62,864 nt of DNA from Paracidovorax anthurii (GTDB lineage Bacteria; Pseudomonadota; Gammaproteobacteria; Burkholderiales; Burkholderiaceae_C): assembly GCF_003269065.1 (NCBI RefSeq), contig NZ_QLTA01000033.1, positions 1 to 62,864 on the forward strand. Reading direction: 5' to 3'. This document shows, in pieces, positions 1-62,864 of this stretch (position 1 is its first letter; each line of letters starts with the position of its first letter). The translations under genes and the position numbers were made by a program. The notes beneath the pieces were generated by a model. That model saw only the letters and a program-made list of their open reading frames with translations, was not told where the DNA came from and ran no database searches.

Positions 1-254
1 CGGAAGGCGGGCACGTCGTGCAATGCTTCTTCCATGGCCGGGTCGCTGAGCTTGAACCACTGTTGCATGAAGTGGATGCGCAGCAGCGTCTGCACCGCAA
101 AGGGCTGCTGGCCACGGCGGCCACTCTCGGGCGCGTGGGGCTCGATCAGCGAAACCAGCTCGCCCCAGGGAACCACCAGTTCCATCGCATCAAGGAACTC
201 GCGCTTGCGGGTCCGCTTGATGGTGTTGCCCAGGCCCAGGCTGCTTTGCTTCAT
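1..254 (-). CDS. IS5-family transposase, N-terminal part
   Basis: The minus strand encodes about 84 residues starting MKQSSLGLGNTIKRTRKREF and running off the window edge. The segment with ELVSLIEPHAP, GRRGQQPF and LLRIHFMQQWFKLSDPAMEEAL is the conserved N-terminal (DUF772-like) region of IS5-group transposases, which cut and paste the element. The DDE catalytic domain would lie outside the window, so activity cannot be judged. The start at 254 is the only ATG before the conserved block. Confidence 0.85.
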   Translation of the reverse strand, partial: MKQSSLGLGNTIKRTRKREFLDAMELVVPWGELVSLIEPHAPESGRRGQQPFAVQTLLRIHFMQQWFKLSDPAMEEALHDVPAF

Positions 255-336
255 GCGCGTATTGTCTCGGCTTCAGGATTGCGCACGCACATCCCGATGG
301 GATTCGTGCAGAGAATCCCTAACCCTACACGTTTTT
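1..336 (-). mobile_element. IS5-family insertion sequence, 5' part only (cut by window edge)
   Basis: The left edge holds the 5' part of an IS5-type element: the transposase start plus about 80 bp of leader. The inner boundary is estimated, not proven. Reading on the minus strand, the phage gpD coding sequence stops matching its expected ending after ...LEL near position 336, so the IS end is placed there. I did not find a convincing target-site duplication because the other end lies outside the window. Confidence 0.6.
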
Positions 337-546
337 TCAATTCCAGGCGTGTGGTCAGCCCGCTATCGCCTAGGGTGTGCGTCAGCTTCACCACCAGCCA
401 GTCGGTGGCGTCGATCACGTCTTTGAACCCGCGCAGCGTCACCGGCGCACGAGGCACAAGGTCGGGCCGCCCCAGGGCCAGCGTCAGCTCCATGGTGGCT
501 TTGCCCCGCTCGATGCGCCCGCGCTCGGCACGCGCGGCGGCCATGG
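337..546 (-). pseudogene. phage late control protein D (P2 gpD-like), C-terminal fragment
   Basis: About 70 residues on the minus strand (AERGRIERGKATMELTLALG, then GRPDLVPRAPVTLRGF and TDWLVVKLTHTLGDSGLTTR) match the C-terminal end of P2-type late control D, a tail spike/hub protein of contractile-tail phages. The fragment is bounded upstream by the left end of an IS3 element at 547 and downstream by the IS5 end near 336. The sequence beyond the right end of the IS3 element (1892 onward) does not continue gpD, so more than a simple insertion happened. It is a remnant of a P2-like prophage. Confidence 0.75.
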
Positions 547-788
547 TGAATCGCCCCGGCTTTGCTAGACACCTTCGAGCCTCAAACCTGAGGCTGAGGC
601 CCAATAGGAGGTGCCATGACAAGCAAACAGCCCTACCCCGAAGAATTCAAGATCGAAGCGGTCAAGCAGATCACGGAGCGAGGCCACTGGGTGGCCGACG
701 TCTCGGCCCGGATCGGCGTCAGCCAGCACAGCTTGTACAAGTGGATCAAGGTCTATGCAGAGCCTGTACCTGAGCGACGGACGTAAGA

Positions 789-888
789 GGGAACCTCTCA
801 AAACCTCCGAATTTGCAAGTTTGAGCGCCGTAACTTGTTGATTTATATGGGCGCTGCGTAACTGGGATCGGGGTTTTGAGAGGTTCCC
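789..888. repeat. 100-bp inverted-repeat MITE-like insertion with 4-bp duplication
   Basis: The ends are perfect 16-17 bp inverted repeats (GGGAACCTCTCAAAACC inward from 789, and its complement ending at 888). AAGA lies immediately on both sides (785-788 and 889-892) and is the probable target duplication. There is no room for a transposase. A 4-bp duplication and G-rich ends fit an IS5-type non-autonomous element, but the parent element was not identified. Confidence 0.8.
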
Positions 889-961
889 AAGAGTCTCAGA
901 CCGAGGAGTTGCGGCGCTTGAAGGCCGAGCTCAGGCGCGTGACCGAGGAGCGCGACATCCT

Positions 962-968
962 AAAAAAG
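962..968 (+). other. A6G slippery heptamer for -1 frameshifting
   Basis: AAAAAAG lies in orfA shortly before its stop. orfB is in the -1 frame relative to orfA, as in IS3 elements that make an OrfAB transposase by programmed frameshift. In this copy the site is useless because orfA is broken upstream. Confidence 0.7.
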
Positions 969-997
969 GCCGCAGCGTACTTCGCCAAGTAGTCCGG

Positions 998-1873
998 GTG
1001 AGGTACGCGTTCATCGAGCAGCACGAGCAGGCATACAGCGTGCGACGCATGTGCCAAATGATGCAGATTCACCCCAGCGGCTACTACGCATGGAAGGCTC
1101 AGCCGCTGAGCCCGAGGGCCAAGGACGACCAGAGGCTGATGGGCTTGCTCAAACAGGCATGGCTGGGGAGCGGCGGCGTATACGGCTACCGCAAGCTGAC
1201 GCTGGACATGCGGAACTTGGGCGAGCCTTGCGGTAAGTACCGAGTGGCGCACTTGCTCAAGAGCGAAGGCCTGCGCTCCCAGACGGGCTACAGCCGAAAA
1301 CCCGGCGTGCGAGGCGGCAAGCTTGGCGTGGTTGCGCTGAACCACCTGCAGCGCCAGTTCACTGCGGCACAGCCCAACCAGTCGTGGGTCGCCGACATTA
1401 CCTATATCCGGACGCACGAAGGCTGGCTCTACTTGGCGGTCGTGGTCGACCTGTTCTCCAGACAGGTGGTGGGATGGTCGATGGGCAACCGCATCGATAC
1501 CGGTCTGGTCCTGGACGCGCTACTGATGGCCCTGTGGCGTCGCCAGCCGCAAGCCCCCGTGCTGGTGCACTCCGATCAGGGCTGCCAATTCACCGGCCAC
1601 GAATGGCAGGCCTTTCTGCGCGAGCACAACTTGGTCAGCAGCATGAGCCGGTGCGGCAACTGCCACGACAACGCCGTGACCGAGAGCTTCTTCCAACTGC
1701 TCAAGCGCGAACGCATTCGTCGCCGCATCTACACGACCCGAGACGAAGCTCGTTCGTTCGTCTTCAACTACATCGAAATGTTCTATAACCCCCAACGCCG
1801 ACACTCATCGACGGGCGGCCTCTTACCGGTTGAGTTCGAACACCAATATTCCCAACGGCTCAGGAGTGTCTAG
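998..1873 (+). CDS. IS3-group transposase OrfB (integrase core)
   Basis: About 291 residues with an HTH_21 segment (HPSGYYAWKAQPLSPRAKDD) followed by an rve integrase core. The DDE residues are visible: Asp in WVADITYIR, Asp in VHSDQGCQF and Glu in DNAVTESFFQLLK. The C-terminus FYNPQRRHSSTGGLLPVEFE is typical. The GTG at 998 is a nominal start, as this part is normally expressed as an OrfAB fusion. The stop lies within the right terminal repeat. The catalytic core is intact but OrfA is not. Confidence 0.85.
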   Translation: MRYAFIEQHEQAYSVRRMCQMMQIHPSGYYAWKAQPLSPRAKDDQRLMGLLKQAWLGSGGVYGYRKLTLDMRNLGEPCGKYRVAHLLKSEGLRSQTGYSRKPGVRGGKLGVVALNHLQRQFTAAQPNQSWVADITYIRTHEGWLYLAVVVDLFSRQVVGWSMGNRIDTGLVLDALLMALWRRQPQAPVLVHSDQGCQFTGHEWQAFLREHNLVSSMSRCGNCHDNAVTESFFQLLKRERIRRRIYTTRDEARSFVFNYIEMFYNPQRRHSSTGGLLPVEFEHQYSQRLRSV

Positions 1874-1891
1874 AAAAGACGCGGCGATTCA

Positions 1892-2007
1892 CTCCTGCTT
1901 CAAGTGAGATCAAAGTGAGATCAGCCAAACCCAGCATTCATGCGGTTGTAGTACTGATCTCACGCAAAAACACGGTTAGCGAAGAAGCGGGTTGCGACGG
2001 TGTGAGA
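1892..2007. other. 116-bp segment between two IS elements, with an inverted repeat
   Basis: No gene is visible. GTGAGATCAG at 1915-1924 is matched by its complement CTGATCTCAC at 1954-1963, and a partial third copy (GTGAGATCA) precedes them at 1904. The segment is probably the relic of another element end or a short piece of the original island. Confidence 0.4.
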
Positions 2008-2066
2008 TAGCCCCCTGAAACCCCGGCCCCGTCCTATCGCTTATCTTTGAAGATAGGAGTAGGACT

Positions 2067-2457
2067 GTGAGTACGACCAGGCATACGGACACTGTTGAAG
2101 TCATCTTGAAAGACCAGCGCCGCAGGCGCTGGTCTCCTGCGGAGAAAGCCGCGTTGGTGCGGCGCACTTACGAGCCGGGCATGAGCGTCGCTGGTGGCGC
2201 GCCAGGAAGGCGTCGCTGCCAGCTTGCTGTTCCAGTGGAGAAAGCTCAATCGCCAAGGCGCCCTGACGGCCGTCAGTGCCGGCGAAGCCGTGGTGCCCGC
2301 ATCGGAGCTGGCCGCAGCCCGCGCCGAGATCGCCAAGCTGCAGAGGGTGCTGGGCAAGAAGACGTTGGAGAATGAAATTCTCAAGGAAGCCGTGGAGTAC
2401 GCTGCCGAAAAAAAGTGGATTGCGCGCTCGCCCTTGTTGCCCGGAGACGACCAATGA
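2067..2457 (+). pseudogene. IS2-group transposase OrfA, frameshifted
   Basis: The GTG-started ORF (STTRHTDTVEVILKDQRRRR, then [20 protein letters not shown]) matches an IS2-type OrfA helix-turn-helix. The continuation [18 protein letters not shown], then [18 protein letters not shown], lies in the +1 frame. The break is at about 2190, where the expected V-S-L-V-A-R reads as if two bases were lost. The C-terminal half ends at 2457, overlapping the orfB start by ATGA. Confidence 0.75.
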
Positions 2458-3359
2458 AGACGGTCTGCCGGGCGTTGGGCGTGGCGCGCTCGCATGTGCA
2501 TCAGCTGCATCACCGCAGCGAGGACTGGCGCGATGGCCGCAAGGGGCGCACGCCAGCGGGCGATGCGCAGTTGCTGGCCGAGATCCGCCAGCAGATCACC
2601 GATCTGCCCAGCTACGGGTATCGACGCGCCTGCGCCCTGGTCAACCGCCAGCGCAGCGCGCAAACAGGCACACAAGGCAGCACACGGGTCAATCCCAAGC
2701 GTGCCTACCGCGTGATGGCCCAGGCCGGACTGCTGCTGCCCAAGACACCCCGACGGCGCCAGTCCAGCCGAAGGCACGAGGGCACCGTGGCGGTGGGGTG
2801 CAGCGATCTGCGCTGGTGCTCCGATGGGCTGGAGATCAGGTGCGACTCGGGGCAGACGGTGACGACCACGTTCGCCAAGGATTGCTGCGACCGCGAAGTG
2901 ATCGCCTGGCGAGCCTGGGAGGGCAAAGGCTTGCCCGGTGAGCCGGTGCGCGAGATGCTGATCGAGGCGGTGGAGAAGCGCTTTGACTCGGTGGAGGCAG
3001 TGCCTGCCGACCACTGGCTGGAGTTCCTCAGTGACAACGGCAGCGCCTATATCGCGGCCGAGACGCGAGGGGTGGCCCGCTCACTGGGCCTCAAGCCGAT
3101 CAACACGCCGGTGTGCAGTCCGCAGAGCAACGGCATGGCCGAGAGCTTCGTCAACGCGTTCAAGCGCGACTACGTGGCTCGCATGGACCTGAGCGATGCG
3201 GCCTCCGTGCTGGCGCAACTACCGGCGGCCTTCGAGCACTTCAACGAGGTGCATCCGCACTCGTCGTTGAAAATGCGTTCACCCAGAGAGTTCCGGCGGC
3301 ATCAGGCCGCCCAGGCACGCCGCTCAACCGTCAAGGACGCGTCGTTACGTTGCGAATAG
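2454..3359 (+). CDS. IS2-group transposase OrfB
   Basis: 301 residues from the ATG that overlaps the orfA stop (ATGA). The integrase core has the IS2-type triad: Asp in [11 protein letters not shown], Asp in [11 protein letters not shown] and Glu in [15 protein letters not shown]. The C-terminal [19 protein letters not shown] is characteristic. Catalytic residues are intact and length is normal. Because orfA is frameshifted, the full transposase cannot be made from this copy. Confidence 0.85.
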
Positions 3360-3384
3360 GACGGGTCCGGGAATACGGGGGCAA

Positions 3385-3684
3385 GGTCAGGTGAATTGCA
3401 GATGCCCATAAATGTGCATCCCTGGTGCGATGAGGTGAGACCAGGGGCTATCAAAAACCTGGGGCGATTGCGGACCAAGACCGGCCGCTTCTAGCCGCTC
3501 GCAACGCCGGGAAAAATGAGGGAGGGCCGAAGTCTGGGAGCCGCAAGGCGGAAACCGACCGCTTCCCCCCATTTTTGTACGCGCAAGTAGGGGTGGGGGC
3601 GCTGCAGATGTACCCCCACATACCCCTGGATTCCGGCGCACTTCGGCGCATATCTATGCACTGTTCGGAACTGCCCACTACAGG
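3385..3684. other. 300-bp stretch without recognisable gene (tRNA downstream region)
   Basis: This lies between the IS2-type element and the tRNA-Arg terminator. Short ORFs exist on the minus strand (3451-3678 for example) but resemble nothing I recognise and have no ribosome binding site. A 7-bp stem (CCCTGGT at 3420 paired with ACCAGGG at 3441) is present. I looked for a repeat of the tRNA 3' end that would mark an attachment site and for an integrase gene, and saw neither. Confidence 0.4.
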
Positions 3685-3710
3685 GGAAAAGAAAAAGACC
3701 GCACGTCTTT
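3685..3710 (-). terminator. Rho-independent terminator of tRNA-Arg
   Basis: On the minus strand, just 3' of the tRNA, AAAGAC (3710-3705) pairs with GTCTTT (3699-3694) across a 5-nt loop and is followed by a T-rich run with one C. Position and orientation fit transcription termination of the tRNA. Confidence 0.7.
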
Positions 3711-3731
3711 GGAACGATACGGCCTTCGGTG

Positions 3732-3806
3732 TGGTCCCCTCGACAGGAATCGAACCTGTATCTAGCGCTTAGGAGGCACTCGTTCTATCCATTGAACTAC
3801 GAGGAG
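3732..3806 (-). tRNA. tRNA-Arg (anticodon CCT)
   Basis: The 75-nt minus-strand sequence folds as a cloverleaf. The acceptor CTCCTCG pairs with CGAGGGG before discriminator A and an encoded CCA. The D stem is GTTC/GAAC. The anticodon stem AGTGC/GCGCT encloses loop CTCCTAA, giving anticodon CCT (reads AGG). The T arm contains GGTTCGATTCC. It borders IS and phage debris, a common insertion point for integrative elements. Confidence 0.93.
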
Positions 3807-3901
3807 AAGAGGGCGGATTGTAAGGCCCGCGCGCGGGTGTCCCGGCGCGGCGGGGCCGCCCCGGGGTGACCCGGACGGTTCCGGGGATATGGGGATGGTG
3901 A

Positions 3902-3917
3902 CTGTTTGGATATACAG
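3902..3917 (+). promoter_or_regulatory. LexA (SOS) box
   Basis: CTGT, eight bases (TTGGATAT), then ACAG matches the CTGT-N8-ACAG operator exactly, with the TATAC core typical of proteobacterial LexA sites. It ends 13 bp before the preferred start of the following small membrane protein, where bound LexA would block transcription. Confidence 0.7.
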
Positions 3918-3930
3918 TATGCTCATCCCT

Positions 3931-4221
3931 ATGTCCTTCGATCAGATCGCCATTGCCCTCTTCGGTGCCCTTGCCGTCTGGCTGTCGCAGGCCCGCGCGG
4001 CGCGGTGGCGGCGGTGGGCCTGCGTGTTCGGGCTGCTGGGGCAGCCGTTCTGGTTCTGGGCCAGCTGGCGCACGGGGCAGTGGGGGGTGTTCGCGGTGTC
4101 GGGGCTGTATGCGCTGGCGTGGCTGCGCGGCGTGTGGGTGCACTGGCTGGCGCCCCGGGCGGCGCTGGAGGTGTCGCCGGCGGTGGGCACCATCCAGCTC
4201 GCGCCGGGGCCGCGGCGCTGA
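3931..4221 (+). CDS. small SOS-box-associated membrane protein (hypothetical)
   Basis: 96 residues (MSFDQIAIALFGALAVWLSQ at the N-terminus) with two or three hydrophobic segments: about 5-19, 30-48 (FGLLGQPFWFWASW) and 50-68, then a short polar tail. Proteins of this look are common in phages and islands of this group, a recollection not checked here. I chose ATG 3931 because the upstream ATGs at 3889 and 3919 lie before or at the edge of the SOS box. The gene sits between tRNA-Arg and the tam operon. Function is unknown; SOS-linked control suggests a stress or phage role. Confidence 0.6.
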   Translation: MSFDQIAIALFGALAVWLSQARAARWRRWACVFGLLGQPFWFWASWRTGQWGVFAVSGLYALAWLRGVWVHWLAPRAALEVSPAVGTIQLAPGPRR

Positions 4222-4328
4222 GATGGCTTCGCCATCAAAAAGATCACTGCGTTGCTTCGCCTTGGCCTGTGCTGCGGCACTGTCTGCAGCTTCGCGCCTG
4301 GTTCTCTCTTGGATGGCAAACCCTGAGA
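4222..4328. repeat. dispersed ~105-bp repeat, copy A
   Basis: The sequence begins directly after the TGA of the 96-aa gene. It is a near-copy of 37990-38095: both share GGCTTCGC, ATCAAAAAGAT, GCGTTGCTTCGC, a GCACTGTCTGCAGCTTCGCG block and GTTCTCTCTT in the same order. Its outer parts are complementary (GATGGC...GCCATC-like ends). No ORF of its own is credible. Confidence 0.7.
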
Positions 4329-4343
4329 TCGTGAACACGTTCT
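4329..4343. repeat. solo copy of the GAACACGTTC palindromic element end
   Basis: TCGTGAACACGTTCT is identical to the sequence at 32604-32618 and matches the terminal GAACACGTTC of the 268-bp element at 53944-54211. Only one end is present here, between the copy-A repeat and the tamB 3' region. Confidence 0.55.
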
Positions 4344-4349
4344 GAGAGG

Positions 4350-4371
4350 CCGCCCCGCCCCGGCGGGGCGG
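4350..4371. terminator. GC-rich hairpin downstream of tamB
   Basis: CCGCCCCGCC (4350-4359) and GGCGGGGCGG (4362-4371) form a perfect 10-bp stem. It lies 65 bp beyond the tamB stop and also follows the plus-strand 96-aa gene. There is no T run, so it is a possible rather than classical terminator. A second palindrome, TTGCTA...TAGCAA, lies at 4381-4401. Confidence 0.4.
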
Positions 4372-4435
4372 TGGTGTCGGTTGCTATTCTTTATGTAGCA
4401 ATCCATGCAGCGTTTTCGGCGACATGGAGGCCTTT

Positions 4436-7400
4436 TCACTCATAACGAAGGGTGTAGATGAGGTCCACCGCGCTCTGCACGCCCGTCTGGCCGCGCAGGG
4501 TGAGCCGCTGGGTGAGGTCGTAGAAGATGTAGAGCGTGCCGAGGGCACCCGAGAGGCTGCGCTCGTAGGTCACGTAGAGGTCCTTGGAGAGCCGCTTGCC
4601 GAAGGTGAGGGCCGCGCCGGCGGCGTCCTCGCCCGTGGAGCTGGTGCCGCTGCTCGATCGCGGGCCCCGGAAGCCGATCTCGTCGAGCCCCAGGCGGTTG
4701 GCGAAGTTGCCCGCGCCGCCGTTGCCGCCGCCTCCGCCGAGCAGGGCGAGCGCGGCCTGCTGCAGCAGGGCCGCCTCGGCGCCGCCGGAGGCCGCGCTGC
4801 GGCCCAGCACCACCCAGGAGAGTTTCTCGGCGTCGGGCAGTTCGGGGTCGGAGTAGAGCGCCACGCGCGGCGCCTTGGCCGTGCCCGTGACCTGCACGCC
4901 CGCGCGCACGCTGATATTGGGGCGGATGGCCAGCACGTCCAGCGCGGGGTTGTCGTAGGGGCCGTTGAAGCGCGCGAGGCCGGTCTCCACGTTGAGCGAC
5001 TGGCCCCAGGCGCGGTAGCGGCCTTCCACGGTGCGCACCTCGCCGGTGATGCGCGGCGGGCCGCCCAGCGTGGCGGCGCCCCGGATTTCGAGCTGGCCCG
5101 CGAGGCGCGTGGTGATGCCGTGGCCCTGCAGCGCGAAGTCGTCGCCCAGGTCGAGGGTGAGCGCGATGTCGGGCGGGCGCGCGGCCTCGACGCGGCCGGC
5201 CTGGGCACCGGCGCGTTCCGCGGCCCGGGCGTCCTCGCGGTCCTTGGCGGCCGAGCGCACGACCACGTCGCTGCCCAGGCTGGGCGCGCCGGCCTCGGCC
5301 AGGATGATGGTGGCGCGGTCGGTGGTGAGCTTGCCGCGCAGCGAGAGCTGGCCCTGGCGCAGTTGCGCCCGCACCTGGCCCGAGACGCTCACCTGCCGGT
5401 CGGCGCGCACCAGCACCTGCAGCGCGCGCGCCTCGGCGCTGAAATCCATGGCGATGCCCGAGCTAGAGCCCGTGGCCGCGCCGCCCTGGCCCAGCCCGGC
5501 CCACGAGACGCTGCCCGTGCCCGAGAGCGTGCCGCCGTCCTTGGGCGCGGCGGTGCGGTTGCCGCTGAAGCCGGCGATGCGCGCGCTGCTGCCGGCGCCG
5601 CCGTTCACGCGGAATTCGGTCACGTCGAGCCGGTCGCCGCGCAGGGCGGCGCGCAGGCGGCCGTTCTGCAGGTCCACGCCGTCCAGCAGCGAGCGCACCG
5701 CGAGCCGGTCGGCCGCGAGCGTGCCGCTCCAGCGCGGCGCGGCGCGGCTGCCCGAGAGGGCGACGTCGGCGTCGAGCATGCCCTGCACGCGCCAGCCCGG
5801 CGGCGCGAGGGCGGACCACACGCCGATGTCGGGCAGGCGCGCGCGCGCCGTGGCCGAGACGGGCGCGTCGGCGGGCCATTGCCAGCCGCCGTCGGCCCGG
5901 CCCAGGCGGGTGGCGGCCTCGGCCTGGATCTGCCCGGCGCGCTCGCTGTCCCAGCGCAGGCGCGCGCGCACGTCCTCGCCCTCGGCCTGCAGTTGCAGCT
6001 CGGCGGCGCGCACGCCGGCGGGCGTGCCGGGGCCTTCGCGCGTGTCCGTGGCGGTGGTGGCCGCCGCCGCGCGGGCGGCGAGTCCGGCCCCCGCGCCCGT
6101 TCCCGTGCTGGGGCCGCTGCTGCGCACCACGGTGGCGGTGGGCGCGGCGCCGGTCAGCAGGCGGAGGTCGCCGGCGGTGCGGCGCAGGCTGGCGCTGGCG
6201 CGCAGGGTGTCGCCCGCGTCCACGTCCCAGTCGCCGTCGAAGACGAGGTCGCCCTGCATCCCCAGGCGGGCGAGGGCGTCGCTGCCCTGGGCCACGGCCT
6301 CGGCCCAGGCCATGGGCAGCCCCTGGAGCTGGCCGCGCGTGCGCAGCTGCAGGCCGCCGGCCGGCGTGCGCACGAAGCGCACGGGCTCCCAGCGCAGGGC
6401 CACCGCGCCGGGCGCGGGGCCGGTGACGCGCGCCTGCCCGCCCGAGGTCTCCACCCGCAGCGCGGGCGCGGTGTCCGCCGCCACGGTGAGCGGCTGCGCG
6501 AACTGCACGGTCCAGGGGCCGGGCCGCTGCCCGTCGCGGGCCTGCACGCGCAGCTCGTCGATCTGCGCGTTCCACCGGCCCGGCGCGGGCGCGCCGGCGG
6601 TGCCGCGCAGGTGCAGGTCGAGGCGGCGCTCGTCCAGCCGGGCCTCGCCGTCGAGCGCCAGCGTGGACCGGGGCACGGAGCCCGACAGCTCGGCGCGCAC
6701 GGCCGTGAGCCGCACGGTGGCGGGGCCCGCGCCGGTGCCCGGCCGGGGGGGCAGGGCGACTTCCCAGCGCGGCGTGGCGAACTGCGCCTGCCAGTCGAAG
6801 GGGCCGGGCGCGGTGGCCGCCGCGCCGGCGGGGCGCGCCACGAGGCCCGCGGCCTGCAGTTGCCCCTGCAGGGACTGCCAGCCGCCGTTCCAGCGCCCGG
6901 CGAGCCGGGCCTCGCCCTGCAGCGCCGCGCCACCCAGCGCGGTGCGCAGGCCGGGGACGGACTCGATCCACTGCTGCACGCGCCGGGCGTCGGCCACGCG
7001 CAGCTCCAGCGTGCCGGCACCCGCGCGCGGGGCGATGCGGCCGTCCGCCTGCGCGGTGGCGCCGGGCAGCGTGGCCTGCAACTGGCCCTGCGCCGAGCGC
7101 GCGGCCGTGTCGATGCGCAGCTGCCGCGCGCGGGCCTGCGCCTGCAGCGCGTCGATCTGCAGCTGGGCCAGGGCGAGCACGCCGCCCTGCCACGTGCCTT
7201 CGGCCGCGATGCGGTCGATGCGCGGCGCCGCGCTGGCGGTGGAGGCGCCGGCGGCCCGGGCGGGGCGCGGGGAGCCCGTGGCGCCCGCGTGGATGTCGGC
7301 CGAGAACTGCACCACGGGCGGCGCGGCGGCGCCGGCCTCGGCGCCTGGGCTGCGCGCGCGGGCGCGGCCGGCCAGGGGCGCGGGGTCGAGGGTGCTCAGC

Positions 7401-8728
7401 ACGGCGTCGGGGCGCACGCCGCGCAGTTCCAGGTCGCCCTGCAGGGCCTGTGTGGCGGGAGTGAAGGCGGCGCCTTCGAGCGCGATGCTGCCGCCGCCCA
7501 CGCGCGCGGTGGCCTGGGGCACGGTCCAGCGGGTGCCGTCGAAATCCGCGCGGGCGTCGAGGGATTCGACGGGCAGCCGGCCCCGGTCCCAGGGGCCGGG
7601 CAGGGCGTTGCTCAGCTGGGCGGAGAGGGCCCAGCCGGTGGCGGTGGCCGGGGGCACGGCCGGGGCCGGGGCTGCGCCGATGCGCCCGCTCAGGCGCGTG
7701 GCCGGCGCGCCGGGCCAGAGGGCCGCCACGTCCAGGGCCTGCAGTTCGGCGCGCGCTTCCAGCAGGGGCTGCGTGGCCCAGGGGGCGATGCGGGCCTGCA
7801 CGTCCGCGCGCATGGGCTCGGCGGCGGCGGGGGGCGATGCGGGCGCGGGCCGCGTGGCCGCCGTGCCGCCGCGTGGTGCGTGCGAGGCGGGGCCGGCCGG
7901 GGTGGAGGCGGCAGGGGTCGGGGCCGGCGTGGCCTGCAGGCGGGCGGTGGCGTCGAGCCGCGCGGCGGCCGTGGCCAGGGTGCCGCGCACCTCGGCGCGG
8001 GCCGTGGCGTCCAGGTCGGCGCCGCCGCCCGGCGCGGGCGTGCGCACCACGCCGTCGGCGGTCAGCACGAGCGCCATGGGCGCCTGCGCCTGCAGCGTGG
8101 CGCTGGCGGTGTAGCGGCCCTGGGCGAATTCGAGGCTGTCGAGCGTGGCGCGGTGCTGCTCGCCGTCGAAGCGGTAGCGGCCGGCAAGGTGGCGCACCGT
8201 CACGGGGCTGGCGGCGGCCCAGGTGATCTCGTCCACGCGCAGCGGCAGGTCGATGCGCAGCGGCAGCACCAGCTGCTCCAGCGGCTGCGGGGGCGTGTCG
8301 GGTTCGGGCCGCGCCGCCGGCCGGGGCGTGGCGACGACGCGCGCGGCGTGGACCTCGCCCAGCGTGAGTTCGCGCCGCAGCAGCGGCGGCAGGCTCCAGC
8401 CGATGCGCGCGTCCTGCACTTCCACGGCCAGGGTCGGGCTGCTCCAGCGCAGCCAGCCGATGCGGCCGCCCGCGCGCACCGAGCCGGTCACGTCGCGGGT
8501 TTCGAGGGTCTGCCCGGCCGGCAGGTAGCGGGCCGCCTGCGCGAGCGTGGTGGCGAGCGAGGTGCCGGTGCCGGCCCACCACCAGGCGGCCGCGAGCAGG
8601 GCGAGCACGAGGGCGCAGAGGCCGGCGAGGGCCCACAGCGCGATGCGCCAGGCGCGTCCCTTGCGGGGCGCCGGGGGGCGGGGGGCTGCGGCGGCGGCGT
8701 AGGGGTTCGGGGTCTGGTGCGTGGCCAT
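4436..8728 (-). CDS. tamB: TamB, inner-membrane component of the translocation and assembly module
   Basis: 1430 residues. A cytoplasmic N-tail is followed by one membrane anchor (about residues 28-53, IALWALAGLCALVLALLAAA) and a very long periplasmic, beta-rich region. The C-terminal TamB (DUF490) domain ends LTLRGQTGVQSAVDLIYTLR. TamB spans the periplasm and works with TamA in outer-membrane protein insertion and, as now believed for AsmA-like proteins, phospholipid transport. It starts 28 bp after the tamA stop in one transcription unit. Composition is extremely Ala/Gly/Arg-rich, so the antisense strand is open over its whole length; this is an artefact. Confidence 0.93.
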   Translation of the reverse strand: MATHQTPNPYAAAAAPRPPAPRKGRAWRIALWALAGLCALVLALLAAAWWWAGTGTSLATTLAQAARYLPAGQTLETRDVTGSVRAGGRIGWLRWSSPTLAVEVQDARIGWSLPPLLRRELTLGEVHAARVVATPRPAARPEPDTPPQPLEQLVLPLRIDLPLRVDEITWAAASPVTVRHLAGRYRFDGEQHRATLDSLEFAQGRYTASATLQAQAPMALVLTADGVVRTPAPGGGADLDATARAEVRGTLATAAARLDATARLQATPAPTPAASTPAGPASHAPRGGTAATRPAPASPPAAAEPMRADVQARIAPWATQPLLEARAELQALDVAALWPGAPATRLSGRIGAAPAPAVPPATATGWALSAQLSNALPGPWDRGRLPVESLDARADFDGTRWTVPQATARVGGGSIALEGAAFTPATQALQGDLELRGVRPDAVLSTLDPAPLAGRARARSPGAEAGAAAPPVVQFSADIHAGATGSPRPARAAGASTASAAPRIDRIAAEGTWQGGVLALAQLQIDALQAQARARQLRIDTAARSAQGQLQATLPGATAQADGRIAPRAGAGTLELRVADARRVQQWIESVPGLRTALGGAALQGEARLAGRWNGGWQSLQGQLQAAGLVARPAGAAATAPGPFDWQAQFATPRWEVALPPRPGTGAGPATVRLTAVRAELSGSVPRSTLALDGEARLDERRLDLHLRGTAGAPAPGRWNAQIDELRVQARDGQRPGPWTVQFAQPLTVAADTAPALRVETSGGQARVTGPAPGAVALRWEPVRFVRTPAGGLQLRTRGQLQGLPMAWAEAVAQGSDALARLGMQGDLVFDGDWDVDAGDTLRASASLRRTAGDLRLLTGAAPTATVVRSSGPSTGTGAGAGLAARAAAATTATDTREGPGTPAGVRAAELQLQAEGEDVRARLRWDSERAGQIQAEAATRLGRADGGWQWPADAPVSATARARLPDIGVWSALAPPGWRVQGMLDADVALSGSRAAPRWSGTLAADRLAVRSLLDGVDLQNGRLRAALRGDRLDVTEFRVNGGAGSSARIAGFSGNRTAAPKDGGTLSGTGSVSWAGLGQGGAATGSSSGIAMDFSAEARALQVLVRADRQVSVSGQVRAQLRQGQLSLRGKLTTDRATIILAEAGAPSLGSDVVVRSAAKDREDARAAERAGAQAGRVEAARPPDIALTLDLGDDFALQGHGITTRLAGQLEIRGAATLGGPPRITGEVRTVEGRYRAWGQSLNVETGLARFNGPYDNPALDVLAIRPNISVRAGVQVTGTAKAPRVALYSDPELPDAEKLSWVVLGRSAASGGAEAALLQQAALALLGGGGGNGGAGNFANRLGLDEIGFRGPRSSSGTSSTGEDAAGAALTFGKRLSKDLYVTYERSLSGALGTLYIFYDLTQRLTLRGQTGVQSAVDLIYTLRYE

Positions 8729-8756
8729 CGGATCGCGCGAAAACAGTCAATGCCGG

Positions 8757-10646
8757 TCAGAAGCTGAAGCCCAGGCGCAGGTGCAGCCGCAGCGCCTTGG
8801 CCTGCACGCCGTAGGCGATGTCGGCCTGCAGCGGGCCCACGGGGCTGCGCCAGCGCAGGCCGGCGCCCACGCCCACGCGCGGGTCCAGGTCGCCCACGCG
8901 GTCGGCCACGGCGCCGGCGTCCACGAACACGGCGCTCTCGAAGTCGGTGCGGTTGCCGCGCAGCTCGATGGGCCGCTGCCATTCCATGCTGGCCACGGCG
9001 AGGTAGCGGCCGCCGTAGAGCGTGCCGTTGTCGGTGCGCGCGCCGATCTTCTGGTAGCCGTAGCCGCGCACGGTGGTGTCGCCGCCGGTGAGAAAGAGCT
9101 GGGTCACCGGGATGTCGGCGCCGTCCCGCGCGATCACCGCGCCGCCCTCGGCGCGCAGCGACAGCCGGCTCGCGCGCGTTACGCCCTCGCCCATGTCCAC
9201 CCGGCCCATGGGCACGAAGGCCTGCCCGCGCAGGCGCGCGCGCAGGAACGGGTCGCGCTCGGGCCGCAGCGTGGTGCCCGCGCCCAGTTCCGCCGCGATG
9301 CCGTAGCCGCGCGTGGGGGCGGTGTCGCTGTTGAAGTAGCGGCCGGTCCAGCCGTAGTTGGCGCTGATGGCGCTGCTGGAGGGCGGCGCATCGGTGCCCC
9401 GGCTCTTGGCCGTGTCGTACTGCAGGAAGTAGCTGCGGTCGATGTGGCCGTCGCTCTTGGTGCGCCCGCCGCGCAGGCGGCTGCTGTCGGTGTCGTAGCT
9501 GCCGGTCTGCTCGCGCTGCAGTTGCGCGCCGCCGAACCAGCGCCAGCCGTCCTCGCCCGGCAGGTCGGTCCATTCGGTGGAGGCCAGCCGGGTCTTCCGG
9601 TCGATGGCGATCTTGCTCACCGCGCGCCAGCCGATGCCGGGCAGGCGGTTGTGGATGTGGTCCAGGCTCAGGCGCGGGCCGCTGTCGGTGGAGACGCCCA
9701 CGCCGAAGACGACCTTCTTGAGCGGCGCCTCGCGCACCTGGGCCGTGACCGGCGCGGCCTGCGGATCGGTGCCCTCGGTGTCGAGCGCGAGGAACACGGC
9801 GTCGTAATAGCCGCTGCTGGCCAGGCGCGACTGGGCGTCGAGCAGCGCGGCCTCGGAGTAGTCGGCGCCGGTGGGCAGCCGCGCGATGCGGCGCGCGCCG
9901 TCGGGGTCGTAGCGCTCGCTGCCGCGCACGCGCAGCGGCCCGAAGCGGTAGGCGGGGCCGGGCGCGTAGGTCACGCCCAGCCGGGCCTCGGCGCGGTCGG
10001 CGTCGATCTCGGCGCGGCTCGCATCGATGCGGGCCGTGGGGTAGCGCCGCGCCTGCAGCTGGCGCAGGCCGTCGGCCTTGGCGCCGTCCCAGGCATCCTG
10101 CGTGAAGGGCTGGCCGGGCTGCAGCGGCCAAGCGCGCTGGATGCGCTCCTTGCGCCGGGCGAATTCGGGCGATTCCGCCTCCGGGCCGGTGAAGGCGACG
10201 TCGGTGCTGGTGACGCGCGCCATCGGGCCGGGCTCCACGTCCACGGTGATGGCGCGCGGGGCGGCCGCGCCGGGCGTCTCCTTCAGGGCGATGGCGAGCG
10301 TGGGGCTGAAGTAGCCCAGGGTGGCGAGCAACTCGCGCGCGTTCGCCTCGGCCGCGCCCAGCAGGCGCGAGAGTTCGCCGGCCTGCAGGTCCGGCAGGCG
10401 GCGAAAGCGCTGCAGCTCCATGTGGCGCGTGAGCAGTTCGCGCACGGCCTCGGGGCCGCGCACTTCGAGGGTGAACGCCTCGGCCCCCGTGCCGGCGGGG
10501 CCGGCATCGGAGGCGAGGGTGGCGGTGTCGTCGTCGCTGTCCGCCTTGTCGCGGGCGCCGGGCAGCAGGCTGCAGCCCTGGAGCGCCATGAGACTCAGAA
10601 GCAGCAACGCCGGCCAACGGGCCGGCGCTGAGGAAAGGCTGGGCAT
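8757..10646 (-). CDS. tamA: TamA, outer-membrane Omp85-type component
   Basis: 629 residues. A hydrophobic leader (WPALLLLSLMALQGC) ends in a Cys that could be a lipobox, though Gln at -2 is unusual. The N-terminal half is POTRA-like. The C-terminal half is an Omp85 barrel with LFLTGGDTTVRGYGYQKIG (the VRGY lid-lock motif), ending LHLRLGFSF with the terminal Phe of a beta-signal. I chose ATG 10646 because longer in-frame reading runs into the upstream VWA gene. The VWA stop is only 5 bp upstream, so the genes are co-transcribed. Confidence 0.93.
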   Translation of the reverse strand: MPSLSSAPARWPALLLLSLMALQGCSLLPGARDKADSDDDTATLASDAGPAGTGAEAFTLEVRGPEAVRELLTRHMELQRFRRLPDLQAGELSRLLGAAEANARELLATLGYFSPTLAIALKETPGAAAPRAITVDVEPGPMARVTSTDVAFTGPEAESPEFARRKERIQRAWPLQPGQPFTQDAWDGAKADGLRQLQARRYPTARIDASRAEIDADRAEARLGVTYAPGPAYRFGPLRVRGSERYDPDGARRIARLPTGADYSEAALLDAQSRLASSGYYDAVFLALDTEGTDPQAAPVTAQVREAPLKKVVFGVGVSTDSGPRLSLDHIHNRLPGIGWRAVSKIAIDRKTRLASTEWTDLPGEDGWRWFGGAQLQREQTGSYDTDSSRLRGGRTKSDGHIDRSYFLQYDTAKSRGTDAPPSSSAISANYGWTGRYFNSDTAPTRGYGIAAELGAGTTLRPERDPFLRARLRGQAFVPMGRVDMGEGVTRASRLSLRAEGGAVIARDGADIPVTQLFLTGGDTTVRGYGYQKIGARTDNGTLYGGRYLAVASMEWQRPIELRGNRTDFESAVFVDAGAVADRVGDLDPRVGVGAGLRWRSPVGPLQADIAYGVQAKALRLHLRLGFSF

Positions 10647-10651
10647 GAAGA

Positions 10652-11839
10652 TTATTTTGACAGCAGCCGCATGGCCTCTTCGAGCCCCTTGAGGGACAAA
10701 GGGTGCATCCGCCCCCCCAGCAACTGTAGGATGAGGCCGATACTTTGCCGGTACTGCCACACGCCCTGCGGTTCGGGGTTGATCCAGGCGTGTTTCGGGA
10801 AGGCGTGCGTGAGCCGCTGCAGCCACTCGGCGCCGGGCTCCTCGTTGTTGTATTCCACGCTGCCGCCGGGCTGCAGGATCTCGTAGGGGCTCATGGTCGC
10901 GTCGCCCACGAAGATCAGCTTGTAGTCGCGGTTGTACTTGCGGATGAGGTCCCAGGTGGGGAACTTCTCCGCGAAGCGGCGCCGGTTGTTCTTCCACACG
11001 TAGTCATAGACGCAGTTGTGGAAGTAGTAGAACTCCAGGTGCTTGAACTCGCTGCGGGCGGCGGAGAACAGCTCCTCCACCCGCTGCACGTGCTCGTCCA
11101 TCGAGCCGCCCACGTCCATGAGCAGCAGCACGCGCGCGTTGTTGTGGCGCTCGGGCACCATCCTGATGTCGAGCCAGCCCGCGTTGGCGGCCGTGCTGCG
11201 GATGGTGTCCGGCAGATCCAGCTCCAGCGCGTTGCCCTCCCGCGCGAAGCGGCGCAGGCGCCGCAGGGCCACCTTGATGTTGCGCGTGCCCAGCTCCTGG
11301 GTGTCGTCGTAGTCGCGGAAGGCGCGCTGGTCCCAGACCTTCACGGCGCTCTTGTTGCGGCCCTGGCCGCCGATGCGCACGCCCTGCGGGTTGGTGCCGC
11401 CATGGCCGAAGGGGCTGGTGCCGCCGGTGCCGATCCACTTGCTGCCGCCCTCGTGGCGCTCCTGCTGCTCTTCCAGGCGTTTTTTCAGCGTCTCCATGAG
11501 CTCGTCCCAGCCCATCTTCTCGATGGCGGCCTTCTGCTCGGGGGTGAGCTCGCGCTCCAGCACCTGGCGCAGCCAGTCGGTGGGGATCTCCTTGCGGAAG
11601 TCGGCCACCAGCTCCACGCCCTTGAAGTAGGCGCCGAACGCGCGGTCGAACTTGTCGAAGTGCTTCTCGTCCTTGACGAGCACGGTGCGCGCGAGGTGGT
11701 AGAAGTCGTCCTGGCTCCAGCCGCCCTCGGAGCGCGGGCCCACCACGCCCGCCTCCAGGGCCTCCAGCAGCGCGAGGTATTCCTTGACCGACACCGGCAG
11801 TTGGCCGGCGCGCAGCGCGTAGAAGAAGTCGATCAGCAT
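10652..11839 (-). CDS. VWA-domain protein, CoxE/YehP-like, partner of MoxR ATPase
   Basis: 395 residues. The N-terminal helical region includes LIDFFYALRAGQLPVSVKEY. A Gly-rich linker (GGTSPFGHGGTNPQG, about 139-155) leads to a C-terminal von Willebrand A domain. The MIDAS motif reads DVGGSM (about 242-247), with Gly where DxSxS would have its first Ser, and a later FVGDATMSPYEI stretch. Such proteins act with MoxR AAA+ ATPases in cofactor insertion or complex maturation. It sits in the same operon as a MoxR gene, separated by two small genes, and is directly upstream of tamA. Confidence 0.88.
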   Translation of the reverse strand: MLIDFFYALRAGQLPVSVKEYLALLEALEAGVVGPRSEGGWSQDDFYHLARTVLVKDEKHFDKFDRAFGAYFKGVELVADFRKEIPTDWLRQVLERELTPEQKAAIEKMGWDELMETLKKRLEEQQERHEGGSKWIGTGGTSPFGHGGTNPQGVRIGGQGRNKSAVKVWDQRAFRDYDDTQELGTRNIKVALRRLRRFAREGNALELDLPDTIRSTAANAGWLDIRMVPERHNNARVLLLMDVGGSMDEHVQRVEELFSAARSEFKHLEFYYFHNCVYDYVWKNNRRRFAEKFPTWDLIRKYNRDYKLIFVGDATMSPYEILQPGGSVEYNNEEPGAEWLQRLTHAFPKHAWINPEPQGVWQYRQSIGLILQLLGGRMHPLSLKGLEEAMRLLSK

Positions 11840-11885
11840 GCTGGGCGCTCCGGTTCAGGCAAGAAGAGGCTCCATGTCGCCGGTT

Positions 11886-12482
11886 TTATTGGGGATGTTG
11901 CTCTAAAAGATATAGCAAATGGGCCTTCGTCTCGGGCCACTCGCCAGACCGGAGGCTGTACATCACCGTGTCGCGGATGGTGCCGTCGCGGCGCAGCGCG
12001 TGGCCGCGGAGCACACCGTCCCTGCGTGCGCCCAGGCGTTCGATGGCGCGCTGCGACGCGAAGTTGAAGTTGTCGGTGCGCCAGCCCACCACGTGGCAGC
12101 CCAGGGCGTCGAACGCATGCCCCATCATGAGCAGCTTGGCCGTGGTGTTGACGTGGGTGCGCTGCACGCGCTTGGCGTACCACGTGTAGCCGATCTCCAC
12201 GCGGCGCACGGCGGGCAGCACGTCGTGGAAGCTGGTGGTGCCCAGCACCTCGCCGCTGGCGTCGTCGAGCACCGCGAAGGCGAAGCGGTGGCCCTGGGCG
12301 CGGCCGTCCAGCGCGGCCTCGACGTAGGCGCGCGTGGCGCCGGGTTCGGGCACGGAGGTGACGCGCAGGGTCCAGAGGTTGCCATCGGCCGCGGCCGCGA
12401 CCAGGCCGGCTTCGTGCGACAGGGCCAGGGGCTCCAGCCGCACGCCGCGGTCCCGGAGGGTGACGGGTTCGATGAACGCCAT
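11886..12482 (-). CDS. GNAT-family N-acetyltransferase (RimJ/RimL-like)
   Basis: 198 residues. The core follows the Acetyltransf_3 pattern: a FAFAVLDDASGEVLGTTSF strand pair, then VEIGYTWYAKRVQRTHVNTT, which positions acetyl-CoA, and VGWRTDNFNFASQRAIERLG near the C-terminus. The substrate is unknown: ribosomal protein N-terminus, amino acid or antibiotic are all possible. The last codons (HLLYLLEQHPQ) lie on a TTGCT...AGCAA palindrome (11898-11918) of a dispersed family, so the C-terminal tail may come from a repeat insertion. It follows the 76-aa gene by 6 bp. Confidence 0.85.
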   Translation of the reverse strand: MAFIEPVTLRDRGVRLEPLALSHEAGLVAAAADGNLWTLRVTSVPEPGATRAYVEAALDGRAQGHRFAFAVLDDASGEVLGTTSFHDVLPAVRRVEIGYTWYAKRVQRTHVNTTAKLLMMGHAFDALGCHVVGWRTDNFNFASQRAIERLGARRDGVLRGHALRRDGTIRDTVMYSLRSGEWPETKAHLLYLLEQHPQ

Positions 12483-12488
12483 GGGGGA

Positions 12489-12719
12489 TCAGTCCTTGGT
12501 GGATGCCTGGCGGGCGGCGCGCCAGCGCCGCGCGCCCTGCAGGCCCAGGCCGCCGCCCAGGCCCACGAGGGCGATGCCCGCGAGGCTGGCGGCGCCGTAG
12601 CCCGGCGCGAAAACGTCCAGGCCCAGCCACTGGCCGAGCCCGTAGCCCGCGAGGGCCCCGCCGACGAAGCCCAGGGCGTCGGACAGGCCCTCGATCAGCA
12701 GCCGCCGCGCGTCGCTCAT
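12489..12719 (-). CDS. small Gly/Ala-rich membrane protein (hypothetical)
   Basis: 76 residues with two hydrophobic stretches (about 14-30, ALGFVGGALAGYGLGQWLG; about 40-60, AASLAGIALVGLGGGLGLQG) and a basic C-tail. It lies 10 bp after the moxR stop and 6 bp before the acetyltransferase, so it is part of the operon. I do not recognise the family. Conserved spacing in the operon supports it being real. Confidence 0.6.
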   Translation of the reverse strand: MSDARRLLIEGLSDALGFVGGALAGYGLGQWLGLDVFAPGYGAASLAGIALVGLGGGLGLQGARRWRAARQASTKD

Positions 12720-12729
12720 CGCGGGCCCC

Positions 12730-13584
12730 TCAGCGGTGGCGCTGGTTCATGAAGACCAGCTTCTCGAACAGGCCCACGTCCTGCTCGTTCTTGAGCAGCG
12801 CGCCCACCAGCGGCGGGATCGCCACCTTGTCGTCGCCGCTCTGCAGCGCCGAGAGGGGGATGTCCTCGGCCACCAGCAGCTTGAGCCAGTCGATGAGTTC
12901 GCTGGTGGAGGGCTTTTTCTTGAGGCCGGGCAGGTTGCGCACCTCGTAGAAAGTTTTCATCGCGGCCGCGAGCAGATCGCCCTTGAGCGTGGGGAAGTGC
13001 ACCGCGACGATCTGGCGCATGGTGTCCGCGTCGGGGAAGCGGATGTAGTGGAAGAAGCAGCGGCGCAGGAAGGCGTCGGGCAGCTCCTTCTCGTTGTTGG
13101 AGGTGATGAACACCAGCGGCCGGTGCTTCGCGCGGACCAGTTCGCGCGTCTCGTAGCAGTGGAATTCCATGCGGTCGAGCTCGCGCAGCAGGTCGTTGGG
13201 GAATTCGATGTCGGCCTTGTCGATCTCGTCGATCAGCAGCGCCACGGGTCGCTCGGCCGTGAATGCCTGCCACAGCACGCCCTGCAGGATGTAGTTGCGG
13301 ATGTCCTTCACGCGCTCGCCGCTCTCGGCATCGCCGAGCTGGCTGTCGCGCAGCCGGCTCACCGCGTCGTATTCGTAGAGGCCCTGCTGCGCCTTGGTGG
13401 TGGACTTGACGTGCCACTGCAGCAGGGGCAAGCCGAGCGAGCGCGCCACTTCCTCGGCCAGCAGGGTCTTGCCCGTGCCCGGCTCGCCCTTGACCAGCAG
13501 CGGCCGCTGCAGCGTGATGGCGGCATTCACGGCGAGCTTGAGATCCGCGGTGGCGACATAACTCTCGGAGCCTTGGAATTTCAT
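12730..13584 (-). CDS. MoxR-family AAA+ ATPase
   Basis: 284 residues. Walker A is GEPGTGKT (33-40) and Walker B is LLIDEIDK (116-123), with sensor 1 in FITSNNEKELPDAFLRRCFF. MoxR proteins are chaperone-like ATPases that work with VWA proteins on metallo-enzyme maturation or envelope stress. It is the first gene of the minus-strand operon moxR - small membrane protein - GNAT - VWA - tamA - tamB. The start MKFQGS is the usual one for the family, and the divergent promoter region with cytochrome c4 lies just upstream (13585-13702). Confidence 0.92.
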   Translation of the reverse strand: MKFQGSESYVATADLKLAVNAAITLQRPLLVKGEPGTGKTLLAEEVARSLGLPLLQWHVKSTTKAQQGLYEYDAVSRLRDSQLGDAESGERVKDIRNYILQGVLWQAFTAERPVALLIDEIDKADIEFPNDLLRELDRMEFHCYETRELVRAKHRPLVFITSNNEKELPDAFLRRCFFHYIRFPDADTMRQIVAVHFPTLKGDLLAAAMKTFYEVRNLPGLKKKPSTSELIDWLKLLVAEDIPLSALQSGDDKVAIPPLVGALLKNEQDVGLFEKLVFMNQRHR

Positions 13585-13702
13585 GGCGAGTGCAGCGGCA
13601 GTGGTAATAGGGTAATCGTTGATAAATCGCCGGAACGGGCGCTGGCTATAATCATTTTCGCCCTTCGAGCACCGACAAACTCCTTTGGATTGTGCGCGCA
13701 AA

Positions 13703-14362
13703 ATGAACAAGAAGTTGACCACGATATTCGCCGTCGCTGTCGCTTGCGTGACCTTCGGCGCCTCTGCCCAGGAGATCAAGGGCGACCCGAAGGCGGGCGA
13801 GGGCAAGATCGCCATGTGCATCGGCTGCCACGGCATCCCCGGCTACCAGGCGAGCTTTCCCGAGGTGCACAAGGTGCCCATGATCTCGGGCCAGGGCGCC
13901 CGCTACATCGCCGCGGCGCTGGAGTCCTACAAGAAGGGCGACCGCCGGCACCCCACCATGCGCGGCATCGCCGACTCCCTCTCCGAGCAGGACATCGCCG
14001 ACGTGGCCGCCTACTACGCCGCCCAGCCGCGCCCGGGCGGCGCCCCCGCCAAGGCCTCGCGCGAGCCGAGCGCGCAGGTGGCGCAGCTGCTGCAAAAGGG
14101 CGCCTGCGTGTCCTGCCACGGCGAGAATTTCTCCAAGCCCATCGATCCTTCCTACCCGAAGATCGCGGGCCAGCACGCCGATTACCTCTTCGTCGCGCTC
14201 AAGGCCTACAAGACCGACAAGAACGCCCACCTGGGCCGCTCTAATGCCATCATGGCGGGCGTCGCCAAGCAGTTCTCCAATGCCGAACTGAAGGCGCTGG
14301 CCGGATACCTGGGCTCGCTCGACGGCGAATTGCAGGTGGTGCCGCAATCCCGTTTCCGTTGA
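13703..14362 (+). CDS. diheme cytochrome c4-type protein
   Basis: 219 residues. A Sec signal peptide (MNKKLTTIFAVAVACVTFGA, cut after ASA) is followed by two c-type domains with heme sites CIGCH (39-43) and CVSCH (about 135). Met-containing loops (HPTMRGIA, SNAIMAGVA) could supply the sixth ligands. Cytochromes c4 carry electrons in the periplasm to terminal oxidases. It is divergent from moxR. The upstream in-frame ATG at 13685 would precede the signal peptide and is not preferred. Confidence 0.9.
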   Translation: MNKKLTTIFAVAVACVTFGASAQEIKGDPKAGEGKIAMCIGCHGIPGYQASFPEVHKVPMISGQGARYIAAALESYKKGDRRHPTMRGIADSLSEQDIADVAAYYAAQPRPGGAPAKASREPSAQVAQLLQKGACVSCHGENFSKPIDPSYPKIAGQHADYLFVALKAYKTDKNAHLGRSNAIMAGVAKQFSNAELKALAGYLGSLDGELQVVPQSRFR

Positions 14363-14408
14363 GCTTTCTACCGCCCGGGGATATTCCAGGGTATTCACCC
14401 ATTTTCAA

Positions 14409-14514
14409 ATGGAAGAAAATGAAAATGCATTTCCTTCCATATTCATCCCGGTAGCGCTGGCGGGCCGCCGGATCTCCCGGCCCATGGGCTCGCCCGGCGG
14501 GCAAGCCCATGGGC
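14409..14514. terminator. two hairpins between convergent genes
   Basis: An A/T-rich stem (ATGGAAG-type arms, 14409-14440) is followed by a very strong one. GCCCATGGGCTCGCCCG at 14480 pairs with the complement of CGGGCAAGCCCATGGGC ending at 14514, 17 bp with one mismatch. They separate the cytochrome c4 gene from the end of the large minus-strand operon and probably act as a bidirectional terminator. Confidence 0.55.
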
Positions 14515-14524
14515 GCGGGGCCCG

Positions 14525-17092
14525 TCACGACAGCGCGTTCGATGCCTTGGAGATCGGGCAGCCGAACAGGTCCCCAACCCAGTCCACCACCTGTTCCAGC
14601 GCGTAGCCCAGGGCCACCATGGCCTGCTGCACCTGCGCCGCCAGCGCGCCCAGGCCCTGCAGCAGGCTGGCCAGGGCCTTGCCGAGCTGCTGGAATTGGT
14701 CCTTGAGGATCTGGCCGATCAGCTCCAGGCCGTTGACGAAGTTGCGCCACTGGTCCTTGGCCCAGCGCAGGAAGTCGGCCAGGCTGGAGAGCACCGCCTG
14801 GAGCAGCTCCGACGCCTTCTGCTGCAGCACGGTGAGCAGGTGGCCGGCGACGTCCTTGAGGTGGGTGATGACGCCCGCCACGTCCACATTCAGCAGGGTG
14901 TAGGGGTTGCCCTGGTCGCCCAGGTGCAGGTCGAGCCCGAACAGGCTGAAGTCGAAAAAGCCCGTCACGACCAGCGACTGCAGCGAGGCGGAGAAGCCCA
15001 GCCCGGCGGCGACGCTGAAGTTCGGCAGCCGGATCTGGGGCACCAGCGTCACGCCCCACAGCGTGATCCCGTTCCATTCGATGTCCTGCCAGCCGAAGTT
15101 GAAGCTGAAGGAGGCGCCGAGCTGGGTCTTGTCGGGGTCGAGCAGGAAGGTGATGCTGTGCCCGCTCCAGGCGCCGCAGCCGCCGGCCGGCTGGCCGTTC
15201 TGCACCGCATAGTCCAGCTGGAACCGGTTGTCGGTGGTGGCGAGTGCGTACAGGTGGTCTTCCACCACGTCCAGGAACTGCAGGTAGAGCGAGGAATAGA
15301 AGCGCACCGGGTTCCCGCCGTTCACGCCCGGCACCACGATGCCCTCGGGCGTGGCGGCGATCGCCAGTTGCGGGCCCTGGCCGTTCGGCTTGCGCGTGTC
15401 GGGGTCCCAGCCGGAGAGCCGGAAGACCGAGCCCCAGGCGATGGCCTGCTGCACCAGGATGTAGCCGGAGAAGCCGGCCTTGGCGTTGGCCGCTTCGACC
15501 AGCGTGGCCGTGACCTGCACGTCCGGCTGGCCCAGCAGGGCGAAATCCGCCTGCAGCCCGAAGCCGGCCGGGAACGGGCCGTGGTCGCCGATCGACTGCA
15601 ACTGCGCGCCTTCCACGAACCAGAAGGTGAACTGGCGGATGCTGATGATCGCGTCCAGGAACCGCACCACGTCGGCGATCGCGGGCTCGCCGTCGCGGTC
15701 CAGCGTCTGCGGGGAGAAATCGAGCGCGAATGCCGCGTTGAGCACGTTCGAGACCTGCATCGGCGCCTGGTCGGCCTGCGTCCAGAGCGCGATGCCGTTG
15801 GGCACCTCGAAGTCCACGACCTCGACCTCGAAGCCGACGTCGAACTCGTACTGCGGCGCGTCCGGGTTCTGCAGCTTCAGGGCGCCGCCCGCGCTCAGGG
15901 TCACGCCGGCCGCCGCCGCGCCCACCGTCACGGTGCCGTGCAGGTCCAGGATGTTCACCGTGCGCAGGCCGAAGGGCTGGTTCCAGTCCTTCACGCCGAG
16001 GGTCAGGCTCAGGTCGCCCTCGGACGGGACGATGCGGCCCGTGAGGCTGAGGTCGATGGCGGTGCCCGGCTCGGGATGGAAGGTGCCGGAGGCCTGGGCG
16101 CTGATGCTGCTGTTGCCTTGCCCGGGATCGTCCCAGGTGAGCTGGAAGCCGTTGAACGCGAAGATGCCGTTGTCCATGGCGCTGAACTTATTGTTCAGGA
16201 CCGCCTTGAGCGACTTGTCGCCGCTGTCCTTGGCGTACGAGGCGAACAGATCGAGCTGCGAGACATCGCCCATGAAGTTCGCAACGGCCTTCAGCGAGTC
16301 GGTGAGCTGCAGCGAGGTGAACAGCACGAAGCCGGGCGCGATGTCGAAGTCGCCCGCGATCGCGGGGACGTCTTCGGCGCTCAGCAGGCCGAGCGACGAC
16401 AGGCTGCCGGACTGGCCAGGGATGGTGGACACCACCACGCCGCTGTGGTTGAACACCAGGGCCGACAGCGGCTTCCACAGCGAGCCCGGCGACCATTGCT
16501 CCACCACGGCGCCGACCATGATGCCGGTGCCCTGGCTGGTGCGCTGCACGCCGAGCGCGGCATTCACGAAAGGCTGGCCGGAATAGAGCAGGCCGCCCTG
16601 CCCGGTGAATTGCACGGACGCGCCCGATGCGTAGCGCAGCGACAGCTGGCCACGGGAGAAGGCGATCTGGTTGGCGGGGCTCCAGTCGAGCATCGCGGGC
16701 CAGAGGCCCTGCAGCGGCCACTGCAGGCTCTGGCCCATGGTCGCGTCGAGCGTCATCTCCACGCCGCCATCCGCGCGGCTGAAGGTCAGCACCACCTGCG
16801 CGTCGGTGTACTGCGTGCTGCTCAGCGTCAGCGTGGCGCCGCCCTGGGTGGCCTGCAGGTCGAGGTCGGCGCCATCGAGCTGGGCCTGCAGCTGCAGCTG
16901 CAGCTGCTTGGTGGAGGGGTTGACCGTCAGGCTCGCGGCGGAGCCGAGCTGCAGCGTGATGCCGTTCAGGTAGTCGCCCAGCGCGGTCTGGATGGGGCCG
17001 GGGAACGCGTCCTGCGCCAGTTGCAGCAGCTTGGTCGTGTCGGTCGATTGCAGCGCCCCTTGCAGGGTGGTGTAGATGTCGTTGGTGCCCAT
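14525..17092 (-). CDS. 855-aa beta-rich protein of unknown function, last gene of TULIP-like operon
   Basis: I do not recognise the family. No signal peptide is present. Residues about 1-740 are dominated by alternating polar/apolar strands (for example LQLQLQAQLDGADLDLQA, DLSLTLGVKDWNQPFGLR). The last ~110 residues are amphipathic helices (LKDVAGHLLTVLQQKASELL, then ALASLLQGLGALAAQVQQAM). A strand-rich body plus lipid-facing helices suggests binding of a hydrophobic ligand or membrane. It starts 4 bp after the stop of the preceding gene. The N-terminal helix (TTKLLQLAQDAFPGPIQTAL) resembles the ends of its neighbours. Confidence 0.75.
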   Translation of the reverse strand: MGTNDIYTTLQGALQSTDTTKLLQLAQDAFPGPIQTALGDYLNGITLQLGSAASLTVNPSTKQLQLQLQAQLDGADLDLQATQGGATLTLSSTQYTDAQVVLTFSRADGGVEMTLDATMGQSLQWPLQGLWPAMLDWSPANQIAFSRGQLSLRYASGASVQFTGQGGLLYSGQPFVNAALGVQRTSQGTGIMVGAVVEQWSPGSLWKPLSALVFNHSGVVVSTIPGQSGSLSSLGLLSAEDVPAIAGDFDIAPGFVLFTSLQLTDSLKAVANFMGDVSQLDLFASYAKDSGDKSLKAVLNNKFSAMDNGIFAFNGFQLTWDDPGQGNSSISAQASGTFHPEPGTAIDLSLTGRIVPSEGDLSLTLGVKDWNQPFGLRTVNILDLHGTVTVGAAAAGVTLSAGGALKLQNPDAPQYEFDVGFEVEVVDFEVPNGIALWTQADQAPMQVSNVLNAAFALDFSPQTLDRDGEPAIADVVRFLDAIISIRQFTFWFVEGAQLQSIGDHGPFPAGFGLQADFALLGQPDVQVTATLVEAANAKAGFSGYILVQQAIAWGSVFRLSGWDPDTRKPNGQGPQLAIAATPEGIVVPGVNGGNPVRFYSSLYLQFLDVVEDHLYALATTDNRFQLDYAVQNGQPAGGCGAWSGHSITFLLDPDKTQLGASFSFNFGWQDIEWNGITLWGVTLVPQIRLPNFSVAAGLGFSASLQSLVVTGFFDFSLFGLDLHLGDQGNPYTLLNVDVAGVITHLKDVAGHLLTVLQQKASELLQAVLSSLADFLRWAKDQWRNFVNGLELIGQILKDQFQQLGKALASLLQGLGALAAQVQQAMVALGYALEQVVDWVGDLFGCPISKASNALS

Positions 17093-17096
17093 GGCG

Positions 17097-18974
17097 TCAC
17101 TGCCCCAGGTTGTTCAGGGCGGAGCGGGCGAACCGGGTCGCCGCCTCGCTGATCTGCGAAAGGTTCTGGCCGATGTAGTCGTTCAGCGCGGAGACGATGG
17201 CCTCGATGAGCTGCGACTGGCCGATGAAGGCATTGATGAAGGCGGCGTACTGCGCATCGGTGTCCGACAGGGTGATGGTGAGCGCCACGTCCTTGTCGCC
17301 GGCCACCAGCTGGATCTGGCTGTAGGTGAGCTGCAGTTCCTGGGGCGTGTCGCCGGAGGCGGTCAGCGAGGTCTGGATGCCGAGCGTGCCGCTCTGGTTC
17401 TGGAGGTTGAGGCTCAGCGTGCCGCTCAGCGGGATCGGCGCGTTCTGGCCGACCTGCACGTTCAGCGTGAAGGGGGTGCTGGCCGTGGCGGGCGGCGAGG
17501 GTACGGTGCGCGGCGTGCCCTTGACATTCACCGTCGGGCCCGGGTTCATGGAGCCCAGCAGCAGTTTCGCATTGGCCTGCTGGTTGGCGCCGAAGCGGAG
17601 GTTGTCCGGCGGCACGACCACGTTCGAGAGGCCATGGATGACCAGGTTCTGCAGCACGATGGCCGAGATGGAGATGTTGACGCTGCCGAACACCTGGGTG
17701 GTGAACGGGCCGGGGATGCTCAGATCGGTGGCGGTGTAGGGCTCCAGCACCGGCGACCCCGATCCCAGCACCAGCGTGGGAAGGTACACGTAGCTGTTGC
17801 GGTCGTTGAGCGCGCCGCGCGCGCGGTTGAACAGGTACTTGTCCACCGCGTTCGCATCGGTGTCCACGGTGCTGTTGGCCACCTGCGTGCTGCCGAAGAT
17901 GTCGTTGAAGGCGCTGTCCAGCTGCTCGTTGAGCAGGGTTTGCACCTGGCCGCGGTTGCCTTTGTCCATCAGCGCGCCATTGACCTGGTCGGTCAGCATC
18001 TGCGACGCTTCGTTGGTGGACAGCACCTGTTTGAAGAACGCGCTCCAGGGCCCGTAGAAGGCGGTGGTCTGGATGTAGGACGGAAAGGGCACCGGCGCGA
18101 TGCTCTGGTATTGCAGGTTCTGCAGCGTGAAGGCGGGCACGGTCCCCTGCACCGCGGTCAGCCGGATGGTGTCGAGGGCGATCTGCAGGGCTTTGCCGCC
18201 GCTGGCCACGGTCACTTTCGTGTCGGACACCACCTTGGCGTTGCCCATGGTCAGCAGGGCGATGCCGGTGGAACTGCTGTCGAAGCCGTTCGCGTGCCGG
18301 GGCGAGGGCGTGAATCCCAGCGTCGGCGGCGGAGCTACCACGTTGCCCTTCTTGTCGACGAAGCACAGGCACTGCGTCAGCGTGAAGCCCAGGCCATCGA
18401 AGGGCGTGGGAGGCTGGGTCGCGGGGTCCTGCCCCGCCTCCGGGCCCGCGAGCGCGAGCGCCTCGTTCCAGGCCTGCCCCTTGGAGGGGTAGGCATTGAG
18501 GTTCAGCGTGATCTGCGCGGCATAGCCATCGTTGCTGGAGCTGACCGTGGGCGGCTGCCCGCTCACCTGGATGTTCGCCAGGCCGTCGATCTCGATGCGG
18601 CTCACGTTCAGGTCGGGGCCGACGCCGGCATAGGGCTTCACGTTCAGGTTCTGCGTCCTGATGTAGGTGAAGGCCGCCTGGGCGTCGTCGATCATCTGCT
18701 GGGTGACCTGCGGGCCGGGTTTCGCCTGGCTCAGCCGGATGATCTGAGGCATCAACGCGTTGAACCAGGAAACGGCCAGGTCGTTCGAGATATCCACCGC
18801 GCCGCTGATGTTGTTCAGGTCCCAGTTGTTGCCCTTCAGCGGCAGGTACGGCGTGCCGTCCGACTGCTTCATGTTCGACAGCGCGACCGGCAGGAACAGG
18901 CTGTTGTCCGGCCTGTTGTCGTTCGCCTTCTGCATCAAGGTGTTGTAGACGAAGTTGAATAGCTGCAAGCCCAT
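17097..18974 (-). CDS. 625-aa protein of unknown function, TULIP-like operon
   Basis: No recognised family and no signal peptide. Helical parts (about 30-110 and 290-400) alternate with regular strands such as RIEIDGLANIQVSG and VNISISAIVLQNLVIHGLSN. The C-terminus carries a strand pair and a long amphipathic helix (QLIEAIVSALNDYIGQNLSQ). That ending resembles the TULIP-type endings of the 212-aa and 468-aa proteins of this operon. The start at ATG 18974 has a good GGGGAG ribosome site and lies 31 bp after the isoprenyl synthase stop. Likely role: ligand or lipid binding, inferred only. Confidence 0.75.
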   Translation of the reverse strand: MGLQLFNFVYNTLMQKANDNRPDNSLFLPVALSNMKQSDGTPYLPLKGNNWDLNNISGAVDISNDLAVSWFNALMPQIIRLSQAKPGPQVTQQMIDDAQAAFTYIRTQNLNVKPYAGVGPDLNVSRIEIDGLANIQVSGQPPTVSSSNDGYAAQITLNLNAYPSKGQAWNEALALAGPEAGQDPATQPPTPFDGLGFTLTQCLCFVDKKGNVVAPPPTLGFTPSPRHANGFDSSSTGIALLTMGNAKVVSDTKVTVASGGKALQIALDTIRLTAVQGTVPAFTLQNLQYQSIAPVPFPSYIQTTAFYGPWSAFFKQVLSTNEASQMLTDQVNGALMDKGNRGQVQTLLNEQLDSAFNDIFGSTQVANSTVDTDANAVDKYLFNRARGALNDRNSYVYLPTLVLGSGSPVLEPYTATDLSIPGPFTTQVFGSVNISISAIVLQNLVIHGLSNVVVPPDNLRFGANQQANAKLLLGSMNPGPTVNVKGTPRTVPSPPATASTPFTLNVQVGQNAPIPLSGTLSLNLQNQSGTLGIQTSLTASGDTPQELQLTYSQIQLVAGDKDVALTITLSDTDAQYAAFINAFIGQSQLIEAIVSALNDYIGQNLSQISEAATRFARSALNNLGQ

Positions 18975-19005
18975 GGTGGCTCCCCTCTCTCTCGGAAAAA
19001 TTGAA

Positions 19006-20028
19006 TCAGTAGGGTCGGTTGACGACGTGCATCGTGATGTCGTGCAGGGCCCGCAGGTGCGGGCCGGCGGGCAGGTTCTCCAGGAACTGCACGGCCTGCA
19101 GTGCCGTGCTGCGCGCCTGCGCGTAGGCCATCGCGAAGGCATCCGAGCGGCGGATCTCGTCGACCCAGGCGTCGATCTGCTGCGGGGGCGGTGTTTCCTT
19201 GCTGCGCAGGTAGCGCACCATGGGGTGCTCGTCGCCGAACAGCTTCATCGCGTGGATGATGGGCAGGGTGATGCGGCGCTGGTGCAGATCGATGCCCTTG
19301 CTCTTGCCGGCCTCCTCGTCCGAGTGCGCCAGATCGAAGATGTCGTCCATCATCTGGAAGGCGCGTCCCATGTAGCGGCCGAAGGAGCCCAGGCGGCGCA
19401 GCTCGGAGGTGCGCGCGCGCATGAGCGCGGCGCCGGATTCGCAGGCCAGCCCGAACAGCACGGCGGTCTTGCGGTCCACCGTGGTGAGGTAGCGGCTCAG
19501 CAGGGAGTCCGGGTGCCAGTAGGGCTGGGTGGTCATCTCGTCGATCTCGCCGCGGCAGATGTCGAAGGCCGAGTCCAGCACCCACTTCACGAGCTGCATG
19601 TCGTTCATGTCCTCGATCGCATCGACGAAGCAGCGCACCGCCTGCAGGAACTGCATGTCGCCGATCAGGATCGCCATCTCGGTGCCGCGCGCCGCGTTCA
19701 CGCTGCTGTGGCCGCGCCGCAGCGAGGCGTGGTCCACGATGTCGTCGTGGATCAGGCTCGCCACGTGCAGCATCTCCAGCGAGGCGGAGGCGCGCATCAC
19801 CTTGTAGGGCAGGTCGCCCCCGGGCTGGAACACGCGGGCCGTGAGCAACAGCATCAGCGGCCGCAGCTTCTTGCCGCCCCGGTAGAGCGCCATCTCGGCG
19901 TCCGACAGGTAGCCCTTCTGCGGCTCCAGCGCGTCGGCCAGTTCGCGCTCGAAGCCCCGCATCTCCGCCGCCATCAGGTCCTGCAGGATGGCCTGGACCG
20001 GGTCCTGCCCGGCGGCAGCGATCCTCAC
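19006..20028 (-). CDS. trans-isoprenyl diphosphate synthase (long-chain polyprenyl type)
   Basis: 340 residues with the full set of prenyltransferase motifs: GGKKLRP (51-57), first Asp-rich motif DDIVD (95-99) followed by RRGHSS, and second motif DDIFD (228-232). The residues just before the first motif (HVASLIH) are small and match octaprenyl-synthase-like enzymes, suggesting a C20 or longer product from IPP plus an allylic diphosphate. The GTG start overlaps the stop of the 468-aa gene (GTGA), so it is translationally coupled within the TULIP-like operon rather than with quinone genes, which argues for a dedicated role. An additional housekeeping ispB is expected elsewhere. Confidence 0.88.
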   Translation of the reverse strand: MRIAAAGQDPVQAILQDLMAAEMRGFERELADALEPQKGYLSDAEMALYRGGKKLRPLMLLLTARVFQPGGDLPYKVMRASASLEMLHVASLIHDDIVDHASLRRGHSSVNAARGTEMAILIGDMQFLQAVRCFVDAIEDMNDMQLVKWVLDSAFDICRGEIDEMTTQPYWHPDSLLSRYLTTVDRKTAVLFGLACESGAALMRARTSELRRLGSFGRYMGRAFQMMDDIFDLAHSDEEAGKSKGIDLHQRRITLPIIHAMKLFGDEHPMVRYLRSKETPPPQQIDAWVDEIRRSDAFAMAYAQARSTALQAVQFLENLPAGPHLRALHDITMHVVNRPY

Positions 20029-21431
20029 GGTTGCGCGTCCACCAGGGCCTGGGCCAGCGGCCGGACCAGAGCGCGCTCCAGCGCGTCGGCGATGCGATCG
20101 TGCAGCAGGCTCTTGATGAAGCGCGCTTCCCCGAGCGCCTCGCGCACGGCCTGTGCGAGCCCCTGGCCCAGGGAGTTGTCCCAGCCGCCGTCGTCGAAGT
20201 GCAGATCGAAGCCGTCCAGCTCGACGCGCCCGTCGATCAGCACCGGCGTGCCATCCGCCTGCGCGCCGAATTGCAGGGACACATGGCAGGCGAGCCGCGC
20301 CTGCAGCCCGCCCGCGGTCAGGGCCACGGGCTTGAGCGCCGCCAGCCGCGCGGCGTGCTCGGCGATGTCGGCCTGCATCTTGCGCACGAAGGCGCGCTCG
20401 TCCTCGTTGAGCACCATGGTCCAGGTGTTGCCCTGCGCGTCGCGGCCGCCGATCGGGCTGCCGTTCAGGAACTGGTGCACTTCTTCCACGGTGTTGGGCT
20501 CCGCAGGGGTGCCGTTCTGCACCACGGTGTATACGCCGTCCTTGGTGAGCTGCGGAACGTTGTCGATCTTCTTTTCCACGTTCTTGTCGTGGATGGTGTT
20601 CTTGACGACGCTGGAGCCGAAGCTCAGCGTGGCCGCCGCCGCCTGGTTGTAGGGGTTGTTCGGATCGATATTGTTTTGCGGCGAGTTCGTGCTTCCGGCC
20701 AGCGCGGTCAGGGCGGTCAGCAGCGCCAGTTTCTGGGTCTGCGCGTTGCCGTTGTAGGTCGTGCCGCCGTACTGCTTGTCCTTGTCGTTGACGTAGCTGC
20801 CGTCGCCATTGCCGTTGCCGTTGTTCAGCGCGGTATGGGTGTCCTCCGCCATGTCGGAGATGGCCTGCGTGCCCCAGCCGGCCTGGAAGGCATAGGCCAG
20901 CGGATCGGTGAACACGTCGTTGAAGGCGGCGCGGTGGTTGGAATAGGTGGTCAGCAGCGTCGCGCCGTTGCCGCCGGGCACGTTCTGCAGCGCGGCGCGC
21001 TGGTCGTTCGCGGTCTGGATCCAGGCGGGATGCGCGTTGGTGTCGTCGGTGCCGCCGCGCCGCCGCGCTCCCGGCGGCAGGGCCGTGCCGGCTCCGTCCA
21101 GGTCGGCTTCCCAGACCTGCGTGCCCTGCACGGTGTACGTGCCTTGCAGCGCGATGCCTTGCAGGCGCACCGCCAGCACGCAGCGGCCCTGTGCGTCGCT
21201 GCTGTGTTCGATCACGGGCAGGCCGTCCTGGGGCAGCGACAGCTGCATGGCGGACAGCTCGATGCCCAGGGAGCCGCGCGCGAAGCCGGCCTGTGCGGGC
21301 ATGTCCAGCGAGCGTGCCAGCGGCAGTGGCGGGACGTCGCTGATGCCGATCTGGCGGGGCAGGGCGGCATTCAGGGGGACGGTGGACCGATTTTTCCAGC
21401 CGTCTTGAAAAGCTTGCATTCCAGCGCTCAT
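20025..21431 (-). CDS. 468-aa protein of unknown function, TULIP-like operon
   Basis: No family recognised. An N-terminal strand-rich part (about 50-130; GIELSAMQLSL, CVLAVRLQGIALQGTYTVQG) leads to a middle Asn/Gly/Thr-rich low-complexity stretch (about 150-260; LNNGNGNGDGSYVNDKDKQ). The C-terminal strand-plus-helix unit is ARLACHVSLQFGAQ, RVELDGFDLHF, then LGQGLAQAVREALG and IADALERALVRPLAQALV. The last part has the strand-then-amphipathic-helix look of TULIP modules. A GAGGAG ribosome site precedes the ATG at 21431. It overlaps the synthase gene by 4 bp. Confidence 0.72.
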   Translation of the reverse strand: MSAGMQAFQDGWKNRSTVPLNAALPRQIGISDVPPLPLARSLDMPAQAGFARGSLGIELSAMQLSLPQDGLPVIEHSSDAQGRCVLAVRLQGIALQGTYTVQGTQVWEADLDGAGTALPPGARRRGGTDDTNAHPAWIQTANDQRAALQNVPGGNGATLLTTYSNHRAAFNDVFTDPLAYAFQAGWGTQAISDMAEDTHTALNNGNGNGDGSYVNDKDKQYGGTTYNGNAQTQKLALLTALTALAGSTNSPQNNIDPNNPYNQAAAATLSFGSSVVKNTIHDKNVEKKIDNVPQLTKDGVYTVVQNGTPAEPNTVEEVHQFLNGSPIGGRDAQGNTWTMVLNEDERAFVRKMQADIAEHAARLAALKPVALTAGGLQARLACHVSLQFGAQADGTPVLIDGRVELDGFDLHFDDGGWDNSLGQGLAQAVREALGEARFIKSLLHDRIADALERALVRPLAQALVDAQP

Positions 21432-21469
21432 GAAAATTCTCCTCATTCGATTGACCGGAGCCGGTCGTG

Positions 21470-21868
21470 TCAGGCGATGTCGACGTTGGCCGTGACCAGC
21501 ACGTGGTCCGCGTCCGCGGTGGAAATGTTCAGGTTCGAGGGGGTCAGCTTCAGGCTGATGCCGTCGAGCTGCAGGGGGATGTCCGGCACGCTGAACGAGG
21601 CGTTCTCGTTGAGGGCCTTCTGTGCCGCGCTCTGGGCGGCGGATGTGATGAAGGGCGTGGCCACGCCGATGATGATGTTGGCCACGTGCTCCAGGAGGCC
21701 GGCATTGAATTTCTCCCACCCGCTGCCATCGGCGGCATAGGTGATCGTGAAGGCGGGCAGCGGCTGGAGCTGCAGCTGCACCGTTTTCGATCCGGAGACG
21801 ACGGGCGCGACGGTGACCGTCACGGGCGAGGGCTTGGTGCTGAAAGTGGCTTTTGCAAAATCAACCAT
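21470..21868 (-). CDS. 132-aa P47/TULIP-like C-terminal module
   Basis: Residues about 15-55 are strands (PVTVTVAPVVSG, TVQLQLQPLPAFTITY). A central amphipathic helix follows (WEKFNAGLLEHVANIIIGVA through SAAQSAAQKAL), then strands DIPLQLDGISLKLTPSNLNI and ending HVLVTANVDI. As remembered, the final half of clostridial P47-like TULIP proteins looks like this, so this gene and the preceding 306-aa gene may together be one P47-type protein encoded as two chains. The genes are truly separate: 13 bp apart, with AGGAG before this ATG. Confidence 0.65.
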   Translation of the reverse strand: MVDFAKATFSTKPSPVTVTVAPVVSGSKTVQLQLQPLPAFTITYAADGSGWEKFNAGLLEHVANIIIGVATPFITSAAQSAAQKALNENASFSVPDIPLQLDGISLKLTPSNLNISTADADHVLVTANVDIA

Positions 21869-21881
21869 GGTGTGGCTCCTG

Positions 21882-22802
21882 TCACAGCAGATTCGATGCG
21901 GCTTCGACCGCGCAGGCGGCGGGGACCAGCCACCACGAGACGCCGACCTCGGCGGTGGCGGCGAACGTGGCGGAGACGTTGACGTTCGGCAGGGTCGAGC
22001 CGAGCGCGACCGAGGCGTTGCTGATGCCGCCGTTCAGCGAGTAGCTGCCCGTCCAGTTGCTGTCGCTCTTGTTGATCTTGGCGTCGTCCATCTTCTGGAC
22101 GAGTGCGCTGCTGTATTTCTGCAGCAGCGTGGACAGCAGCCGGCGCCCGACCAGCACGCCGAGCGGCTTCTGCGGCCATTGCACGCCGCTGATGTCCGGC
22201 GTGCCGTTCGCCAGCAGGTTGCTGGCCAGCACCAGATGGCTCCCCGTGACGGTCACGACCGGCGGCGTGAAATCCTGGCCCTCGATCGTGATGCAGGGTG
22301 GAATCTGGTAGGCCTTGAGCAGGTCCTGCACTTTCGTGAACACGATGCCGCACATCACCTGCAGCATGAACTCCGAGGCGCCGGTCGGATTGATCGGCAG
22401 CACCGCGACCGGGCCGAGCTGGATCTGGCGGTTGGACACCGTCACCTGGGCGAAGACGGTCAGCGCGAAATTCAGCTTCGACTTCGTTCCATCCTGCAGG
22501 TTGAAGGTGGTGGTCACGGAGGCCAGCTGCACCTGGAACATCTGGTCCGTGGGCTGGGGCGGCTTGGTCTGCCCGGAGGGCGTGAAGGTGTGCGGGTCGT
22601 TCCACTGGGTGAGGGTGGGCGGCGCCAGCACGAATTGCGGTGCGGCATCGATGCTCCAGTCCACGGAGGTGATGCCCATCTGGCCGACGGCCTCGGTGCC
22701 CTGGAAGAACTTCTGCCGGGCCTGGGCGTTGCCATAGAGCTGGGTCATCCCCTTGTTGAGGGTGCCGGCATCCAGCACCAGCGCTGCGTCGTAGTTACTC
22801 AT
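21882..22802 (-). CDS. 306-aa P47/TULIP-like N-terminal module
   Basis: Without a signal peptide, the protein begins MSNYDAALVLDAGTLNKGMT. It shows the order seen in P47-type TULIP proteins: short N-terminal helix, ITSVDWSIDAAPQFVLAPP, paired strands (QVQLASVTTTFNLQ, NFALTVFAQVTVSN), central helix (FMLQVMCGIVFTKVQDLLKA) and a later helix LLSTLLQKYSSALVQKM. It ends with a GVSWWLVPAACAVEAAS strand. P47 relatives are tubular lipid-binding proteins found beside insecticidal and botulinum toxin genes. The match is by pattern only. The start overlaps the protease stop by 8 bp. Confidence 0.65.
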   Translation of the reverse strand: MSNYDAALVLDAGTLNKGMTQLYGNAQARQKFFQGTEAVGQMGITSVDWSIDAAPQFVLAPPTLTQWNDPHTFTPSGQTKPPQPTDQMFQVQLASVTTTFNLQDGTKSKLNFALTVFAQVTVSNRQIQLGPVAVLPINPTGASEFMLQVMCGIVFTKVQDLLKAYQIPPCITIEGQDFTPPVVTVTGSHLVLASNLLANGTPDISGVQWPQKPLGVLVGRRLLSTLLQKYSSALVQKMDDAKINKSDSNWTGSYSLNGGISNASVALGSTLPNVNVSATFAATAEVGVSWWLVPAACAVEAASNLL

Positions 22803-23424
22803 GTTCCAACTCTCCTTTGCATGTCGGGTGTGTCGAACGGGGGCTGTGCGTCCAGTAGGTTTCCATCCACTCGCCGCCATGGCGGTAGTGCTGGGGGAAG
22901 TCGTCGAAATCGACCAGGGCACGGCCGCACTGCGGGTCGGCGACGGAGATCGCGCGCCGCGTGCGGCAGTAGCCGTCCACGAGCACGTAGTGCTGCGGCC
23001 CGGCCTGCCAGCGGATGGCGACCGCCATCGGGCGGCCTTCTTCCAGCTCGCGCATCAGGCGGCGGAAGGGGGGGCGCCCGCTGCTCCAGCCGGCCAGGCA
23101 GTTCACGTAGCGCAGCGTGCGTTCCATGGCGGCCTGCTGGTTGAAGCGCTCTTCCTGCAGCAGGCTGGGCGGCGGGGCGCTGTCGGGGCGCACGTCGTCC
23201 GGGGCCAGGATGCGCCAGGCCAGCGTGTCCTGCTGCCACGAGGTGTCGCCGTAATGGGCGGCGACGGCGCAGGTGACCGCGGCCCAGCACCAGTTGGAGC
23301 GCAGTTGCGGCTCCAGCGCCAGTTGCAGCTGCTGCTCGTCGCTGGCCTGCGCGGCGAGGGCGCCGGCGCGCACCGGGCCGATGCGCCGCGTGGTGCGCGC
23401 CAGCGGCTCGATCCTCAGCTTCAT
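22795..23424 (-). CDS. papain-like cysteine protease (C70/AvrRpt2-like)
   Basis: 209 residues with a papain-fold catalytic layout: Gln40 and Cys46 in EPQLRSNWCWAAV, His145 in GPQHYVLVDG and Asp163 in ISVADPQ. The NWCW signature resembles the C70 (AvrRpt2) and related papain-like families. No signal peptide is visible. Its ATG overlaps the preceding stop by ATGA and its 3' end overlaps the next gene by 8 bp, so it is an integral operon member. It may process a partner protein of the operon or be an exported effector. Neither is shown by the sequence. Confidence 0.8.
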   Translation of the reverse strand: MKLRIEPLARTTRRIGPVRAGALAAQASDEQQLQLALEPQLRSNWCWAAVTCAVAAHYGDTSWQQDTLAWRILAPDDVRPDSAPPPSLLQEERFNQQAAMERTLRYVNCLAGWSSGRPPFRRLMRELEEGRPMAVAIRWQAGPQHYVLVDGYCRTRRAISVADPQCGRALVDFDDFPQHYRHGGEWMETYWTHSPRSTHPTCKGELEHE

Positions 23425-24059
23425 GGGAAGGACACGCACTGCGGCAGCAGCTTGTTCAGCTGCTGGCTGACGATGTCGTTGACCTGCGATGAGATCAGGG
23501 ACCGGATGGCGCCCTTGGCGGCATCCAGGATCAGGTTCTCCACGGGCTGCAGCAGGTAGTTGAGCGGGCCGAGGTCGTTGATCCAGATCGAGGCGTTGCC
23601 GTAGTTGAAATTCGCGCTCATGCCGGAGATGCTGTTGAGGCACAGCTTCCCGCCCGAGGTGCTGGCCTGGAACTGGGCGCTGCCGGCGATGGTCGGGTTG
23701 TCGATGCGGATGTTGCCGGAGATGCCGGGGTGTACGAACAGCACGCGCACGGAGCCGCTCGCCTGGGCCGAGAGGGAACTGGTGAGCTGCGCGTGAAAGT
23801 TCAGGGTGCCCGAGAGATTGGTGCCGGACGCGTTGAGGTTGCTGACCACCATGTCCTGGATCTGCAGCGAGGAAATGCCGGTCAGGTCCGTCACCGAATA
23901 CGAGGCGGAGCCGATCCCGATGCTGGTCGAGCCGGAGGCGACGTTCTGGTAGGGGTCGTAGCCCGCGCCGGTGATGGCCGGCTTGATCTCGCGGTTCAGT
24001 TGCGAGACGAGCCCTTGCAGGACCTGGTTGATGATCTGGGTGAACGGATCGTTGCTCAT
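23421..24059 (-). CDS. 212-aa TULIP-like protein, first gene of the operon
   Basis: The layout is that of a single tubular lipid-binding module. An N-terminal amphipathic helix (PFTQIINQVLQGLVSQLNRE) is followed by about six alternating strands (TSIGIGSASYSV, LQIQDMVVSNLNAS, GTLNFHAQLTSSL, SVRVLFVHPGISGNIRI) and a long C-terminal amphipathic helix (YLLQPVENLILDAAKGAIRS and SSQVNDIVSQQLNKLLPQ). No signal peptide is present. The stop overlaps the protease ATG. Family assignment is inference from the pattern; a structure prediction would settle it. Confidence 0.68.
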   Translation of the reverse strand: MSNDPFTQIINQVLQGLVSQLNREIKPAITGAGYDPYQNVASGSTSIGIGSASYSVTDLTGISSLQIQDMVVSNLNASGTNLSGTLNFHAQLTSSLSAQASGSVRVLFVHPGISGNIRIDNPTIAGSAQFQASTSGGKLCLNSISGMSANFNYGNASIWINDLGPLNYLLQPVENLILDAAKGAIRSLISSQVNDIVSQQLNKLLPQCVSFP

Positions 24060-24674
24060 GCGGATTCCCTCTGATTCAAGGCGTGGTTGCTCTGGCGGAG
24101 ATACCGCGGCAGGACCGGGGGGCCTGCGCGCGGATGCGGGACGCGGCGCCAATGGCGGCGGCGGGTGGTGCGTGGAAATGGGGGAAGGCGCCCGGGCCAG
24201 GGCTGGCCGGCAGGCGTTGGCGCCGCAGGGGCGCGATCCCGTTGCGGCGGCAACGGGCGACCGCCCCTGGCTTGCGGGCGGTCGAATGGTGGTGGCTTTT
24301 TGTCGGCACCGGCTTCTCGTTGTATTGGCGAACGGGCGCGCCCATCCCGGGCGCGCCACGCAGATCCTCACTCGGCAGACATTTGCCTGCCCCCTCCCTC
24401 GTCTTGTGCGAGTCGGTCCATTCTTGAGGCGCTGTGTGATTCCTGGAATGAATTCGTCTTAATTTTTATTAAATTTTCTGAATACAGCGCATAACCGATA
24501 GTTATGAATCGGTGCTTGGCCTTCCAGGAAAGGGCCATCCGCAAAGCAGCCGGCCGTGGTGCCTGTGTGGGGCACGGCAATGCAGCGCAGCCATTTCCGG
24601 GATGGGAGGTGCCGCCGCACGAGGCGGCTGTGCACGGAGCGCCGCCCCGCGCGCGGGTTGATGGCAAACCCGTG
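24060..24674 (-). promoter_or_regulatory. 615-bp intergenic region upstream of the TULIP-like operon
   Basis: No credible gene is present, and the small ORFs are shadows in GC-rich DNA. About 24430-24510 is strikingly A/T-rich for this genome. It contains GCGCTGT (24430) and its complement ACAGCGC (24484-24490) flanking the A/T tract, plus overlapping palindromes CATAAC-N5-GTTATG and CCGAT-N8-ATCGG at 24490-24512. This looks like a promoter with operators for a specific regulator, which would leave a long leader of roughly 370 nt before the first gene. Confidence 0.45.
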
Positions 24675-27197
24675 TCAGCGCGTGGTTGGCAGGTCGATCT
24701 GTTCCAGCGGCGCGGGCCGGCCGAAGAAGTAGCCCTGCGCATGCGCGCAGCCCATGGCGCGCAGGCGGGCGGCCTCGGCCTCGGTTTCCACGCCCTCGGC
24801 CACCACGGTGACGGCGAAGCCCTTGGCCATGCTGAGCACGGCGGTGACGATGGCCTCGTCCTGCGGCGAGTGCAGCAGGTTGCGCACGAAGCGCTGGTCC
24901 ACCTTGATGCAGTCGAAGGGCAGGCGGCCCAGGTAGGCGAGCGATGAATAGCCCGTGCCGAAATCGTCGATGGCGATCTTCACGCCCTGCGCGCGGATGG
25001 AGGCCAGGCGCGCGCGGGTGACGCCGTCGTCCTCCAGCAGCACCGATTCGGTCAGCTCCAGCGTGAGGTGGTGCGGCGGCAGGCCGCTCTCGTCGAGGAT
25101 CTGGCGCAGGGTGTCCTGGAAGTCGGACTGGATCAGCTGGCGCGCGGATACGTTCACGTGGATGTCGAAATCGGCGGGCAGGTGCGGTATCTGCCGCGCG
25201 ATGGCGTGCGTGGCCGTGCGCAGCACCCATTCGCCCAGGCCGAGGATCAGGTCGGATTCCTCGGCCACCGGAATGAACACGCCCGGCGACACCATGCCCC
25301 GCGCCGGGCTGTTCCAGCGCAGCAGCGCTTCCGCTCCGATGGTCCGGCCCGTGGGCAGGTCCACCACGGGCTGGTAGTGCACGAGGAACTGGCCCTTGTC
25401 GAGCGCCTGCCGAAGCTCGATGGCCAGGCGCGCGCGCTCCATGGAGCGCTCCATCATCGCGGACTCGAACGCCACGCACTGGCTGCGCCCGAGCCGCTTG
25501 GCTTCGCCCAGGGCGATGCTCGCGTTGCGCAGCCATTCCGCGAGGTGCTCGCTGGACAGCGTGCCCGCCACCAGCCCGATGGACGCGGGCAGCAGCACCT
25601 CGTCGGCGCCCACCGAGAACGGCGCCGCGAACAGCTCCTGCACGGCCTTGCCGATGGCCTGCGGGGAGGCGGCATCCGCATCCAGGTACAGCAGCGCGAA
25701 TTCATCGCCTCCGAGCCGCGCCACGAGGGCCGAGGCGGGCAGGGCGACCCGCAGGCGCGCGGCGATGGCCTGCAGCAGCCGGTCGCCCGTGTCCAGGCCC
25801 ATGCTGTCGTTCACGGCCCGGAACGCGTCCAGGCCCGTCAGCGCCAGCACCGCGCGGCGCGGCTGCTCCCAGTCGGCCTTCTCCAGCAGGCCGCGCCGCG
25901 TGAGCAGTCCCGTGAGCGGGTCGCCCAGGAGCTGTTCGTGCAGCTGCTGGAAGGAGTGGCGCAGCCGTCCGGCCATGTCGTTGAACGCCTTGACCAGCAC
26001 CGTGGTCTCGCGCAGCGGGCTGGCGATGCGCAGTTCGGTGCCCCAGTCGCCGCGCGCCATGCGCTTGGCGGCGTTGGCCGTCATGAGGATGGAGCGGGCG
26101 ATCCTGCGCACCGACCAGAGGCCCAGCAGCAGCCCCAGCGCGGCCACGGCGGCCGTGGCGAGCAGCAGGCGCCGCGAGACCTCGCGCGTGTCGCCCAGCA
26201 GGTCGGATTCGGGCAGCGCGACGACGATGCGCCAGTGGATGCCGGCCACATTGGTGAAGGGCGTCACGCGCGCGAAGTAGCGGTCCTGCCCCACGCGGTA
26301 GGAAAACGCCGCCGCGCCGCCGCCCTGGGCCGCGGAGGGCAGGCCCTGCGCGGCCGCCCGGATGGCGGCGCTGGGGCTCTGGGTGCCCAGCCTGCGCTCG
26401 TGCTGCGGGCTGTCCGGCGCGCGCGCCAGGAGCACGCTGCCCGGATCGGACTGGGCGACGAGCCGGTCATCGGCATCGAGCACGAAGATCTGGCCCTTGC
26501 CCAGCAGCGGCTCCTCGCGCAGGAAGCGGTGCAGCGTGTCGAGCCGCACTTCGGCCTGCACCACGCCGACGAACTGCCCGTCGGCGATGACCGGGGAAGA
26601 GGCGGCGACGATCACGTCGCCGCGATCGCCCGCCGTGGTGTAGATGGGCGACCACATGGGCCGCCCGGACTGCTCCACTGGCGCATACCAGGGCCGCACG
26701 CGGGGGTCGTAGCCCGGCACGGAGGTGATCACCGTGTCGCGCGCGTCGCCCGTGCCGTGCACCTGGAGCAGGTCCTGGGTGGTGCGGTCCTTGAGCACGA
26801 GCCGCAGCCCGTCGTCGTCGCGCCGGATGCCGGTATAGGCGCCGTCGCGGGCGCCGAAGCCGAGCAGGCTGACCTGCTGCTCTTCCGTGTAGAGCGCGTC
26901 GAGCACCGCGCGCATGTATTCGTGGACCGGGCGCATGTCGCCCGCGCGGTAGAGGCCGTGGCGGCCGATCGCGTCGGCGGCGCCGCGCTGCATCTGGAAG
27001 GGCGTCGCCAGGAAGTAGGTGAGCCGCTCGCTGGCGGTGTGGGTCACCGCGTCCAGCAGGCGCACGCTTTCCTGGTCGATGATCGCCTCGATCTGCCGGT
27101 GCTGCGTGACGGCTTGCAGCGCCACGGTGCCGATGAACAGCGCCGCGAACGGCACGGCGATCGCGGTGCGCAGCGAGAGCTGCCCCCGGATGCGCAC
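24675..27197 (-). CDS. membrane sensor with dCache, HAMP, GGDEF and EAL domains
   Basis: 840 residues. A first membrane segment (about 12-30) leads to a large periplasmic Cache sensor (about 35-330, including DPRVRPWYAPVEQSGRPMWS). A second membrane segment (about 345-362), a HAMP region, GGDEF (about 430-585) and EAL (about 600-835) follow. The active-site GGDEF is intact in ARLGGDEFALLY. However, the first metal-binding Asp of the canonical D-x-D-x-F appears as Gly (TGLDAF), so cyclase activity is doubtful. The EAL part keeps EALLRW, DDFGTGYSSL and AEGVET, so c-di-GMP phosphodiesterase activity is likely. A single gene, it is followed by the long intergenic region. Confidence 0.9.
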   Translation of the reverse strand: MRIRGQLSLRTAIAVPFAALFIGTVALQAVTQHRQIEAIIDQESVRLLDAVTHTASERLTYFLATPFQMQRGAADAIGRHGLYRAGDMRPVHEYMRAVLDALYTEEQQVSLLGFGARDGAYTGIRRDDDGLRLVLKDRTTQDLLQVHGTGDARDTVITSVPGYDPRVRPWYAPVEQSGRPMWSPIYTTAGDRGDVIVAASSPVIADGQFVGVVQAEVRLDTLHRFLREEPLLGKGQIFVLDADDRLVAQSDPGSVLLARAPDSPQHERRLGTQSPSAAIRAAAQGLPSAAQGGGAAAFSYRVGQDRYFARVTPFTNVAGIHWRIVVALPESDLLGDTREVSRRLLLATAAVAALGLLLGLWSVRRIARSILMTANAAKRMARGDWGTELRIASPLRETTVLVKAFNDMAGRLRHSFQQLHEQLLGDPLTGLLTRRGLLEKADWEQPRRAVLALTGLDAFRAVNDSMGLDTGDRLLQAIAARLRVALPASALVARLGGDEFALLYLDADAASPQAIGKAVQELFAAPFSVGADEVLLPASIGLVAGTLSSEHLAEWLRNASIALGEAKRLGRSQCVAFESAMMERSMERARLAIELRQALDKGQFLVHYQPVVDLPTGRTIGAEALLRWNSPARGMVSPGVFIPVAEESDLILGLGEWVLRTATHAIARQIPHLPADFDIHVNVSARQLIQSDFQDTLRQILDESGLPPHHLTLELTESVLLEDDGVTRARLASIRAQGVKIAIDDFGTGYSSLAYLGRLPFDCIKVDQRFVRNLLHSPQDEAIVTAVLSMAKGFAVTVVAEGVETEAEAARLRAMGCAHAQGYFFGRPAPLEQIDLPTTR

Positions 27198-27316
27198 GTC
27201 AGCCTCGCCGGGCCGCGCAGCAGCGCGTGCGTGCCAGAGGGTGGGAGGTCATGGGGTGCGCCGCTTGTCGAACATGGGGGTTCTGGTTTTTCTGTCGTGG
27301 CCGGCGTGCTGCGGGG

Positions 27317-27751
27317 TCAATCCCGCGTGGCGCGGCGCTGCACGCAGGCGACGTAGGCGTCCCCATCGGGAGGGTGGCCTGAGCGCTGGCTTTCCCAGAG
27401 CATCCGGCCCAGGCATTCCATGGCGGCGTGGTGCGCGTCCTGCAGCGAGCCCAGGCGCGCGGCGAGCAGTTCCACCGCCTGCCGGATGCCGCGCGGCTGG
27501 TCGATGCTGCACTGCTCGCTGATCGAGAGGTGCATCGAGAGGTGCAGGAAGGGGTTGGCGCGGTCGGGCGTTTCGTCGTAGTTGCGGGCAAGGGCCGCGT
27601 CCACGTCGGCCAGTTCGGCGTGGTATTCGGGGTGCTCGGCGATCCAGAGGCTGGCCAGCGTCTCGATGGCTTCCATGGGCTGGCCCGCCCGGGCTTTCGC
27701 GTGCACGGCGCAAAAAAAGCGCCGCACATCGGCTTGCGTGGGGTGGAACAT
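27317..27751 (-). CDS. DUF1841 family protein
   Basis: 144 residues starting MFHPTQADVRRFFCAVHAKA. The conserved core HPEYHAELADVDAAL, PFLHLSMHLSISEQ and WESQRSG is the signature of DUF1841, a small soluble family common in beta- and gammaproteobacteria with no assigned function. The His-rich helix (HLSMHLSISEQ) might bind metal, an inference. It is a stand-alone gene with a 119-bp gap to the sensor gene downstream. Confidence 0.85.
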   Translation of the reverse strand: MFHPTQADVRRFFCAVHAKARAGQPMEAIETLASLWIAEHPEYHAELADVDAALARNYDETPDRANPFLHLSMHLSISEQCSIDQPRGIRQAVELLAARLGSLQDAHHAAMECLGRMLWESQRSGHPPDGDAYVACVQRRATRD

Positions 27752-27867
27752 GATGGCGTGCAGGGTAGCACGGCAGGGTGGCGTTCCGGACCACTCCTGC
27801 TGGTGGTTTGCCCTATTCCGCCGCGCGCCCCGGAAGGGGCGCGCGGCGATCATGGGGCCGGCGGCGG

Positions 27868-28962
27868 TCAGGTTTTCCGTTCGTTGCCGTGTTCGCTGCT
27901 TTCCGCGCTGTTGGTCTCGTCCTGCTCGGTCACGGGATCCAGGTGGATATGGGGCTGGGCCTGGGTGGCGTGCTGCGGGGCCAGTTCCACGTCTCCCCCT
28001 GCCGGGGGCGCCTCCGCCGGTTTCGAGAGCGACTTGTAGAGGGCGGAGAGGTGGGCCTTGGCCACGATCCAGCCGTTCAGGCTGGTCCAGGCCATGGCGT
28101 TGGAGGCCGCGGACCGCTGGTAGTCGTTGTCGTTGCCGGACATCACCTTGCGCAGCGTGATCAGCGGCCCGAGCGGCAGCGTGAGCCCGAAATTCAGGAG
28201 CCCGCGTGCCGTGATGCCGCCCATCATGGTCTGCTTGTCGATCTGCTCGTTCACCACGTTGCCGGCCGTCGCTCCCGGGAGGAAGGACTTCACCAAGGTG
28301 CTGGTCAGGTCGGACACCGTGTCGGCGGTGGCGCTGATCGCGCGCTGCGCGAGGGCGCTGACCATCATGGAGATCGGCAGGGCCAGTTCGGGCGAGACAC
28401 CGCGGTCCGTGAGCGATTTCTCGACCAGGGGGCGGAGCTCCGCATTCACCGCCACGTTGGTCATGGCGGCGGCGATGGCCGTCCACATGTCGTTGAAGCC
28501 CGCCATCACGCGGGGGCCCTCGCGCTGCAGGACCGTTTCGCTGGGCAGCAGGATGGCATCACCCAGCCGGGGCATGGTCTTCATGGTCTCGCCGATGGCT
28601 TCCTTCAGCACCGCGCTGGATGAACCGCCCACGAGGTTGGACAGGTTGGCGATGGCCTCCCGCGACACGTCGCCGTTGCGCGATCCCGCAAGGATGGCCA
28701 CGGAGGCCGTCTGCAGGAGCCATGCGCCGGCATGCGCGCCGAAATAGGTCGCTGAGCGCTGGCCCAGGGTGGCGCGCATGGCCTTGAAGGTATCGCCCCA
28801 GGTCGGCGGTTCCGGCGGCTGCGTGTCGCCTGGAGGGGGCGCCTCGATGTCTCCAGGGGGCGCCGCCGTGTACATCGGGTGCGTGGTGTTCGACACGACG
28901 GAAATCCCCGAGTGGGTCGAGGAGGCGATGCTGATCTGGTCGATCTGCTGCCGCCGGGACAC
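27868..28962 (-). CDS. candidate type III effector, 5' end displaced by a duplication
   Basis: About 364 residues from a GTG start. A Ser/Thr/Gln-rich N-terminus (SRRQQIDQISIASSTHSGIS) and a Pro-rich stretch (PPGDIEAPPPGDTQPPEPP) precede a mostly helical, membrane-active-looking body and an acidic C-terminus. No enzyme motif is recognised. It lies downstream of a chaperone-effector pair on the same strand. A foreign 261-bp segment begins 57 bp upstream of the GTG and no better start or ribosome site is seen, so the native N-terminus (the secretion signal) may be lost. It may be a pseudogene. Confidence 0.55.
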   Translation of the reverse strand: MSRRQQIDQISIASSTHSGISVVSNTTHPMYTAAPPGDIEAPPPGDTQPPEPPTWGDTFKAMRATLGQRSATYFGAHAGAWLLQTASVAILAGSRNGDVSREAIANLSNLVGGSSSAVLKEAIGETMKTMPRLGDAILLPSETVLQREGPRVMAGFNDMWTAIAAAMTNVAVNAELRPLVEKSLTDRGVSPELALPISMMVSALAQRAISATADTVSDLTSTLVKSFLPGATAGNVVNEQIDKQTMMGGITARGLLNFGLTLPLGPLITLRKVMSGNDNDYQRSAASNAMAWTSLNGWIVAKAHLSALYKSLSKPAEAPPAGGDVELAPQHATQAQPHIHLDPVTEQDETNSAESSEHGNERKT

Positions 28963-29019
28963 CTTGTTGGTGTCCAGCGGGCCCGAGAAACCCGGGAGGG
29001 AGCCGGAGAGATTGTCGAT

Positions 29020-29280
29020 GTGGCGCAGTGCACCTACCCGCTCACCGGCATCGGCTGCGTGAAGCGCATCTATATCGACCTGGCCACGCTGGCCTGCACG
29101 CCGGAGGGCCTCGTGCTCATCGACGCGGTGCCCGGCCTGGAGCTGGCCGAACTCGAACGCCTCGCGGGCCTGCCCATCCGCGCGGCCTGAATCCCCCGGA
29201 GACCTCTTCCATGACCCTCTCCCCCTAAGCCTTCATCTGCGACGCCGTCCGCACGCCCTTCGGTCGCTACGGCGGCGCGC
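29020..29280 (+). repeat. 261-bp duplicated copy of the pcaJ 3' end and pcaF start
   Basis: It aligns without gaps to 34765-35025 with seven differences. It contains the last ~56 codons of a PcaJ, the 20-bp spacer and the first ~23 codons of PcaF, where a C-to-T change makes a stop (TAA) after the fifth codon. It lies in reverse orientation to the surrounding effector genes, as an inserted fragment. The remaining 155 bp up to the next gene (29281-29435) hold nothing recognisable. Confidence 0.9.
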
Positions 29281-29435
29281 GCCGGACTGTCGCCAAGGGG
29301 CGATCCGTGTTTTCCGCAGACCGGATTCGTGCGGCTCCGCCTTCCGGGAGACCGCCACGTTGCTTCGCCGCAGGCCGTGCCGGCGGCACCGCCCGCGGCT
29401 TCATACCCTGTTCCCTCCCGGATGGCGCTCCTGTT

Positions 29436-31448
29436 TCAGACGTTGCGCCGGCTTTCCTCCTGCAGCTGCACGGGAGCTTCCACATCCTCCGTGATCTCTT
29501 TGATCGTCACGCCGCCGCGGCGCGTGACCTGGGTGGTGTGCGGCTGCGCGGTCTGCACGGGCTGCTGCCCGTCGCCCGGAGGCGGCGCGATGGCCGGGGG
29601 GTTGGCCACGGCGGAGCGCACCCTCGCGTGGGCCTGGTAGGTCTGGTTCGTGTTGCGGTAGGCGAGGCCGAACGCTGCGGCCGTCGTGGCGACTCCAAGG
29701 AACGAGGTGAGGTTCGGGGCTTTGTCGCGGAGGCCGGAGGCTGTGGCGATCTGCTGTACCGCGAGGTTGGCCATGCCCGCAAACTGGTTCCAGGAGAACC
29801 GCGCGACGGAGTGGTCGAAGACGCGGTCGTGGTCTGTCATGGGAAGCTTGTTGCCGGAGTTCCAGACCTGCTGCGCGCCCACCTGCTTGGTTTCATAGTG
29901 CTTGCCCAGGCCTGCGTCGATCACTTCCACCGACGTGTTGAACAGACCACGGATCAAGGCCACCAGGGCCGCGTTGTGCAGTTGAGGGTCGTTCACGGGG
30001 TTGTTCGAGTCGACTGTCTGGAACTGCAGTCCGTTGAGGCCCACGGAGCGTGCATTCAGCACGGCTGAGACCACGCCATCCGAGGCCGTGCTCGCGCCCA
30101 TCGTCATCAGGGTGTATACGGCGGCCATGGAGCTCATGTTGGCGTTGTTGACGCCACTCGTTCCGGGCCCCTCGACGTTGACGAACTTGATGCTGGCCTG
30201 CATCAGTTCGCGCATGCCTGCGTAGATGACGTTGCGAATCTGGGTGGCCAGTACCCGGGCGGCCACCGTGGGGTCTCCTTCGGCGGCGGCGATCGTGCTC
30301 ATGGTGAGGTTGCCCACTTCGGCCATGACCTGGTTGGCCGTCACGCGGCGCGAGTCCGCCTGTTGCACGGCGAGCAACTTCAGCCTGTCGTTATTGGGCA
30401 TGTCTCTCCACTGGTCGTTGGTGAGCCCGAAGTGGCCCTTGACCGCGGCCGCTTGATCGCGGTCCATGCGGGCATGCCGCAGCTTGGCGTGCGCCACGAC
30501 GGCCATCGTCGAGATGACGGCCTGCATGCCGACGATGGCGAACGGGTTGTCCTGGGCGAACTTGGAGTTCACGATGCCCCGGTAGATCTGCAGCATCGCG
30601 TATTCGCGGGAGAAGGTGGGAATCCCGCAGGTCAGCAGCTGCTGCAGCGTGTGCCCGGCGAAGGCGCCCGCCGCCGCGCGGCTGGGCAGCCGGTCGCCGA
30701 TCAGATCCTGCGCGGTGCGCCGCGTGAAGGCGCTGGTGGCATTCCATCCATGGGTGGCCTTGTCCGCCGTGTAGTGGTAGCCCTGGGCGATCTTCTCCGA
30801 GGCGTACTGCCCACCCGCCACGGCTTTGTCCTTGGCATACGTGGCGCCTGCGGTGGCGGTGTCCTTGATCTGGGTCATCGACCCCTGGGCGAAATCCTTG
30901 GCGCCGGAGGCCAGTTGCTTGCCTTTCCTCCAGAGCCGTGCGCCTGCGCCGGGCGCGGGTGTTTCCTCTGCCTGCGCCGGTACGCCATGGCCGGCTTCGA
31001 GATCGACCTGGGTCCCGGCAGCGGGCGGGTGATCGAGACTGATACTGAATCTGGAGCTGGAGCCGGCGCTGGAGCTGCGGTGGCCGCTGGTGTTGACATG
31101 AGGCTCGGCAGCGGGCGGGTGATCGAGACTGATACTGAATCTGGCGCTGGAATCGGCGCTGGAGCCGCGGCGGCCGCTGGTGTTGACTTCGGCCATCCCA
31201 AAGCGCAGGGAGATTTCGCCGGGATGGGATGAGGGCGCGCTGTTGCGCGGGGGCCGGCTGGTCGACGTGGAGGCGGTGGAGCCTTGCCGCGCCATCTGCG
31301 GCAGCTCCGACTCCGGCATGCGCTGGCTGCCCTGCTTGTGGAGGGGCGATGTCGGCTGGCTGCTGGTCTGCATGCGGGTGCCGCCGGGCGAGGACAGCAG
31401 ATGCTGCGGCGAGGAGGTAAGCGGCTTGGACGTGGTGCTCTTGACCAT
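29436..31448 (-). CDS. 670-aa candidate type III secreted effector
   Basis: The first ~80 residues are extremely Ser/Thr/Pro/Gln-rich (MVKSTTSKPLTSSPQHLLSS), as in type III signals of plant pathogens. Two near-identical 30-residue repeats follow (about 87-146; units with VNTSG and RFSISLDHPPAA). The rest is long and helical with GAKDFAQGSMTQIKDTATAG and several apolar helices, and ends in a polar tail. It is directly downstream (23 bp, AGGAG site) of a chaperone behind a PIP box. It could belong to the XopF-like large effectors by size and context, but I cannot confirm that. No catalytic motif was seen. Confidence 0.65.
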   Translation of the reverse strand: MVKSTTSKPLTSSPQHLLSSPGGTRMQTSSQPTSPLHKQGSQRMPESELPQMARQGSTASTSTSRPPRNSAPSSHPGEISLRFGMAEVNTSGRRGSSADSSARFSISLDHPPAAEPHVNTSGHRSSSAGSSSRFSISLDHPPAAGTQVDLEAGHGVPAQAEETPAPGAGARLWRKGKQLASGAKDFAQGSMTQIKDTATAGATYAKDKAVAGGQYASEKIAQGYHYTADKATHGWNATSAFTRRTAQDLIGDRLPSRAAAGAFAGHTLQQLLTCGIPTFSREYAMLQIYRGIVNSKFAQDNPFAIVGMQAVISTMAVVAHAKLRHARMDRDQAAAVKGHFGLTNDQWRDMPNNDRLKLLAVQQADSRRVTANQVMAEVGNLTMSTIAAAEGDPTVAARVLATQIRNVIYAGMRELMQASIKFVNVEGPGTSGVNNANMSSMAAVYTLMTMGASTASDGVVSAVLNARSVGLNGLQFQTVDSNNPVNDPQLHNAALVALIRGLFNTSVEVIDAGLGKHYETKQVGAQQVWNSGNKLPMTDHDRVFDHSVARFSWNQFAGMANLAVQQIATASGLRDKAPNLTSFLGVATTAAAFGLAYRNTNQTYQAHARVRSAVANPPAIAPPPGDGQQPVQTAQPHTTQVTRRGGVTIKEITEDVEAPVQLQEESRRNV
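31018..31193. repeat. 90-bp tandem repeat inside the effector gene
   Basis: Two copies with a 90-bp period (for example GCGGGCGGGTGATCGAGACT at 31021 and again at 31111) encode two 30-residue units. The unit length is a multiple of three, so copy-number change would keep the frame. Confidence 0.85.
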
Positions 31449-31471
31449 GGGGAACTCCTGGTATCTGGGGA

Positions 31472-32437
31472 TCAGTGCACCGGCGCCGGTGCGTGGCTGC
31501 CGTCCATGCTGGCGGCGAGTGCGGCGAAGCCGTCGAGCTGGGCGGCCAGATCGCCGCCATCCAGGCCCGTGGCGTCCCAGCGCGTTTGCAGCAGGGTGCC
31601 TTCCGGGGTCATGCTCAGGCTGCAGCCGGCGATGAGCATCAGCTCCACGTTGGCCTGGAGTGCCGCGAGCCGCGTGGGCCCGTCGGCCAGCGGCCGGTCC
31701 ACCAGGGCCGACAGCAGCAGCGTGTGGCCGTCGCCGCAGGCCACGATCTGCACGTGCGCCGTGCCGATCCGCACGCTGTCGCTCAGCGGGAGGTCATGGG
31801 TATCGGCGGAAGCGACCCCCAGCTCCTGGAAGGCCTGCTCCAGCAGGGGCTTGTGCCAGCGTGCGTCGATCTGCGACTGCACCGCGGCGGCCATGCCGGC
31901 CGGCAGCGGCGGAGCGGCGTCGGCGGTGTCGGCCGGCGGGGTGTCCTGGGGCGCGCCCTGGCGCCGGGCATGGGCGTCGATCATTTCGGGCAGATGGCCC
32001 TGGACCGCCACCGCGCTCTCGCGCAGCAGCCCGCTGAAGTAGCTGAGCTGGAAAAGATCCTGGGCCAGTCCCGATGCGTCTCCAGCGTGGGCGCCGGGCA
32101 CGCCGTACACGACCACGGCCCTGCCGGTCGCATCCATTCCGATACCGAACGGCCCGGCGGCCATGGCCGTTGCATTGAGGTGCAGCAGCAAGGTGGTCCA
32201 TACGGGTTCGGCCACGCCGATCGGCCGGGGCTGCGAGGCCACCAGGGCCCAGCGTTCCTCGGGCTTTTCGTGGATCAGCAGGGGGGAGAAGGTGATGCCG
32301 TCCTGCTGGACGGGGCGCGCGTTCGCGAACGACTCCGCAGTGTCCGGGTCGCTGAAGTGCAGGGCGGCTTCGCGCAGCCAAGCGACGGCTTCCGGAGAGT
32401 GGGAATACGATTCCTGGGAGGCGGTTGTGATGCCCAT
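31472..32437 (-). CDS. type III secretion chaperone with tandem CesT-like domains
   Basis: 321 residues with two copies of the class I chaperone pattern. In the first half, LLLHLNATAMAAGPFGIGMD, a VVVYGVPG strand and a helix LAQDLFQLSYFSGLLRES. In the second half, SVRIGTAHVQIVACGDGHTL, TRLAALQANVELMLIAGCSL and LAAQLDGFAALAASM. A Pro/Ala linker (PQDTPPADTADAAPPLPAG) joins them. Such proteins hold effectors for the injectisome. It is first in the operon, behind a perfect PIP box, and just before the effector, so it is probably that effector's dedicated chaperone. Confidence 0.7.
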   Translation of the reverse strand: MGITTASQESYSHSPEAVAWLREAALHFSDPDTAESFANARPVQQDGITFSPLLIHEKPEERWALVASQPRPIGVAEPVWTTLLLHLNATAMAAGPFGIGMDATGRAVVVYGVPGAHAGDASGLAQDLFQLSYFSGLLRESAVAVQGHLPEMIDAHARRQGAPQDTPPADTADAAPPLPAGMAAAVQSQIDARWHKPLLEQAFQELGVASADTHDLPLSDSVRIGTAHVQIVACGDGHTLLLSALVDRPLADGPTRLAALQANVELMLIAGCSLSMTPEGTLLQTRWDATGLDGGDLAAQLDGFAALAASMDGSHAPAPVH

Positions 32438-32503
32438 AGCGGTATCTCTTTCATCAAGGTGAATGTATTTTTTGCATGTCGACGAAAGAGGACCGAATCA
32501 GGG

Positions 32504-32528
32504 GCGAAGCAATGGGGCGCTCAGCGAA
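32504..32528 (-). promoter_or_regulatory. PIP box (HrpX/HrpB-type operator)
   Basis: On the minus strand TTCGC, exactly 15 bases, TTCGC: a perfect match to the TTCGB-N15-TTCGB plant-inducible-promoter consensus. It lies 67 bp upstream of the chaperone start. A possible -10 (TACATT) follows after 36 bases, somewhat longer than the usual 30-32. Confidence 0.8.
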
Positions 32529-32603
32529 GGCGGCTGTCGCGCCGGCGTTTTTGGCGGCCGGCCCTGTGGTAGCGACCCCCTCGCGAAGGGGGCGTGAGCA
32601 CAA

Positions 32604-32618
32604 TCGTGAACACGTTCT
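32604..32618. repeat. solo GAACACGTTC element end overlapping the pcaR stop
   Basis: TCGTGAACACGTTCT, identical to 4329-4343. Its last base is the first base of the pcaR stop codon read on the plus strand (TCA), so on the coding strand the element begins exactly at the end of TGA. A hairpin, CCCCCT-CGCG-AAGGGGG (32576-32592), lies just beyond. Confidence 0.6.
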
Positions 32619-33454
32619 CAGCCGCGCCGGGTGCGCAGCAGGCGCGAGATGGATTGCGCCGCCTGCAGCAGCTCCGGCAGCAGCTCGCGCTGCATCACTG
32701 CGGCACTGGTGCGGTTGGCCTGGCCGCTGATGTTGAGCGCGGCCACGGTGCGGCCCGCGCGGTCGCGCAGCGGCGCGGCGATGGAGATCAGGCCTTCCTC
32801 CAGCTCCTGGTCGATGAGGCACCAGCCCTGTTCGCGCGCCTCGCCCACGCGCTGGAGCAGCCCGGCGTCGTCCAGCACCGTGTGCGGCGTGAAGCGCCGG
32901 CGCGGCAGCTCGCGCAGCAGCGCGGCGAGCCGGTCCCCGGGCAGGTCGGCGAGCAGCATGCGGCCCATCGACGTCCAGAACGCCGGCAGGCGCGAGCCCA
33001 CGCCCAGGTTGGTGCTCATGATCTTGTGGGTGTGCACGCGCAGCACGTAGACGATGTCGTGCCCGTCCAGCACGGCGGCGGAGCACGACTCGCGCACCCG
33101 GTCCGCCAGCGCTTCCATGGCGGGCTCGGCCAGGTCCCAGATGGGGGTGGACGACAGGTAGGCGAAGCCCAGGTCGAGGATGCGCGGCGTGAGGCGAAAG
33201 AGGCGCCCGTCGCTCTCCACGTAGCCCAGCGTCTGCAGCGTGAGCAGGATGCGGCGCGCGCCCGCGCGGGTGAGGCCGGCGGCGGCGGCCACCTCGCTCA
33301 GCGTCTGCTGCGGCGCGGCGGCGCTGAAGGAGCGGATCACGGCCAGCCCGCGCGCGAACGATTGCACATAGCTGTCGCCGGGGCGTGGCGCGGCGGGCGC
33401 ACCGGGGCCTTCGCCGGCATCGGGGTTTTCCTGGAGGGGGGGATCGGTTTCCAT
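32618..33454 (-). CDS. pcaR: IclR-family regulator, PcaR/PobR subgroup
   Basis: 278 residues. The N-terminal winged helix (SYVQSFARGLAVIRSFSAAA, LSEVAAAAGLTRAGARRILL) is followed by an IclR effector domain (MSTNLGVGSRLPAFWTSMGR, GLISIAAPLRDRAGRTVAAL). The DSYVQSFARGL opening is typical of beta-ketoadipate regulators (PcaR, PcaU, PobR). It is divergent from pcaIJF and probably activates them in response to 3-oxoadipate. I chose ATG 33454; the longer ORF to 33505 would run through the operator-like palindromes. Confidence 0.85.
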   Translation of the reverse strand: METDPPLQENPDAGEGPGAPAAPRPGDSYVQSFARGLAVIRSFSAAAPQQTLSEVAAAAGLTRAGARRILLTLQTLGYVESDGRLFRLTPRILDLGFAYLSSTPIWDLAEPAMEALADRVRESCSAAVLDGHDIVYVLRVHTHKIMSTNLGVGSRLPAFWTSMGRMLLADLPGDRLAALLRELPRRRFTPHTVLDDAGLLQRVGEAREQGWCLIDQELEEGLISIAAPLRDRAGRTVAALNISGQANRTSAAVMQRELLPELLQAAQSISRLLRTRRG

Positions 33455-33478
33455 GGGCACGGCGGTATGATTCTTTAA

Positions 33479-33503
33479 TCGAACAAATGTTCTATATACG
33501 AAC
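33479..33503. promoter_or_regulatory. divergent operator region between pcaR and pcaI
   Basis: Repeated GAAC/GTTC half-sites (TCGAAC, GTTC, CGAAC) form two nested palindromes, GAAC-N4-GTTC and GTTC-N7-GAAC, in an A/T-rich island. Spacing and position between a regulator and its target fit a PcaR-type binding site. Confidence 0.6.
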
Positions 33504-33556
33504 AATCATGCCACGTTCGCAGTGGCCGTGGTGGTTCGGGACGAAGGGTTCTTTCC

Positions 33557-34258
33557 ATGATCGACAAGGTGGCCGGTTCGGTGGCCGAGGCCCTCGCGGG
33601 CGTGAAGGATGGTGCCACGGTGCTGATCGGCGGCTTCGGCACGGCGGGCATTCCGGGCGAGCTGATCGACGGGCTGATCGCCCAGGGCGCGCGCGACCTC
33701 ACCGTGGTGAACAACAACGCCGGCAACGGCGATACGGGGTTGGCGGCGCTGCTCAAGGCGGGGCGGGTGCGCAAGATCATCTGCAGCTTTCCCCGGCAGG
33801 TGGACAGCCACGTCTTCGACGGGCTCTACCGCAGCGGCCAGCTGGAGCTGGAGCTGGTGCCCCAGGGCAACCTGGCCGAGCGCCTGCGCGCGGCCGGCGC
33901 GGGCATCGGCGCGTTCTTCTGCCCCACGGGCTACGGCACCGAGCTGGCCCGGGGCAAGGAGACGCGCGAGATCGGCGGCCGCCACTACGTGCTGGAGTAC
34001 CCCATCCACGGCGACGTGGCGCTCATCAAGGCCGAGCGCGGCGACCGCTGGGGCAACCTCACCTACCGCATGTCGGCGCGCAACTTCGGCCCGGTGATGG
34101 CCACGGCCGCGCGGTGCACGGTGGCCACGGTGCACGAGGTGGTGGAGCTGGGCGCGCTGGACCCCGAGGCCATCGTGACGCCCGGCATCCACGTGAGCCG
34201 CATCGTGCGGATCGACCGGGTGGCCACCCAGGCCGGTGGTTTCAGGAAATCGGCATGA
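33557..34258 (+). CDS. pcaI: 3-oxoadipate CoA-transferase, alpha subunit
   Basis: 233 residues. The GGFGTAGIPGELI N-terminal motif and VNNNAGNGDTGLAALL, then PTGYGTELARGKETREI, are those of CoA-transferase family I subunit A. With PcaJ it moves CoA from succinyl-CoA to 3-oxoadipate in aromatic degradation. The RLRAAGAGIGAFF and YRMSARNFGPVMATAA segments match the PcaI subgroup. It is the first gene of the operon, 30 bp before pcaJ, and downstream of the PcaR-type operators. Confidence 0.92.
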   Translation: MIDKVAGSVAEALAGVKDGATVLIGGFGTAGIPGELIDGLIAQGARDLTVVNNNAGNGDTGLAALLKAGRVRKIICSFPRQVDSHVFDGLYRSGQLELELVPQGNLAERLRAAGAGIGAFFCPTGYGTELARGKETREIGGRHYVLEYPIHGDVALIKAERGDRWGNLTYRMSARNFGPVMATAARCTVATVHEVVELGALDPEAIVTPGIHVSRIVRIDRVATQAGGFRKSA

Positions 34259-34287
34259 AATCCGCTCCATGTCGCCAAGGACACTGA

Positions 34288-34935
34288 ATGAGTAGCTATC
34301 AAAAACGTAGCAAAGACGAATTGGCCCGCCGCGTGGCGCAGGACATCCACGACGGCGCCTGCGTGAACCTGGGCATCGGCCAGCCGACGCTGGTGGCCAA
34401 CCACATCCCCGCGGGCCGCGAAGTCATCCTGCAGAGCGAGAACGGCATCCTGGGCATGGGCCCGGCGCCGGCGGCGGGCGAGGAGGACTACGACCTCATC
34501 AATGCCGGCAAGCAGCCCGTCACGCTGCTGCCGGGCGGTGCGTTCTTCCACCATGCCGACAGCTTCGCGATGATGCGCGGCGGGCATCTGGACATCTGCG
34601 TGCTGGGCGCTTTCCAGGTGTCGGCCACGGGCGATCTCGCCAACTGGAGCACCGGCGAGCCCGGCGCCATCCCGGCCGTGGGCGGCGCGATGGACCTCGC
34701 CATCGGCGCCAAGCAGACGTGGGTGATGATGGACCTGCTCACCAAGCAGGGCGCCAGCAAGATCGTGGCGCAGTGCACCTACCCGCTCACCGGCATCGGC
34801 TGCGTGAAGCGCATCTACACCGACCTGGCCACGCTGGCCTGCACGCCGGAGGGCCTCGTGCTCATCGACGCGGTGCCCGGCCTGGAGCTGGCCGAACTCG
34901 AACGCCTCGCGGGCCTGCCCATCCGCGCGGCCTGA
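34288..34935 (+). CDS. pcaJ: 3-oxoadipate CoA-transferase, beta subunit
   Basis: 215 residues. The catalytic Glu51 lies in SENGILGMGP, followed by GGAFFHHADSFAMMRGGHLD and VGGAMDLAIGAKQTWVMM, classic for subunit B. The first codons (MSSYQKRSKDE) coincide with a TAGCTAT...GTAGCA palindrome of a dispersed family, so the N-terminus may have been altered by that repeat. The 3' end together with the pcaF start is duplicated at 29020-29280. Confidence 0.92.
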   Translation: MSSYQKRSKDELARRVAQDIHDGACVNLGIGQPTLVANHIPAGREVILQSENGILGMGPAPAAGEEDYDLINAGKQPVTLLPGGAFFHHADSFAMMRGGHLDICVLGAFQVSATGDLANWSTGEPGAIPAVGGAMDLAIGAKQTWVMMDLLTKQGASKIVAQCTYPLTGIGCVKRIYTDLATLACTPEGLVLIDAVPGLELAELERLAGLPIRAA

Positions 34936-34955
34936 ATTCCCTGGAGACCTCTTCC

Positions 34956-36163
<1,208 letters not shown>

Positions 36164-36167
<4 letters not shown>

Positions 36168-36901
36168 GCACCCCCGCCGCGACCCCGGTGGCCGTCGTCA
36201 CCGGCGCCAGCAACGGCATCGGCCGCGCCATCGCCGAGGCGCTGCTCGCGCAGGACCGCGCGGTGGTCAACCTCGACTACGCGCTGCCCGACTGGCGCCA
36301 TCCGTTGCTCACCTCCTACCAGGCCGATCTCACCGACGAGGCCGCCACGCGCGAGGCCGCGCGGCAGATCGCCGAGCTTCACTGCGTGACGGCGCTGGTC
36401 AACAACGCGGGCGCCACGCGCCCGGGCAGCATCGACACGGCCACCACCGATCACCTGGGCGACGTGGTGGGCCTGCACCTGCGCGCGCCCCTGCTGCTGG
36501 TGCAGGCCTTCCTGCCCACGTTGCGCGCCTGCGGGCACGGGCGCATCGTGAACATGGCGTCGCGCGCGGCGCTGGGCAAGGGCGAGCGGGTGGTCTATTC
36601 GGCTACCAAGGCCGGCATGATCGGCATGGCGCGCACCCTGGCCATGGAGCTGGGCCGTGACGGGATCACCGTGAACGCCATCGGCCCGGGGCCCATCGCC
36701 ACCGAACTCTTCCGCCGGAGTAACCCCGAGGGCGCGCCGCAGACCGAGCGCATCCTGCGGAGCATCGCCGTGGGCCGCATGGGCACGCCCGAGGACGTGG
36801 CGCGCGCGGCGCTGTTCTTCCTCGCGCCCGAGAACGGCTTCGTCACGGGCCAGGTGCTCTACGTGTGCGGCGGCACCACGCTGGGCGTGGCGCCCGCCTG
36901 A
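36164..36901 (+). CDS. short-chain dehydrogenase/reductase (SDR)
   Basis: 245 residues. The cofactor motif TGASNGIG is near residue 14-21. NNAG occurs at about 84-87, and the catalytic Ser (NMASRAAL), Tyr and Lys (YSATKAGM) are in order. It is a classical NAD(P)-dependent SDR of the FabG type. The substrate is not evident; being coupled by ATGA to pcaF, it may act on a hydroxy- or oxo-intermediate feeding the beta-ketoadipate route, an inference. The C-terminus YVCGGTTLGVAPA is usual. Confidence 0.88.
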
Positions 36902-36964
36902 GCGCGCCGCGCCACGCCTCTTTTCCCCATACCTATTCCAACGCCGTTCCAGGAGACAAGCACC

Positions 36965-37990
36965 ATGACGCATTCCCGCGCCGCATCCCTTCACGCGCCG
37001 GCCGCCCGCCGCACCTTCGTGCGCAGCGCGCTGGCCCTCGCCGCGCTCGGCGCCGCCGCCGCGCTGCTGCCGCGCCCCGCCGCCGCCCAGGCCTATCCGA
37101 ACAAGCCCGTGACCATCATCGTGCCCTTCGCGGCCGGGGGCACCACCGACATCCTGGCGCGCATCGTCGCGCAGGGTATGGGCGCGGAGCTGGGCCAGTC
37201 GGTGGTGGTGGACAACCGCGCCGGCGCGGGCGGCAACATCGGCGCGCAGGTGGCGGCGCGCGCGCCGGCCGACGGCTACACGCTGTTCATGGGCACCGTG
37301 GGCACGCACGCCATCAACGCGGCGCTCTACAGGAAGATGCCCTTCGACCCCGTCAAGGACTTCGCGCCGCTCACGCGCGTGGCCAACGTGCCCAACCTGC
37401 TGGTCGCCAACCCGGCCCAGCCCTTCAAGAGCGTGCAGGAGCTGATCGACTACGCGAAGGCGAATCCGGGCAAGGTGAACTTCGGCTCGTCGGGCAGCGG
37501 CAGCTCCATCCACCTCTCGGGCGAACTCTTCAAGAGCATGGCCCGGGTGGACATGGTGCACGTGCCCTACAAGGGCAGCGCGCCGGCCGTGAGCGACCTG
37601 CTGGGCAACCAGATCGCCATCATGTTCGACAACATGCCCTCGGCCATCCCGCACGTGCGCGCGGGCAAGCTGCGCCCGCTGGCCGTGACCACGGCCAGGC
37701 GCTCGCCCGAGCTGCCCGACGTGCCCACCATCGCCGAAGCCGGCGTGCCCGGCTACGAGGCCACGTCGTGGTTCGGCATGTTCGCGCCGGCCGGCACGCC
37801 CGCGCCGGTGATCGCCAGGCTCAACGCCACCATCGTCAAGGTGCTGGCCCAGCCCGACACGAAGAAGAAGCTCGCCGAGCAGGGCGCCGAGGCCTACGGC
37901 GAGACGCCCGCGCAGTTCGCCGACTTCATCCAGAAGGAGAGCGTGAAGTGGGGCAAGGTGGTGAAGGAGTCGGGCGCGAGCGTGGATTGA
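36965..37990 (+). CDS. tripartite tricarboxylate transporter (Bug) substrate-binding protein
   Basis: 341 residues. The leader has a twin-Arg-like RRTFVRSALALAALG segment, cut after PAAAQA. The mature protein begins YPNKPVTIIVPFAAGGTTD and follows the Bug pattern: RAGAGGNIGAQ, HVPYKGSAPAVSDLLG, FGMFAPAGTPAPV. Bug proteins bind carboxylates in the periplasm. No membrane TctAB genes adjoin it, which is usual for this expanded family. It is 63 bp after the SDR gene and probably co-expressed with the pca genes, binding an aromatic or dicarboxylic substrate. Confidence 0.9.
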   Translation: MTHSRAASLHAPAARRTFVRSALALAALGAAAALLPRPAAAQAYPNKPVTIIVPFAAGGTTDILARIVAQGMGAELGQSVVVDNRAGAGGNIGAQVAARAPADGYTLFMGTVGTHAINAALYRKMPFDPVKDFAPLTRVANVPNLLVANPAQPFKSVQELIDYAKANPGKVNFGSSGSGSSIHLSGELFKSMARVDMVHVPYKGSAPAVSDLLGNQIAIMFDNMPSAIPHVRAGKLRPLAVTTARRSPELPDVPTIAEAGVPGYEATSWFGMFAPAGTPAPVIARLNATIVKVLAQPDTKKKLAEQGAEAYGETPAQFADFIQKESVKWGKVVKESGASVD

Positions 37991-38095
37991 TACGGCTTCG
38001 CAATCAAAAAGATAACGGCGTTGCTTCGCTTTGCCGTGCTGCTGCACTGTCTGCAGCTTCGCGCCTTGTTCTCTCTTTGATTGCAAACCCGTATG
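37990..38095. repeat. dispersed ~105-bp repeat, copy B
   Basis: It starts at the last base of the Bug gene stop codon. The outer ends are complementary (ATACGG...CAATCAAA against TTTGATTGC...CCGTAT). The body matches copy A at 4222-4328, including a CTGCACTGTCTGCAGCTTCG block. Both copies abut a stop codon on the same side. Confidence 0.75.
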
Positions 38096-38117
38096 ACGGG
38101 CGCGGCCGGCGGGCCGC

Positions 38118-38654
38118 TCACCACATCCTGCGCAGTGCGTTGTCCCGCCGGATGAAGGCGTGCCACAAGGCGGCCGCGATGTGCAGCCCGATCACCCAGT
38201 AGAACGCCGTGCCGAGCCACTCGTGGGTTTCCTCGAACACGGTGGCGAGATCCCTGTCCACCCACGCGGTGGGCCACGGGATGGCGGCCGTGGTGAAGGG
38301 CAGCCCGATGCCGCGCCCGCTGAGCAGCCGGCAGGCCATGCCCAGCAGCGGCTGCACGACGAGGAAGGCGTAGAGCAGCGCATGCCCCAGGTGGGCGCCG
38401 ATGCGCAGCGGCGCGGGCAGCGGCGGCTCGATGGGCGGCTGCGGCGAGCGCCAGCGCGCCACGAGCCGCAGCACCACCAGCAGCAGCACGATCATGCCGA
38501 GCAGGAAGTGCGACTCGACCATCAGCAGCCGCAGGTCGCTGCCGCGCTCGAAGGCGCGCCGCAGGTTGATGGATGCATAGGCCAGCACGACGAGCACGAA
38601 CATCGTCCAGTGCAGCCGGCGCAGCGTCGCCGAATATTTTTGTGTGGGGGACAT
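38118..38654 (-). CDS. cytochrome b561 family protein
   Basis: 178 residues with four membrane helices (about 14-32, 50-68, 86-106, 145-163). The His ligands fall in the expected places: LRRLHWTMF, VESHFLLGM, GHALLYAFL, FEETHEWLG and GLHIAAALWHAF. These diheme membrane proteins pass electrons between quinol and periplasmic acceptors, possibly in superoxide or redox stress. It is a stand-alone gene, convergent with the Bug gene. Confidence 0.88.
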   Translation of the reverse strand: MSPTQKYSATLRRLHWTMFVLVVLAYASINLRRAFERGSDLRLLMVESHFLLGMIVLLLVVLRLVARWRSPQPPIEPPLPAPLRIGAHLGHALLYAFLVVQPLLGMACRLLSGRGIGLPFTTAAIPWPTAWVDRDLATVFEETHEWLGTAFYWVIGLHIAAALWHAFIRRDNALRRMW

Positions 38655-39010
38655 CGGGGGCTCCTCGGAGTGGGGCTTCGTTCAGGGAACGCACTGACTG
38701 GCAGTGGCGCCGCAGTGTGCCACGCTGCGGAATCACCATGCCGCCCCGGCTGCGCTGGCCGGCGGGTGGCCAGCGGCGCCAGGCCTGGAAGCGTCGCGAA
38801 ATCGGACACCGCATGTCCCCGGTTCATCCAGTGCACCGTTGCGTGAATCGGTAAGTGCTTGATTCGAAAGGCGTGCATGCATGGCATGCAACGTGAATGG
38901 GAAGACACCCATGGCGCCATGTCAGGCCGCCGGAGTTCACCGATGGCCGATGGCGTGCATCTCGACGATCCGATTCCCTTTCCCGAGAGCGCGGTGGACG
39001 CTCGGTGCCG
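38655..39010. promoter_or_regulatory. 356-bp divergent intergenic region
   Basis: It lies between cytochrome b561 (minus) and the TolC-MFP-RND operon (plus). No gene is credible. Two GCATGC hexamers three bases apart (38875-38880 and 38884-38889) form a palindromic cluster that could bind a regulator. No regulator gene adjoins the efflux operon. Confidence 0.35.
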
Positions 39011-40480
39011 ATGAGGTCGCCGTCGCGCAAGCACTGCGGCACGCTGGTGCGGTGGGGCCTGATCGCATGGGGCTGCGGCACGGGCGCGTTGTGCTTCGCG
39101 GGAACGGCGGATGCCACGGCGGACGTACCGGCGGCAGGGACCCTCTGGCGGGTCGATGCCGGCCTGGCTCCGAATGCGCCTGCGTCCGCCGCGATGGCTT
39201 CCGGCACGCAGACCCTCGCATCGCTCAGCGACCTGGCGTTGCGCACCCATCCGTCGACCCGCGCGGCCTGGTCATCCGCGCTTGCCGACCTTGCCGATGT
39301 GGATGCGGCCCGTGCCTTGCTCCGGCCCGCCATCAGCGCCGTGGCCCCGCTGGCACTGAACCACGGGTCGGGAGCCGCCGCGGGCGCGGCGGCGGCATCG
39401 GGTGGAGCGGGGCGCACCTTCTCGCCCAGTGCGGGTCTGGCCTGGGTGCTGTTCGACTTCGGCGCGCGTGCCGCGGGTGTCGAAGCGGCACGCTGGCGGG
39501 CGGCCGCCAGCCAGCTCGGCTACGACCGCGAGTTGCAAACCGTGGTCAGCGGTGTCGAGCAGGCGTATTACAGCCTGCTCGGGGCGCGGCGGCTCGAAGC
39601 GGCGCTGCGGATCGGTGTCGATGCGGCGCATGCCAGCCTCGATGTGGCCCAGGCGCGGCACAGCGCCGGGCTTGCAACGATCGCCGAGACGGCACAGGCG
39701 GAGGCGGCGCTGGGCCAGGCCCGGTTGCAACTCGTCCAGGCGGGCGCGAGTGCGCGCATCGCCAATGGCAATCTGGCCAATGCCGTGGGCGTGCCGGTGA
39801 CGACCCCCATGCTGCTCGCCGACGACTTCACCTTCGAAGCGCCGCCACCGGCTCCGCGAATCGACGACCTTCTGGAGGCGGCCCACGTCTCGCGCGCGGA
39901 TCTGCTGGCGCTCGACGCACAGGTACGCCAAGGCGAAGCCGAGGTTGCCGCCGCGCAGGCACAAGGCCTGCCCAGCCTGGCGCTGTCGGCACAGGTGGGC
40001 CGCCAGTGGTCGGGTCGGGGCTTGGCCGGCGCCACGCAGCAGGTGGCTCTGACGCTGACCATCCCTCTCTTTGACGGCGGGCTCGCGAGTGCCCAGGCGA
40101 GGGCGGCGCGTGCGCGGGTGGATGCATTGACGGCGCAGCGCGAGCAACAGCGCCAGGCGATCGACCTCCAGGTCTGGCAGAGCTTTCAGCTTGCCAGCAG
40201 CGGCGAGGCGACGATCGCGAGCGCCGAATCGTTGCTGCGCAGCGCTCAGGTCGCCGAGGACGCCGCGCGCGAGCGCTACCGTAGCGGCGTCGGCCTGCTG
40301 CTCGAACTCCTGACGGCACAGAGCACCGCGGCGCAGGCACGCGTGAGCCTCGTGCAGGCACGCTACCAGGCCCAGCTCGCGATGGTCCAGCTGGGCTATG
40401 CGGTCGGCGCCAGCATCGGACCTGCGGTTCCCGCGCCGCGCTCGTCCCTGGTGCCTCGCACTTCCTCGCCGGCAGGGTGA
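39011..40480 (+). CDS. TolC-family outer membrane efflux protein
   Basis: 489 residues. A hydrophobic leader (RWGLIAWGCGTGALCFAG) is followed by two repeats of the OEP fold with long coiled-coil helices and strands: FSPSAGLAWVLFDFGARAAG, VEQAYYSLLGARRLEAAL, then VALTLTIPLFDGGLASAQAR and LLELLTAQSTAAQARVSLVQ. It forms the outer-membrane channel of the downstream RND pump. I chose ATG 39011 because the longer reading lacks a signal peptide. The stop is 1 bp before the adaptor ATG. Confidence 0.9.
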   Translation: MRSPSRKHCGTLVRWGLIAWGCGTGALCFAGTADATADVPAAGTLWRVDAGLAPNAPASAAMASGTQTLASLSDLALRTHPSTRAAWSSALADLADVDAARALLRPAISAVAPLALNHGSGAAAGAAAASGGAGRTFSPSAGLAWVLFDFGARAAGVEAARWRAAASQLGYDRELQTVVSGVEQAYYSLLGARRLEAALRIGVDAAHASLDVAQARHSAGLATIAETAQAEAALGQARLQLVQAGASARIANGNLANAVGVPVTTPMLLADDFTFEAPPPAPRIDDLLEAAHVSRADLLALDAQVRQGEAEVAAAQAQGLPSLALSAQVGRQWSGRGLAGATQQVALTLTIPLFDGGLASAQARAARARVDALTAQREQQRQAIDLQVWQSFQLASSGEATIASAESLLRSAQVAEDAARERYRSGVGLLLELLTAQSTAAQARVSLVQARYQAQLAMVQLGYAVGASIGPAVPAPRSSLVPRTSSPAG

Positions 40481-40481
40481 C

Positions 40482-41690
40482 ATGAACGACACAGGCGTTC
40501 CTCCTTCTCGCGGTGTTGCCGCACGGCGATCGCATCGCACGGCGTGGCTGCTCGGCATCGGCCTGATGGCGTGCGCCGCGGCCGTGGCCTGGTGGCTCTT
40601 CGGCCGCAAGCCGGCGGCGGCCGCAGCGCCAACGAAGCCACTGGTGCAGGTCACGGCGGTCACGCGGCGGGCGATGCCGGTCGTGCTGCAAAGTGTCGGC
40701 AAGGTGGTCGCGCAGGCTTCGGTCGAGATTCGTCCCCAGACTGGCGGTGTTCTTCGCCGCGTCTTCATCCACGACGGCGATCGGGTGGTGGCGGGCCAGA
40801 AGCTTTTCGAGCTGGAAACCCAACCGCTCGCCGCATCGCTCGCGCAGGCGCGCGCGCAGTTCGTACGCGACAAGTCGCTTGCCGACGACGCGCGCGACGC
40901 CGCTGCCCGGCTCAAGCCGCTGGCCGACAAGGAATACGTCACCGCGCGCGAATACGAGGCGGCCCTCAACATCCAGCGTTCGCTCGAAGCGGCCGCGGCC
41001 GCGACGCGAACGCTGATCGACCAAGCCCGCATCGCGCTGACCTATGCGACGGTCAGCGCGCCGATCTCCGGCCGTGCCGGCGCCGTGCTGGTCAAGCCCG
41101 GCACGCTGGTCACGGCCAACAACCCGACCGCGCTCGTCGTCATCAATGCGATCCGTCCGGTCGAGGTGGCCTTCGCGCTGCCTCAGGAGTCCCTGCACCG
41201 CCTGCAGGATGCGATGTCGGACCTGCCGCCGGGCGCGCGGCTGGAGGTCGAGGCGCGGGACAGCCTGACCCAGAAAATGCGTGCGAGGGGCGAACTCGTC
41301 TTCGTCGACAACGCGCTCAACGACGTCGCCGGCACGATCGGTCTCAAGGCGCGCTTCTCCAATGCGGACGAGGCGCTGTGGCCCGGCGAGTTCTATGCGG
41401 TACGGATCACGCTGAAGGTCGATGCCGACGCAGTGGTGCTGCCAGAGAGCGCATTGCAGCCGGGGCAGGGTGGGGCGTTCGTCTACGTCGTCGAAGGCGG
41501 CACTGCGAAGGTGCGCAGGGTCCAGACCGATCGGGTGGTCGACGGCCGTGTCGTCGTCACGTCCGGCCTGTCGGGTGGCGAGACGGTCGTCACGGCCGTG
41601 CCCACCGATCTTCGGGACGGCAGCAGGGTGCAAACGGAACCGGCGGCCACGGCAGCGCCCGCCGCAGCCACCGCGAGCGGTGCGCCATGA
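40482..41690 (+). CDS. RND periplasmic adaptor (membrane fusion protein)
   Basis: 402 residues. An N-terminal membrane anchor (AWLLGIGLMACAAAVAWWLF) is followed by a split lipoyl domain (VEIRPQTGGVLRRVFIHDGD, ISGRAGAVLVKPGTLVTANN), alpha-hairpin and beta-barrel regions, as in MdtA/AcrA. It bridges the inner-membrane RND pump and the TolC-like channel. It ends by overlapping the pump ATG (ATGA), a sign of coupled translation. Confidence 0.92.
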   Translation: MNDTGVPPSRGVAARRSHRTAWLLGIGLMACAAAVAWWLFGRKPAAAAAPTKPLVQVTAVTRRAMPVVLQSVGKVVAQASVEIRPQTGGVLRRVFIHDGDRVVAGQKLFELETQPLAASLAQARAQFVRDKSLADDARDAAARLKPLADKEYVTAREYEAALNIQRSLEAAAAATRTLIDQARIALTYATVSAPISGRAGAVLVKPGTLVTANNPTALVVINAIRPVEVAFALPQESLHRLQDAMSDLPPGARLEVEARDSLTQKMRARGELVFVDNALNDVAGTIGLKARFSNADEALWPGEFYAVRITLKVDADAVVLPESALQPGQGGAFVYVVEGGTAKVRRVQTDRVVDGRVVVTSGLSGGETVVTAVPTDLRDGSRVQTEPAATAAPAAATASGAP

Positions 41691-44600
41691 ACTTCACCGC
41701 GATCTTCATCCGGCGGCCGGTGATGACGGCCATCCTGATGAGCGCACTCGTGATCTTCGGCGGATTCTCGTTTTTCCGCCTGCCGGTCAACGAGTTGCCG
41801 AACGTCGATTTCCCGACGATCAGCGTCAACGTCAATCTGTCGGGCGCGAGTCCGGAGACGATGGCCAATTCCGTCGCGACGCCGCTGGAGCGAAGCTTTT
41901 CCGGTGTCGAAGGCCTGGACTCGATGGCATCGACCAGCACCACCGGATCGACCCGCATCGTGCTGCAGTTCAAGCTCGATCGCAACATCGACGCCGCAGC
42001 GCAGGACGTGCAAAGCGCGCTGTCGCAGGCGCAGCCGCTGTTGCCCGCCGGCATCGAACCGCCCGAGCTGAAGAAGACGAATCCCAGCGACGCGCCGGTG
42101 ATGCATCTGGCGCTGAGCTCGAAGACTTTGCCGCTGGCGGACCTGAATCAGTTTGCCAAGGACCGGGTGGCGTTGCGCCTGCAGACCGTCCGCGGCGTCG
42201 GGCAGATCGACGTGAACGGCGCGCAGCGCTATGCCGTGCGTGTCTATGTCGATCCTCGGGCGCTGGCGGCACGCCGGCTGGGCTTCGACCAGGTCGTCTC
42301 GGCATTGCAGTCCGGCAACAGCAATGCGCCTGTCGGCACGCTCGACGGCGCCGCCCGCACCTACACCGTCAAGGCCGATGGCCAATTGCACGACGCGGCC
42401 GGGTTCGGCCGGCTGGTGCTGGCCTACCAGAACGGCGAGCCGGTGCACGTGAGCGATGTCGGGCGTGCGGTGGACAGCGTCGAGAACGTGAAGACATCGG
42501 CGTTCGTCAACCAGCAGCGCGCGATCGAGATCAACATCCACCGGCAGCACGGTGCCAACACGGTGGCCGTGACGCGCGCGGCGCAGCAGGCGCTGGACGG
42601 CATCCGCGCGAGCCTGCCGGGCGATGCGCAACTGCAGGTGCTCTACGACCGTGGCGACTACATCCAGTCCAGCATCCGGGATGTCGAGATCACGCTCGTG
42701 GTTTCGTTGGTGCTTGTGGTGCTGGTGATCGTGCTGTTGCTGCGCAACCTGTCGGCGACATTGATCGTCGCGCTGGTGCTGCCGACTTCGCTGATCGGAA
42801 CCTTCGGGGCGATGGATCTGCTCGGCTTCAGCCTCGACAACGTCTCGCTGCTGGCGCTGACGCTGGCGGTCGGGCTGGTGGTGGACGACGCGATCGTCGT
42901 GATCGAGAACATCGTTCGCCACCTCGAGACGGGCATGTCGCGCGAAGAGGCCGCGCTTGCCGGTGCGGCCGAAATCGGTTTCACGATCGTCTCGATCACC
43001 CTGTCGCTCGCGGCGGTGTTCCTGCCGATCGTGTTCATGGGCGGCATCGTCGGCCGGCTGTTCTCGGAGTTCGGCGTGACGATGGCGGTCGCGGTGCTGC
43101 TGTCGGGAGCGGTTTCGCTGAGCCTCACGCCGATGCTCGCGAGCCGCTACCTGAACACGCAGCGCAGCGTGTTCTTTCTCTTTCGCTGGTTCGAGGCCGG
43201 TTTTGCCCGCGCGCTGCGCGGCTACGAAGGCAGTCTTGCCTGGTGCATGGACCACCAGATCGCCATGGTGCTGGTGTCCGGCGCCGTGCTGCTGGGCACC
43301 GGCGCGGCCTACGTGGCGGTGGACAAAGGTTTCATCCCGAAGGTCGATTCCGGCAAGATCGACGGCAACACGCGGGTTGCCGAAGGCACGCCTTACCCGG
43401 TCTTTCTGGAGCAGCAGAACCGGATTGCGAAGATCGTCCAGGAGAATCCGAACGTTGCCGCCGTGATGTCCGTGATCGGCAGCGACGGCACGCTCGCCAC
43501 CAGCGGCCGGCTGCTGATCGGCTTGAAGCCGATCGGCGAGCGCAGCGAATCGGCCGATGACGTGATCCAGCAGATCCGCGAGAAGGCCAGGTCGGTGCAG
43601 GGCATGGAGCTGCTGCTGCGCAACCCGCCGGCGATCGAGATCGGCCCGCCAGCGAATACTGCGGTTCAGTACGTGCTGCAGGCCACGTCCACCGATATGC
43701 TCTATCCGGCGTCCGACACGTTCATGCGGCGGCTCGCCACCGTGCCGCAATTGCAGGACGTCAACACCGATCTGCAGATCCGGAATCCGGAGATCCGCGT
43801 CGATCTGCGGCGCGACCAGGCTTCCGCACTCGGCATAACGCCCTCGCAAGTCCAAAGCACCCTGCAAAGTGCCTATGGCGGGCGCCGGGTGGGTTTCATC
43901 TTCGGGGCGACCGACCAATACCCCGTGCTGCTGGAGGTCGACAAGCGCTTTCAGTCGGACATCAACGCACCGGGCTCGCTCTACCTGGCGGGCCGCAGCG
44001 GCGACATGGTGCCGCTCGGTGCCGTCGCGCGGATCCGGGACGATGTCGGCCCGGTCGCGATCAATCACTATGGCGGCCTGCCCTCCGTGACGCTGTCATT
44101 CAACATGGCACCCGGCGTCGCGCTCGGCGAGGCGACGAACGCGGTGCATGCGGTCGCGGCCTCGCATCTGACGCCGCAACTGTCCGGCAACTTCGCCGGC
44201 ACGGCGCGGGCCTTTGAGGATTCCCTGCGTGATTTGCCGGTGCTTCTCGCCGTCACGGTGCTTCTGATCTACATGGTCATGGCCGTGCTGTACGAGCATT
44301 TCGTCCACCCGGTGACGATCCTGACCGCGTTGCCCCTGGCGGGGTTCGGTGCCTTGCTGATGCTGTGGCTGTTCCGTCAGGAGCTGAACCTCTTCAGCTT
44401 CGTCGGCCTGATCCTCCTGGTCGGGCTGGTCAAGAAGAACGGGATCATGATGGTCGATTTCGCGCTGGGCCGGATGCGAGGCGGCGACCGCGGGGTGAAG
44501 CCGGCACGCGACGCGATGCTCGAAGCCTGCGCCACACGCTTTCGACCGATCATGATGACCAGCCTGGCCGCCATGCTCGGCACGCTGCCGATCGCGCTCG

Positions 44601-44749
44601 GAATCGGGGCGGGCGCGGAGTCCCGGCGACCCCTGGGCATCGCGGTCATCGGCGGGCTGGTGTTCTCCCAACTGCTGACGCTGTACATCACGCCGACGTT
44701 TTTCGTGACGATGGAACGCTTGCTGCGCAGACGGTGGGCAGTGCGGTGA
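41687..44749 (+). CDS. RND multidrug efflux pump (HAE1 family, MdtBC-like)
   Basis: 1020 residues with 12 membrane helices and two large periplasmic loops. The start MNFTAIFIRRPVMTAILMSA is typical. The proton-relay Asp pair is in GLVVDDAIVVIENI (about residue 400), and the TM10 Lys region is GLVKKNGIMMVDFA. Porter-domain motifs such as GASPETMANSVATPLERSF resemble MdtB/MdtC. A single pump gene suggests a homotrimer. The three-gene operon has no local regulator. A GGGTGC-CGAC-GCACCC hairpin follows the stop. Confidence 0.93.
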   Translation: MNFTAIFIRRPVMTAILMSALVIFGGFSFFRLPVNELPNVDFPTISVNVNLSGASPETMANSVATPLERSFSGVEGLDSMASTSTTGSTRIVLQFKLDRNIDAAAQDVQSALSQAQPLLPAGIEPPELKKTNPSDAPVMHLALSSKTLPLADLNQFAKDRVALRLQTVRGVGQIDVNGAQRYAVRVYVDPRALAARRLGFDQVVSALQSGNSNAPVGTLDGAARTYTVKADGQLHDAAGFGRLVLAYQNGEPVHVSDVGRAVDSVENVKTSAFVNQQRAIEINIHRQHGANTVAVTRAAQQALDGIRASLPGDAQLQVLYDRGDYIQSSIRDVEITLVVSLVLVVLVIVLLLRNLSATLIVALVLPTSLIGTFGAMDLLGFSLDNVSLLALTLAVGLVVDDAIVVIENIVRHLETGMSREEAALAGAAEIGFTIVSITLSLAAVFLPIVFMGGIVGRLFSEFGVTMAVAVLLSGAVSLSLTPMLASRYLNTQRSVFFLFRWFEAGFARALRGYEGSLAWCMDHQIAMVLVSGAVLLGTGAAYVAVDKGFIPKVDSGKIDGNTRVAEGTPYPVFLEQQNRIAKIVQENPNVAAVMSVIGSDGTLATSGRLLIGLKPIGERSESADDVIQQIREKARSVQGMELLLRNPPAIEIGPPANTAVQYVLQATSTDMLYPASDTFMRRLATVPQLQDVNTDLQIRNPEIRVDLRRDQASALGITPSQVQSTLQSAYGGRRVGFIFGATDQYPVLLEVDKRFQSDINAPGSLYLAGRSGDMVPLGAVARIRDDVGPVAINHYGGLPSVTLSFNMAPGVALGEATNAVHAVAASHLTPQLSGNFAGTARAFEDSLRDLPVLLAVTVLLIYMVMAVLYEHFVHPVTILTALPLAGFGALLMLWLFRQELNLFSFVGLILLVGLVKKNGIMMVDFALGRMRGGDRGVKPARDAMLEACATRFRPIMMTSLAAMLGTLPIALGIGAGAESRRPLGIAVIGGLVFSQLLTLYITPTFFVTMERLLRRRWAVR

Positions 44750-44796
44750 AAAGCCCTGGGTGCCGACGCACCCTGGAAAGCGAAGCCGGGGCCGCG

Positions 44797-45153
44797 TCAG
44801 CCCCGCAGGGCCTGCGCCGCGAGGCCCAGCACACACCCCAGGATGCCGGCCGCGCCCAGGCGCCGCGCCCAGCGCAGGCTGCCCTCGGGCCACTGGTTCA
44901 TCGCCAGCGTGAGGCCCCAGCCGAGCGCCATCCACGCGGCGGGCACCAGGGCCAGGCCCGCTGCCGGCCCGGCCGCCGCCACGGCCGCCGTGCCTTGCAG
45001 GGCCAGCGTGAGCAGTGCCGCGGCCAGGGCGCCGTGGCGTGCCCGGGGGCTGCCCTCGCCATCGCCCCAGGCGCGGGTGGGAACGGCGCGGGCCCATTGG
45101 CAAAGCGCCGCCAGCGAGGCCAGCGCGGCGCTGGCGCCGAGAAGCTCGTTCAT
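44797..45153 (-). CDS. DUF3325-like small membrane protein
   Basis: 118 residues with three hydrophobic segments (about 4-22, 42-75, 98-116). It matches the small membrane proteins (DUF3325 type) that close PepSY/TonB-receptor iron operons in this family. Its start overlaps the preceding gene's stop by 4 bp. Function is unknown; a role in siderophore-iron reduction or PepSY assembly is inferred from the neighbours. Confidence 0.7.
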   Translation of the reverse strand: MNELLGASAALASLAALCQWARAVPTRAWGDGEGSPRARHGALAAALLTLALQGTAAVAAAGPAAGLALVPAAWMALGWGLTLAMNQWPEGSLRWARRLGAAGILGCVLGLAAQALRG

Positions 45154-45929
45154 CCCGCGCTCCGCGAGGGCGTGGCCGCCATGCCGTGCACGGGGGCGCG
45201 GATCGCCTGCGCCGCGGCGACGGCGCACAGGCCCGCGGCCAGTGCCCAGTGCGCCAGCCCGGCCCGAGCCGCAAGCCCCGCATAGGCCAGCGCGGCCAGC
45301 GCCCACAGGACCGCGCTGGTGCGCGGCAGCCACAGGCGCAGCGTGGCCGCCGGCAGCGCGACCAGGCAGGCCAGCAGCAGCCCCAGCATGCCCGCGGGGC
45401 GTGCTGCGCCCGCGGCGGCCAGGTGGGCGATCCGGAAGGATTCGAGCGCCAGGCAGCCCGCCAGCCAGAAGGGCAGGTGGGCGGCCATCGTCTGCAGGCG
45501 ATGGCGCCACGGCCGCGCGCGCGCCAGCCCGGCCTTGTGCGCGGGGCCCGGGGCCCGCGCGGGGCGCGCCGCCTGCACCCGGTCCGGCCCGATGAACGCC
45601 GCGGTGCCGGCGCATGCCAGCCCCAGCACGGCCATGCTGGCGAGCATGGCCGGGGCCTGCGGCGCGCCGAGCGCCCAGCCCGCGCCGCCGGCCAGTGCGA
45701 GCAGCGCGCCGGCGGCCGCCAGCGCCACCCGCCACAGCGTGGTGGCGCGCTGCGCCAGGGCTGCCAGCAGCGCCGACATCAGCAGCCAGCCGGCGATCAG
45801 GGTCCACACGGCCCAGGCGGGGCGCAGGGCGAGCGGTTCCAGGCCGGACGGCGGCCACAGGTGCAGCAGCATGGCCGCCAGCAGCGCGGCGGGCACGGTG
45901 GCGTGCAGGGCGATGTAGAAACGGGCCAT
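45150..45929 (-). CDS. 259-aa multi-spanning membrane protein of iron-uptake operon
   Basis: Seven or so hydrophobic helices, with a first part MARFYIALHATVPAALLAAM that resembles DUF3649 proteins found in the same kind of operon. Here it is longer than the ~100 residues usual for that family, and a second Ala/Leu-rich membrane half follows a basic loop (ARAPGPAHKAGLARARPWRH). I chose ATG 45929, 22 bp after the PepSY stop; a longer ORF overlaps that gene. Function is unknown. Confidence 0.65.
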   Translation of the reverse strand: MARFYIALHATVPAALLAAMLLHLWPPSGLEPLALRPAWAVWTLIAGWLLMSALLAALAQRATTLWRVALAAAGALLALAGGAGWALGAPQAPAMLASMAVLGLACAGTAAFIGPDRVQAARPARAPGPAHKAGLARARPWRHRLQTMAAHLPFWLAGCLALESFRIAHLAAAGAARPAGMLGLLLACLVALPAATLRLWLPRTSAVLWALAALAYAGLAARAGLAHWALAAGLCAVAAAQAIRAPVHGMAATPSRSAG

Positions 45930-45951
45930 GGCGGTGCGTGCGCGGATGCGT

Positions 45952-47055
45952 TCAGGAGGCGGCCGCCGGGGCCCGCGTCTCGCGCTGCCGCTGCCGGCGC
46001 GCATCGAGCCAGATCAGCGTGCCCGAGACCGAGAGGAAGGCCGGCGTCATGCCCAGGATGAAATACAGCCACTTGAGCGCGAGCCCGCCGAAGTCGCCGA
46101 AGTGCAGCGGCTCCATGAGCCCGTCCACCAGCGTCCAGAAGCCTGCGTTGCGCGGGTCCTGCACCTGCCGCAGGGTGCCGGCGGCGTCGAACCCGATCCG
46201 CGCGTTGCTCGCCAGATGGCCCGCGATGCCGCCGGTGAATTCGGCCTCGGCCGCGCTGGTGCCCCAGCGCTGCAGCGAGACATAGCGCGTGCGCAGGCCC
46301 GGCACCGCCTGGGCGGCGGCGGCATGCAGGGTGTCCAGCGAGGGCATGGGCGCGGGCCGGGCCAGGGGCTTCGGGGCCGGCTGCGCCGGGGCGGCGGCCA
46401 CGTAGGCCCAGCCCTGCACGAACAGGGGCGCGAGCCCCAGCCACGCGCCCGTGGCCGCGATGAGGATGTGGAAGCCCAGCCCCCAGATGCCCGCCGACTT
46501 GTGCAGGTCGGACATCACCACGCGCAGGCTGCGGCCCCAGCGCTGCGTGAACAGCTCGGCCAGGATCTTGCGGTGGATGACGATGCCGGTGGCGATCAGC
46601 ACCAGCATCGCCACACCGAGGAAACCCACGATCCAGCGCGGCCCGAAGAACAGGAACACGTGCAGCATGCGCAGGTACTGGCCGAGTTGGCTGTCCACCG
46701 GGCCGATGACGGCGCCGGTGTCCGGCCGCAGCGCGATCTTCGTGCGCTGCGCGGCGGGCGCGCCGGCCTCGCGGATGAAGGCGAAATAGGCCGGGCTGAC
46801 GGCATCGGGCAGCGCGATGGCGTCCACCGTGGCGCCGGGGTAGCGGGACAGCAGCTGCTCCAGCACGGTGTCCAGCGGCGCGGGCCGGTCCGGGCGCGGC
46901 AGCTGCGCCAGCGACGGGTTGGCCCACAGGTCGATCTCGTTCTTGAACACCACCACCGCGCCCGAGAAGCACACGATGCACAGCAGCAGGCCCGTGACGA
47001 TGCCGGCCCACGAATGCAGCGTGAGCAGGCGGTTGAGTGTGCGCTGGCTGGGCAT
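45952..47055 (-). CDS. PepSY-associated membrane protein (PiuB-like, iron uptake)
   Basis: 367 residues. It opens RTLNRLLTLHSWAGIVTGLL with a first helix (about 14-36), then a PepSY-type periplasmic part. The helices carry conserved His (LRMLHVFLFFGPRWIVGFLG, MSDLHKSAGIWGLGFHILIA, LMEPLHFGDFGG). The family is thought to reduce ferric siderophores at the inner membrane using heme-like His pairs. It lies 50 bp after the receptor gene in the same unit. Confidence 0.88.
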   Translation of the reverse strand: MPSQRTLNRLLTLHSWAGIVTGLLLCIVCFSGAVVVFKNEIDLWANPSLAQLPRPDRPAPLDTVLEQLLSRYPGATVDAIALPDAVSPAYFAFIREAGAPAAQRTKIALRPDTGAVIGPVDSQLGQYLRMLHVFLFFGPRWIVGFLGVAMLVLIATGIVIHRKILAELFTQRWGRSLRVVMSDLHKSAGIWGLGFHILIAATGAWLGLAPLFVQGWAYVAAAPAQPAPKPLARPAPMPSLDTLHAAAAQAVPGLRTRYVSLQRWGTSAAEAEFTGGIAGHLASNARIGFDAAGTLRQVQDPRNAGFWTLVDGLMEPLHFGDFGGLALKWLYFILGMTPAFLSVSGTLIWLDARRQRQRETRAPAAAS

Positions 47056-47105
47056 GGCGCAAAGGGTGTGCTGGATGGCGGGGCGCACGGGGCGCCCCGT
47101 GCGTG

Positions 47106-49352
47106 TCAGAAGAAGTAAGTCAGTCCGAGGCTGAAGCTGCGCGGCAGGGCGGGCGACACCACGTTGGCATTGATCGCGCCATCGTAGTAGGCCTTGTTGA
47201 ACACGTTCTTCACCCCGGCCGTGATGCGGTAGCTGGGGCCGGAGTATCCGATGGAGAGGTCGGCCACGGTATAGGCGGGCAGGGTGAAGGGGTATGAGCC
47301 GATCTGCTCGCTCACGTAGCGGGCGCCGGCGCCCAGGGTGAGCCGGGGCATCTGCGGCACCTTGTAGGTGGCCCAGACCGCAACCGTGTGGCGCGGCGTG
47401 AGGTTGAGCGGCCGGCCGATGAGGGTGGTGTCGTTGTCGCGCGTGACCTGGGTGTCGGTGTAGGTGTAGGCGCCGGTCAGCTTCCAGTTCCGCTGCAGGT
47501 CGGCGCCCACTTCCAGCTCCACGCCGCGCGCGCGCTGCTCGCCGGTCTGCACGCTGAAGCCGGTGTTGACGGGGTCGGCGGTGGTCACGTTGCGGCGCGT
47601 GAGGTTGAAGAGCGCCAGCGAGCCGGTGAGTTGGCCGTTGGGCGCCTCGTACTTCAGGCCGGCTTCCCATTGCTTGCCGGTTTCCGGCACGAAGGGCGTG
47701 CCGGCCACGGTGGTGCCCGCCACCGGCAGGAACGATTCGCCGTAGCTGGTGTAGGCGGCCCAGCCCAGCGTGAATTCATACACCAGCCCGGCCGACAGGG
47801 TGGTGGCGGAATCCTTCTGGCGCGTCTTCTGGCTGGCGAGGCGGTCGTTGATGTCGTGGGTGGACCCGTCGCGGCGCAGGCCGACCAGGGCCGTCCACTG
47901 CGGGTTGAACTTGATCTGGTCCTGCGCGTACAGGCCCATCACGGTGAGTTTTTCGGGCGCGTCGGCCGAATAGCCCGTGGGGCAGGTGGCGGTCATGCCG
48001 TACACCGGATTGAACAGGTCGAGCGCGCCGATGGTGCAGCGCCGGTTGGCCAGCCAGCTGTGCCCGGTGCGCGCGTCCAGCCCCGTCACCAGGCGGTGCT
48101 GCACGCCCAGGGCCGAGAAGCTGGCCAGCAGCGAGGTGTCGGTGGCCAGGATGTCGTCGTCCATGTACTGGCGCGTGGCATTGCGGTTCTGCAGGCGCCG
48201 GTTGGCCTGCAGCGCCTGGTTGGCGACGAAGTTGCCGGTGCCCTTCTCGGTTTCGTATCGCACGTTCTGGCGCAGCGTGAACTGGGGCGAGAAGCGGTGT
48301 TCCAGCGCATAGCCCACCGAGGTGCTTTCCACGTCGTAGCCGCCGAAGGCCGGGTCGCCCGTGAACAGCGTGCGCGAGAGCGTGCCGTTCGGGTTGGGCA
48401 GCACGGTGCCGTAGGGCGAGATGCCCTGCTGGCGCATCCACTGGCTGGTGCTGTAGGTGGCGAACAGCACCAGGTCGGTCTGCGCGCCCAGGTCCAGCGA
48501 CAGCGAGGGGGCGACCCAGCGGTCGCGCCGGTAGACGAAGTCGGTCGGATCGTCGCTGTTGGCCACCTGCGCGTTGATGCGCAGGGCGGCCTTGCCCGAT
48601 TCGTTCAGCGGCCGGTTCAGGTCGGCCTGCAGCGTGCGCTGGCCGAAGCTGCCCACCTCGACGCCCACCTCGCTCAAGGCCTCGCGCTTGGGCCGCTTGC
48701 TCACGGCGTTGACGATGCCGCCGGGCTGCACCTGGCCGTACAGCACCGAGGCCGCGCCCTTGAGCACCTCGAAGCGCTCGTAGCCATACGGGGTGAGGCG
48801 CGTCCACATGCCGGGGCTTTGCACCAGGCCGTCGATCAGCACCGATTCGGTGGAGCGGAAGCCCCGGATGTTGATGTCGTCGAAGCCGCGCCGCCCGAAG
48901 TTGACGGGGCTCACCCCGGCCACGGTCTGCAGCGCCTGCTGCAGGTTGGTGATCTGGCGCGATTCCATCTGCTCGCGCGTCACCACGCTCACCGACTGCG
49001 GCGTCTCCAGCCGGCGCATGGGGGCCTTGCCGGCGGTCTGAGCCTCCACGGGCGCGAAGCCCACGTCCTTCTCGGTGCTGGCATTGATGCGCACCTCCTG
49101 CAGCTGCACCGCCGGGGCTCCGGAATCGGGGGCGGTGCCTGCCTGGGCGAATGCCGCTTGAGAGAGGCACAGCGCCAGGGGCGTGAGCGCGCACCAGCGC
49201 AGCGGACGGGCCGGGAAAGGACGCAGGAAGGCGGTGGCAATGGCGTGCTTGACCGCCGTGCCGAAACGGGGGTGGACCATGGAGAGAGGCGAGAGAGAAA
49301 AGCCGCTGGACGGGCAGCACGTGTGTGCCGGCCGGGGCGAAGAAAGATGCAT
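47106..49352 (-). CDS. TonB-dependent siderophore receptor
   Basis: 748 residues as listed. Signal peptide near residues 45-70 (LRWCALTPLALCLSQAAFAQ), a TonB box region, plug domain (ETPQSVSVVTREQMESRQIT, VNIRGFRS-like INIRGFRSTESVLIDG) and a 22-strand barrel ending LPRSFSLGLTYFF. It imports a ferric siderophore, class not deducible. The ATG at 49352 lies only 7 bp from a Fur-like box with no ribosome site. The internal ATG at 49280 (MVHPRFGTAV) gives a more normal leader and is my preferred true start. Confidence 0.9.
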   Translation of the reverse strand: MHLSSPRPAHTCCPSSGFSLSPLSMVHPRFGTAVKHAIATAFLRPFPARPLRWCALTPLALCLSQAAFAQAGTAPDSGAPAVQLQEVRINASTEKDVGFAPVEAQTAGKAPMRRLETPQSVSVVTREQMESRQITNLQQALQTVAGVSPVNFGRRGFDDINIRGFRSTESVLIDGLVQSPGMWTRLTPYGYERFEVLKGAASVLYGQVQPGGIVNAVSKRPKREALSEVGVEVGSFGQRTLQADLNRPLNESGKAALRINAQVANSDDPTDFVYRRDRWVAPSLSLDLGAQTDLVLFATYSTSQWMRQQGISPYGTVLPNPNGTLSRTLFTGDPAFGGYDVESTSVGYALEHRFSPQFTLRQNVRYETEKGTGNFVANQALQANRRLQNRNATRQYMDDDILATDTSLLASFSALGVQHRLVTGLDARTGHSWLANRRCTIGALDLFNPVYGMTATCPTGYSADAPEKLTVMGLYAQDQIKFNPQWTALVGLRRDGSTHDINDRLASQKTRQKDSATTLSAGLVYEFTLGWAAYTSYGESFLPVAGTTVAGTPFVPETGKQWEAGLKYEAPNGQLTGSLALFNLTRRNVTTADPVNTGFSVQTGEQRARGVELEVGADLQRNWKLTGAYTYTDTQVTRDNDTTLIGRPLNLTPRHTVAVWATYKVPQMPRLTLGAGARYVSEQIGSYPFTLPAYTVADLSIGYSGPSYRITAGVKNVFNKAYYDGAINANVVSPALPRSFSLGLTYFF

Positions 49353-49358
49353 GAATTA

Positions 49359-49377
49359 TATTGAGAATAATTCGTAT
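49359..49377 (-). promoter_or_regulatory. Fur-box-like iron operator
   Basis: TATTGAGAATAATTCGTAT sits in an A/T-rich patch immediately upstream of the receptor gene and resembles the ATTGAGAAT...ATTCTCAAT form of the Fur operator, about 13-14 of 19 positions. Iron-repressed expression of the operon is expected. Confidence 0.6.
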
Positions 49378-49446
49378 TTAAATTGATGTAAAGACGACGG
49401 CGAGGATTCCGACCCTGCTGCCTGAGGGGCGGAACGGGCCGATGCG

Positions 49447-49511
49447 TCAGCCGCCCAGGTCAGCCGCCCAGGTCAGCCGCCCAGGTCAGCCGCCCAGGTC
49501 AGCCGCCCAGG
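49447..49511. repeat. five perfect tandem copies of a 13-bp unit at the mdcH stop
   Basis: TCAGCCGCCCAGG is repeated exactly five times (49447, 49460, 49473, 49486, 49499). The fifth copy contains the mdcH stop codon (TCA on this strand) and the codons for the last residues LGG. The other four lie downstream and each repeats the stop. The pattern fits replication slippage; because every unit carries the stop, the protein end is unchanged. Confidence 0.95.
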
Positions 49512-50407
49512 TGGCCCGCGACCCAGGCGGCCACGGAGTCGGCGCTGCGGAATTCGTCGCACGCGCGGGCGGGCGTGCCGGGGTGGCGGGTGTTCCACAT
49601 CCGGGCGAGCGCCTGGCCCGGGCCCACCTCCAGCACGCAGCGCACCCCGCGCGCCTGCAGGTTCTCCATGCACTCGTCCCAGCGCACGGTGCGGGCGATC
49701 TGCGCGGCCAGCGCGTCCCGGGCCTGCGCCGCGGTGGCGATGCGGTCGGCCGCATTGCTGAACAGCGCGGTGCGCGGGCGGGCGAAGGGCACGTCTTCCA
49801 GCACCTGCCGGAAGGCCTCGGCGGCGGGTTGCAGGGCGGGCGTGTGCGAGGCCAGGCCCACGCGCAGGCGCGTGCAGCGGCCGCCCTGCTGTACGGCCAG
49901 TGCCTCGGCCTGTTCCAGCGCGGGCGGAGGGCCGCCGAGTACCACGCTGTCCGGTGCGTTGCGGATCGCCACCGCCAGTCCGGTGGCCCGCAGCAGCGCG
50001 TTGAGCGCGGCGGGCGCCAGGTGGCTCACACCCAGCAGGCCGCCGGGGTGCCCGGCCGCGCAGCGGTCCATCGCTTCCGCGCGGGCCTGGGCCAGCGACA
50101 GGGCCGTGGCCGCATCGAACAGGCCGGCGGCGCTGAAGGCGGCCAGCTCGCCCACGCTGTAGCCGGCCACGGCGGCGGGCGCGGGCAGCCGGGGGGCCAG
50201 CTGCTCCCAGGCGGCCAGGGCCAGCCCGGTCAGCAGCACCTGGGCATGGGTGTTGCGCGCGGCCCAGTCTTCCTGGTGCAGTGCATCGCGCCAGCCGGGC
50301 ACGCCGAGCCGGTGGTTCACCGCGCGGGTCAGCCCGTCGTCGGCCAGCCAGGGCAGCATGCCGGGGTGCTGCAGGCCCTGGCCGGAGAACACGAGGGCAT
50401 AGCTCAT
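49499..50407 (-). CDS. mdcH: malonyl-CoA/malonyl-ACP transacylase of malonate decarboxylase
   Basis: 302 residues of FabD-type acyltransferase. N-terminal FSGQGLQHPGM, nucleophile Ser84 in AGYSVGELAAF, and catalytic His188 in GLASHTPALQPAAEAF. It loads the malonate decarboxylase acyl carrier subunit with malonyl to start the cycle. Last gene of the operon; its ATG overlaps the mdcB stop. The 3' end lies on the 13-bp tandem repeat. Confidence 0.93.
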   Translation of the reverse strand: MSYALVFSGQGLQHPGMLPWLADDGLTRAVNHRLGVPGWRDALHQEDWAARNTHAQVLLTGLALAAWEQLAPRLPAPAAVAGYSVGELAAFSAAGLFDAATALSLAQARAEAMDRCAAGHPGGLLGVSHLAPAALNALLRATGLAVAIRNAPDSVVLGGPPPALEQAEALAVQQGGRCTRLRVGLASHTPALQPAAEAFRQVLEDVPFARPRTALFSNAADRIATAAQARDALAAQIARTVRWDECMENLQARGVRCVLEVGPGQALARMWNTRHPGTPARACDEFRSADSVAAWVAGHLGG

Positions 50408-51276
50408 CGCGCGGGCGTCGTGATGCGCTCGATCCAGCAGGCGGCGGCCAGCAGGTCGGCCGCGCCGCCGGGCGAGAGCCGGCGTGCGACGAAATCGCGG
50501 CCGATGGCCTGCGCCGCCTCCAGCCCGCCGGGCCGTGCCGCGCCGCCAGCGGCCAGGAAGTCGCGCGCGCAGGCCTGGGCATGGCGCAGGCCCTGCAGGC
50601 CGCCCCGGTGGACGAGGTTGCTGTCGTCCAGCACGGCCATCACGGCGAACAGCGTGTCCAGCCGCGCGGGCTGGGCGCCGAGCCCGCGGGCCCGCGCGGC
50701 GCGCAGCGCGGGCACGGCGGTGTCGAACAGCACGGGAAAGCCGAGCGCCGCCTCCTGCGCCGCGCCGCGCAGGCCATGGCGGCGCGCGGCGATGCCGCCC
50801 GGCAGCCGCGGTGCTCGCTGTGCGCGCGCCGCCAGCGCTGCGCCCCAGCGCTCGCGCAGCGTGGCGCGCAGGGCCTCGGGCCGCAGGGGCGCGCCGTCGC
50901 GCGCCAGGGCCCCGGCCGCCGCGCACAGCAGGCCCAGCGTGAAGATCGCGCCCCGGTGGGTGTTCACGCCGCCCGTGGCCGCCGCCATGCGGGCCTCGGC
51001 CTCGATGCCGCAGCGCTCCAGCGCGGGGAAGGCCTCGCCCGCGTGGCCCAGCGCGGCGATGCGCACGAAGTAGCCGCGCAGCGCGAACAGGCTGCGCAGG
51101 AAGGTGCGCGCGTCCATGTCGGCGTGGCTGCCGTTGTCGGTGAGCGTGACCAGCCCGGGCTTGGGCGAGAGGGCCAGCTCGTCGTAGAGCGCGAGCGTGG
51201 CGGCGCGGCCGATGGCCTGCGGCGCAGGGCAGGCCTGCGCGGGCGAGGGCGCGTGCCACCGCGCGGCGGCGCTCAT
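50404..51276 (-). CDS. mdcB: triphosphoribosyl-dephospho-CoA synthase
   Basis: 290 residues. The CitG/MdcB signature is clear: LYDELALSPKPGLVTLTDNGSH ordered as LSPKPGLVT then DNGSHADMDARTFLRSL, and ATGGVNTHRGAIFTLGLLC, and DDSNLVHRGGLQGL. It makes 2'-(5-triphosphoribosyl)-3'-dephospho-CoA from ATP and dephospho-CoA, the precursor of the MdcC prosthetic group. ATGA overlaps link it to mdcG upstream and mdcH downstream. Confidence 0.92.
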   Translation of the reverse strand: MSAAARWHAPSPAQACPAPQAIGRAATLALYDELALSPKPGLVTLTDNGSHADMDARTFLRSLFALRGYFVRIAALGHAGEAFPALERCGIEAEARMAAATGGVNTHRGAIFTLGLLCAAAGALARDGAPLRPEALRATLRERWGAALAARAQRAPRLPGGIAARRHGLRGAAQEAALGFPVLFDTAVPALRAARARGLGAQPARLDTLFAVMAVLDDSNLVHRGGLQGLRHAQACARDFLAAGGAARPGGLEAAQAIGRDFVARRLSPGGAADLLAAACWIERITTPAR

Positions 51277-51962
51277 GGCGCGGCCTCCGCGGCGGTTTCC
51301 CGCACGGGCCAGAACGCCCCGTGCGCGATGTGCGCCCCGCCGATGCGCTTGACCAGCACGGACGCGGTGCGCCCCGCGCGCCAGGCGCTCCATTCGCGCC
51401 AGGCCACGGCGGCGCCGTCGGGGAACATGATTTCCCCGTCGAGCCGCAGCGGCGCCTCGGGGAAGGCCCGCAGCCGCTCGGCCACCGCATCGGCCTGCGC
51501 GGGGCCGGACACGGCGATGCACAGGTCGGCATCGGAGCCGGGGCGCAGGTGGTCCAGCCCGGTGATGAGCTGCCAGCCGTGGCTGCCGTAGATGCGGGCG
51601 GGCGCGCCGCTGTCGGCGAGCGCGCCGCACAGCCGGTCCCAGGCGGCACGGGAGCCGGCCGGCAGCAGGGGCCGGGCGCGCGGCGCGGGCGGGAACGCGT
51701 CGAAATACAGGATTTCCGTGCGCGCGACCCGCAGCGCCAGGCGGCACCGGCCCCAGCGGCCGGGCGCGGGCAACCCCAGCGCGAGGGTGCCGGCGGGCCT
51801 GGGCGGCTGGGTGGCCACGACGAGCGGCAGACGCTGGGCGGACCAGTAGGCCAGGCAATCGTGCATGGCACCGTCCCCGCCGGCGGCGAGCTGGCGCTGC
51901 CAGCCGGCGTCGGACAGATAGGCCAGCTGGTGGCGCTGCAGGGGCACGGCGGCGGGCGGCAT
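51273..51962 (-). CDS. mdcG: phosphoribosyl-dephospho-CoA transferase (MdcC holo-synthase)
   Basis: 229 residues. It has a nucleotidyltransferase-type GSDADLCIAV motif preceded by YGSHGWQLITGL, and a C-terminal half with SASVLVKRIGG-like TASVLVKRIGGAHIAHG. MdcG transfers the phosphoribosyl-dephospho-CoA moiety to a Ser of MdcC. It follows mdcE by 17 bp and overlaps mdcB by 4 bp. Confidence 0.9.
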   Translation of the reverse strand: MPPAAVPLQRHQLAYLSDAGWQRQLAAGGDGAMHDCLAYWSAQRLPLVVATQPPRPAGTLALGLPAPGRWGRCRLALRVARTEILYFDAFPPAPRARPLLPAGSRAAWDRLCGALADSGAPARIYGSHGWQLITGLDHLRPGSDADLCIAVSGPAQADAVAERLRAFPEAPLRLDGEIMFPDGAAVAWREWSAWRAGRTASVLVKRIGGAHIAHGAFWPVRETAAEAAP

Positions 51963-51979
51963 GGCGCGGCAGGGCCCGT

Positions 51980-52681
51980 TCAGGCGGCGTCCAGCACGCG
52001 CTGCGCCACGGCGGCGGCCAGCCGGCGGCCGCCACGCGCGGCGCCGTCACGGGCGCGCGTGTCCTCGGTGGGGGCCTGCGCCAGGGCCTCGCGCAGCGCG
52101 GTGGGCAGGTCGCCCCGCCAGAGCGAGCGCACGCCGCCCATGGCCACGTAGTTGTCCACGCCGGGCGCGAACACGGGGTTGGATTGCGACAACTCCGAGA
52201 GCATCGCCTCGGGCAGCTTGGTCACGCGGGCCATCGCGGGAATGCGCATCACGCGGATCTCGGCCTCGGGCAGCGCATCGCAGGCGTCGGCGATCAGCCC
52301 CGAGGTGATGAAGCCGCCCGAGAGCGCCTGGTCATAGACCAGCCCGAGCACGCGGTGGCCGTGCCGCCGCGCGAGGTCGATGGCCATTCCCAGGTGCGCC
52401 ATGGCGCGGTTGATGCCCAGCAGCTCGTCGCGCCGGCGCAGTTGCTGGCCCTGCGTGTCGATGAGCAGCAGGATGGGCCAGCCCGGATGGCGGGCCACGG
52501 TGTCGAGCACCACGCGGGCCTGTGCCAGCGCCAGCCGCACGCCGATGGGCGCGTGGTTCGTGGTGCCGATCACGGCCAGCGGCTGGCCGTCGAAATCAGG
52601 CGTGCCCGAGAGCAGGTCGCCATCGGCCGTGATGCCGTGGCCGGGGCCGAAGAGCTGTTCGGCCAGGGTGTTCCATTGCAT
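51980..52681 (-). CDS. mdcE: malonate decarboxylase, gamma subunit
   Basis: 233 residues of the carboxyltransferase (crotonase-like) fold: VIGTTNHAPIGVRLALAQAR, LLIDTQGQQLRRRDELLGIN, YDQALSGGFITSGLIADACD, MARVTKLPEAML. With MdcD it decarboxylates malonyl-S-ACP to acetyl-S-ACP. The last ~25 residues are Arg/Ala-rich and less conserved. It starts 20 bp after mdcD. Confidence 0.92.
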   Translation of the reverse strand: MQWNTLAEQLFGPGHGITADGDLLSGTPDFDGQPLAVIGTTNHAPIGVRLALAQARVVLDTVARHPGWPILLLIDTQGQQLRRRDELLGINRAMAHLGMAIDLARRHGHRVLGLVYDQALSGGFITSGLIADACDALPEAEIRVMRIPAMARVTKLPEAMLSELSQSNPVFAPGVDNYVAMGGVRSLWRGDLPTALREALAQAPTEDTRARDGAARGGRRLAAAVAQRVLDAA

Positions 52682-52701
52682 GGGGGCTCCTCGTTCGGTC
52701 G

Positions 52702-53601
52702 TCAGGCGGGGCGCAGCGCCTGCACGGCGGCCACGTCCAGGTCGGGCACGCGGGCGGCATCGGCCACGCCCAGGGCTTGCCAGAGCGCGGTGGCCTCGTC
52801 GGCCGGGGCGCCGTCCGGCAGGTGCTCCAGGGCGGCCATGCGCGCGGCCAGCAGCGCGTGCTCGGCCTCCAGGGCCTGCAGCGTCACGGGCCGGGCCCCG
52901 CCGCCGGGGGCGCGCAGGGCGTCGATGGCGGCGGCGCGGAAAGCCGCCACGTCGTCTTCGACCAGCGCATCGCAGTCGCCCGTGAGCCAGCGGTGCTTGC
53001 CGCCGCTGGTGCGCCAGACCAGGGCGCGGTCGCGCGCGTCGTATTCCTCCACGCCGTGCGAGGCCTCGATCACCTCGGGGCCCGACATGGCGAGCCGGCC
53101 CACGTCGCTCATCACCACGTGGTCGGCGCAGCGCGCCACGATGCCCATGCCGCCGAAGCAGCCGTTGGCGCCGCCGATGAGCACGATCACTGGAATGCCG
53201 GCGGCCCGCGCATCCAGCACGGCGCGCATCACCTCCGAGACGGCGATCAGGCCCGCGTTGGCCTCGTGCAGCCGCACCCCGCCCGACTCGGCCAGCAGCA
53301 GCACGGCCGCGGGCCGGTCGCGCAGCGCGCGCCGCAGCAGGCCCGTGAGCTTGGCGCCGTGCACCTCGCCCACGCCGCCGCCCATGAATTCACCCTCCTG
53401 CGCGGCCACGAAGACGGGCTGCCCCGCCAGCGTGGCGCGGCCGATGGCCACGCCGTCGTCGAAGGCCGAGGGCACGCCCAGCTGCGCCAGGTGTGGGCTG
53501 GTCAGGCGCTCGGCCGGCGGCAGCCATTCATGGAAGCTGCCGGCATCGAGCAGGTGCGCCAGGCGCTCGCGCGCGCTGCATTCCGCGTAGCTCAGGCTCA
53601 T
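52702..53601 (-). CDS. mdcD: malonate decarboxylase, beta subunit
   Basis: 299 residues with a carboxyltransferase N-domain: ARERLAHLLDAGSFHEWLPP, EGEFMGGGVGEVHGAKL, LLLAESGGVRLHEANAGLIA, IGGANGCFGGMGIVARCADH and MSGPEVIEASHGVEEYDARD. Forms the decarboxylase active site with MdcE. Its ATG overlaps the mdcC stop (ATGA). Confidence 0.93.
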   Translation of the reverse strand: MSLSYAECSARERLAHLLDAGSFHEWLPPAERLTSPHLAQLGVPSAFDDGVAIGRATLAGQPVFVAAQEGEFMGGGVGEVHGAKLTGLLRRALRDRPAAVLLLAESGGVRLHEANAGLIAVSEVMRAVLDARAAGIPVIVLIGGANGCFGGMGIVARCADHVVMSDVGRLAMSGPEVIEASHGVEEYDARDRALVWRTSGGKHRWLTGDCDALVEDDVAAFRAAAIDALRAPGGGARPVTLQALEAEHALLAARMAALEHLPDGAPADEATALWQALGVADAARVPDLDVAAVQALRPA

Positions 53602-53930
53602 GTCCGCGCTCCCGGCAGGGCGGCCACGGCCTGGTCGAGCCGCAGGCCCACCACGGCGGGCGTGGCGCCCATGTCGTTGATCGACAGGCGCACGCCGGCC
53701 AGCGGGTGGCGCGCGTGGAAGTCGTCCAGCACCGCCTGCCAGATGGGGCCGAAGCCGCGCGCCGAGGTTTCCACGCGCACGGCGCAGCCGGCGCCCTCGG
53801 CCGTTTCGAGCAGCACTTCGAGGTTGCCCGAGCCGACCACGCCGACCAGCACCGGCGGGAAGGCGCCGGCCGGCCGGCCGCCGGAGAAAGAGAATTCGAG
53901 GGTTTCGAGCCCTGCGGGGATGTCGCTCAT
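53598..53930 (-). CDS. mdcC: malonate decarboxylase acyl carrier protein (delta subunit)
   Basis: 110 residues. The VVGSGNLEVLLE motif carries the Ser (about residue 34) that receives the phosphoribosyl-dephospho-CoA group, and the C-terminal LSINDMGATPAVVGLRLDQA is conserved in MdcC. The AAGGAG ribosome site lies directly beside the right-hand TAA duplication of the inserted 268-bp element, so insertion preserved translation signals. Confidence 0.92.
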   Translation of the reverse strand: MSDIPAGLETLEFSFSGGRPAGAFPPVLVGVVGSGNLEVLLETAEGAGCAVRVETSARGFGPIWQAVLDDFHARHPLAGVRLSINDMGATPAVVGLRLDQAVAALPGART

Positions 53931-53943
53931 TCTTGGCTCCTTA

Positions 53944-54211
53944 GAACGTGTTCAATGCCTTTTTGGAGATCGCGTCGGAGCGCAATCGGGATGAGTGGAT
54001 GCTTCGGATGCGCCGCATGGGCTCGCGCCCATGCAAGCAGCCGGGGCGTCCAATCGCCCGATTGCGCTCCCACCCGAAGGGCAAGTGCCTTTTCGGGCGG
54101 TCTGCGGCGTTGCGGCGTTTGCCGATAGCCGAGCTATCGGCGGCACACCGCGCCTTGCATCCCCTCCCGAAAACACACTTGCGCGACTCGAAAAAGACAT
54201 TGAACACGTTC
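53944..54211. mobile_element. 268-bp inverted-repeat element (MITE-like) inside the mdc operon
   Basis: The terminal inverted repeats are about 30 bp: GAACGTGTTCAATG, pyrimidine, CTTTTT then GAG...TCGCG on both ends, with about three mismatches. TTA (TAA on the coding strand) flanks both sides, 53941-53943 and 54212-54214. Removing the element and one TAA gives the mdcA stop overlapping a ribosome site for mdcC, a clean ancestral junction. Both strands are open for about 90 codons but lack ribosome sites; probably not coding. It separates mdcA from mdcC. Confidence 0.8.
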
Positions 54212-55903
54212 TTACCAGTTGCGGAAGCGCCGGGGCGGCTGGTAGAGCCCGCCCGAGGCGCGCACGAGGTCGCGCATGCTGCGCGCGGCCAGCAGGTTGC
54301 GCGTGGCCTCGCGCGGGTCGATGCCCAGGTCCTGCGGGCGGCGGATCACGCCGCGGTCGCGCAGGTTCTCCACCGCGCGCCTGTCGCGCGCCAGGCCCAC
54401 GGCGGTGTAGCCGGCCACGCCGCGGATGGCCTGCTCGCGTTCCTCGTCGGTGCGGCACAGCAGCAGGTTGGCGATGCCTTCCTCGGTGAGGATGTGGGTC
54501 ACGTCCTCGCCGTAGATCATGATGGGGGGCAGGTCCATGCCGGTCTGCTCCTGCAGCGTCCAGGCGTCGAGCCGCTCGACGAAGGCGGGCTGCATGTGCT
54601 CGCGGAAGGTCTCCACCATCTGCACCACGAGTTTTTGCCCGCGCGGTGTGCCGGCCGCACCGCTGCGGCCCGCGCGCGCCTCGCGCCCGGCCTGCAGCCA
54701 GGCGGCGCTGGCGTGCCGGCGCCCGCGCGCGTCGGCGCCCATGTTGGGCGCGCCGCCGAAGCCGGCGATCCGGCCCAGCGTGGCGGTGGAGCTGTTGCCG
54801 TGCAGGTCGATCTGCAGCGTGGAGCCGATGAACAGGTCGCAGGCATAGTGGCCGGCGGCCTGGCAGAACGCGCGGTGGCTGCGCAGGCTGCCGTCGGGGC
54901 CGGTGAAGAACACGTCGGAGCGCGCGCGGATGTAGTCCTCCATGCCCAGCTCGGAGCCGAAGGAGTGCACCGATTCCACCCAGCCCGCCTCGATGGCCGG
55001 GATCAGCGCCGGGTGTGGGTTGAGCGCCCAGTGCCGGGCGATCTTGCCCTTCAGGCCCAGCGATTCGCCGTAGGTGGGCAGCAGCAGTTCGATGGCGGCG
55101 GTGTCGAAGCCGATGCCGTGGTTCAGCCGCTGCACGCCGTAGCCGGCATAGATGCCCTTGATGGCCATCATCGCCATCAGCACCTGGATCTCGCTGATCT
55201 GCGCCGGATCGCGCGTGAACAGCGGCTCGATGAAGTGCGGGCGCGGCGCCTGCACCACGAAGCTCACCCAGCCGGCCGGGATGTCCACGCGCGGCAGCGG
55301 GGTGCTGCGGCCATCGACCATCTCGTTGACCTGTGCGATGACGATGCCGCCCGAGAAGGCCGTGGCCTCGACGATGGCGGGAGTGTCCTCGGTGTTGGGC
55401 CCGGTGTAGAGGTTGCCCTCGGCATCGGCCGCCTGCGCCGCGATCAGCGCCACCCGGGGCGTGAGGTCGATGAAGTAGCGCGAGAACAGCTCCAGGTAGG
55501 TGTGGATGGCGCCGATCTCGATGCGCCCGGCCGAGGCCAGCCGCGCGATGCGCGCGCCCTGCGGGCCCGAGAAGCTGAAGTCGAGCTTCGAGGCGATGCC
55601 GTTCTCGAACACGTCCAGGTGCTGCGGCAGCGCCAGCACCGACTGCACCATGTGCAGGTGGTGCACGCGCGCGGGGTCGAGCGCCACCAGCGCGTCGGCC
55701 AGGAAGTCGGCCTGCTTCTGGTTGTTGCCTTCGAGGCAGACGCGGTCGCCGGGTTCGAGCACGGCTTCGAGCAGCGTGCCGATGGCCGCCGCATCGACCC
55801 GCTTGCCCGCCAGCGGCGTGCCCCGCTCGGCCAGCGCGCGCTCGGCCCGCGCGAGCCGGGCGGCGCGGTCGTTGGCGCGGGTGTTCCAGTCTCTGGGGTT
55901 CAT
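54212..55903 (-). CDS. mdcA: malonate decarboxylase, alpha subunit (acetyl-/malonyl-ACP transferase)
   Basis: 563 residues of CoA-transferase-like MdcA: NPRDWNTRANDRAARLARAE, LEGNNQKQADFLADALVALD, EIGAIHTYLELFSRYFIDL, YGVQRLNHGIGFDTAAIELL and IAGFGGAPNMGADARGRRH. It exchanges acetyl for malonyl on MdcC. I chose ATG 55903, the normal family start; a longer ORF runs into the carrier gene. The stop TAA forms part of the duplication flanking the 268-bp element. The carrier gene ends 46 bp upstream. Confidence 0.94.
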   Translation of the reverse strand: MNPRDWNTRANDRAARLARAERALAERGTPLAGKRVDAAAIGTLLEAVLEPGDRVCLEGNNQKQADFLADALVALDPARVHHLHMVQSVLALPQHLDVFENGIASKLDFSFSGPQGARIARLASAGRIEIGAIHTYLELFSRYFIDLTPRVALIAAQAADAEGNLYTGPNTEDTPAIVEATAFSGGIVIAQVNEMVDGRSTPLPRVDIPAGWVSFVVQAPRPHFIEPLFTRDPAQISEIQVLMAMMAIKGIYAGYGVQRLNHGIGFDTAAIELLLPTYGESLGLKGKIARHWALNPHPALIPAIEAGWVESVHSFGSELGMEDYIRARSDVFFTGPDGSLRSHRAFCQAAGHYACDLFIGSTLQIDLHGNSSTATLGRIAGFGGAPNMGADARGRRHASAAWLQAGREARAGRSGAAGTPRGQKLVVQMVETFREHMQPAFVERLDAWTLQEQTGMDLPPIMIYGEDVTHILTEEGIANLLLCRTDEEREQAIRGVAGYTAVGLARDRRAVENLRDRGVIRRPQDLGIDPREATRNLLAARSMRDLVRASGGLYQPPRRFRNW

Positions 55904-55949
55904 GGCTGTGGAATGAAAAGGTGGAGGAAGAAGGCCGGCGGGCAGGGCG

Positions 55950-57338
55950 CTACAGCACCACGAACAGCAGCCACACCGCCACGGGGGCGATGAGCGTGAC
56001 GGCGGCGCCATAGACCATGAGCTGGCGGAAGAACACGTCGCGGTCGATGCCGCGCGCATTGGCCAGCACCAGCGCGCCGTTGGTCGAGAAGGGGCTCACG
56101 TCGACGATGGTGGAGGACACGGCCATGGCCGCGATGAAGCCGACCGCCCCCACGCCGCCGTCGCCCTGCAGGAAGGGCACGGCCAGCGGGATCAGCGAGC
56201 CCAGCACGGCGGTGGACGAGGCGAAGGCCGACACCACGGCGCCCACGAAGCACAGCAGCAGCGCGGCCATCAGCGGCGAGGTGAGCCCCGCGACGCTGTG
56301 GCCCACGAAGTCGATGGTGCCCATCTTCTCCATCACGCCCACGTAGGTGCTCACGCCCACGATGAGCATGATCTCGGGCCACGACACCTGGCCCAGCGCG
56401 CGTTTCTGCAACTGGGGCGCCATGAGCGTGAGCAGCAGGCCGATGGTGATCGAGACGAAGCCGATGTCCTGCCGGAAGAACAGCGTGAGCACGGCCAGCG
56501 TGAGCAGCCCGAGCACGGTGGCGGCCTGGTACCAGCGCGCGCCCTGCGCCCCGGGGGCGGCGGGGGCCGCGTCCATCAGCGAATCGCCGGCGCCGCCCGG
56601 CCGGGCGGCGGTGCGGCGCTCCTCGCTCAGCGATTCGCCCTCGGCATCGCCATAGGCCTGGGCGCCGCCCTGGCCGTGGGCCACCGGATGCAGCCCGAAC
56701 GCCGCGTCCGCGCCCTCCGCGCCGGCCCGCTGCCGCATCAGCCGCATGCCGCCCATCAGGCAGAACAGCAGCAGCGCCACGGCCAGGTTCACCGCGAAGC
56801 TCGCCGCCATCGTGGCGACCTCGTTGAGCGGCAGGCCGGCCTTGGCCACGATCTTGTTCGTGATGCCGCCGTAGATGCTGATGGGCGAGAAGCCGCCGCC
56901 TTGCGCGCCGTGGATCACCATCAGGCCCATGAGCAGCGGGTTGATGCGGTAGCGCGCCGCGAAGCCCAGCGCGATGGGCGCGATGATGGCCACGGCCGCC
57001 GGGCTCACGGCACCCACCGACGTGAGCGCCGCGGCGATGAGGAACATGATCCACGGAATGGCCGCGATGCGCCCGCGCACCGCGCGCACCGCCAGCCGCA
57101 CCAGCCAGTCGATGGTGCCGTTGTTCTGTGCCAGCGCGAACAGGTAGGTGATGCCCACCAGCGTGAGGAACAGGTCGGCCGGAAAGCCGCCCAGGATGGC
57201 CTTGGCGTTCATGCCGGCCGCCAGCGTGCCCACGAGGAATGCACCGACGAACGCGATCACGCCCATGTTGATGGGCAGCACCGTGGCGACGACGAACATG
57301 CCTGCGAGCACGCAAATGGATACCCAGTGGGAAGTCAT
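55950..57338 (-). CDS. MatC-like malonate/dicarboxylate carrier
   Basis: 462 residues, about 11-12 membrane helices. The N-terminal half matches the MatC N-terminal domain (PINMGVIAFVGAFLVGTLAA, FPADLFLTLVGITYLFALAQ), with GAQGGGFSPISIYGGITNKI and a C-terminal repeat SSTIVDVSPFSTNGALVLAN. A hydrophilic loop of about 60 residues (208-268) separates the halves. It sits between the LysR regulator and mdcA on the same strand, so it is probably the malonate importer in place of MdcLM/MdcF. Confidence 0.88.
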   Translation of the reverse strand: MTSHWVSICVLAGMFVVATVLPINMGVIAFVGAFLVGTLAAGMNAKAILGGFPADLFLTLVGITYLFALAQNNGTIDWLVRLAVRAVRGRIAAIPWIMFLIAAALTSVGAVSPAAVAIIAPIALGFAARYRINPLLMGLMVIHGAQGGGFSPISIYGGITNKIVAKAGLPLNEVATMAASFAVNLAVALLLFCLMGGMRLMRQRAGAEGADAAFGLHPVAHGQGGAQAYGDAEGESLSEERRTAARPGGAGDSLMDAAPAAPGAQGARWYQAATVLGLLTLAVLTLFFRQDIGFVSITIGLLLTLMAPQLQKRALGQVSWPEIMLIVGVSTYVGVMEKMGTIDFVGHSVAGLTSPLMAALLLCFVGAVVSAFASSTAVLGSLIPLAVPFLQGDGGVGAVGFIAAMAVSSTIVDVSPFSTNGALVLANARGIDRDVFFRQLMVYGAAVTLIAPVAVWLLFVVL

Positions 57339-57480
57339 GGAACCTTGTCTCCTGCCGTGGTGGGTGCGCCGTTTCGCGGCGCCCCGTTTGTTGTGGTGGA
57401 GACGATAGGGGGCCGCCCCGGGCCGATCAATGCCAGGGGGCGCGCGATCCTTCCGCTGGCCGAAACGATCCGGGCGCGGG

Positions 57481-58401
57481 TCAGGCCAGCGCGGCCTTGG
57501 TGCCGCGGCACACGGCCAGCAGGGCCAGCAGGTTCGGGTCGCGCTCGCGGGTGCGCAGGAAGTGCAGGGCGATGGCCTGGCGCATGCGGTAGCGCGGCTG
57601 CAGCGGTATGAGCTTCACGTGGGGCGGCAGGGCGCCGCGCACCCGTCCGGGCAGCAGGGTGCAGCCCACGCCGCCGCCCACCAGGTTCATCAGCGAGAAG
57701 ATGTCCCCGGTCTGCATCACCACGTCGGGCGTGAAGCCGGCCATGCGGAAGGTTTCCATGAAACCCTGGTAGGTGGCGAAGCCCTCGGTGAGGCTCACGA
57801 AGCGCTCGCTGCGGCAAGCCGCCAGATCGACGGGCTCGCCGGGCGGGTAGGGCGAGTCCACGGGCGCGGCGAAGAGGATGTCGTCTTCGAACAGCGGCTC
57901 GGACTCGACGTCCGGCGCATCGCCGGGGGCGGCCATCAGCGCGGCGTCGATGGCACCCTCGCGCAGCTTGCGCAGCAGGTCGGCGTTGGAGCCCAGCACC
58001 AGCTCGGTCTGGATCTCGGGCAGGCGGGTCTGGATGCCCACCACGATGGCCGGGACCGCGCGGCTGGTCAGCGAATAGAGCGAGCCGATGCGCAGCCGGT
58101 CGGAGGCATAGCCGGCCACGGCCCGCGTGGCGCGGATGCCCCGCTCCAGCGTGGCCAGCAGTTCGCGCGCCACCTCGGCCAGGTGGTGCGCGGCATCCGT
58201 GGGGTGCAGGTTGCGCCCCTCGTGGCGAAAGAGCCGGCAGCGCAGCGCGTCCTCCAGCGAATGCAGTGCGCGGTGCACGCTGACCGCGCTGATGTCCAGG
58301 CCCTCCGCGGCGCGCGCCAGGTTGCCGGTCTCCAGGAAGGCCAGCAGGATGTGCAGCTTGCGCAGCGTGATTTCGTCATCGGGGCGTTGGGGCAGGGCCA
58401 T
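57481..58401 (-). CDS. mdcR: LysR-type regulator of malonate catabolism
   Basis: 306 residues. The N-terminal HTH has LHILLAFLETGNLARAAEGL and ISAVSVHRALHSLEDALRCR, followed by a LysR substrate-binding domain (LRIGSLYSLTSRAVPAIVVG, GDIFSLMNLVGGGVGCTLLP, HFLRTRERDPNLLALLAVCR). The sequence fits MdcR/MalR regulators next to mdc genes, and position supports it. It is transcribed in the same direction, 142 bp before the carrier gene. That gap likely holds the regulated promoter. Confidence 0.88.
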   Translation of the reverse strand: MALPQRPDDEITLRKLHILLAFLETGNLARAAEGLDISAVSVHRALHSLEDALRCRLFRHEGRNLHPTDAAHHLAEVARELLATLERGIRATRAVAGYASDRLRIGSLYSLTSRAVPAIVVGIQTRLPEIQTELVLGSNADLLRKLREGAIDAALMAAPGDAPDVESEPLFEDDILFAAPVDSPYPPGEPVDLAACRSERFVSLTEGFATYQGFMETFRMAGFTPDVVMQTGDIFSLMNLVGGGVGCTLLPGRVRGALPPHVKLIPLQPRYRMRQAIALHFLRTRERDPNLLALLAVCRGTKAALA

Positions 58402-58491
58402 GCGGGGGCTCGATCGGAATCCAGACGGCGCGATTGCAGCACAGTATCGCGGCGCTGCCGCCGGGGCCGCCGGCGGCCCTGGCGCTGCGGG

Positions 58492-60372
58492 TCAGGCGCT
58501 GCCGGCCGGCGGCCCGGAGCCCTCGCCGGCGGGGGGCACGTCTACCGGGGCGGCCGCGCGTTCCTGCCGCTCCTTGGCCATCTGCTCCACCAGCTGCTGG
58601 CGGCCCTGCTTGGCCACGGCGATCATCTTGGCGCGGTCCTTGTGGTGCGGGTACATGCGGTCGACCAGGGCGATGTTGTGCGCGCGGAAGCGGTCGGCGA
58701 GCGCCCCGGCCTCGGCGGCGGGCAGGCCCATCACCTCCAGCACGGTGCGCGCGGTCTTGAGGCTGGACTCGAATACCTCGCGCTCCACGCGCGTCACGCC
58801 CAGGTCGCGCAGGGCGTTCCAGTGCGTCACGTCGCGCGCGCGGGCCACGATCTCCAGCTGCGGGAAATGCTTGCGCGCGGTTTTCACGATCTTGAGCGAC
58901 TGCTCGGTGTCGTCCACCGCCACCACCAGCACGCGCGCCTGTCCGGCGCCCGCGATGCGCAGCAGGTCGAGCCGCGTGGCATCGCCGTAGAACACGCGGT
59001 AGCCGAAGGTGTGGGCCACCTCCAGCATCTCCACGCTGTGGTCCAGCACGGTGGCCGGCACGCCCTGGGCCAGCATCATGCGCGCCACGATCTGCCCGTA
59101 GCGGCCGAAGCCCGCGATGATGACCGGCGCTTCCTGCGGCTCGGTGATCTCCTGGGCGGCGGGCGGGGACCGGCCGTCCAGCCGCGCGTAGCGGCGCAGC
59201 AGGGCACGGTCGAGCACCGCGAGCAGCAGCGGGCCGAGCAGCATCGACAGCGCCACCGCGCCGATGAGCAGCGAGGCGGTCTCGCCCGGGATGGCGCCTG
59301 CCGTCGCGCCGGCCTGGAACACCACGAACGCGAATTCGCCGCCCTGCGCGAGCAGCAGCGTGAACACGGGCCGTTCCTGGTAGGGCATGCGCGTGGCGCG
59401 CGCCAGCGCGTAGATGACCGCCGCCTTGACCGCGAGGAAGCCGACGAGCAGCGCCAGCATGGTCCACGGCGAGCGCAGCAGCGCGCCGAAGTCGATGCTC
59501 ATGCCCACGGCCATGAAGAACAGGCCCAGCAGCAGGCCCTTGAAGGGCTCCAGGTCGGTCTCCAGCTCGCGGCGGTATTCGCTCTCGGCCAGCAGTACGC
59601 CGGCCAGGAAGGCGCCCAGCGCCATCGACAGCCCCACGGCCAGCATCAGCATGGCGGTGGCCACCACCAGCAGCAGCGCGGCGGCGGTGAAGATCTCCGG
59701 TGTGCGGCTGCGGGCGATCCAGCGCAGCAGCGGCCGCAGCAGCAGGCGCCCGCCCAGCACGATGCCGCCCACCACGCCGACGATCTTGGCGGCCTCCAGC
59801 GCCAGCCCGCTGGCCGAATGCGGCTGGGCCGTGCCCGCGGCCCCCTCGGCACCTGCGGCCAGCAACGGCAGCAGCGCGAGGATCGGGATCGCGGCCACGT
59901 CCTGGAAAAGCAGGATCGAGAACGCCTTCTGCCCGCCGTCGGTGCGCAGCAGGTTGCGCTCGCCCAGCACCTGCAGCGCGATCGCCGTGGAGGAGAGCGC
60001 CAGCCCCAGCGCCCCCACCAGCGCGATGCGCCACGGCAGGCCGCAGGCCCAGGCTACCGCCCACAGCAGGGCCGCGCAGCCCAGCACCTGGGCGCTGCCC
60101 AGCCCGAAGATCGGGCGGCGCAGGCTCCAGAGCCGGCTGGGCTGCAACTCCAGCCCCACGAGGAACAGCATCAGCACCACGCCGAACTCCGCGAAGTGCA
60201 GGATGTCCTGCACGTTGCTCACGAGTCCCCAGCCCCAGGGGCCGATCGCGATGCCCGCCGCGAGGTAGCCGATGATCGCGCCCAGCCCGAGCGCCCGCGC
60301 GATGGGCACCGCCAGCACGGCGGCGCCGAGGTAGAGGAATCCGTAGGTGAGCCAGGAAGGGGCGTGGGCCAT
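58492..60372 (-). CDS. Kef-type K+/H+ antiporter (CPA2 family with RCK domain)
   Basis: 626 residues. About 12 membrane helices (GLGAIIGYLAAGIAIGPWGW, FGVVLMLFLVGLELQPSRLW, ALSSTAIALQVL, FQDVAAIPILALLPLL) are followed by a cytosolic RCK/TrkA-N domain (IIAGFGRYGQIVARMMLAQG, VFYGDATRLDLLRIAGAG). KefB/KefC relatives export K+ on glutathione-adduct stress. No KefF/KefG partner adjoins. I chose ATG 60372, directly before MAHAPSWLTYGFLY; the longer ORF adds a polar tail. Confidence 0.9.
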   Translation of the reverse strand: MAHAPSWLTYGFLYLGAAVLAVPIARALGLGAIIGYLAAGIAIGPWGWGLVSNVQDILHFAEFGVVLMLFLVGLELQPSRLWSLRRPIFGLGSAQVLGCAALLWAVAWACGLPWRIALVGALGLALSSTAIALQVLGERNLLRTDGGQKAFSILLFQDVAAIPILALLPLLAAGAEGAAGTAQPHSASGLALEAAKIVGVVGGIVLGGRLLLRPLLRWIARSRTPEIFTAAALLLVVATAMLMLAVGLSMALGAFLAGVLLAESEYRRELETDLEPFKGLLLGLFFMAVGMSIDFGALLRSPWTMLALLVGFLAVKAAVIYALARATRMPYQERPVFTLLLAQGGEFAFVVFQAGATAGAIPGETASLLIGAVALSMLLGPLLLAVLDRALLRRYARLDGRSPPAAQEITEPQEAPVIIAGFGRYGQIVARMMLAQGVPATVLDHSVEMLEVAHTFGYRVFYGDATRLDLLRIAGAGQARVLVVAVDDTEQSLKIVKTARKHFPQLEIVARARDVTHWNALRDLGVTRVEREVFESSLKTARTVLEVMGLPAAEAGALADRFRAHNIALVDRMYPHHKDRAKMIAVAKQGRQQLVEQMAKERQERAAAPVDVPPAGEGSGPPAGSA

Positions 60373-60536
60373 GGGCGCGACAGCGGGCGTGGAGGCGATA
60401 GAGGTGATGGGGCAGGGGATGGGCCCGGCGCGCGGGCGGTGCGTGGCCGATTGTGCACCGTTAAGATCGGTCCACTGCCCCGCCGCGCGCCAGCGCGGGG
60501 CCGGCCCTTCCCTTTCGTTTTTTTCCACCGCATCCC

Positions 60537-61175
60537 ATGGACCTGCACACCTGGCTCGCCTTCCTGGCCGCCGCCTGCCTCATCGCCCTCTCGCCCGGCT
60601 CGGGCGCCGTGCTGTCCATGAGCCACGGGCTCTCCTATGGCGTGCGCCGCACGGGCGCCACCATCCTCGGGCTGCAACTGGGCCTGCTGCTCGTGCTGGT
60701 GATCGCGGGGGCGGGCGTGGGCTCGCTGCTGCTGGCCTCCGAGGCCGCGTTCAGCGCCGTGAAGGTGCTGGGCGCCTGCTACCTCATCTATCTCGGTTTC
60801 ACCCAGTGGCGCGCGGGCGGCGCCTCGCCGCTGCAGGAGGGCGCCAGCGCTCCGGCCGGCTCCTGGCGCAAGCGCTGCGCCACGGGCTTCCTCACCAACG
60901 CCACCAACCCGAAGGGGATCATCTTCATGGTGGCCGTGCTGCCGCAGTTCATCACCGAGTCCCGGCCCCTGTGGACGCAGCTGCTGGTGATGGGCGCCAC
61001 CATGGTGGCGGTGGACCTCACGGTGATGCACGGCTATGCCGCCGGCGCGAGCGCGCTGCGGCGCCTGCTCAGGAGTCAGCGTGCCGTGCGCAACCAGAAC
61101 CGCCTGTTCGGCGGCCTGCTCATGGCCGTGGGCGCGGGACTGTTCTTCGTCAAGCGCGGCGGCCAGCACGCCTGA
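60537..61175 (+). CDS. LysE/RhtB-family amino acid exporter
   Basis: 212 residues with six hydrophobic segments. The N-terminus LAFLAAACLIALSPGSGAVL carries the family SPGP-like motif. GVRRTGATILGLQLGLLLVL, VKVLGACYLIYLGFTQWRAG and FLTNATNPKGIIFMVAVLPQ are typical of RhtB/LysE transporters, which export homoserine, threonine or other amino acids. It is divergent from the Kef gene; no LysR regulator adjoins. Confidence 0.92.
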   Translation: MDLHTWLAFLAAACLIALSPGSGAVLSMSHGLSYGVRRTGATILGLQLGLLLVLVIAGAGVGSLLLASEAAFSAVKVLGACYLIYLGFTQWRAGGASPLQEGASAPAGSWRKRCATGFLTNATNPKGIIFMVAVLPQFITESRPLWTQLLVMGATMVAVDLTVMHGYAAGASALRRLLRSQRAVRNQNRLFGGLLMAVGAGLFFVKRGGQHA

Positions 61176-61176
61176 G

Positions 61177-61198
61177 ATTGCTATATTTTTAATAGCTG
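61177..61198. repeat. GCTATA...ATAGC palindrome, dispersed family member
   Basis: ATTGCTATATTTTTAATAGC lies 1 bp after the LysE stop. Related palindromes occur at 4381-4401, 11898-11918 and 34293-34312. Here the central T run could let it act as a terminator. Confidence 0.55.
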
Positions 61199-61315
61199 AC
61201 TATGTAGATTCGACGGCGACATGGAAGGGATTTGACGTAAAGTTGTATTCCCGGGCGGCGCGGCGCTACCATCGGCACCCATCCCTGAACGAGTTCCGTA
61301 ACCGAGGAGTCGCAC

Positions 61316-61936
61316 ATGCCCGTGATCGCAGTGGCCAACCCCAAGGGGGGCGTCGGCAAGTCCACCCTCGCCATGAACGTGGCCGGCTATTTCGCGAGCC
61401 AGGGCCGCACGGTGGCGCTGGGAGACCTGGACCCCCAGCAGTCCTCGCGGCTGTGGCGCAGCCTGCGGCCGGCGGCCGCGCGGCCGATCGCCGACTGGGA
61501 CACGCCCGCTGGCGGGGCGCCGCGCCCGCCGCGCGATGCCACCCATGCCGTGCTCGACACCCCGGCGGGCCTGCACGGCGCGCCCCTCAAGGAGGTGCTC
61601 AAGCTGGCCGACAAGGTGCTCGTGCCGCTGCAGCCCAGCGTGTTCGACATCTTCGCCACGCGCAGCTTCCTCGACGAACTGGCCGCCCACCGGCAGGCGG
61701 CGCACACGCGCATCGGCATCGTCGGCATGCGCGTGGACTCCCGCACCATCGCGGCCGACAAGCTGCAGGAATTCGTCGAGGGCCTGGGCCTGCCCGTGCT
61801 CGGCATGCTGCGCGACACGCAGAACTACATCCACCTGGCCGCGCAGGGCCTGTCGCTGTTCGACGTGGCGCCCGGCCGCGTCGCGCGCGACCTGGAGCAG
61901 TGGCAACCCATCTGCGAGTGGCTGGGCCAGGACTGA
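61316..61936 (+). CDS. ParA-family ATPase (MinD/ParA-like, orphan)
   Basis: 206 residues. The deviant Walker A is KGGVGKST (10-17) in [20 protein letters not shown], with switch region [11 protein letters not shown] and Walker B in [12 protein letters not shown]. The C-terminal half has [20 protein letters not shown]. It is short for chromosomal ParA and has no ParB neighbour, so it may place another cargo (chemoreceptor, flagellum, polymer granule). A GAGGAG ribosome site precedes the ATG. Confidence 0.88.
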
Positions 61937-62087
61937 TGCGGCCCGGCCGCGCCGGCTGTCGCCTGCGGGGCAATCCGCCGCGCGCTGCACGCACTACAGT
62001 GCGCAGCATGACAAAAAGCCCCAACGCTCCCTCGCCGCGCATGGCCTCACCCCAGGGGCGCGCTTTTCATCCCGGGGTGCGCTGGCA

Positions 62088-62555
62088 ATGAAAAAGACCT
62101 TCCAGTCGTATTCCGAACTGGCCGCCTGCGTTGGCAGCGAGGTGGCCGTCACCGAATGGATCACCGTCACGCAGGAGCAGGTGAACCAGTTCGCCGAGGC
62201 CACGGGCGACCGACAGTGGATCCACGTCGATCCCGAGCGCGCGGCGCAGGGGCCGTTCGGCGCGCCGATCGCGCACGGCTTCCTCACCCTCTCGCTGCTG
62301 CCGCGCTTCTTCGAATCGGCCTTCGCCATCGAGGGCGCGCGCATGGGCGTCAACTACGGCCTCAACCGCGTGCGCTTCATGTCCCCCGTGCCGGTGGGCA
62401 GCCGGCTGCGCGCGCGGCTCGCACTGCTGGCCTGCGAGCCGGCCGCGCCCGACGGCGTGCAGATGACCTGGCAGGCCACCATCGAGCGCGAGGGCGCCGA
62501 CAAGCCCGCCTGCGTGGCCGAATCGCTCACCCGCAGCTACGGCGCGGCGCCCTGA
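62088..62555 (+). CDS. MaoC-like (R)-specific enoyl-CoA hydratase
   Basis: 155 residues with hot-dog fold motifs: VTQEQVNQFAEATGDRQWIH, FGAPIAHGFLTLSLLPRFFE and YGLNRVRFMSPVPVGSRLRA. The Asp/His pair (GDRQWIH, APIAHGF) is intact. It hydrates enoyl-CoA to (R)-3-hydroxyacyl-CoA, useful in fatty acid breakdown or PHA synthesis. An upstream 27-codon ORF starting at ATG 62008 ends with a stop that overlaps this ATG (ATGA). It might couple translation but could be chance. Confidence 0.9.
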   Translation: MKKTFQSYSELAACVGSEVAVTEWITVTQEQVNQFAEATGDRQWIHVDPERAAQGPFGAPIAHGFLTLSLLPRFFESAFAIEGARMGVNYGLNRVRFMSPVPVGSRLRARLALLACEPAAPDGVQMTWQATIEREGADKPACVAESLTRSYGAAP

Positions 62556-62590
62556 GCCGGCCCGGCGATGAAAAAAAGCCCGCCAGGGCA

Positions 62591-62624
62591 ATGCCAGTCA
62601 GTTAACAGCTGACTGGCATTTTTT
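62591..62624 (+). terminator. hairpin and T run after maoC, at the end of an IS
   Basis: ATGCCAGTCAG and CTGACTGGCAT form a perfect 11-bp stem with loop TTAACAG, followed by TTTTTT. It can terminate maoC transcription. On the other strand the same bases encode the last residues (CQSAVN) of an IS4-type transposase, so it is probably the IS end that doubles as terminator. Confidence 0.75.
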
Positions 62625-62864
62625 CGTTGGGAACTTGTGCGCTCTGTTTTTGACCTCGCGCGGGTAGGTTCGCTCAGGTCGCCGTGGCGGTAGGACGAAG
62701 TAGTGGGCCTGTTGCAGCAACTGATCCAGCCGTTGGGGCAGCGTGCCCGGTGTGGCGAGGCTGGCCGAGTTGAGCAGACCGACGATGGCATGCTGGGCCG
62801 TATGGAAGCTGATGCGCACAGGCTGCACGCCCGCGTGCTCAGCCATCTTACGCATCCATCGGCG
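62598..62864 (-). CDS. IS4-family transposase, C-terminal part (cut by window edge)
   Basis: About 88 residues: WMRKMAEHAGVQPVRISFHT, QHAIVGLLNSASLATPGTLP, LDQLLQQAHYFVLPPRRPER, then TYPREVKNRAHKFPTKKCQS and stop. This tail (YFVLPPRRPERTYPREVK) is typical of IS4-group DDE transposases. The catalytic domain is outside the window. It follows the MaoC gene convergently. Confidence 0.85.
   Translation of the reverse strand, partial: RRWMRKMAEHAGVQPVRISFHTAQHAIVGLLNSASLATPGTLPQRLDQLLQQAHYFVLPPRRPERTYPREVKNRAHKFPTKKCQSAVN

What the first reader, a model, noticed from the sequence alone, without database searches (positions are those of the whole stretch)
14525..24059. Eight-gene operon joining TULIP/P47-like proteins, a papain-like protease and an isoprenyl diphosphate synthase
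Seen in sequence: eight minus-strand genes with overlaps or gaps below 40 bp. One enzyme is an intact long-chain-type prenyl synthase (GGKKLRP, DDIVD, DDIFD) and one a papain-fold protease (Gln40/Cys46/His145/Asp163). The other six have no family I recognise, but share a pattern of amphipathic end helices and alternating strands. Known: TULIP proteins, including clostridial P47/OrfX, bind lipids in a tube and often sit next to toxin genes. Inference: the operon makes, carries or delivers a polyprenyl or other lipid ligand, with the protease as maturation factor or effector. None has a signal peptide, so the site of action is open.
Basis: partly seen in the sequence, partly recalled or inferred. 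Interest (0 to 1): 0.88.

Follow-up and report, generated by a model that had tools for sequence, protein, structure and literature searches.

The report
Mobile lipid-carrier operon with prenyl synthase
A block of eight bacterial genes, found in related form in very different bacteria, combines proteins shaped like animal lipid-carrying proteins with an enzyme that builds long isoprenoid tails and with effector-like enzymes that differ from species to species; what it is for is not yet known.

Summary
In detail: eight minus-strand genes, gaps under 40 bp, an intact long-chain-type isoprenyl diphosphate synthase (IPPS, g6) and a papain-like protease (g2). The TULIP guess holds where structure could test it: the model of g7 (pLDDT 91.5) is a double TULIP, that of g5 (88.4) a TULIP split by a ~260-residue helical insertion; closest solved folds are JHBP, takeout, beta-carotene-binding protein, mite group-7 allergens, BPI and LBP. 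g1 and g3 have only weak profile evidence; g4 is the detached C-terminal part of g3; g8 is unexplained. P47 is not matched by sequence.

New here: g5, g6 and g7 lie together on one strand in 39 of 39 loci with a callable IPPS, in six phyla, yet the block is sparse and is an insertion with an empty site in three relatives. Enzymes around the core vary (C70/C39, C58, EEP, DXD glycosyltransferase, an unidentified family). g8 and many g3 proteins share a C-terminal cysteine tag. Best reading: carriers loaded with a polyprenyl lipid made on the spot, serving a swappable enzyme. Ligand, delivery and tag chemistry are inferred. Seven literature searches listed no description.

The parts
23421..24059 (-). 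g1, 212 aa, probable single TULIP domain (JHBP/mite group-7 like), conserved Cys near the C-terminus
   Evidence: JHBP E 7.7e-4 over residues 5-200, below the curated cut-off; Grp7_allergen in 6 of 10 orthologues, best 1.9e-4; orthologues in 9 of 40 loci. Not folded.
23424..23438 (-). g1 conserved Cys208 (residues 208-212)
   Evidence: invariant in 10 aligned sequences
22795..23424 (-). g2, 209 aa, papain-like cysteine protease (C70/C39 type), optional enzyme of the system
   Evidence: Peptidase_C39_2 and C70 over cut-off; Q40, C46, H145, D163 invariant in 11; in 14 of 39 genome loci, plus a copy cut by the contig end in L016
21882..22802 (-). g3, 306 aa, possibly TULIP-related, ends in the C-terminal Cys tag
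   Evidence: family of 58 ORFs in 38 of 40 loci; LBP_BPI_CETP_C in 1 of 47 members (E 0.0027; an unrelated family reached 0.0045 in the same scan); family profile's only PDB match at E<=1 is JHBP 2rck (E 0.21)
21885..21914 (-). C-terminal Cys tag of g3 (Cys297 to end)
   Evidence: tag pattern in 27 of 59 g3-family copies
21470..21868 (-). g4, 132 aa, detached C-terminal module of the g3 protein
   Evidence: a clean g4 profile matches the C-terminal part of 18 of 21 long (>=400 aa) g3-family proteins, E 3e-23 to 8e-8
20025..21431 (-). g5, 468 aa, TULIP protein split by a long helical insertion; core gene
20334..21113 (-). helical insertion of g5 (about residues 107-366) with invariant D112, G115, W186, T198, N215, F271
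   Evidence: secondary structure of the model; conservation
19006..20028 (-). g6, 340 aa, long-chain-type isoprenyl diphosphate synthase; core gene
   Evidence: PF00348 E 4.8e-55; Ala at -5 of the first Asp-rich motif in 40 of 40 sequences; one of three PF00348 genes of this genome; lowest dN/dS of the eight in three of four comparisons
17097..18974 (-). g7, 625 aa, two TULIP-like domains in tandem (BPI-like double); core gene
14525..17092 (-). g8, 855 aa (about 1250 aa in most relatives), fold unknown, ends in the C-terminal Cys tag
   Evidence: orthologues in 33 of 40 loci; no informative Pfam match in 31 members
14528..14560 (-). C-terminal Cys tag of g8 (Cys845 to end)
   Evidence: tag pattern in 32 of 34 g8 copies, 23 of 25 lineages; misses L041 and L042; Cys845 listed as invariant in the 31-row alignment, which leaves out L042

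Best explanation
The eight genes are one horizontally moving unit. SHOWN by computation: its constant core is a long-chain-type isoprenyl diphosphate synthase flanked by two TULIP-fold proteins (one a double TULIP, one a TULIP with a helical insertion), usually joined by the g3/g4 family and a large protein g8. The enzymes beside the core change from genome to genome and several are of types known from toxins and injected effectors. INFERRED: g6 makes a polyprenyl diphosphate from the cell's isoprenoid pool; the TULIP proteins hold this lipid, or an alcohol, quinone or conjugate of it, in their tubes; g3 and g8 are built into, or anchored on, the same particle through their C-terminal cysteine tag; and the loaded complex protects, assembles or carries the enzyme (g2 in this window) to or across a target membrane. 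It would work like the orfX-p47 proteins that accompany toxin genes, but with its own lipid supply. Fold and gene-system part: about 0.9. Polyprenyl ligand: about 0.55. Carrying a payload enzyme in conflict with another organism: about 0.4.
For: Folds. Nearest solved TULIPs of g7 include isoprenoid carriers: beta-carotene-binding protein 9ink and JHBP with juvenile hormone II or III; takeout was solved with ubiquinone (title in the reference list of PMC6791001). Synthase constant and long-chain type: Ala at -5 in 40 of 40 (the rule that a small residue there allows long chains is recalled). Accessory copy: one of three PF00348 genes. Core together on one strand in 39 of 39. Variable enzymes: C58 over cut-off in L014; Gly_transf_sug over cut-off in L011 and Exo_endo_phos over cut-off in L042, below it in L032, L035 and L040; g2-type protease in 14 of 39. 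Insertion with empty site in three relatives. Shared tag. orfX-p47 clusters next to varied toxin genes: PMC7020563, passages.
Against: No ligand, complex, secretion or toxicity has been shown. 18 of the 39 genome loci (13 of them Actinomycetota) show no enzyme of this kind that I recognised, and in 3 of the other 21 the only one is the unidentified family F10; only L011, L014 and L042 pass a curated cut-off besides the window's g2, as the g2 homologues were not scanned singly. EEP and glycosyltransferase families also have housekeeping members. g2's only PDB profile matches are C39 leader-processing peptidases and bacteriocin transporters carrying them (E 0.013 to 0.42), which fits maturation as well as attack. 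No immunity gene was looked for systematically. g8 is unexplained and was not found in 7 of 40 loci (two of them cut short).
Confidence: 0.42

Rival explanations
1. An isoprenoid natural-product pathway: g6 makes a polyprenyl diphosphate, the TULIP proteins shuttle intermediates, the g5 helical insertion is a cyclase or transferase, and the variable enzymes tailor the product (phosphatase, glycosyltransferase, oxidase).
For: Constant IPPS next to g5 with an insertion holding invariant polar residues; EEP and DXD glycosyltransferase neighbours; a family near g8 in 7 loci, the one member scanned being an FAD-binding oxidase.
Against: C58 and C70/C39 cysteine proteases do not tailor terpenes; window g5 has no cyclase profile match; the oxidase lies on the opposite strand and may be unrelated.
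Confidence: 0.25
2. A lipid-transport system of the producing cell itself, moving polyprenols, quinones or membrane lipids, with no toxin role; the protease only processes the carriers.
For: TULIP folds are found in cellular lipid-transfer proteins (PMC6791001, abstract and passages); g2's PDB profile matches are C39 processing peptidases.
Against: Sparse and mobile: 5 of 17 species of the genus and 2 of 398 sampled genomes of the phylum, insertion at a clean site; enzyme content differs between genomes.
Confidence: 0.18
3. A plain toxin operon of the orfX-p47 kind, the IPPS being an accidental neighbour.
Against: The IPPS stays with g5 and g7 on one strand in 39 of 39 loci (the loci were chosen by the IPPS) and has the lowest dN/dS in three of four comparisons; no P47 profile match.
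Confidence: 0.1

Closest known systems
orfX-p47 clusters (Clostridium_P47 PF06597, OrfX1-3)
   Same: several TULIP-type proteins in one operon, found beside different toxin-type genes in unrelated bacteria (PMC7020563, passages)
   Different: no P47 profile match; here an isoprenyl diphosphate synthase is a constant member; the g5 insertion, g8 and the C-terminal Cys tag have no described counterpart that I know of
JHBP/takeout and mite group-7 TULIP proteins of arthropods, and BPI/LBP/CETP of vertebrates
   Same: fold of g5 and g7; weak profile matches of the g1 and g7 families
   Different: bacterial, no evident signal sequence by eye, g7 double, g5 interrupted by about 260 mostly helical residues, linked to an IPPS
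Bacterial TULIPs YceB, DUF4403, DUF2140, DUF2993 (PMC6791001)
   Different: those are cell-envelope or secreted-type proteins, not a mobile operon with an IPPS; none of these models appeared in the Pfam scans
Polyprenyl synthetase family (heptaprenyl and octaprenyl synthases)
   Same: catalytic motifs, long-chain-type site; best NCBIfam model GerC3_HepT at 196.5 bits
   Different: below the cut-off of all 16 NCBIfam models listed; accessory copy tied to TULIP genes

Membership tests
TULIP superfamily (g7) | elongated curled beta-sheet around a long helix forming a lipid tube, superposable on BPI/JHBP | tested here: met
TULIP superfamily (g5) | same fold | tested here: met
TULIP superfamily (g1, g3) | same fold | tested here: inconclusive
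   profile matches below curated cut-offs (none for g1); not folded
TULIP superfamily (g8) | same fold | tested here: inconclusive
   no TULIP Pfam match in 31 members; not folded
TULIP superfamily | binds a lipid in the tube | not testable with these tools
   needs purified protein
Clostridium_P47 / orfX-p47 cluster | match to PF06597 | tested here: not met
   0 of 8 window proteins at E<=1; 0 matches in the whole genome; not listed for 38 g7, 47 g3-family, 10 g1 or 31 g8 members at E<=0.1; g5 orthologues scanned only for the window and L002
Clostridium_P47 / orfX-p47 cluster | structural similarity to P47 or OrfX2 | tested here: inconclusive
Clostridium_P47 / orfX-p47 cluster | adjacent toxin gene | tested here: inconclusive
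   effector-type or unidentified enzyme gene in or near 21 of 39 genome loci, 18 without family F10; toxicity untested
Polyprenyl synthetase PF00348 | profile over cut-off, two Asp-rich motifs, GGKxxRP | tested here: met
   186.9 bits against 27; motifs
Peptidase C70 / C39-like (g2) | profile over cut-off and Gln, Cys, His, Asp residues | tested here: met
   C70 27 against 19, C39_2 29.1 against 24; residues invariant in 11
CaaX-type prenylated proteins (tag of g3 and g8) | Cys four residues from the C-terminus | tested here: not met
   the tag Cys lies about 10 residues from the end in g3 and g8; in g1 the Cys is at -4 in 3 of 10 (L008, L011, L014) and a residue or so further in the rest

The most novel reading that the evidence does not exclude
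A previously undescribed bacterial weapon or signalling module in which a dedicated synthase makes a polyprenyl chain that is both cargo of TULIP carrier proteins and the lipid attached to a new C-terminal cysteine tag (C[AP]xxxA, about 10 residues from the end) of g3 and g8, building a lipid-loaded protein particle that carries an exchangeable enzyme. The g5 helical insertion would be the transferase that attaches or loads the lipid.
Probability: 0.12. Interest if true: 0.95.

Novelty: categorically new. Interest (0 to 1): 0.84.

Why it matters
Tubular lipid-binding proteins are mostly studied in animals and in a few bacterial families, and what the bacterial ones carry is largely open. Here at least two TULIP families sit in an operon with an enzyme that may make their ligand, so the question can be tested directly. 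Related blocks occur in six phyla, move between genomes and sit beside changing effector-type enzymes, which would make this a new kind of lipid-assisted delivery or conflict system. The shared C-terminal cysteine tag points to an unrecognised way of sorting or modifying proteins. The parts are of known kinds; the system as a whole matched nothing described in the papers I could search, which exclude preprints and most subscription journals.

Tried and rejected
P47 as the family: rejected by sequence. Phage origin: a viral-contig scan with g6 gave 76 pattern matches and no confirmed relative. Known defence system: no PADLOC match for any of the 8 proteins at E<=0.1. NCBIfam name for the IPPS: none of the 16 models listed is over its cut-off. 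Nitrilase identity of the roughly 375-aa family F10 (invariant E91, K185, C232 in 5 of the 6 members; triad recalled): the PDB profile search gave no nitrilase and Pfam nothing useful, so it stays unidentified. C58 in L012: not listed at E<=0.5, though it aligns with L013 and L014. g3 and g8 being homologous beyond the tag: profile comparison gave 0.3%. A common profile for the TULIP candidates: the same call linked g1, g3, g5 and g7 to one another at no more than 7.3%. The g4 alignment held off-frame ORFs; one search used a clean set. In the tree the two rows meant as the genome's own paralogues were wrongly picked ORFs (one on a branch of length 10); I use neither them nor the root. Foldseek by itself found nothing at E<=0.001 for g5, and the PDB profile search for g5 gave three unrelated chains; the g5 assignment rests on VIA-align 2, which re-aligns Foldseek's own candidates. 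Foldseek on g7 could not be run, so g7 rests. P47 and OrfX2 are not among the g5 rows shown. Lone g8-like proteins of Priestia and Herpetosiphon lack the tag pattern. Literature: seven searches, seen as listings, capped at 10 of 15 and 15 of 40; no title or abstract start seen describes a TULIP-IPPS operon. Papers opened: PMC6791001 (outline with abstract, passages), PMC7020563 and PMC12419801 (passages only).

Rows dropped before counts: the g7 alignment (38 rows) leaves out L002 (broken), L042 (short) and L043; the g5 structure alignment (36 rows) leaves out L002, L015 (cut), L024 (near copy), L042 and L043; the g3 alignment holds 47 of 59 copies; g8 alignments leave out L038 (over-long ORF), and one search also L002 and L042; the g2 alignment holds 11 of 15, F10 5 of 6; the tree leaves out the short IPPS ORF of L039 and L043. 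The 39 genome loci were chosen by an IPPS pattern, so co-occurrence is conditional on that subfamily; the IPPS could not be called in L043, so synteny uses 38 genome loci plus the plasmid locus. In one of these 39, L042, a g3-family gene lies between g5 and g6.
Full report
WHAT IS THERE. The eight ORFs exist as described, on the minus strand between 14525 and 24059, with junctions from an 8-bp overlap to a 38-bp gap. I call them g1 to g8 in the order of transcription. The window (70% G+C) is contig C33 of a 5.47-Mb genome.

KNOWN DOMAINS BY SEQUENCE. Only g2 and g6 pass a curated Pfam cut-off: g6 as polyprenyl synthetase (186.9 bits against 27), g2 as C39_2 and C70 peptidase (29.1 against 24 and 27 against 19). 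g1 matches juvenile hormone binding protein (JHBP) weakly over nearly its whole length (E 7.7e-4, below cut-off). g3, g4, g5, g7 and g8 have nothing convincing. None of 16 NCBIfam models listed for g6 is over its cut-off, PADLOC gives nothing, and P47 (PF06597) is not found in the whole genome.

A CONSERVED SYSTEM. The first distant relative was on a plasmid of Streptantibioticus cattleyicolor, where g5, g6, g7 and a protein in the place of g8 stand in the same order. I then scanned genome contigs with a stretch of g6 chosen, from recall, because it differs from ordinary synthases: 39 loci in several phyla. Profile searches over their ORFs, 40 loci with the plasmid, found g5, g6 and g7 each in 39 of 40, g3-family proteins in 38, g8 in 33, g2 in 14 and g1 in 9. 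Wherever g6 could be called, g5, g6 and g7 lie on one strand in that order, 39 of 39. They are direct neighbours except in L042, where a g3-family gene lies between g5 and g6; in L002 (broken g7) and L039 (split g6 ORF) the called ORFs leave gaps of 0.5 to 0.6 kb. The loci were selected by g6, so this is conditional on that synthase subfamily. The rows of the tree fall in six phyla: Actinomycetota, Pseudomonadota, Bacteroidota, Bacillota, Ignavibacteriota and Acidobacteriota. The Azospirillum and Paludibacterium units are 87.6 and 89.1% identical to the window's in g6, with all eight genes in order.

SPARSE AND MOBILE. g7 is in 5 of 17 species of the genus, the window's included, and in 2 of 398 sampled genomes of the phylum, the window's and a weak partial match. 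With a single or two-row query it was 1 of 150 in the family and 1 of 398 in the phylum, the window's genome itself each time. In three relatives, G544, G541 and G538, the genes that flank the unit here, a GGDEF-EAL protein and a cytochrome c, stand 0.1 to 0.3 kb apart. In the window and in G549 the eight genes lie between them. In G545, G546 and G547 the unit was found without these flanks in the stretches fetched (the stretch for G545 began inside g2). All eight genes look to be under purifying selection: dN/dS 0.12 to 0.52 over four comparisons, g6 lowest in three of the four.

THE SYNTHASE. All 40 g6 sequences have Ala at position -5 and Thr or Ser at -4 of the first Asp-rich motif. By the recalled rule for this enzyme family, small residues there go with long chains. 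The genome has two other PF00348 genes, so g6 is probably not needed for housekeeping. Solved TULIPs close to g7 carry isoprenoids: beta-carotene, juvenile hormone and, for takeout, ubiquinone (reference in PMC6791001). The polyprenyl-ligand idea therefore has support from both sides, but it is inference.

VARIABLE ENZYMES. Around the core the enzymes differ. C70/C39-type protease as in the window: 14 of 39 genome loci, in three of them (L015, L018, L019) on the opposite strand 0.6 to 2.7 kb beyond g8; a further copy is cut by the contig end in L016. A family with C58 (YopT-type) matches in three Bacteroidota loci: over cut-off in L014 (23.2 against 23), below it in L013 (18.0), not listed for L012; Cys39, His181 and Asp205 are invariant in the three. 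Exo_endo_phos over cut-off in L042 and below it in L032 (E 7.7e-4), L035 (0.011) and L040 (0.049). A DXD glycosyltransferase over cut-off in L011. An unidentified family, F10, in L010, L016 (twice), L021, L041 and L044. Together 21 of 39 loci have at least one of these, 18 if F10 is left out. The other 18, 13 of them Actinomycetota, show none that I recognised; some have untyped ORFs beside the core (for example L022, L037). A g8-like protein of Herpetosiphon also has an Exo_endo_phos gene just before it. This resembles orfX-p47 clusters, which accompany Cry, VIP, RHS and other toxin genes (PMC7020563, passages).

A C-TERMINAL CYSTEINE TAG. g8 proteins, 14 to 26% identical to the window's outside its near relatives, nearly all end in Cys, then Ala, Pro or Ser, then a small residue a few positions on: 32 of 34 copies, 23 of 25 lineages at 60% identity; the misses are L041 (Cys followed by Thr) and L042. 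The g3 family has the same ending in 27 of 59 copies, 20 of 31 lineages, mainly where g3 is not fused to g4; one of these (L034) fits only loosely. g5, g6 and g7 have it in 0 of 40 each. With a slightly different pattern it is in 11 of 486 other ORFs and 1 of 9 g1. g3 and g8 show no other similarity. g1 has its own invariant Cys near the end. A common docking, processing or lipidation signal is the simplest reading. Lipidation by the product of g6 is the boldest. In g3 and g8 it is not a CaaX box, since the Cys lies about ten residues from the end.

HOW IT PROBABLY WORKS. Shown by computation: folds of g5 and g7, synthase type, gene order, mobility, selection, variable enzymes, tag. Inferred: g6 supplies a polyprenyl chain, the TULIP proteins carry it, g3 and g8 join the complex by their tag, and the complex serves an exchangeable enzyme. 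I give the full chain 0.42. The main rivals are a terpenoid pathway (0.25), a lipid-transport role of the cell itself (0.18) and a toxin operon with an accidental synthase (0.1).

NOVELTY. Known: TULIP folds in bacteria (PMC6791001) and TULIP proteins near toxins (PMC7020563). Seven literature searches (listings, two of them capped) showed nothing on a TULIP-synthase operon. The library lacks preprints and most subscription journals, so this is not proof of absence. I file the system as categorically new because its constant core and its tag match no described kind that I found, while saying plainly that its parts do.

Noticed in passing
window 27868-32437 (-): Three genes beyond the GGDEF-EAL gene look like type III secretion effectors with a chaperone: 31472-32437 matches CesT (E 5.7e-4, 20.4 bits, below its cut-off of 22); the 364- and 670-aa neighbours have no Pfam match at E<=0.01. 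The effector reading is by eye.
   Followed up: partly
L002 (S. cattleyicolor plasmid) about 13700: The g7 homologue is split between two frames, so this plasmid copy may be broken or hold a sequencing error. Not mended.
   Followed up: no
L043 10302-11774: In a Kofleriaceae MAG the synthase match is followed by a 490-aa ORF grouped with g8 by BLAST clustering that ends in the C-terminal Cys pattern; g5, g6 and g7 were not called there.
   Followed up: no
L010, L019, L022, L023, L024, L026, L027: A family of about 500 aa (FAD-binding oxidase in L010, the one member scanned) lies near the end of g8 on the opposite strand in 7 loci.
   Followed up: no
L004 10635-13631 and L005 12001-16341: Lone g8-like proteins on plasmids of Priestia (three TIR-domain genes within about 12 kb) and Herpetosiphon (next to an Exo_endo_phos gene); neither has the Cys tag pattern.
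   Followed up: partly
L015, L018-L020, L022-L028, L030, L033, L036, L038: Many Actinomycetota loci carry a second g3-family gene without the Cys tag, in L030, L033 and L036 on the opposite strand; its C-terminal endings differ.
   Followed up: no
window 4436-10997 (-): TamB (PF04357) beside a TamA-like gene by eye, the usual outer-membrane assembly pair; ordinary.
   Followed up: partly
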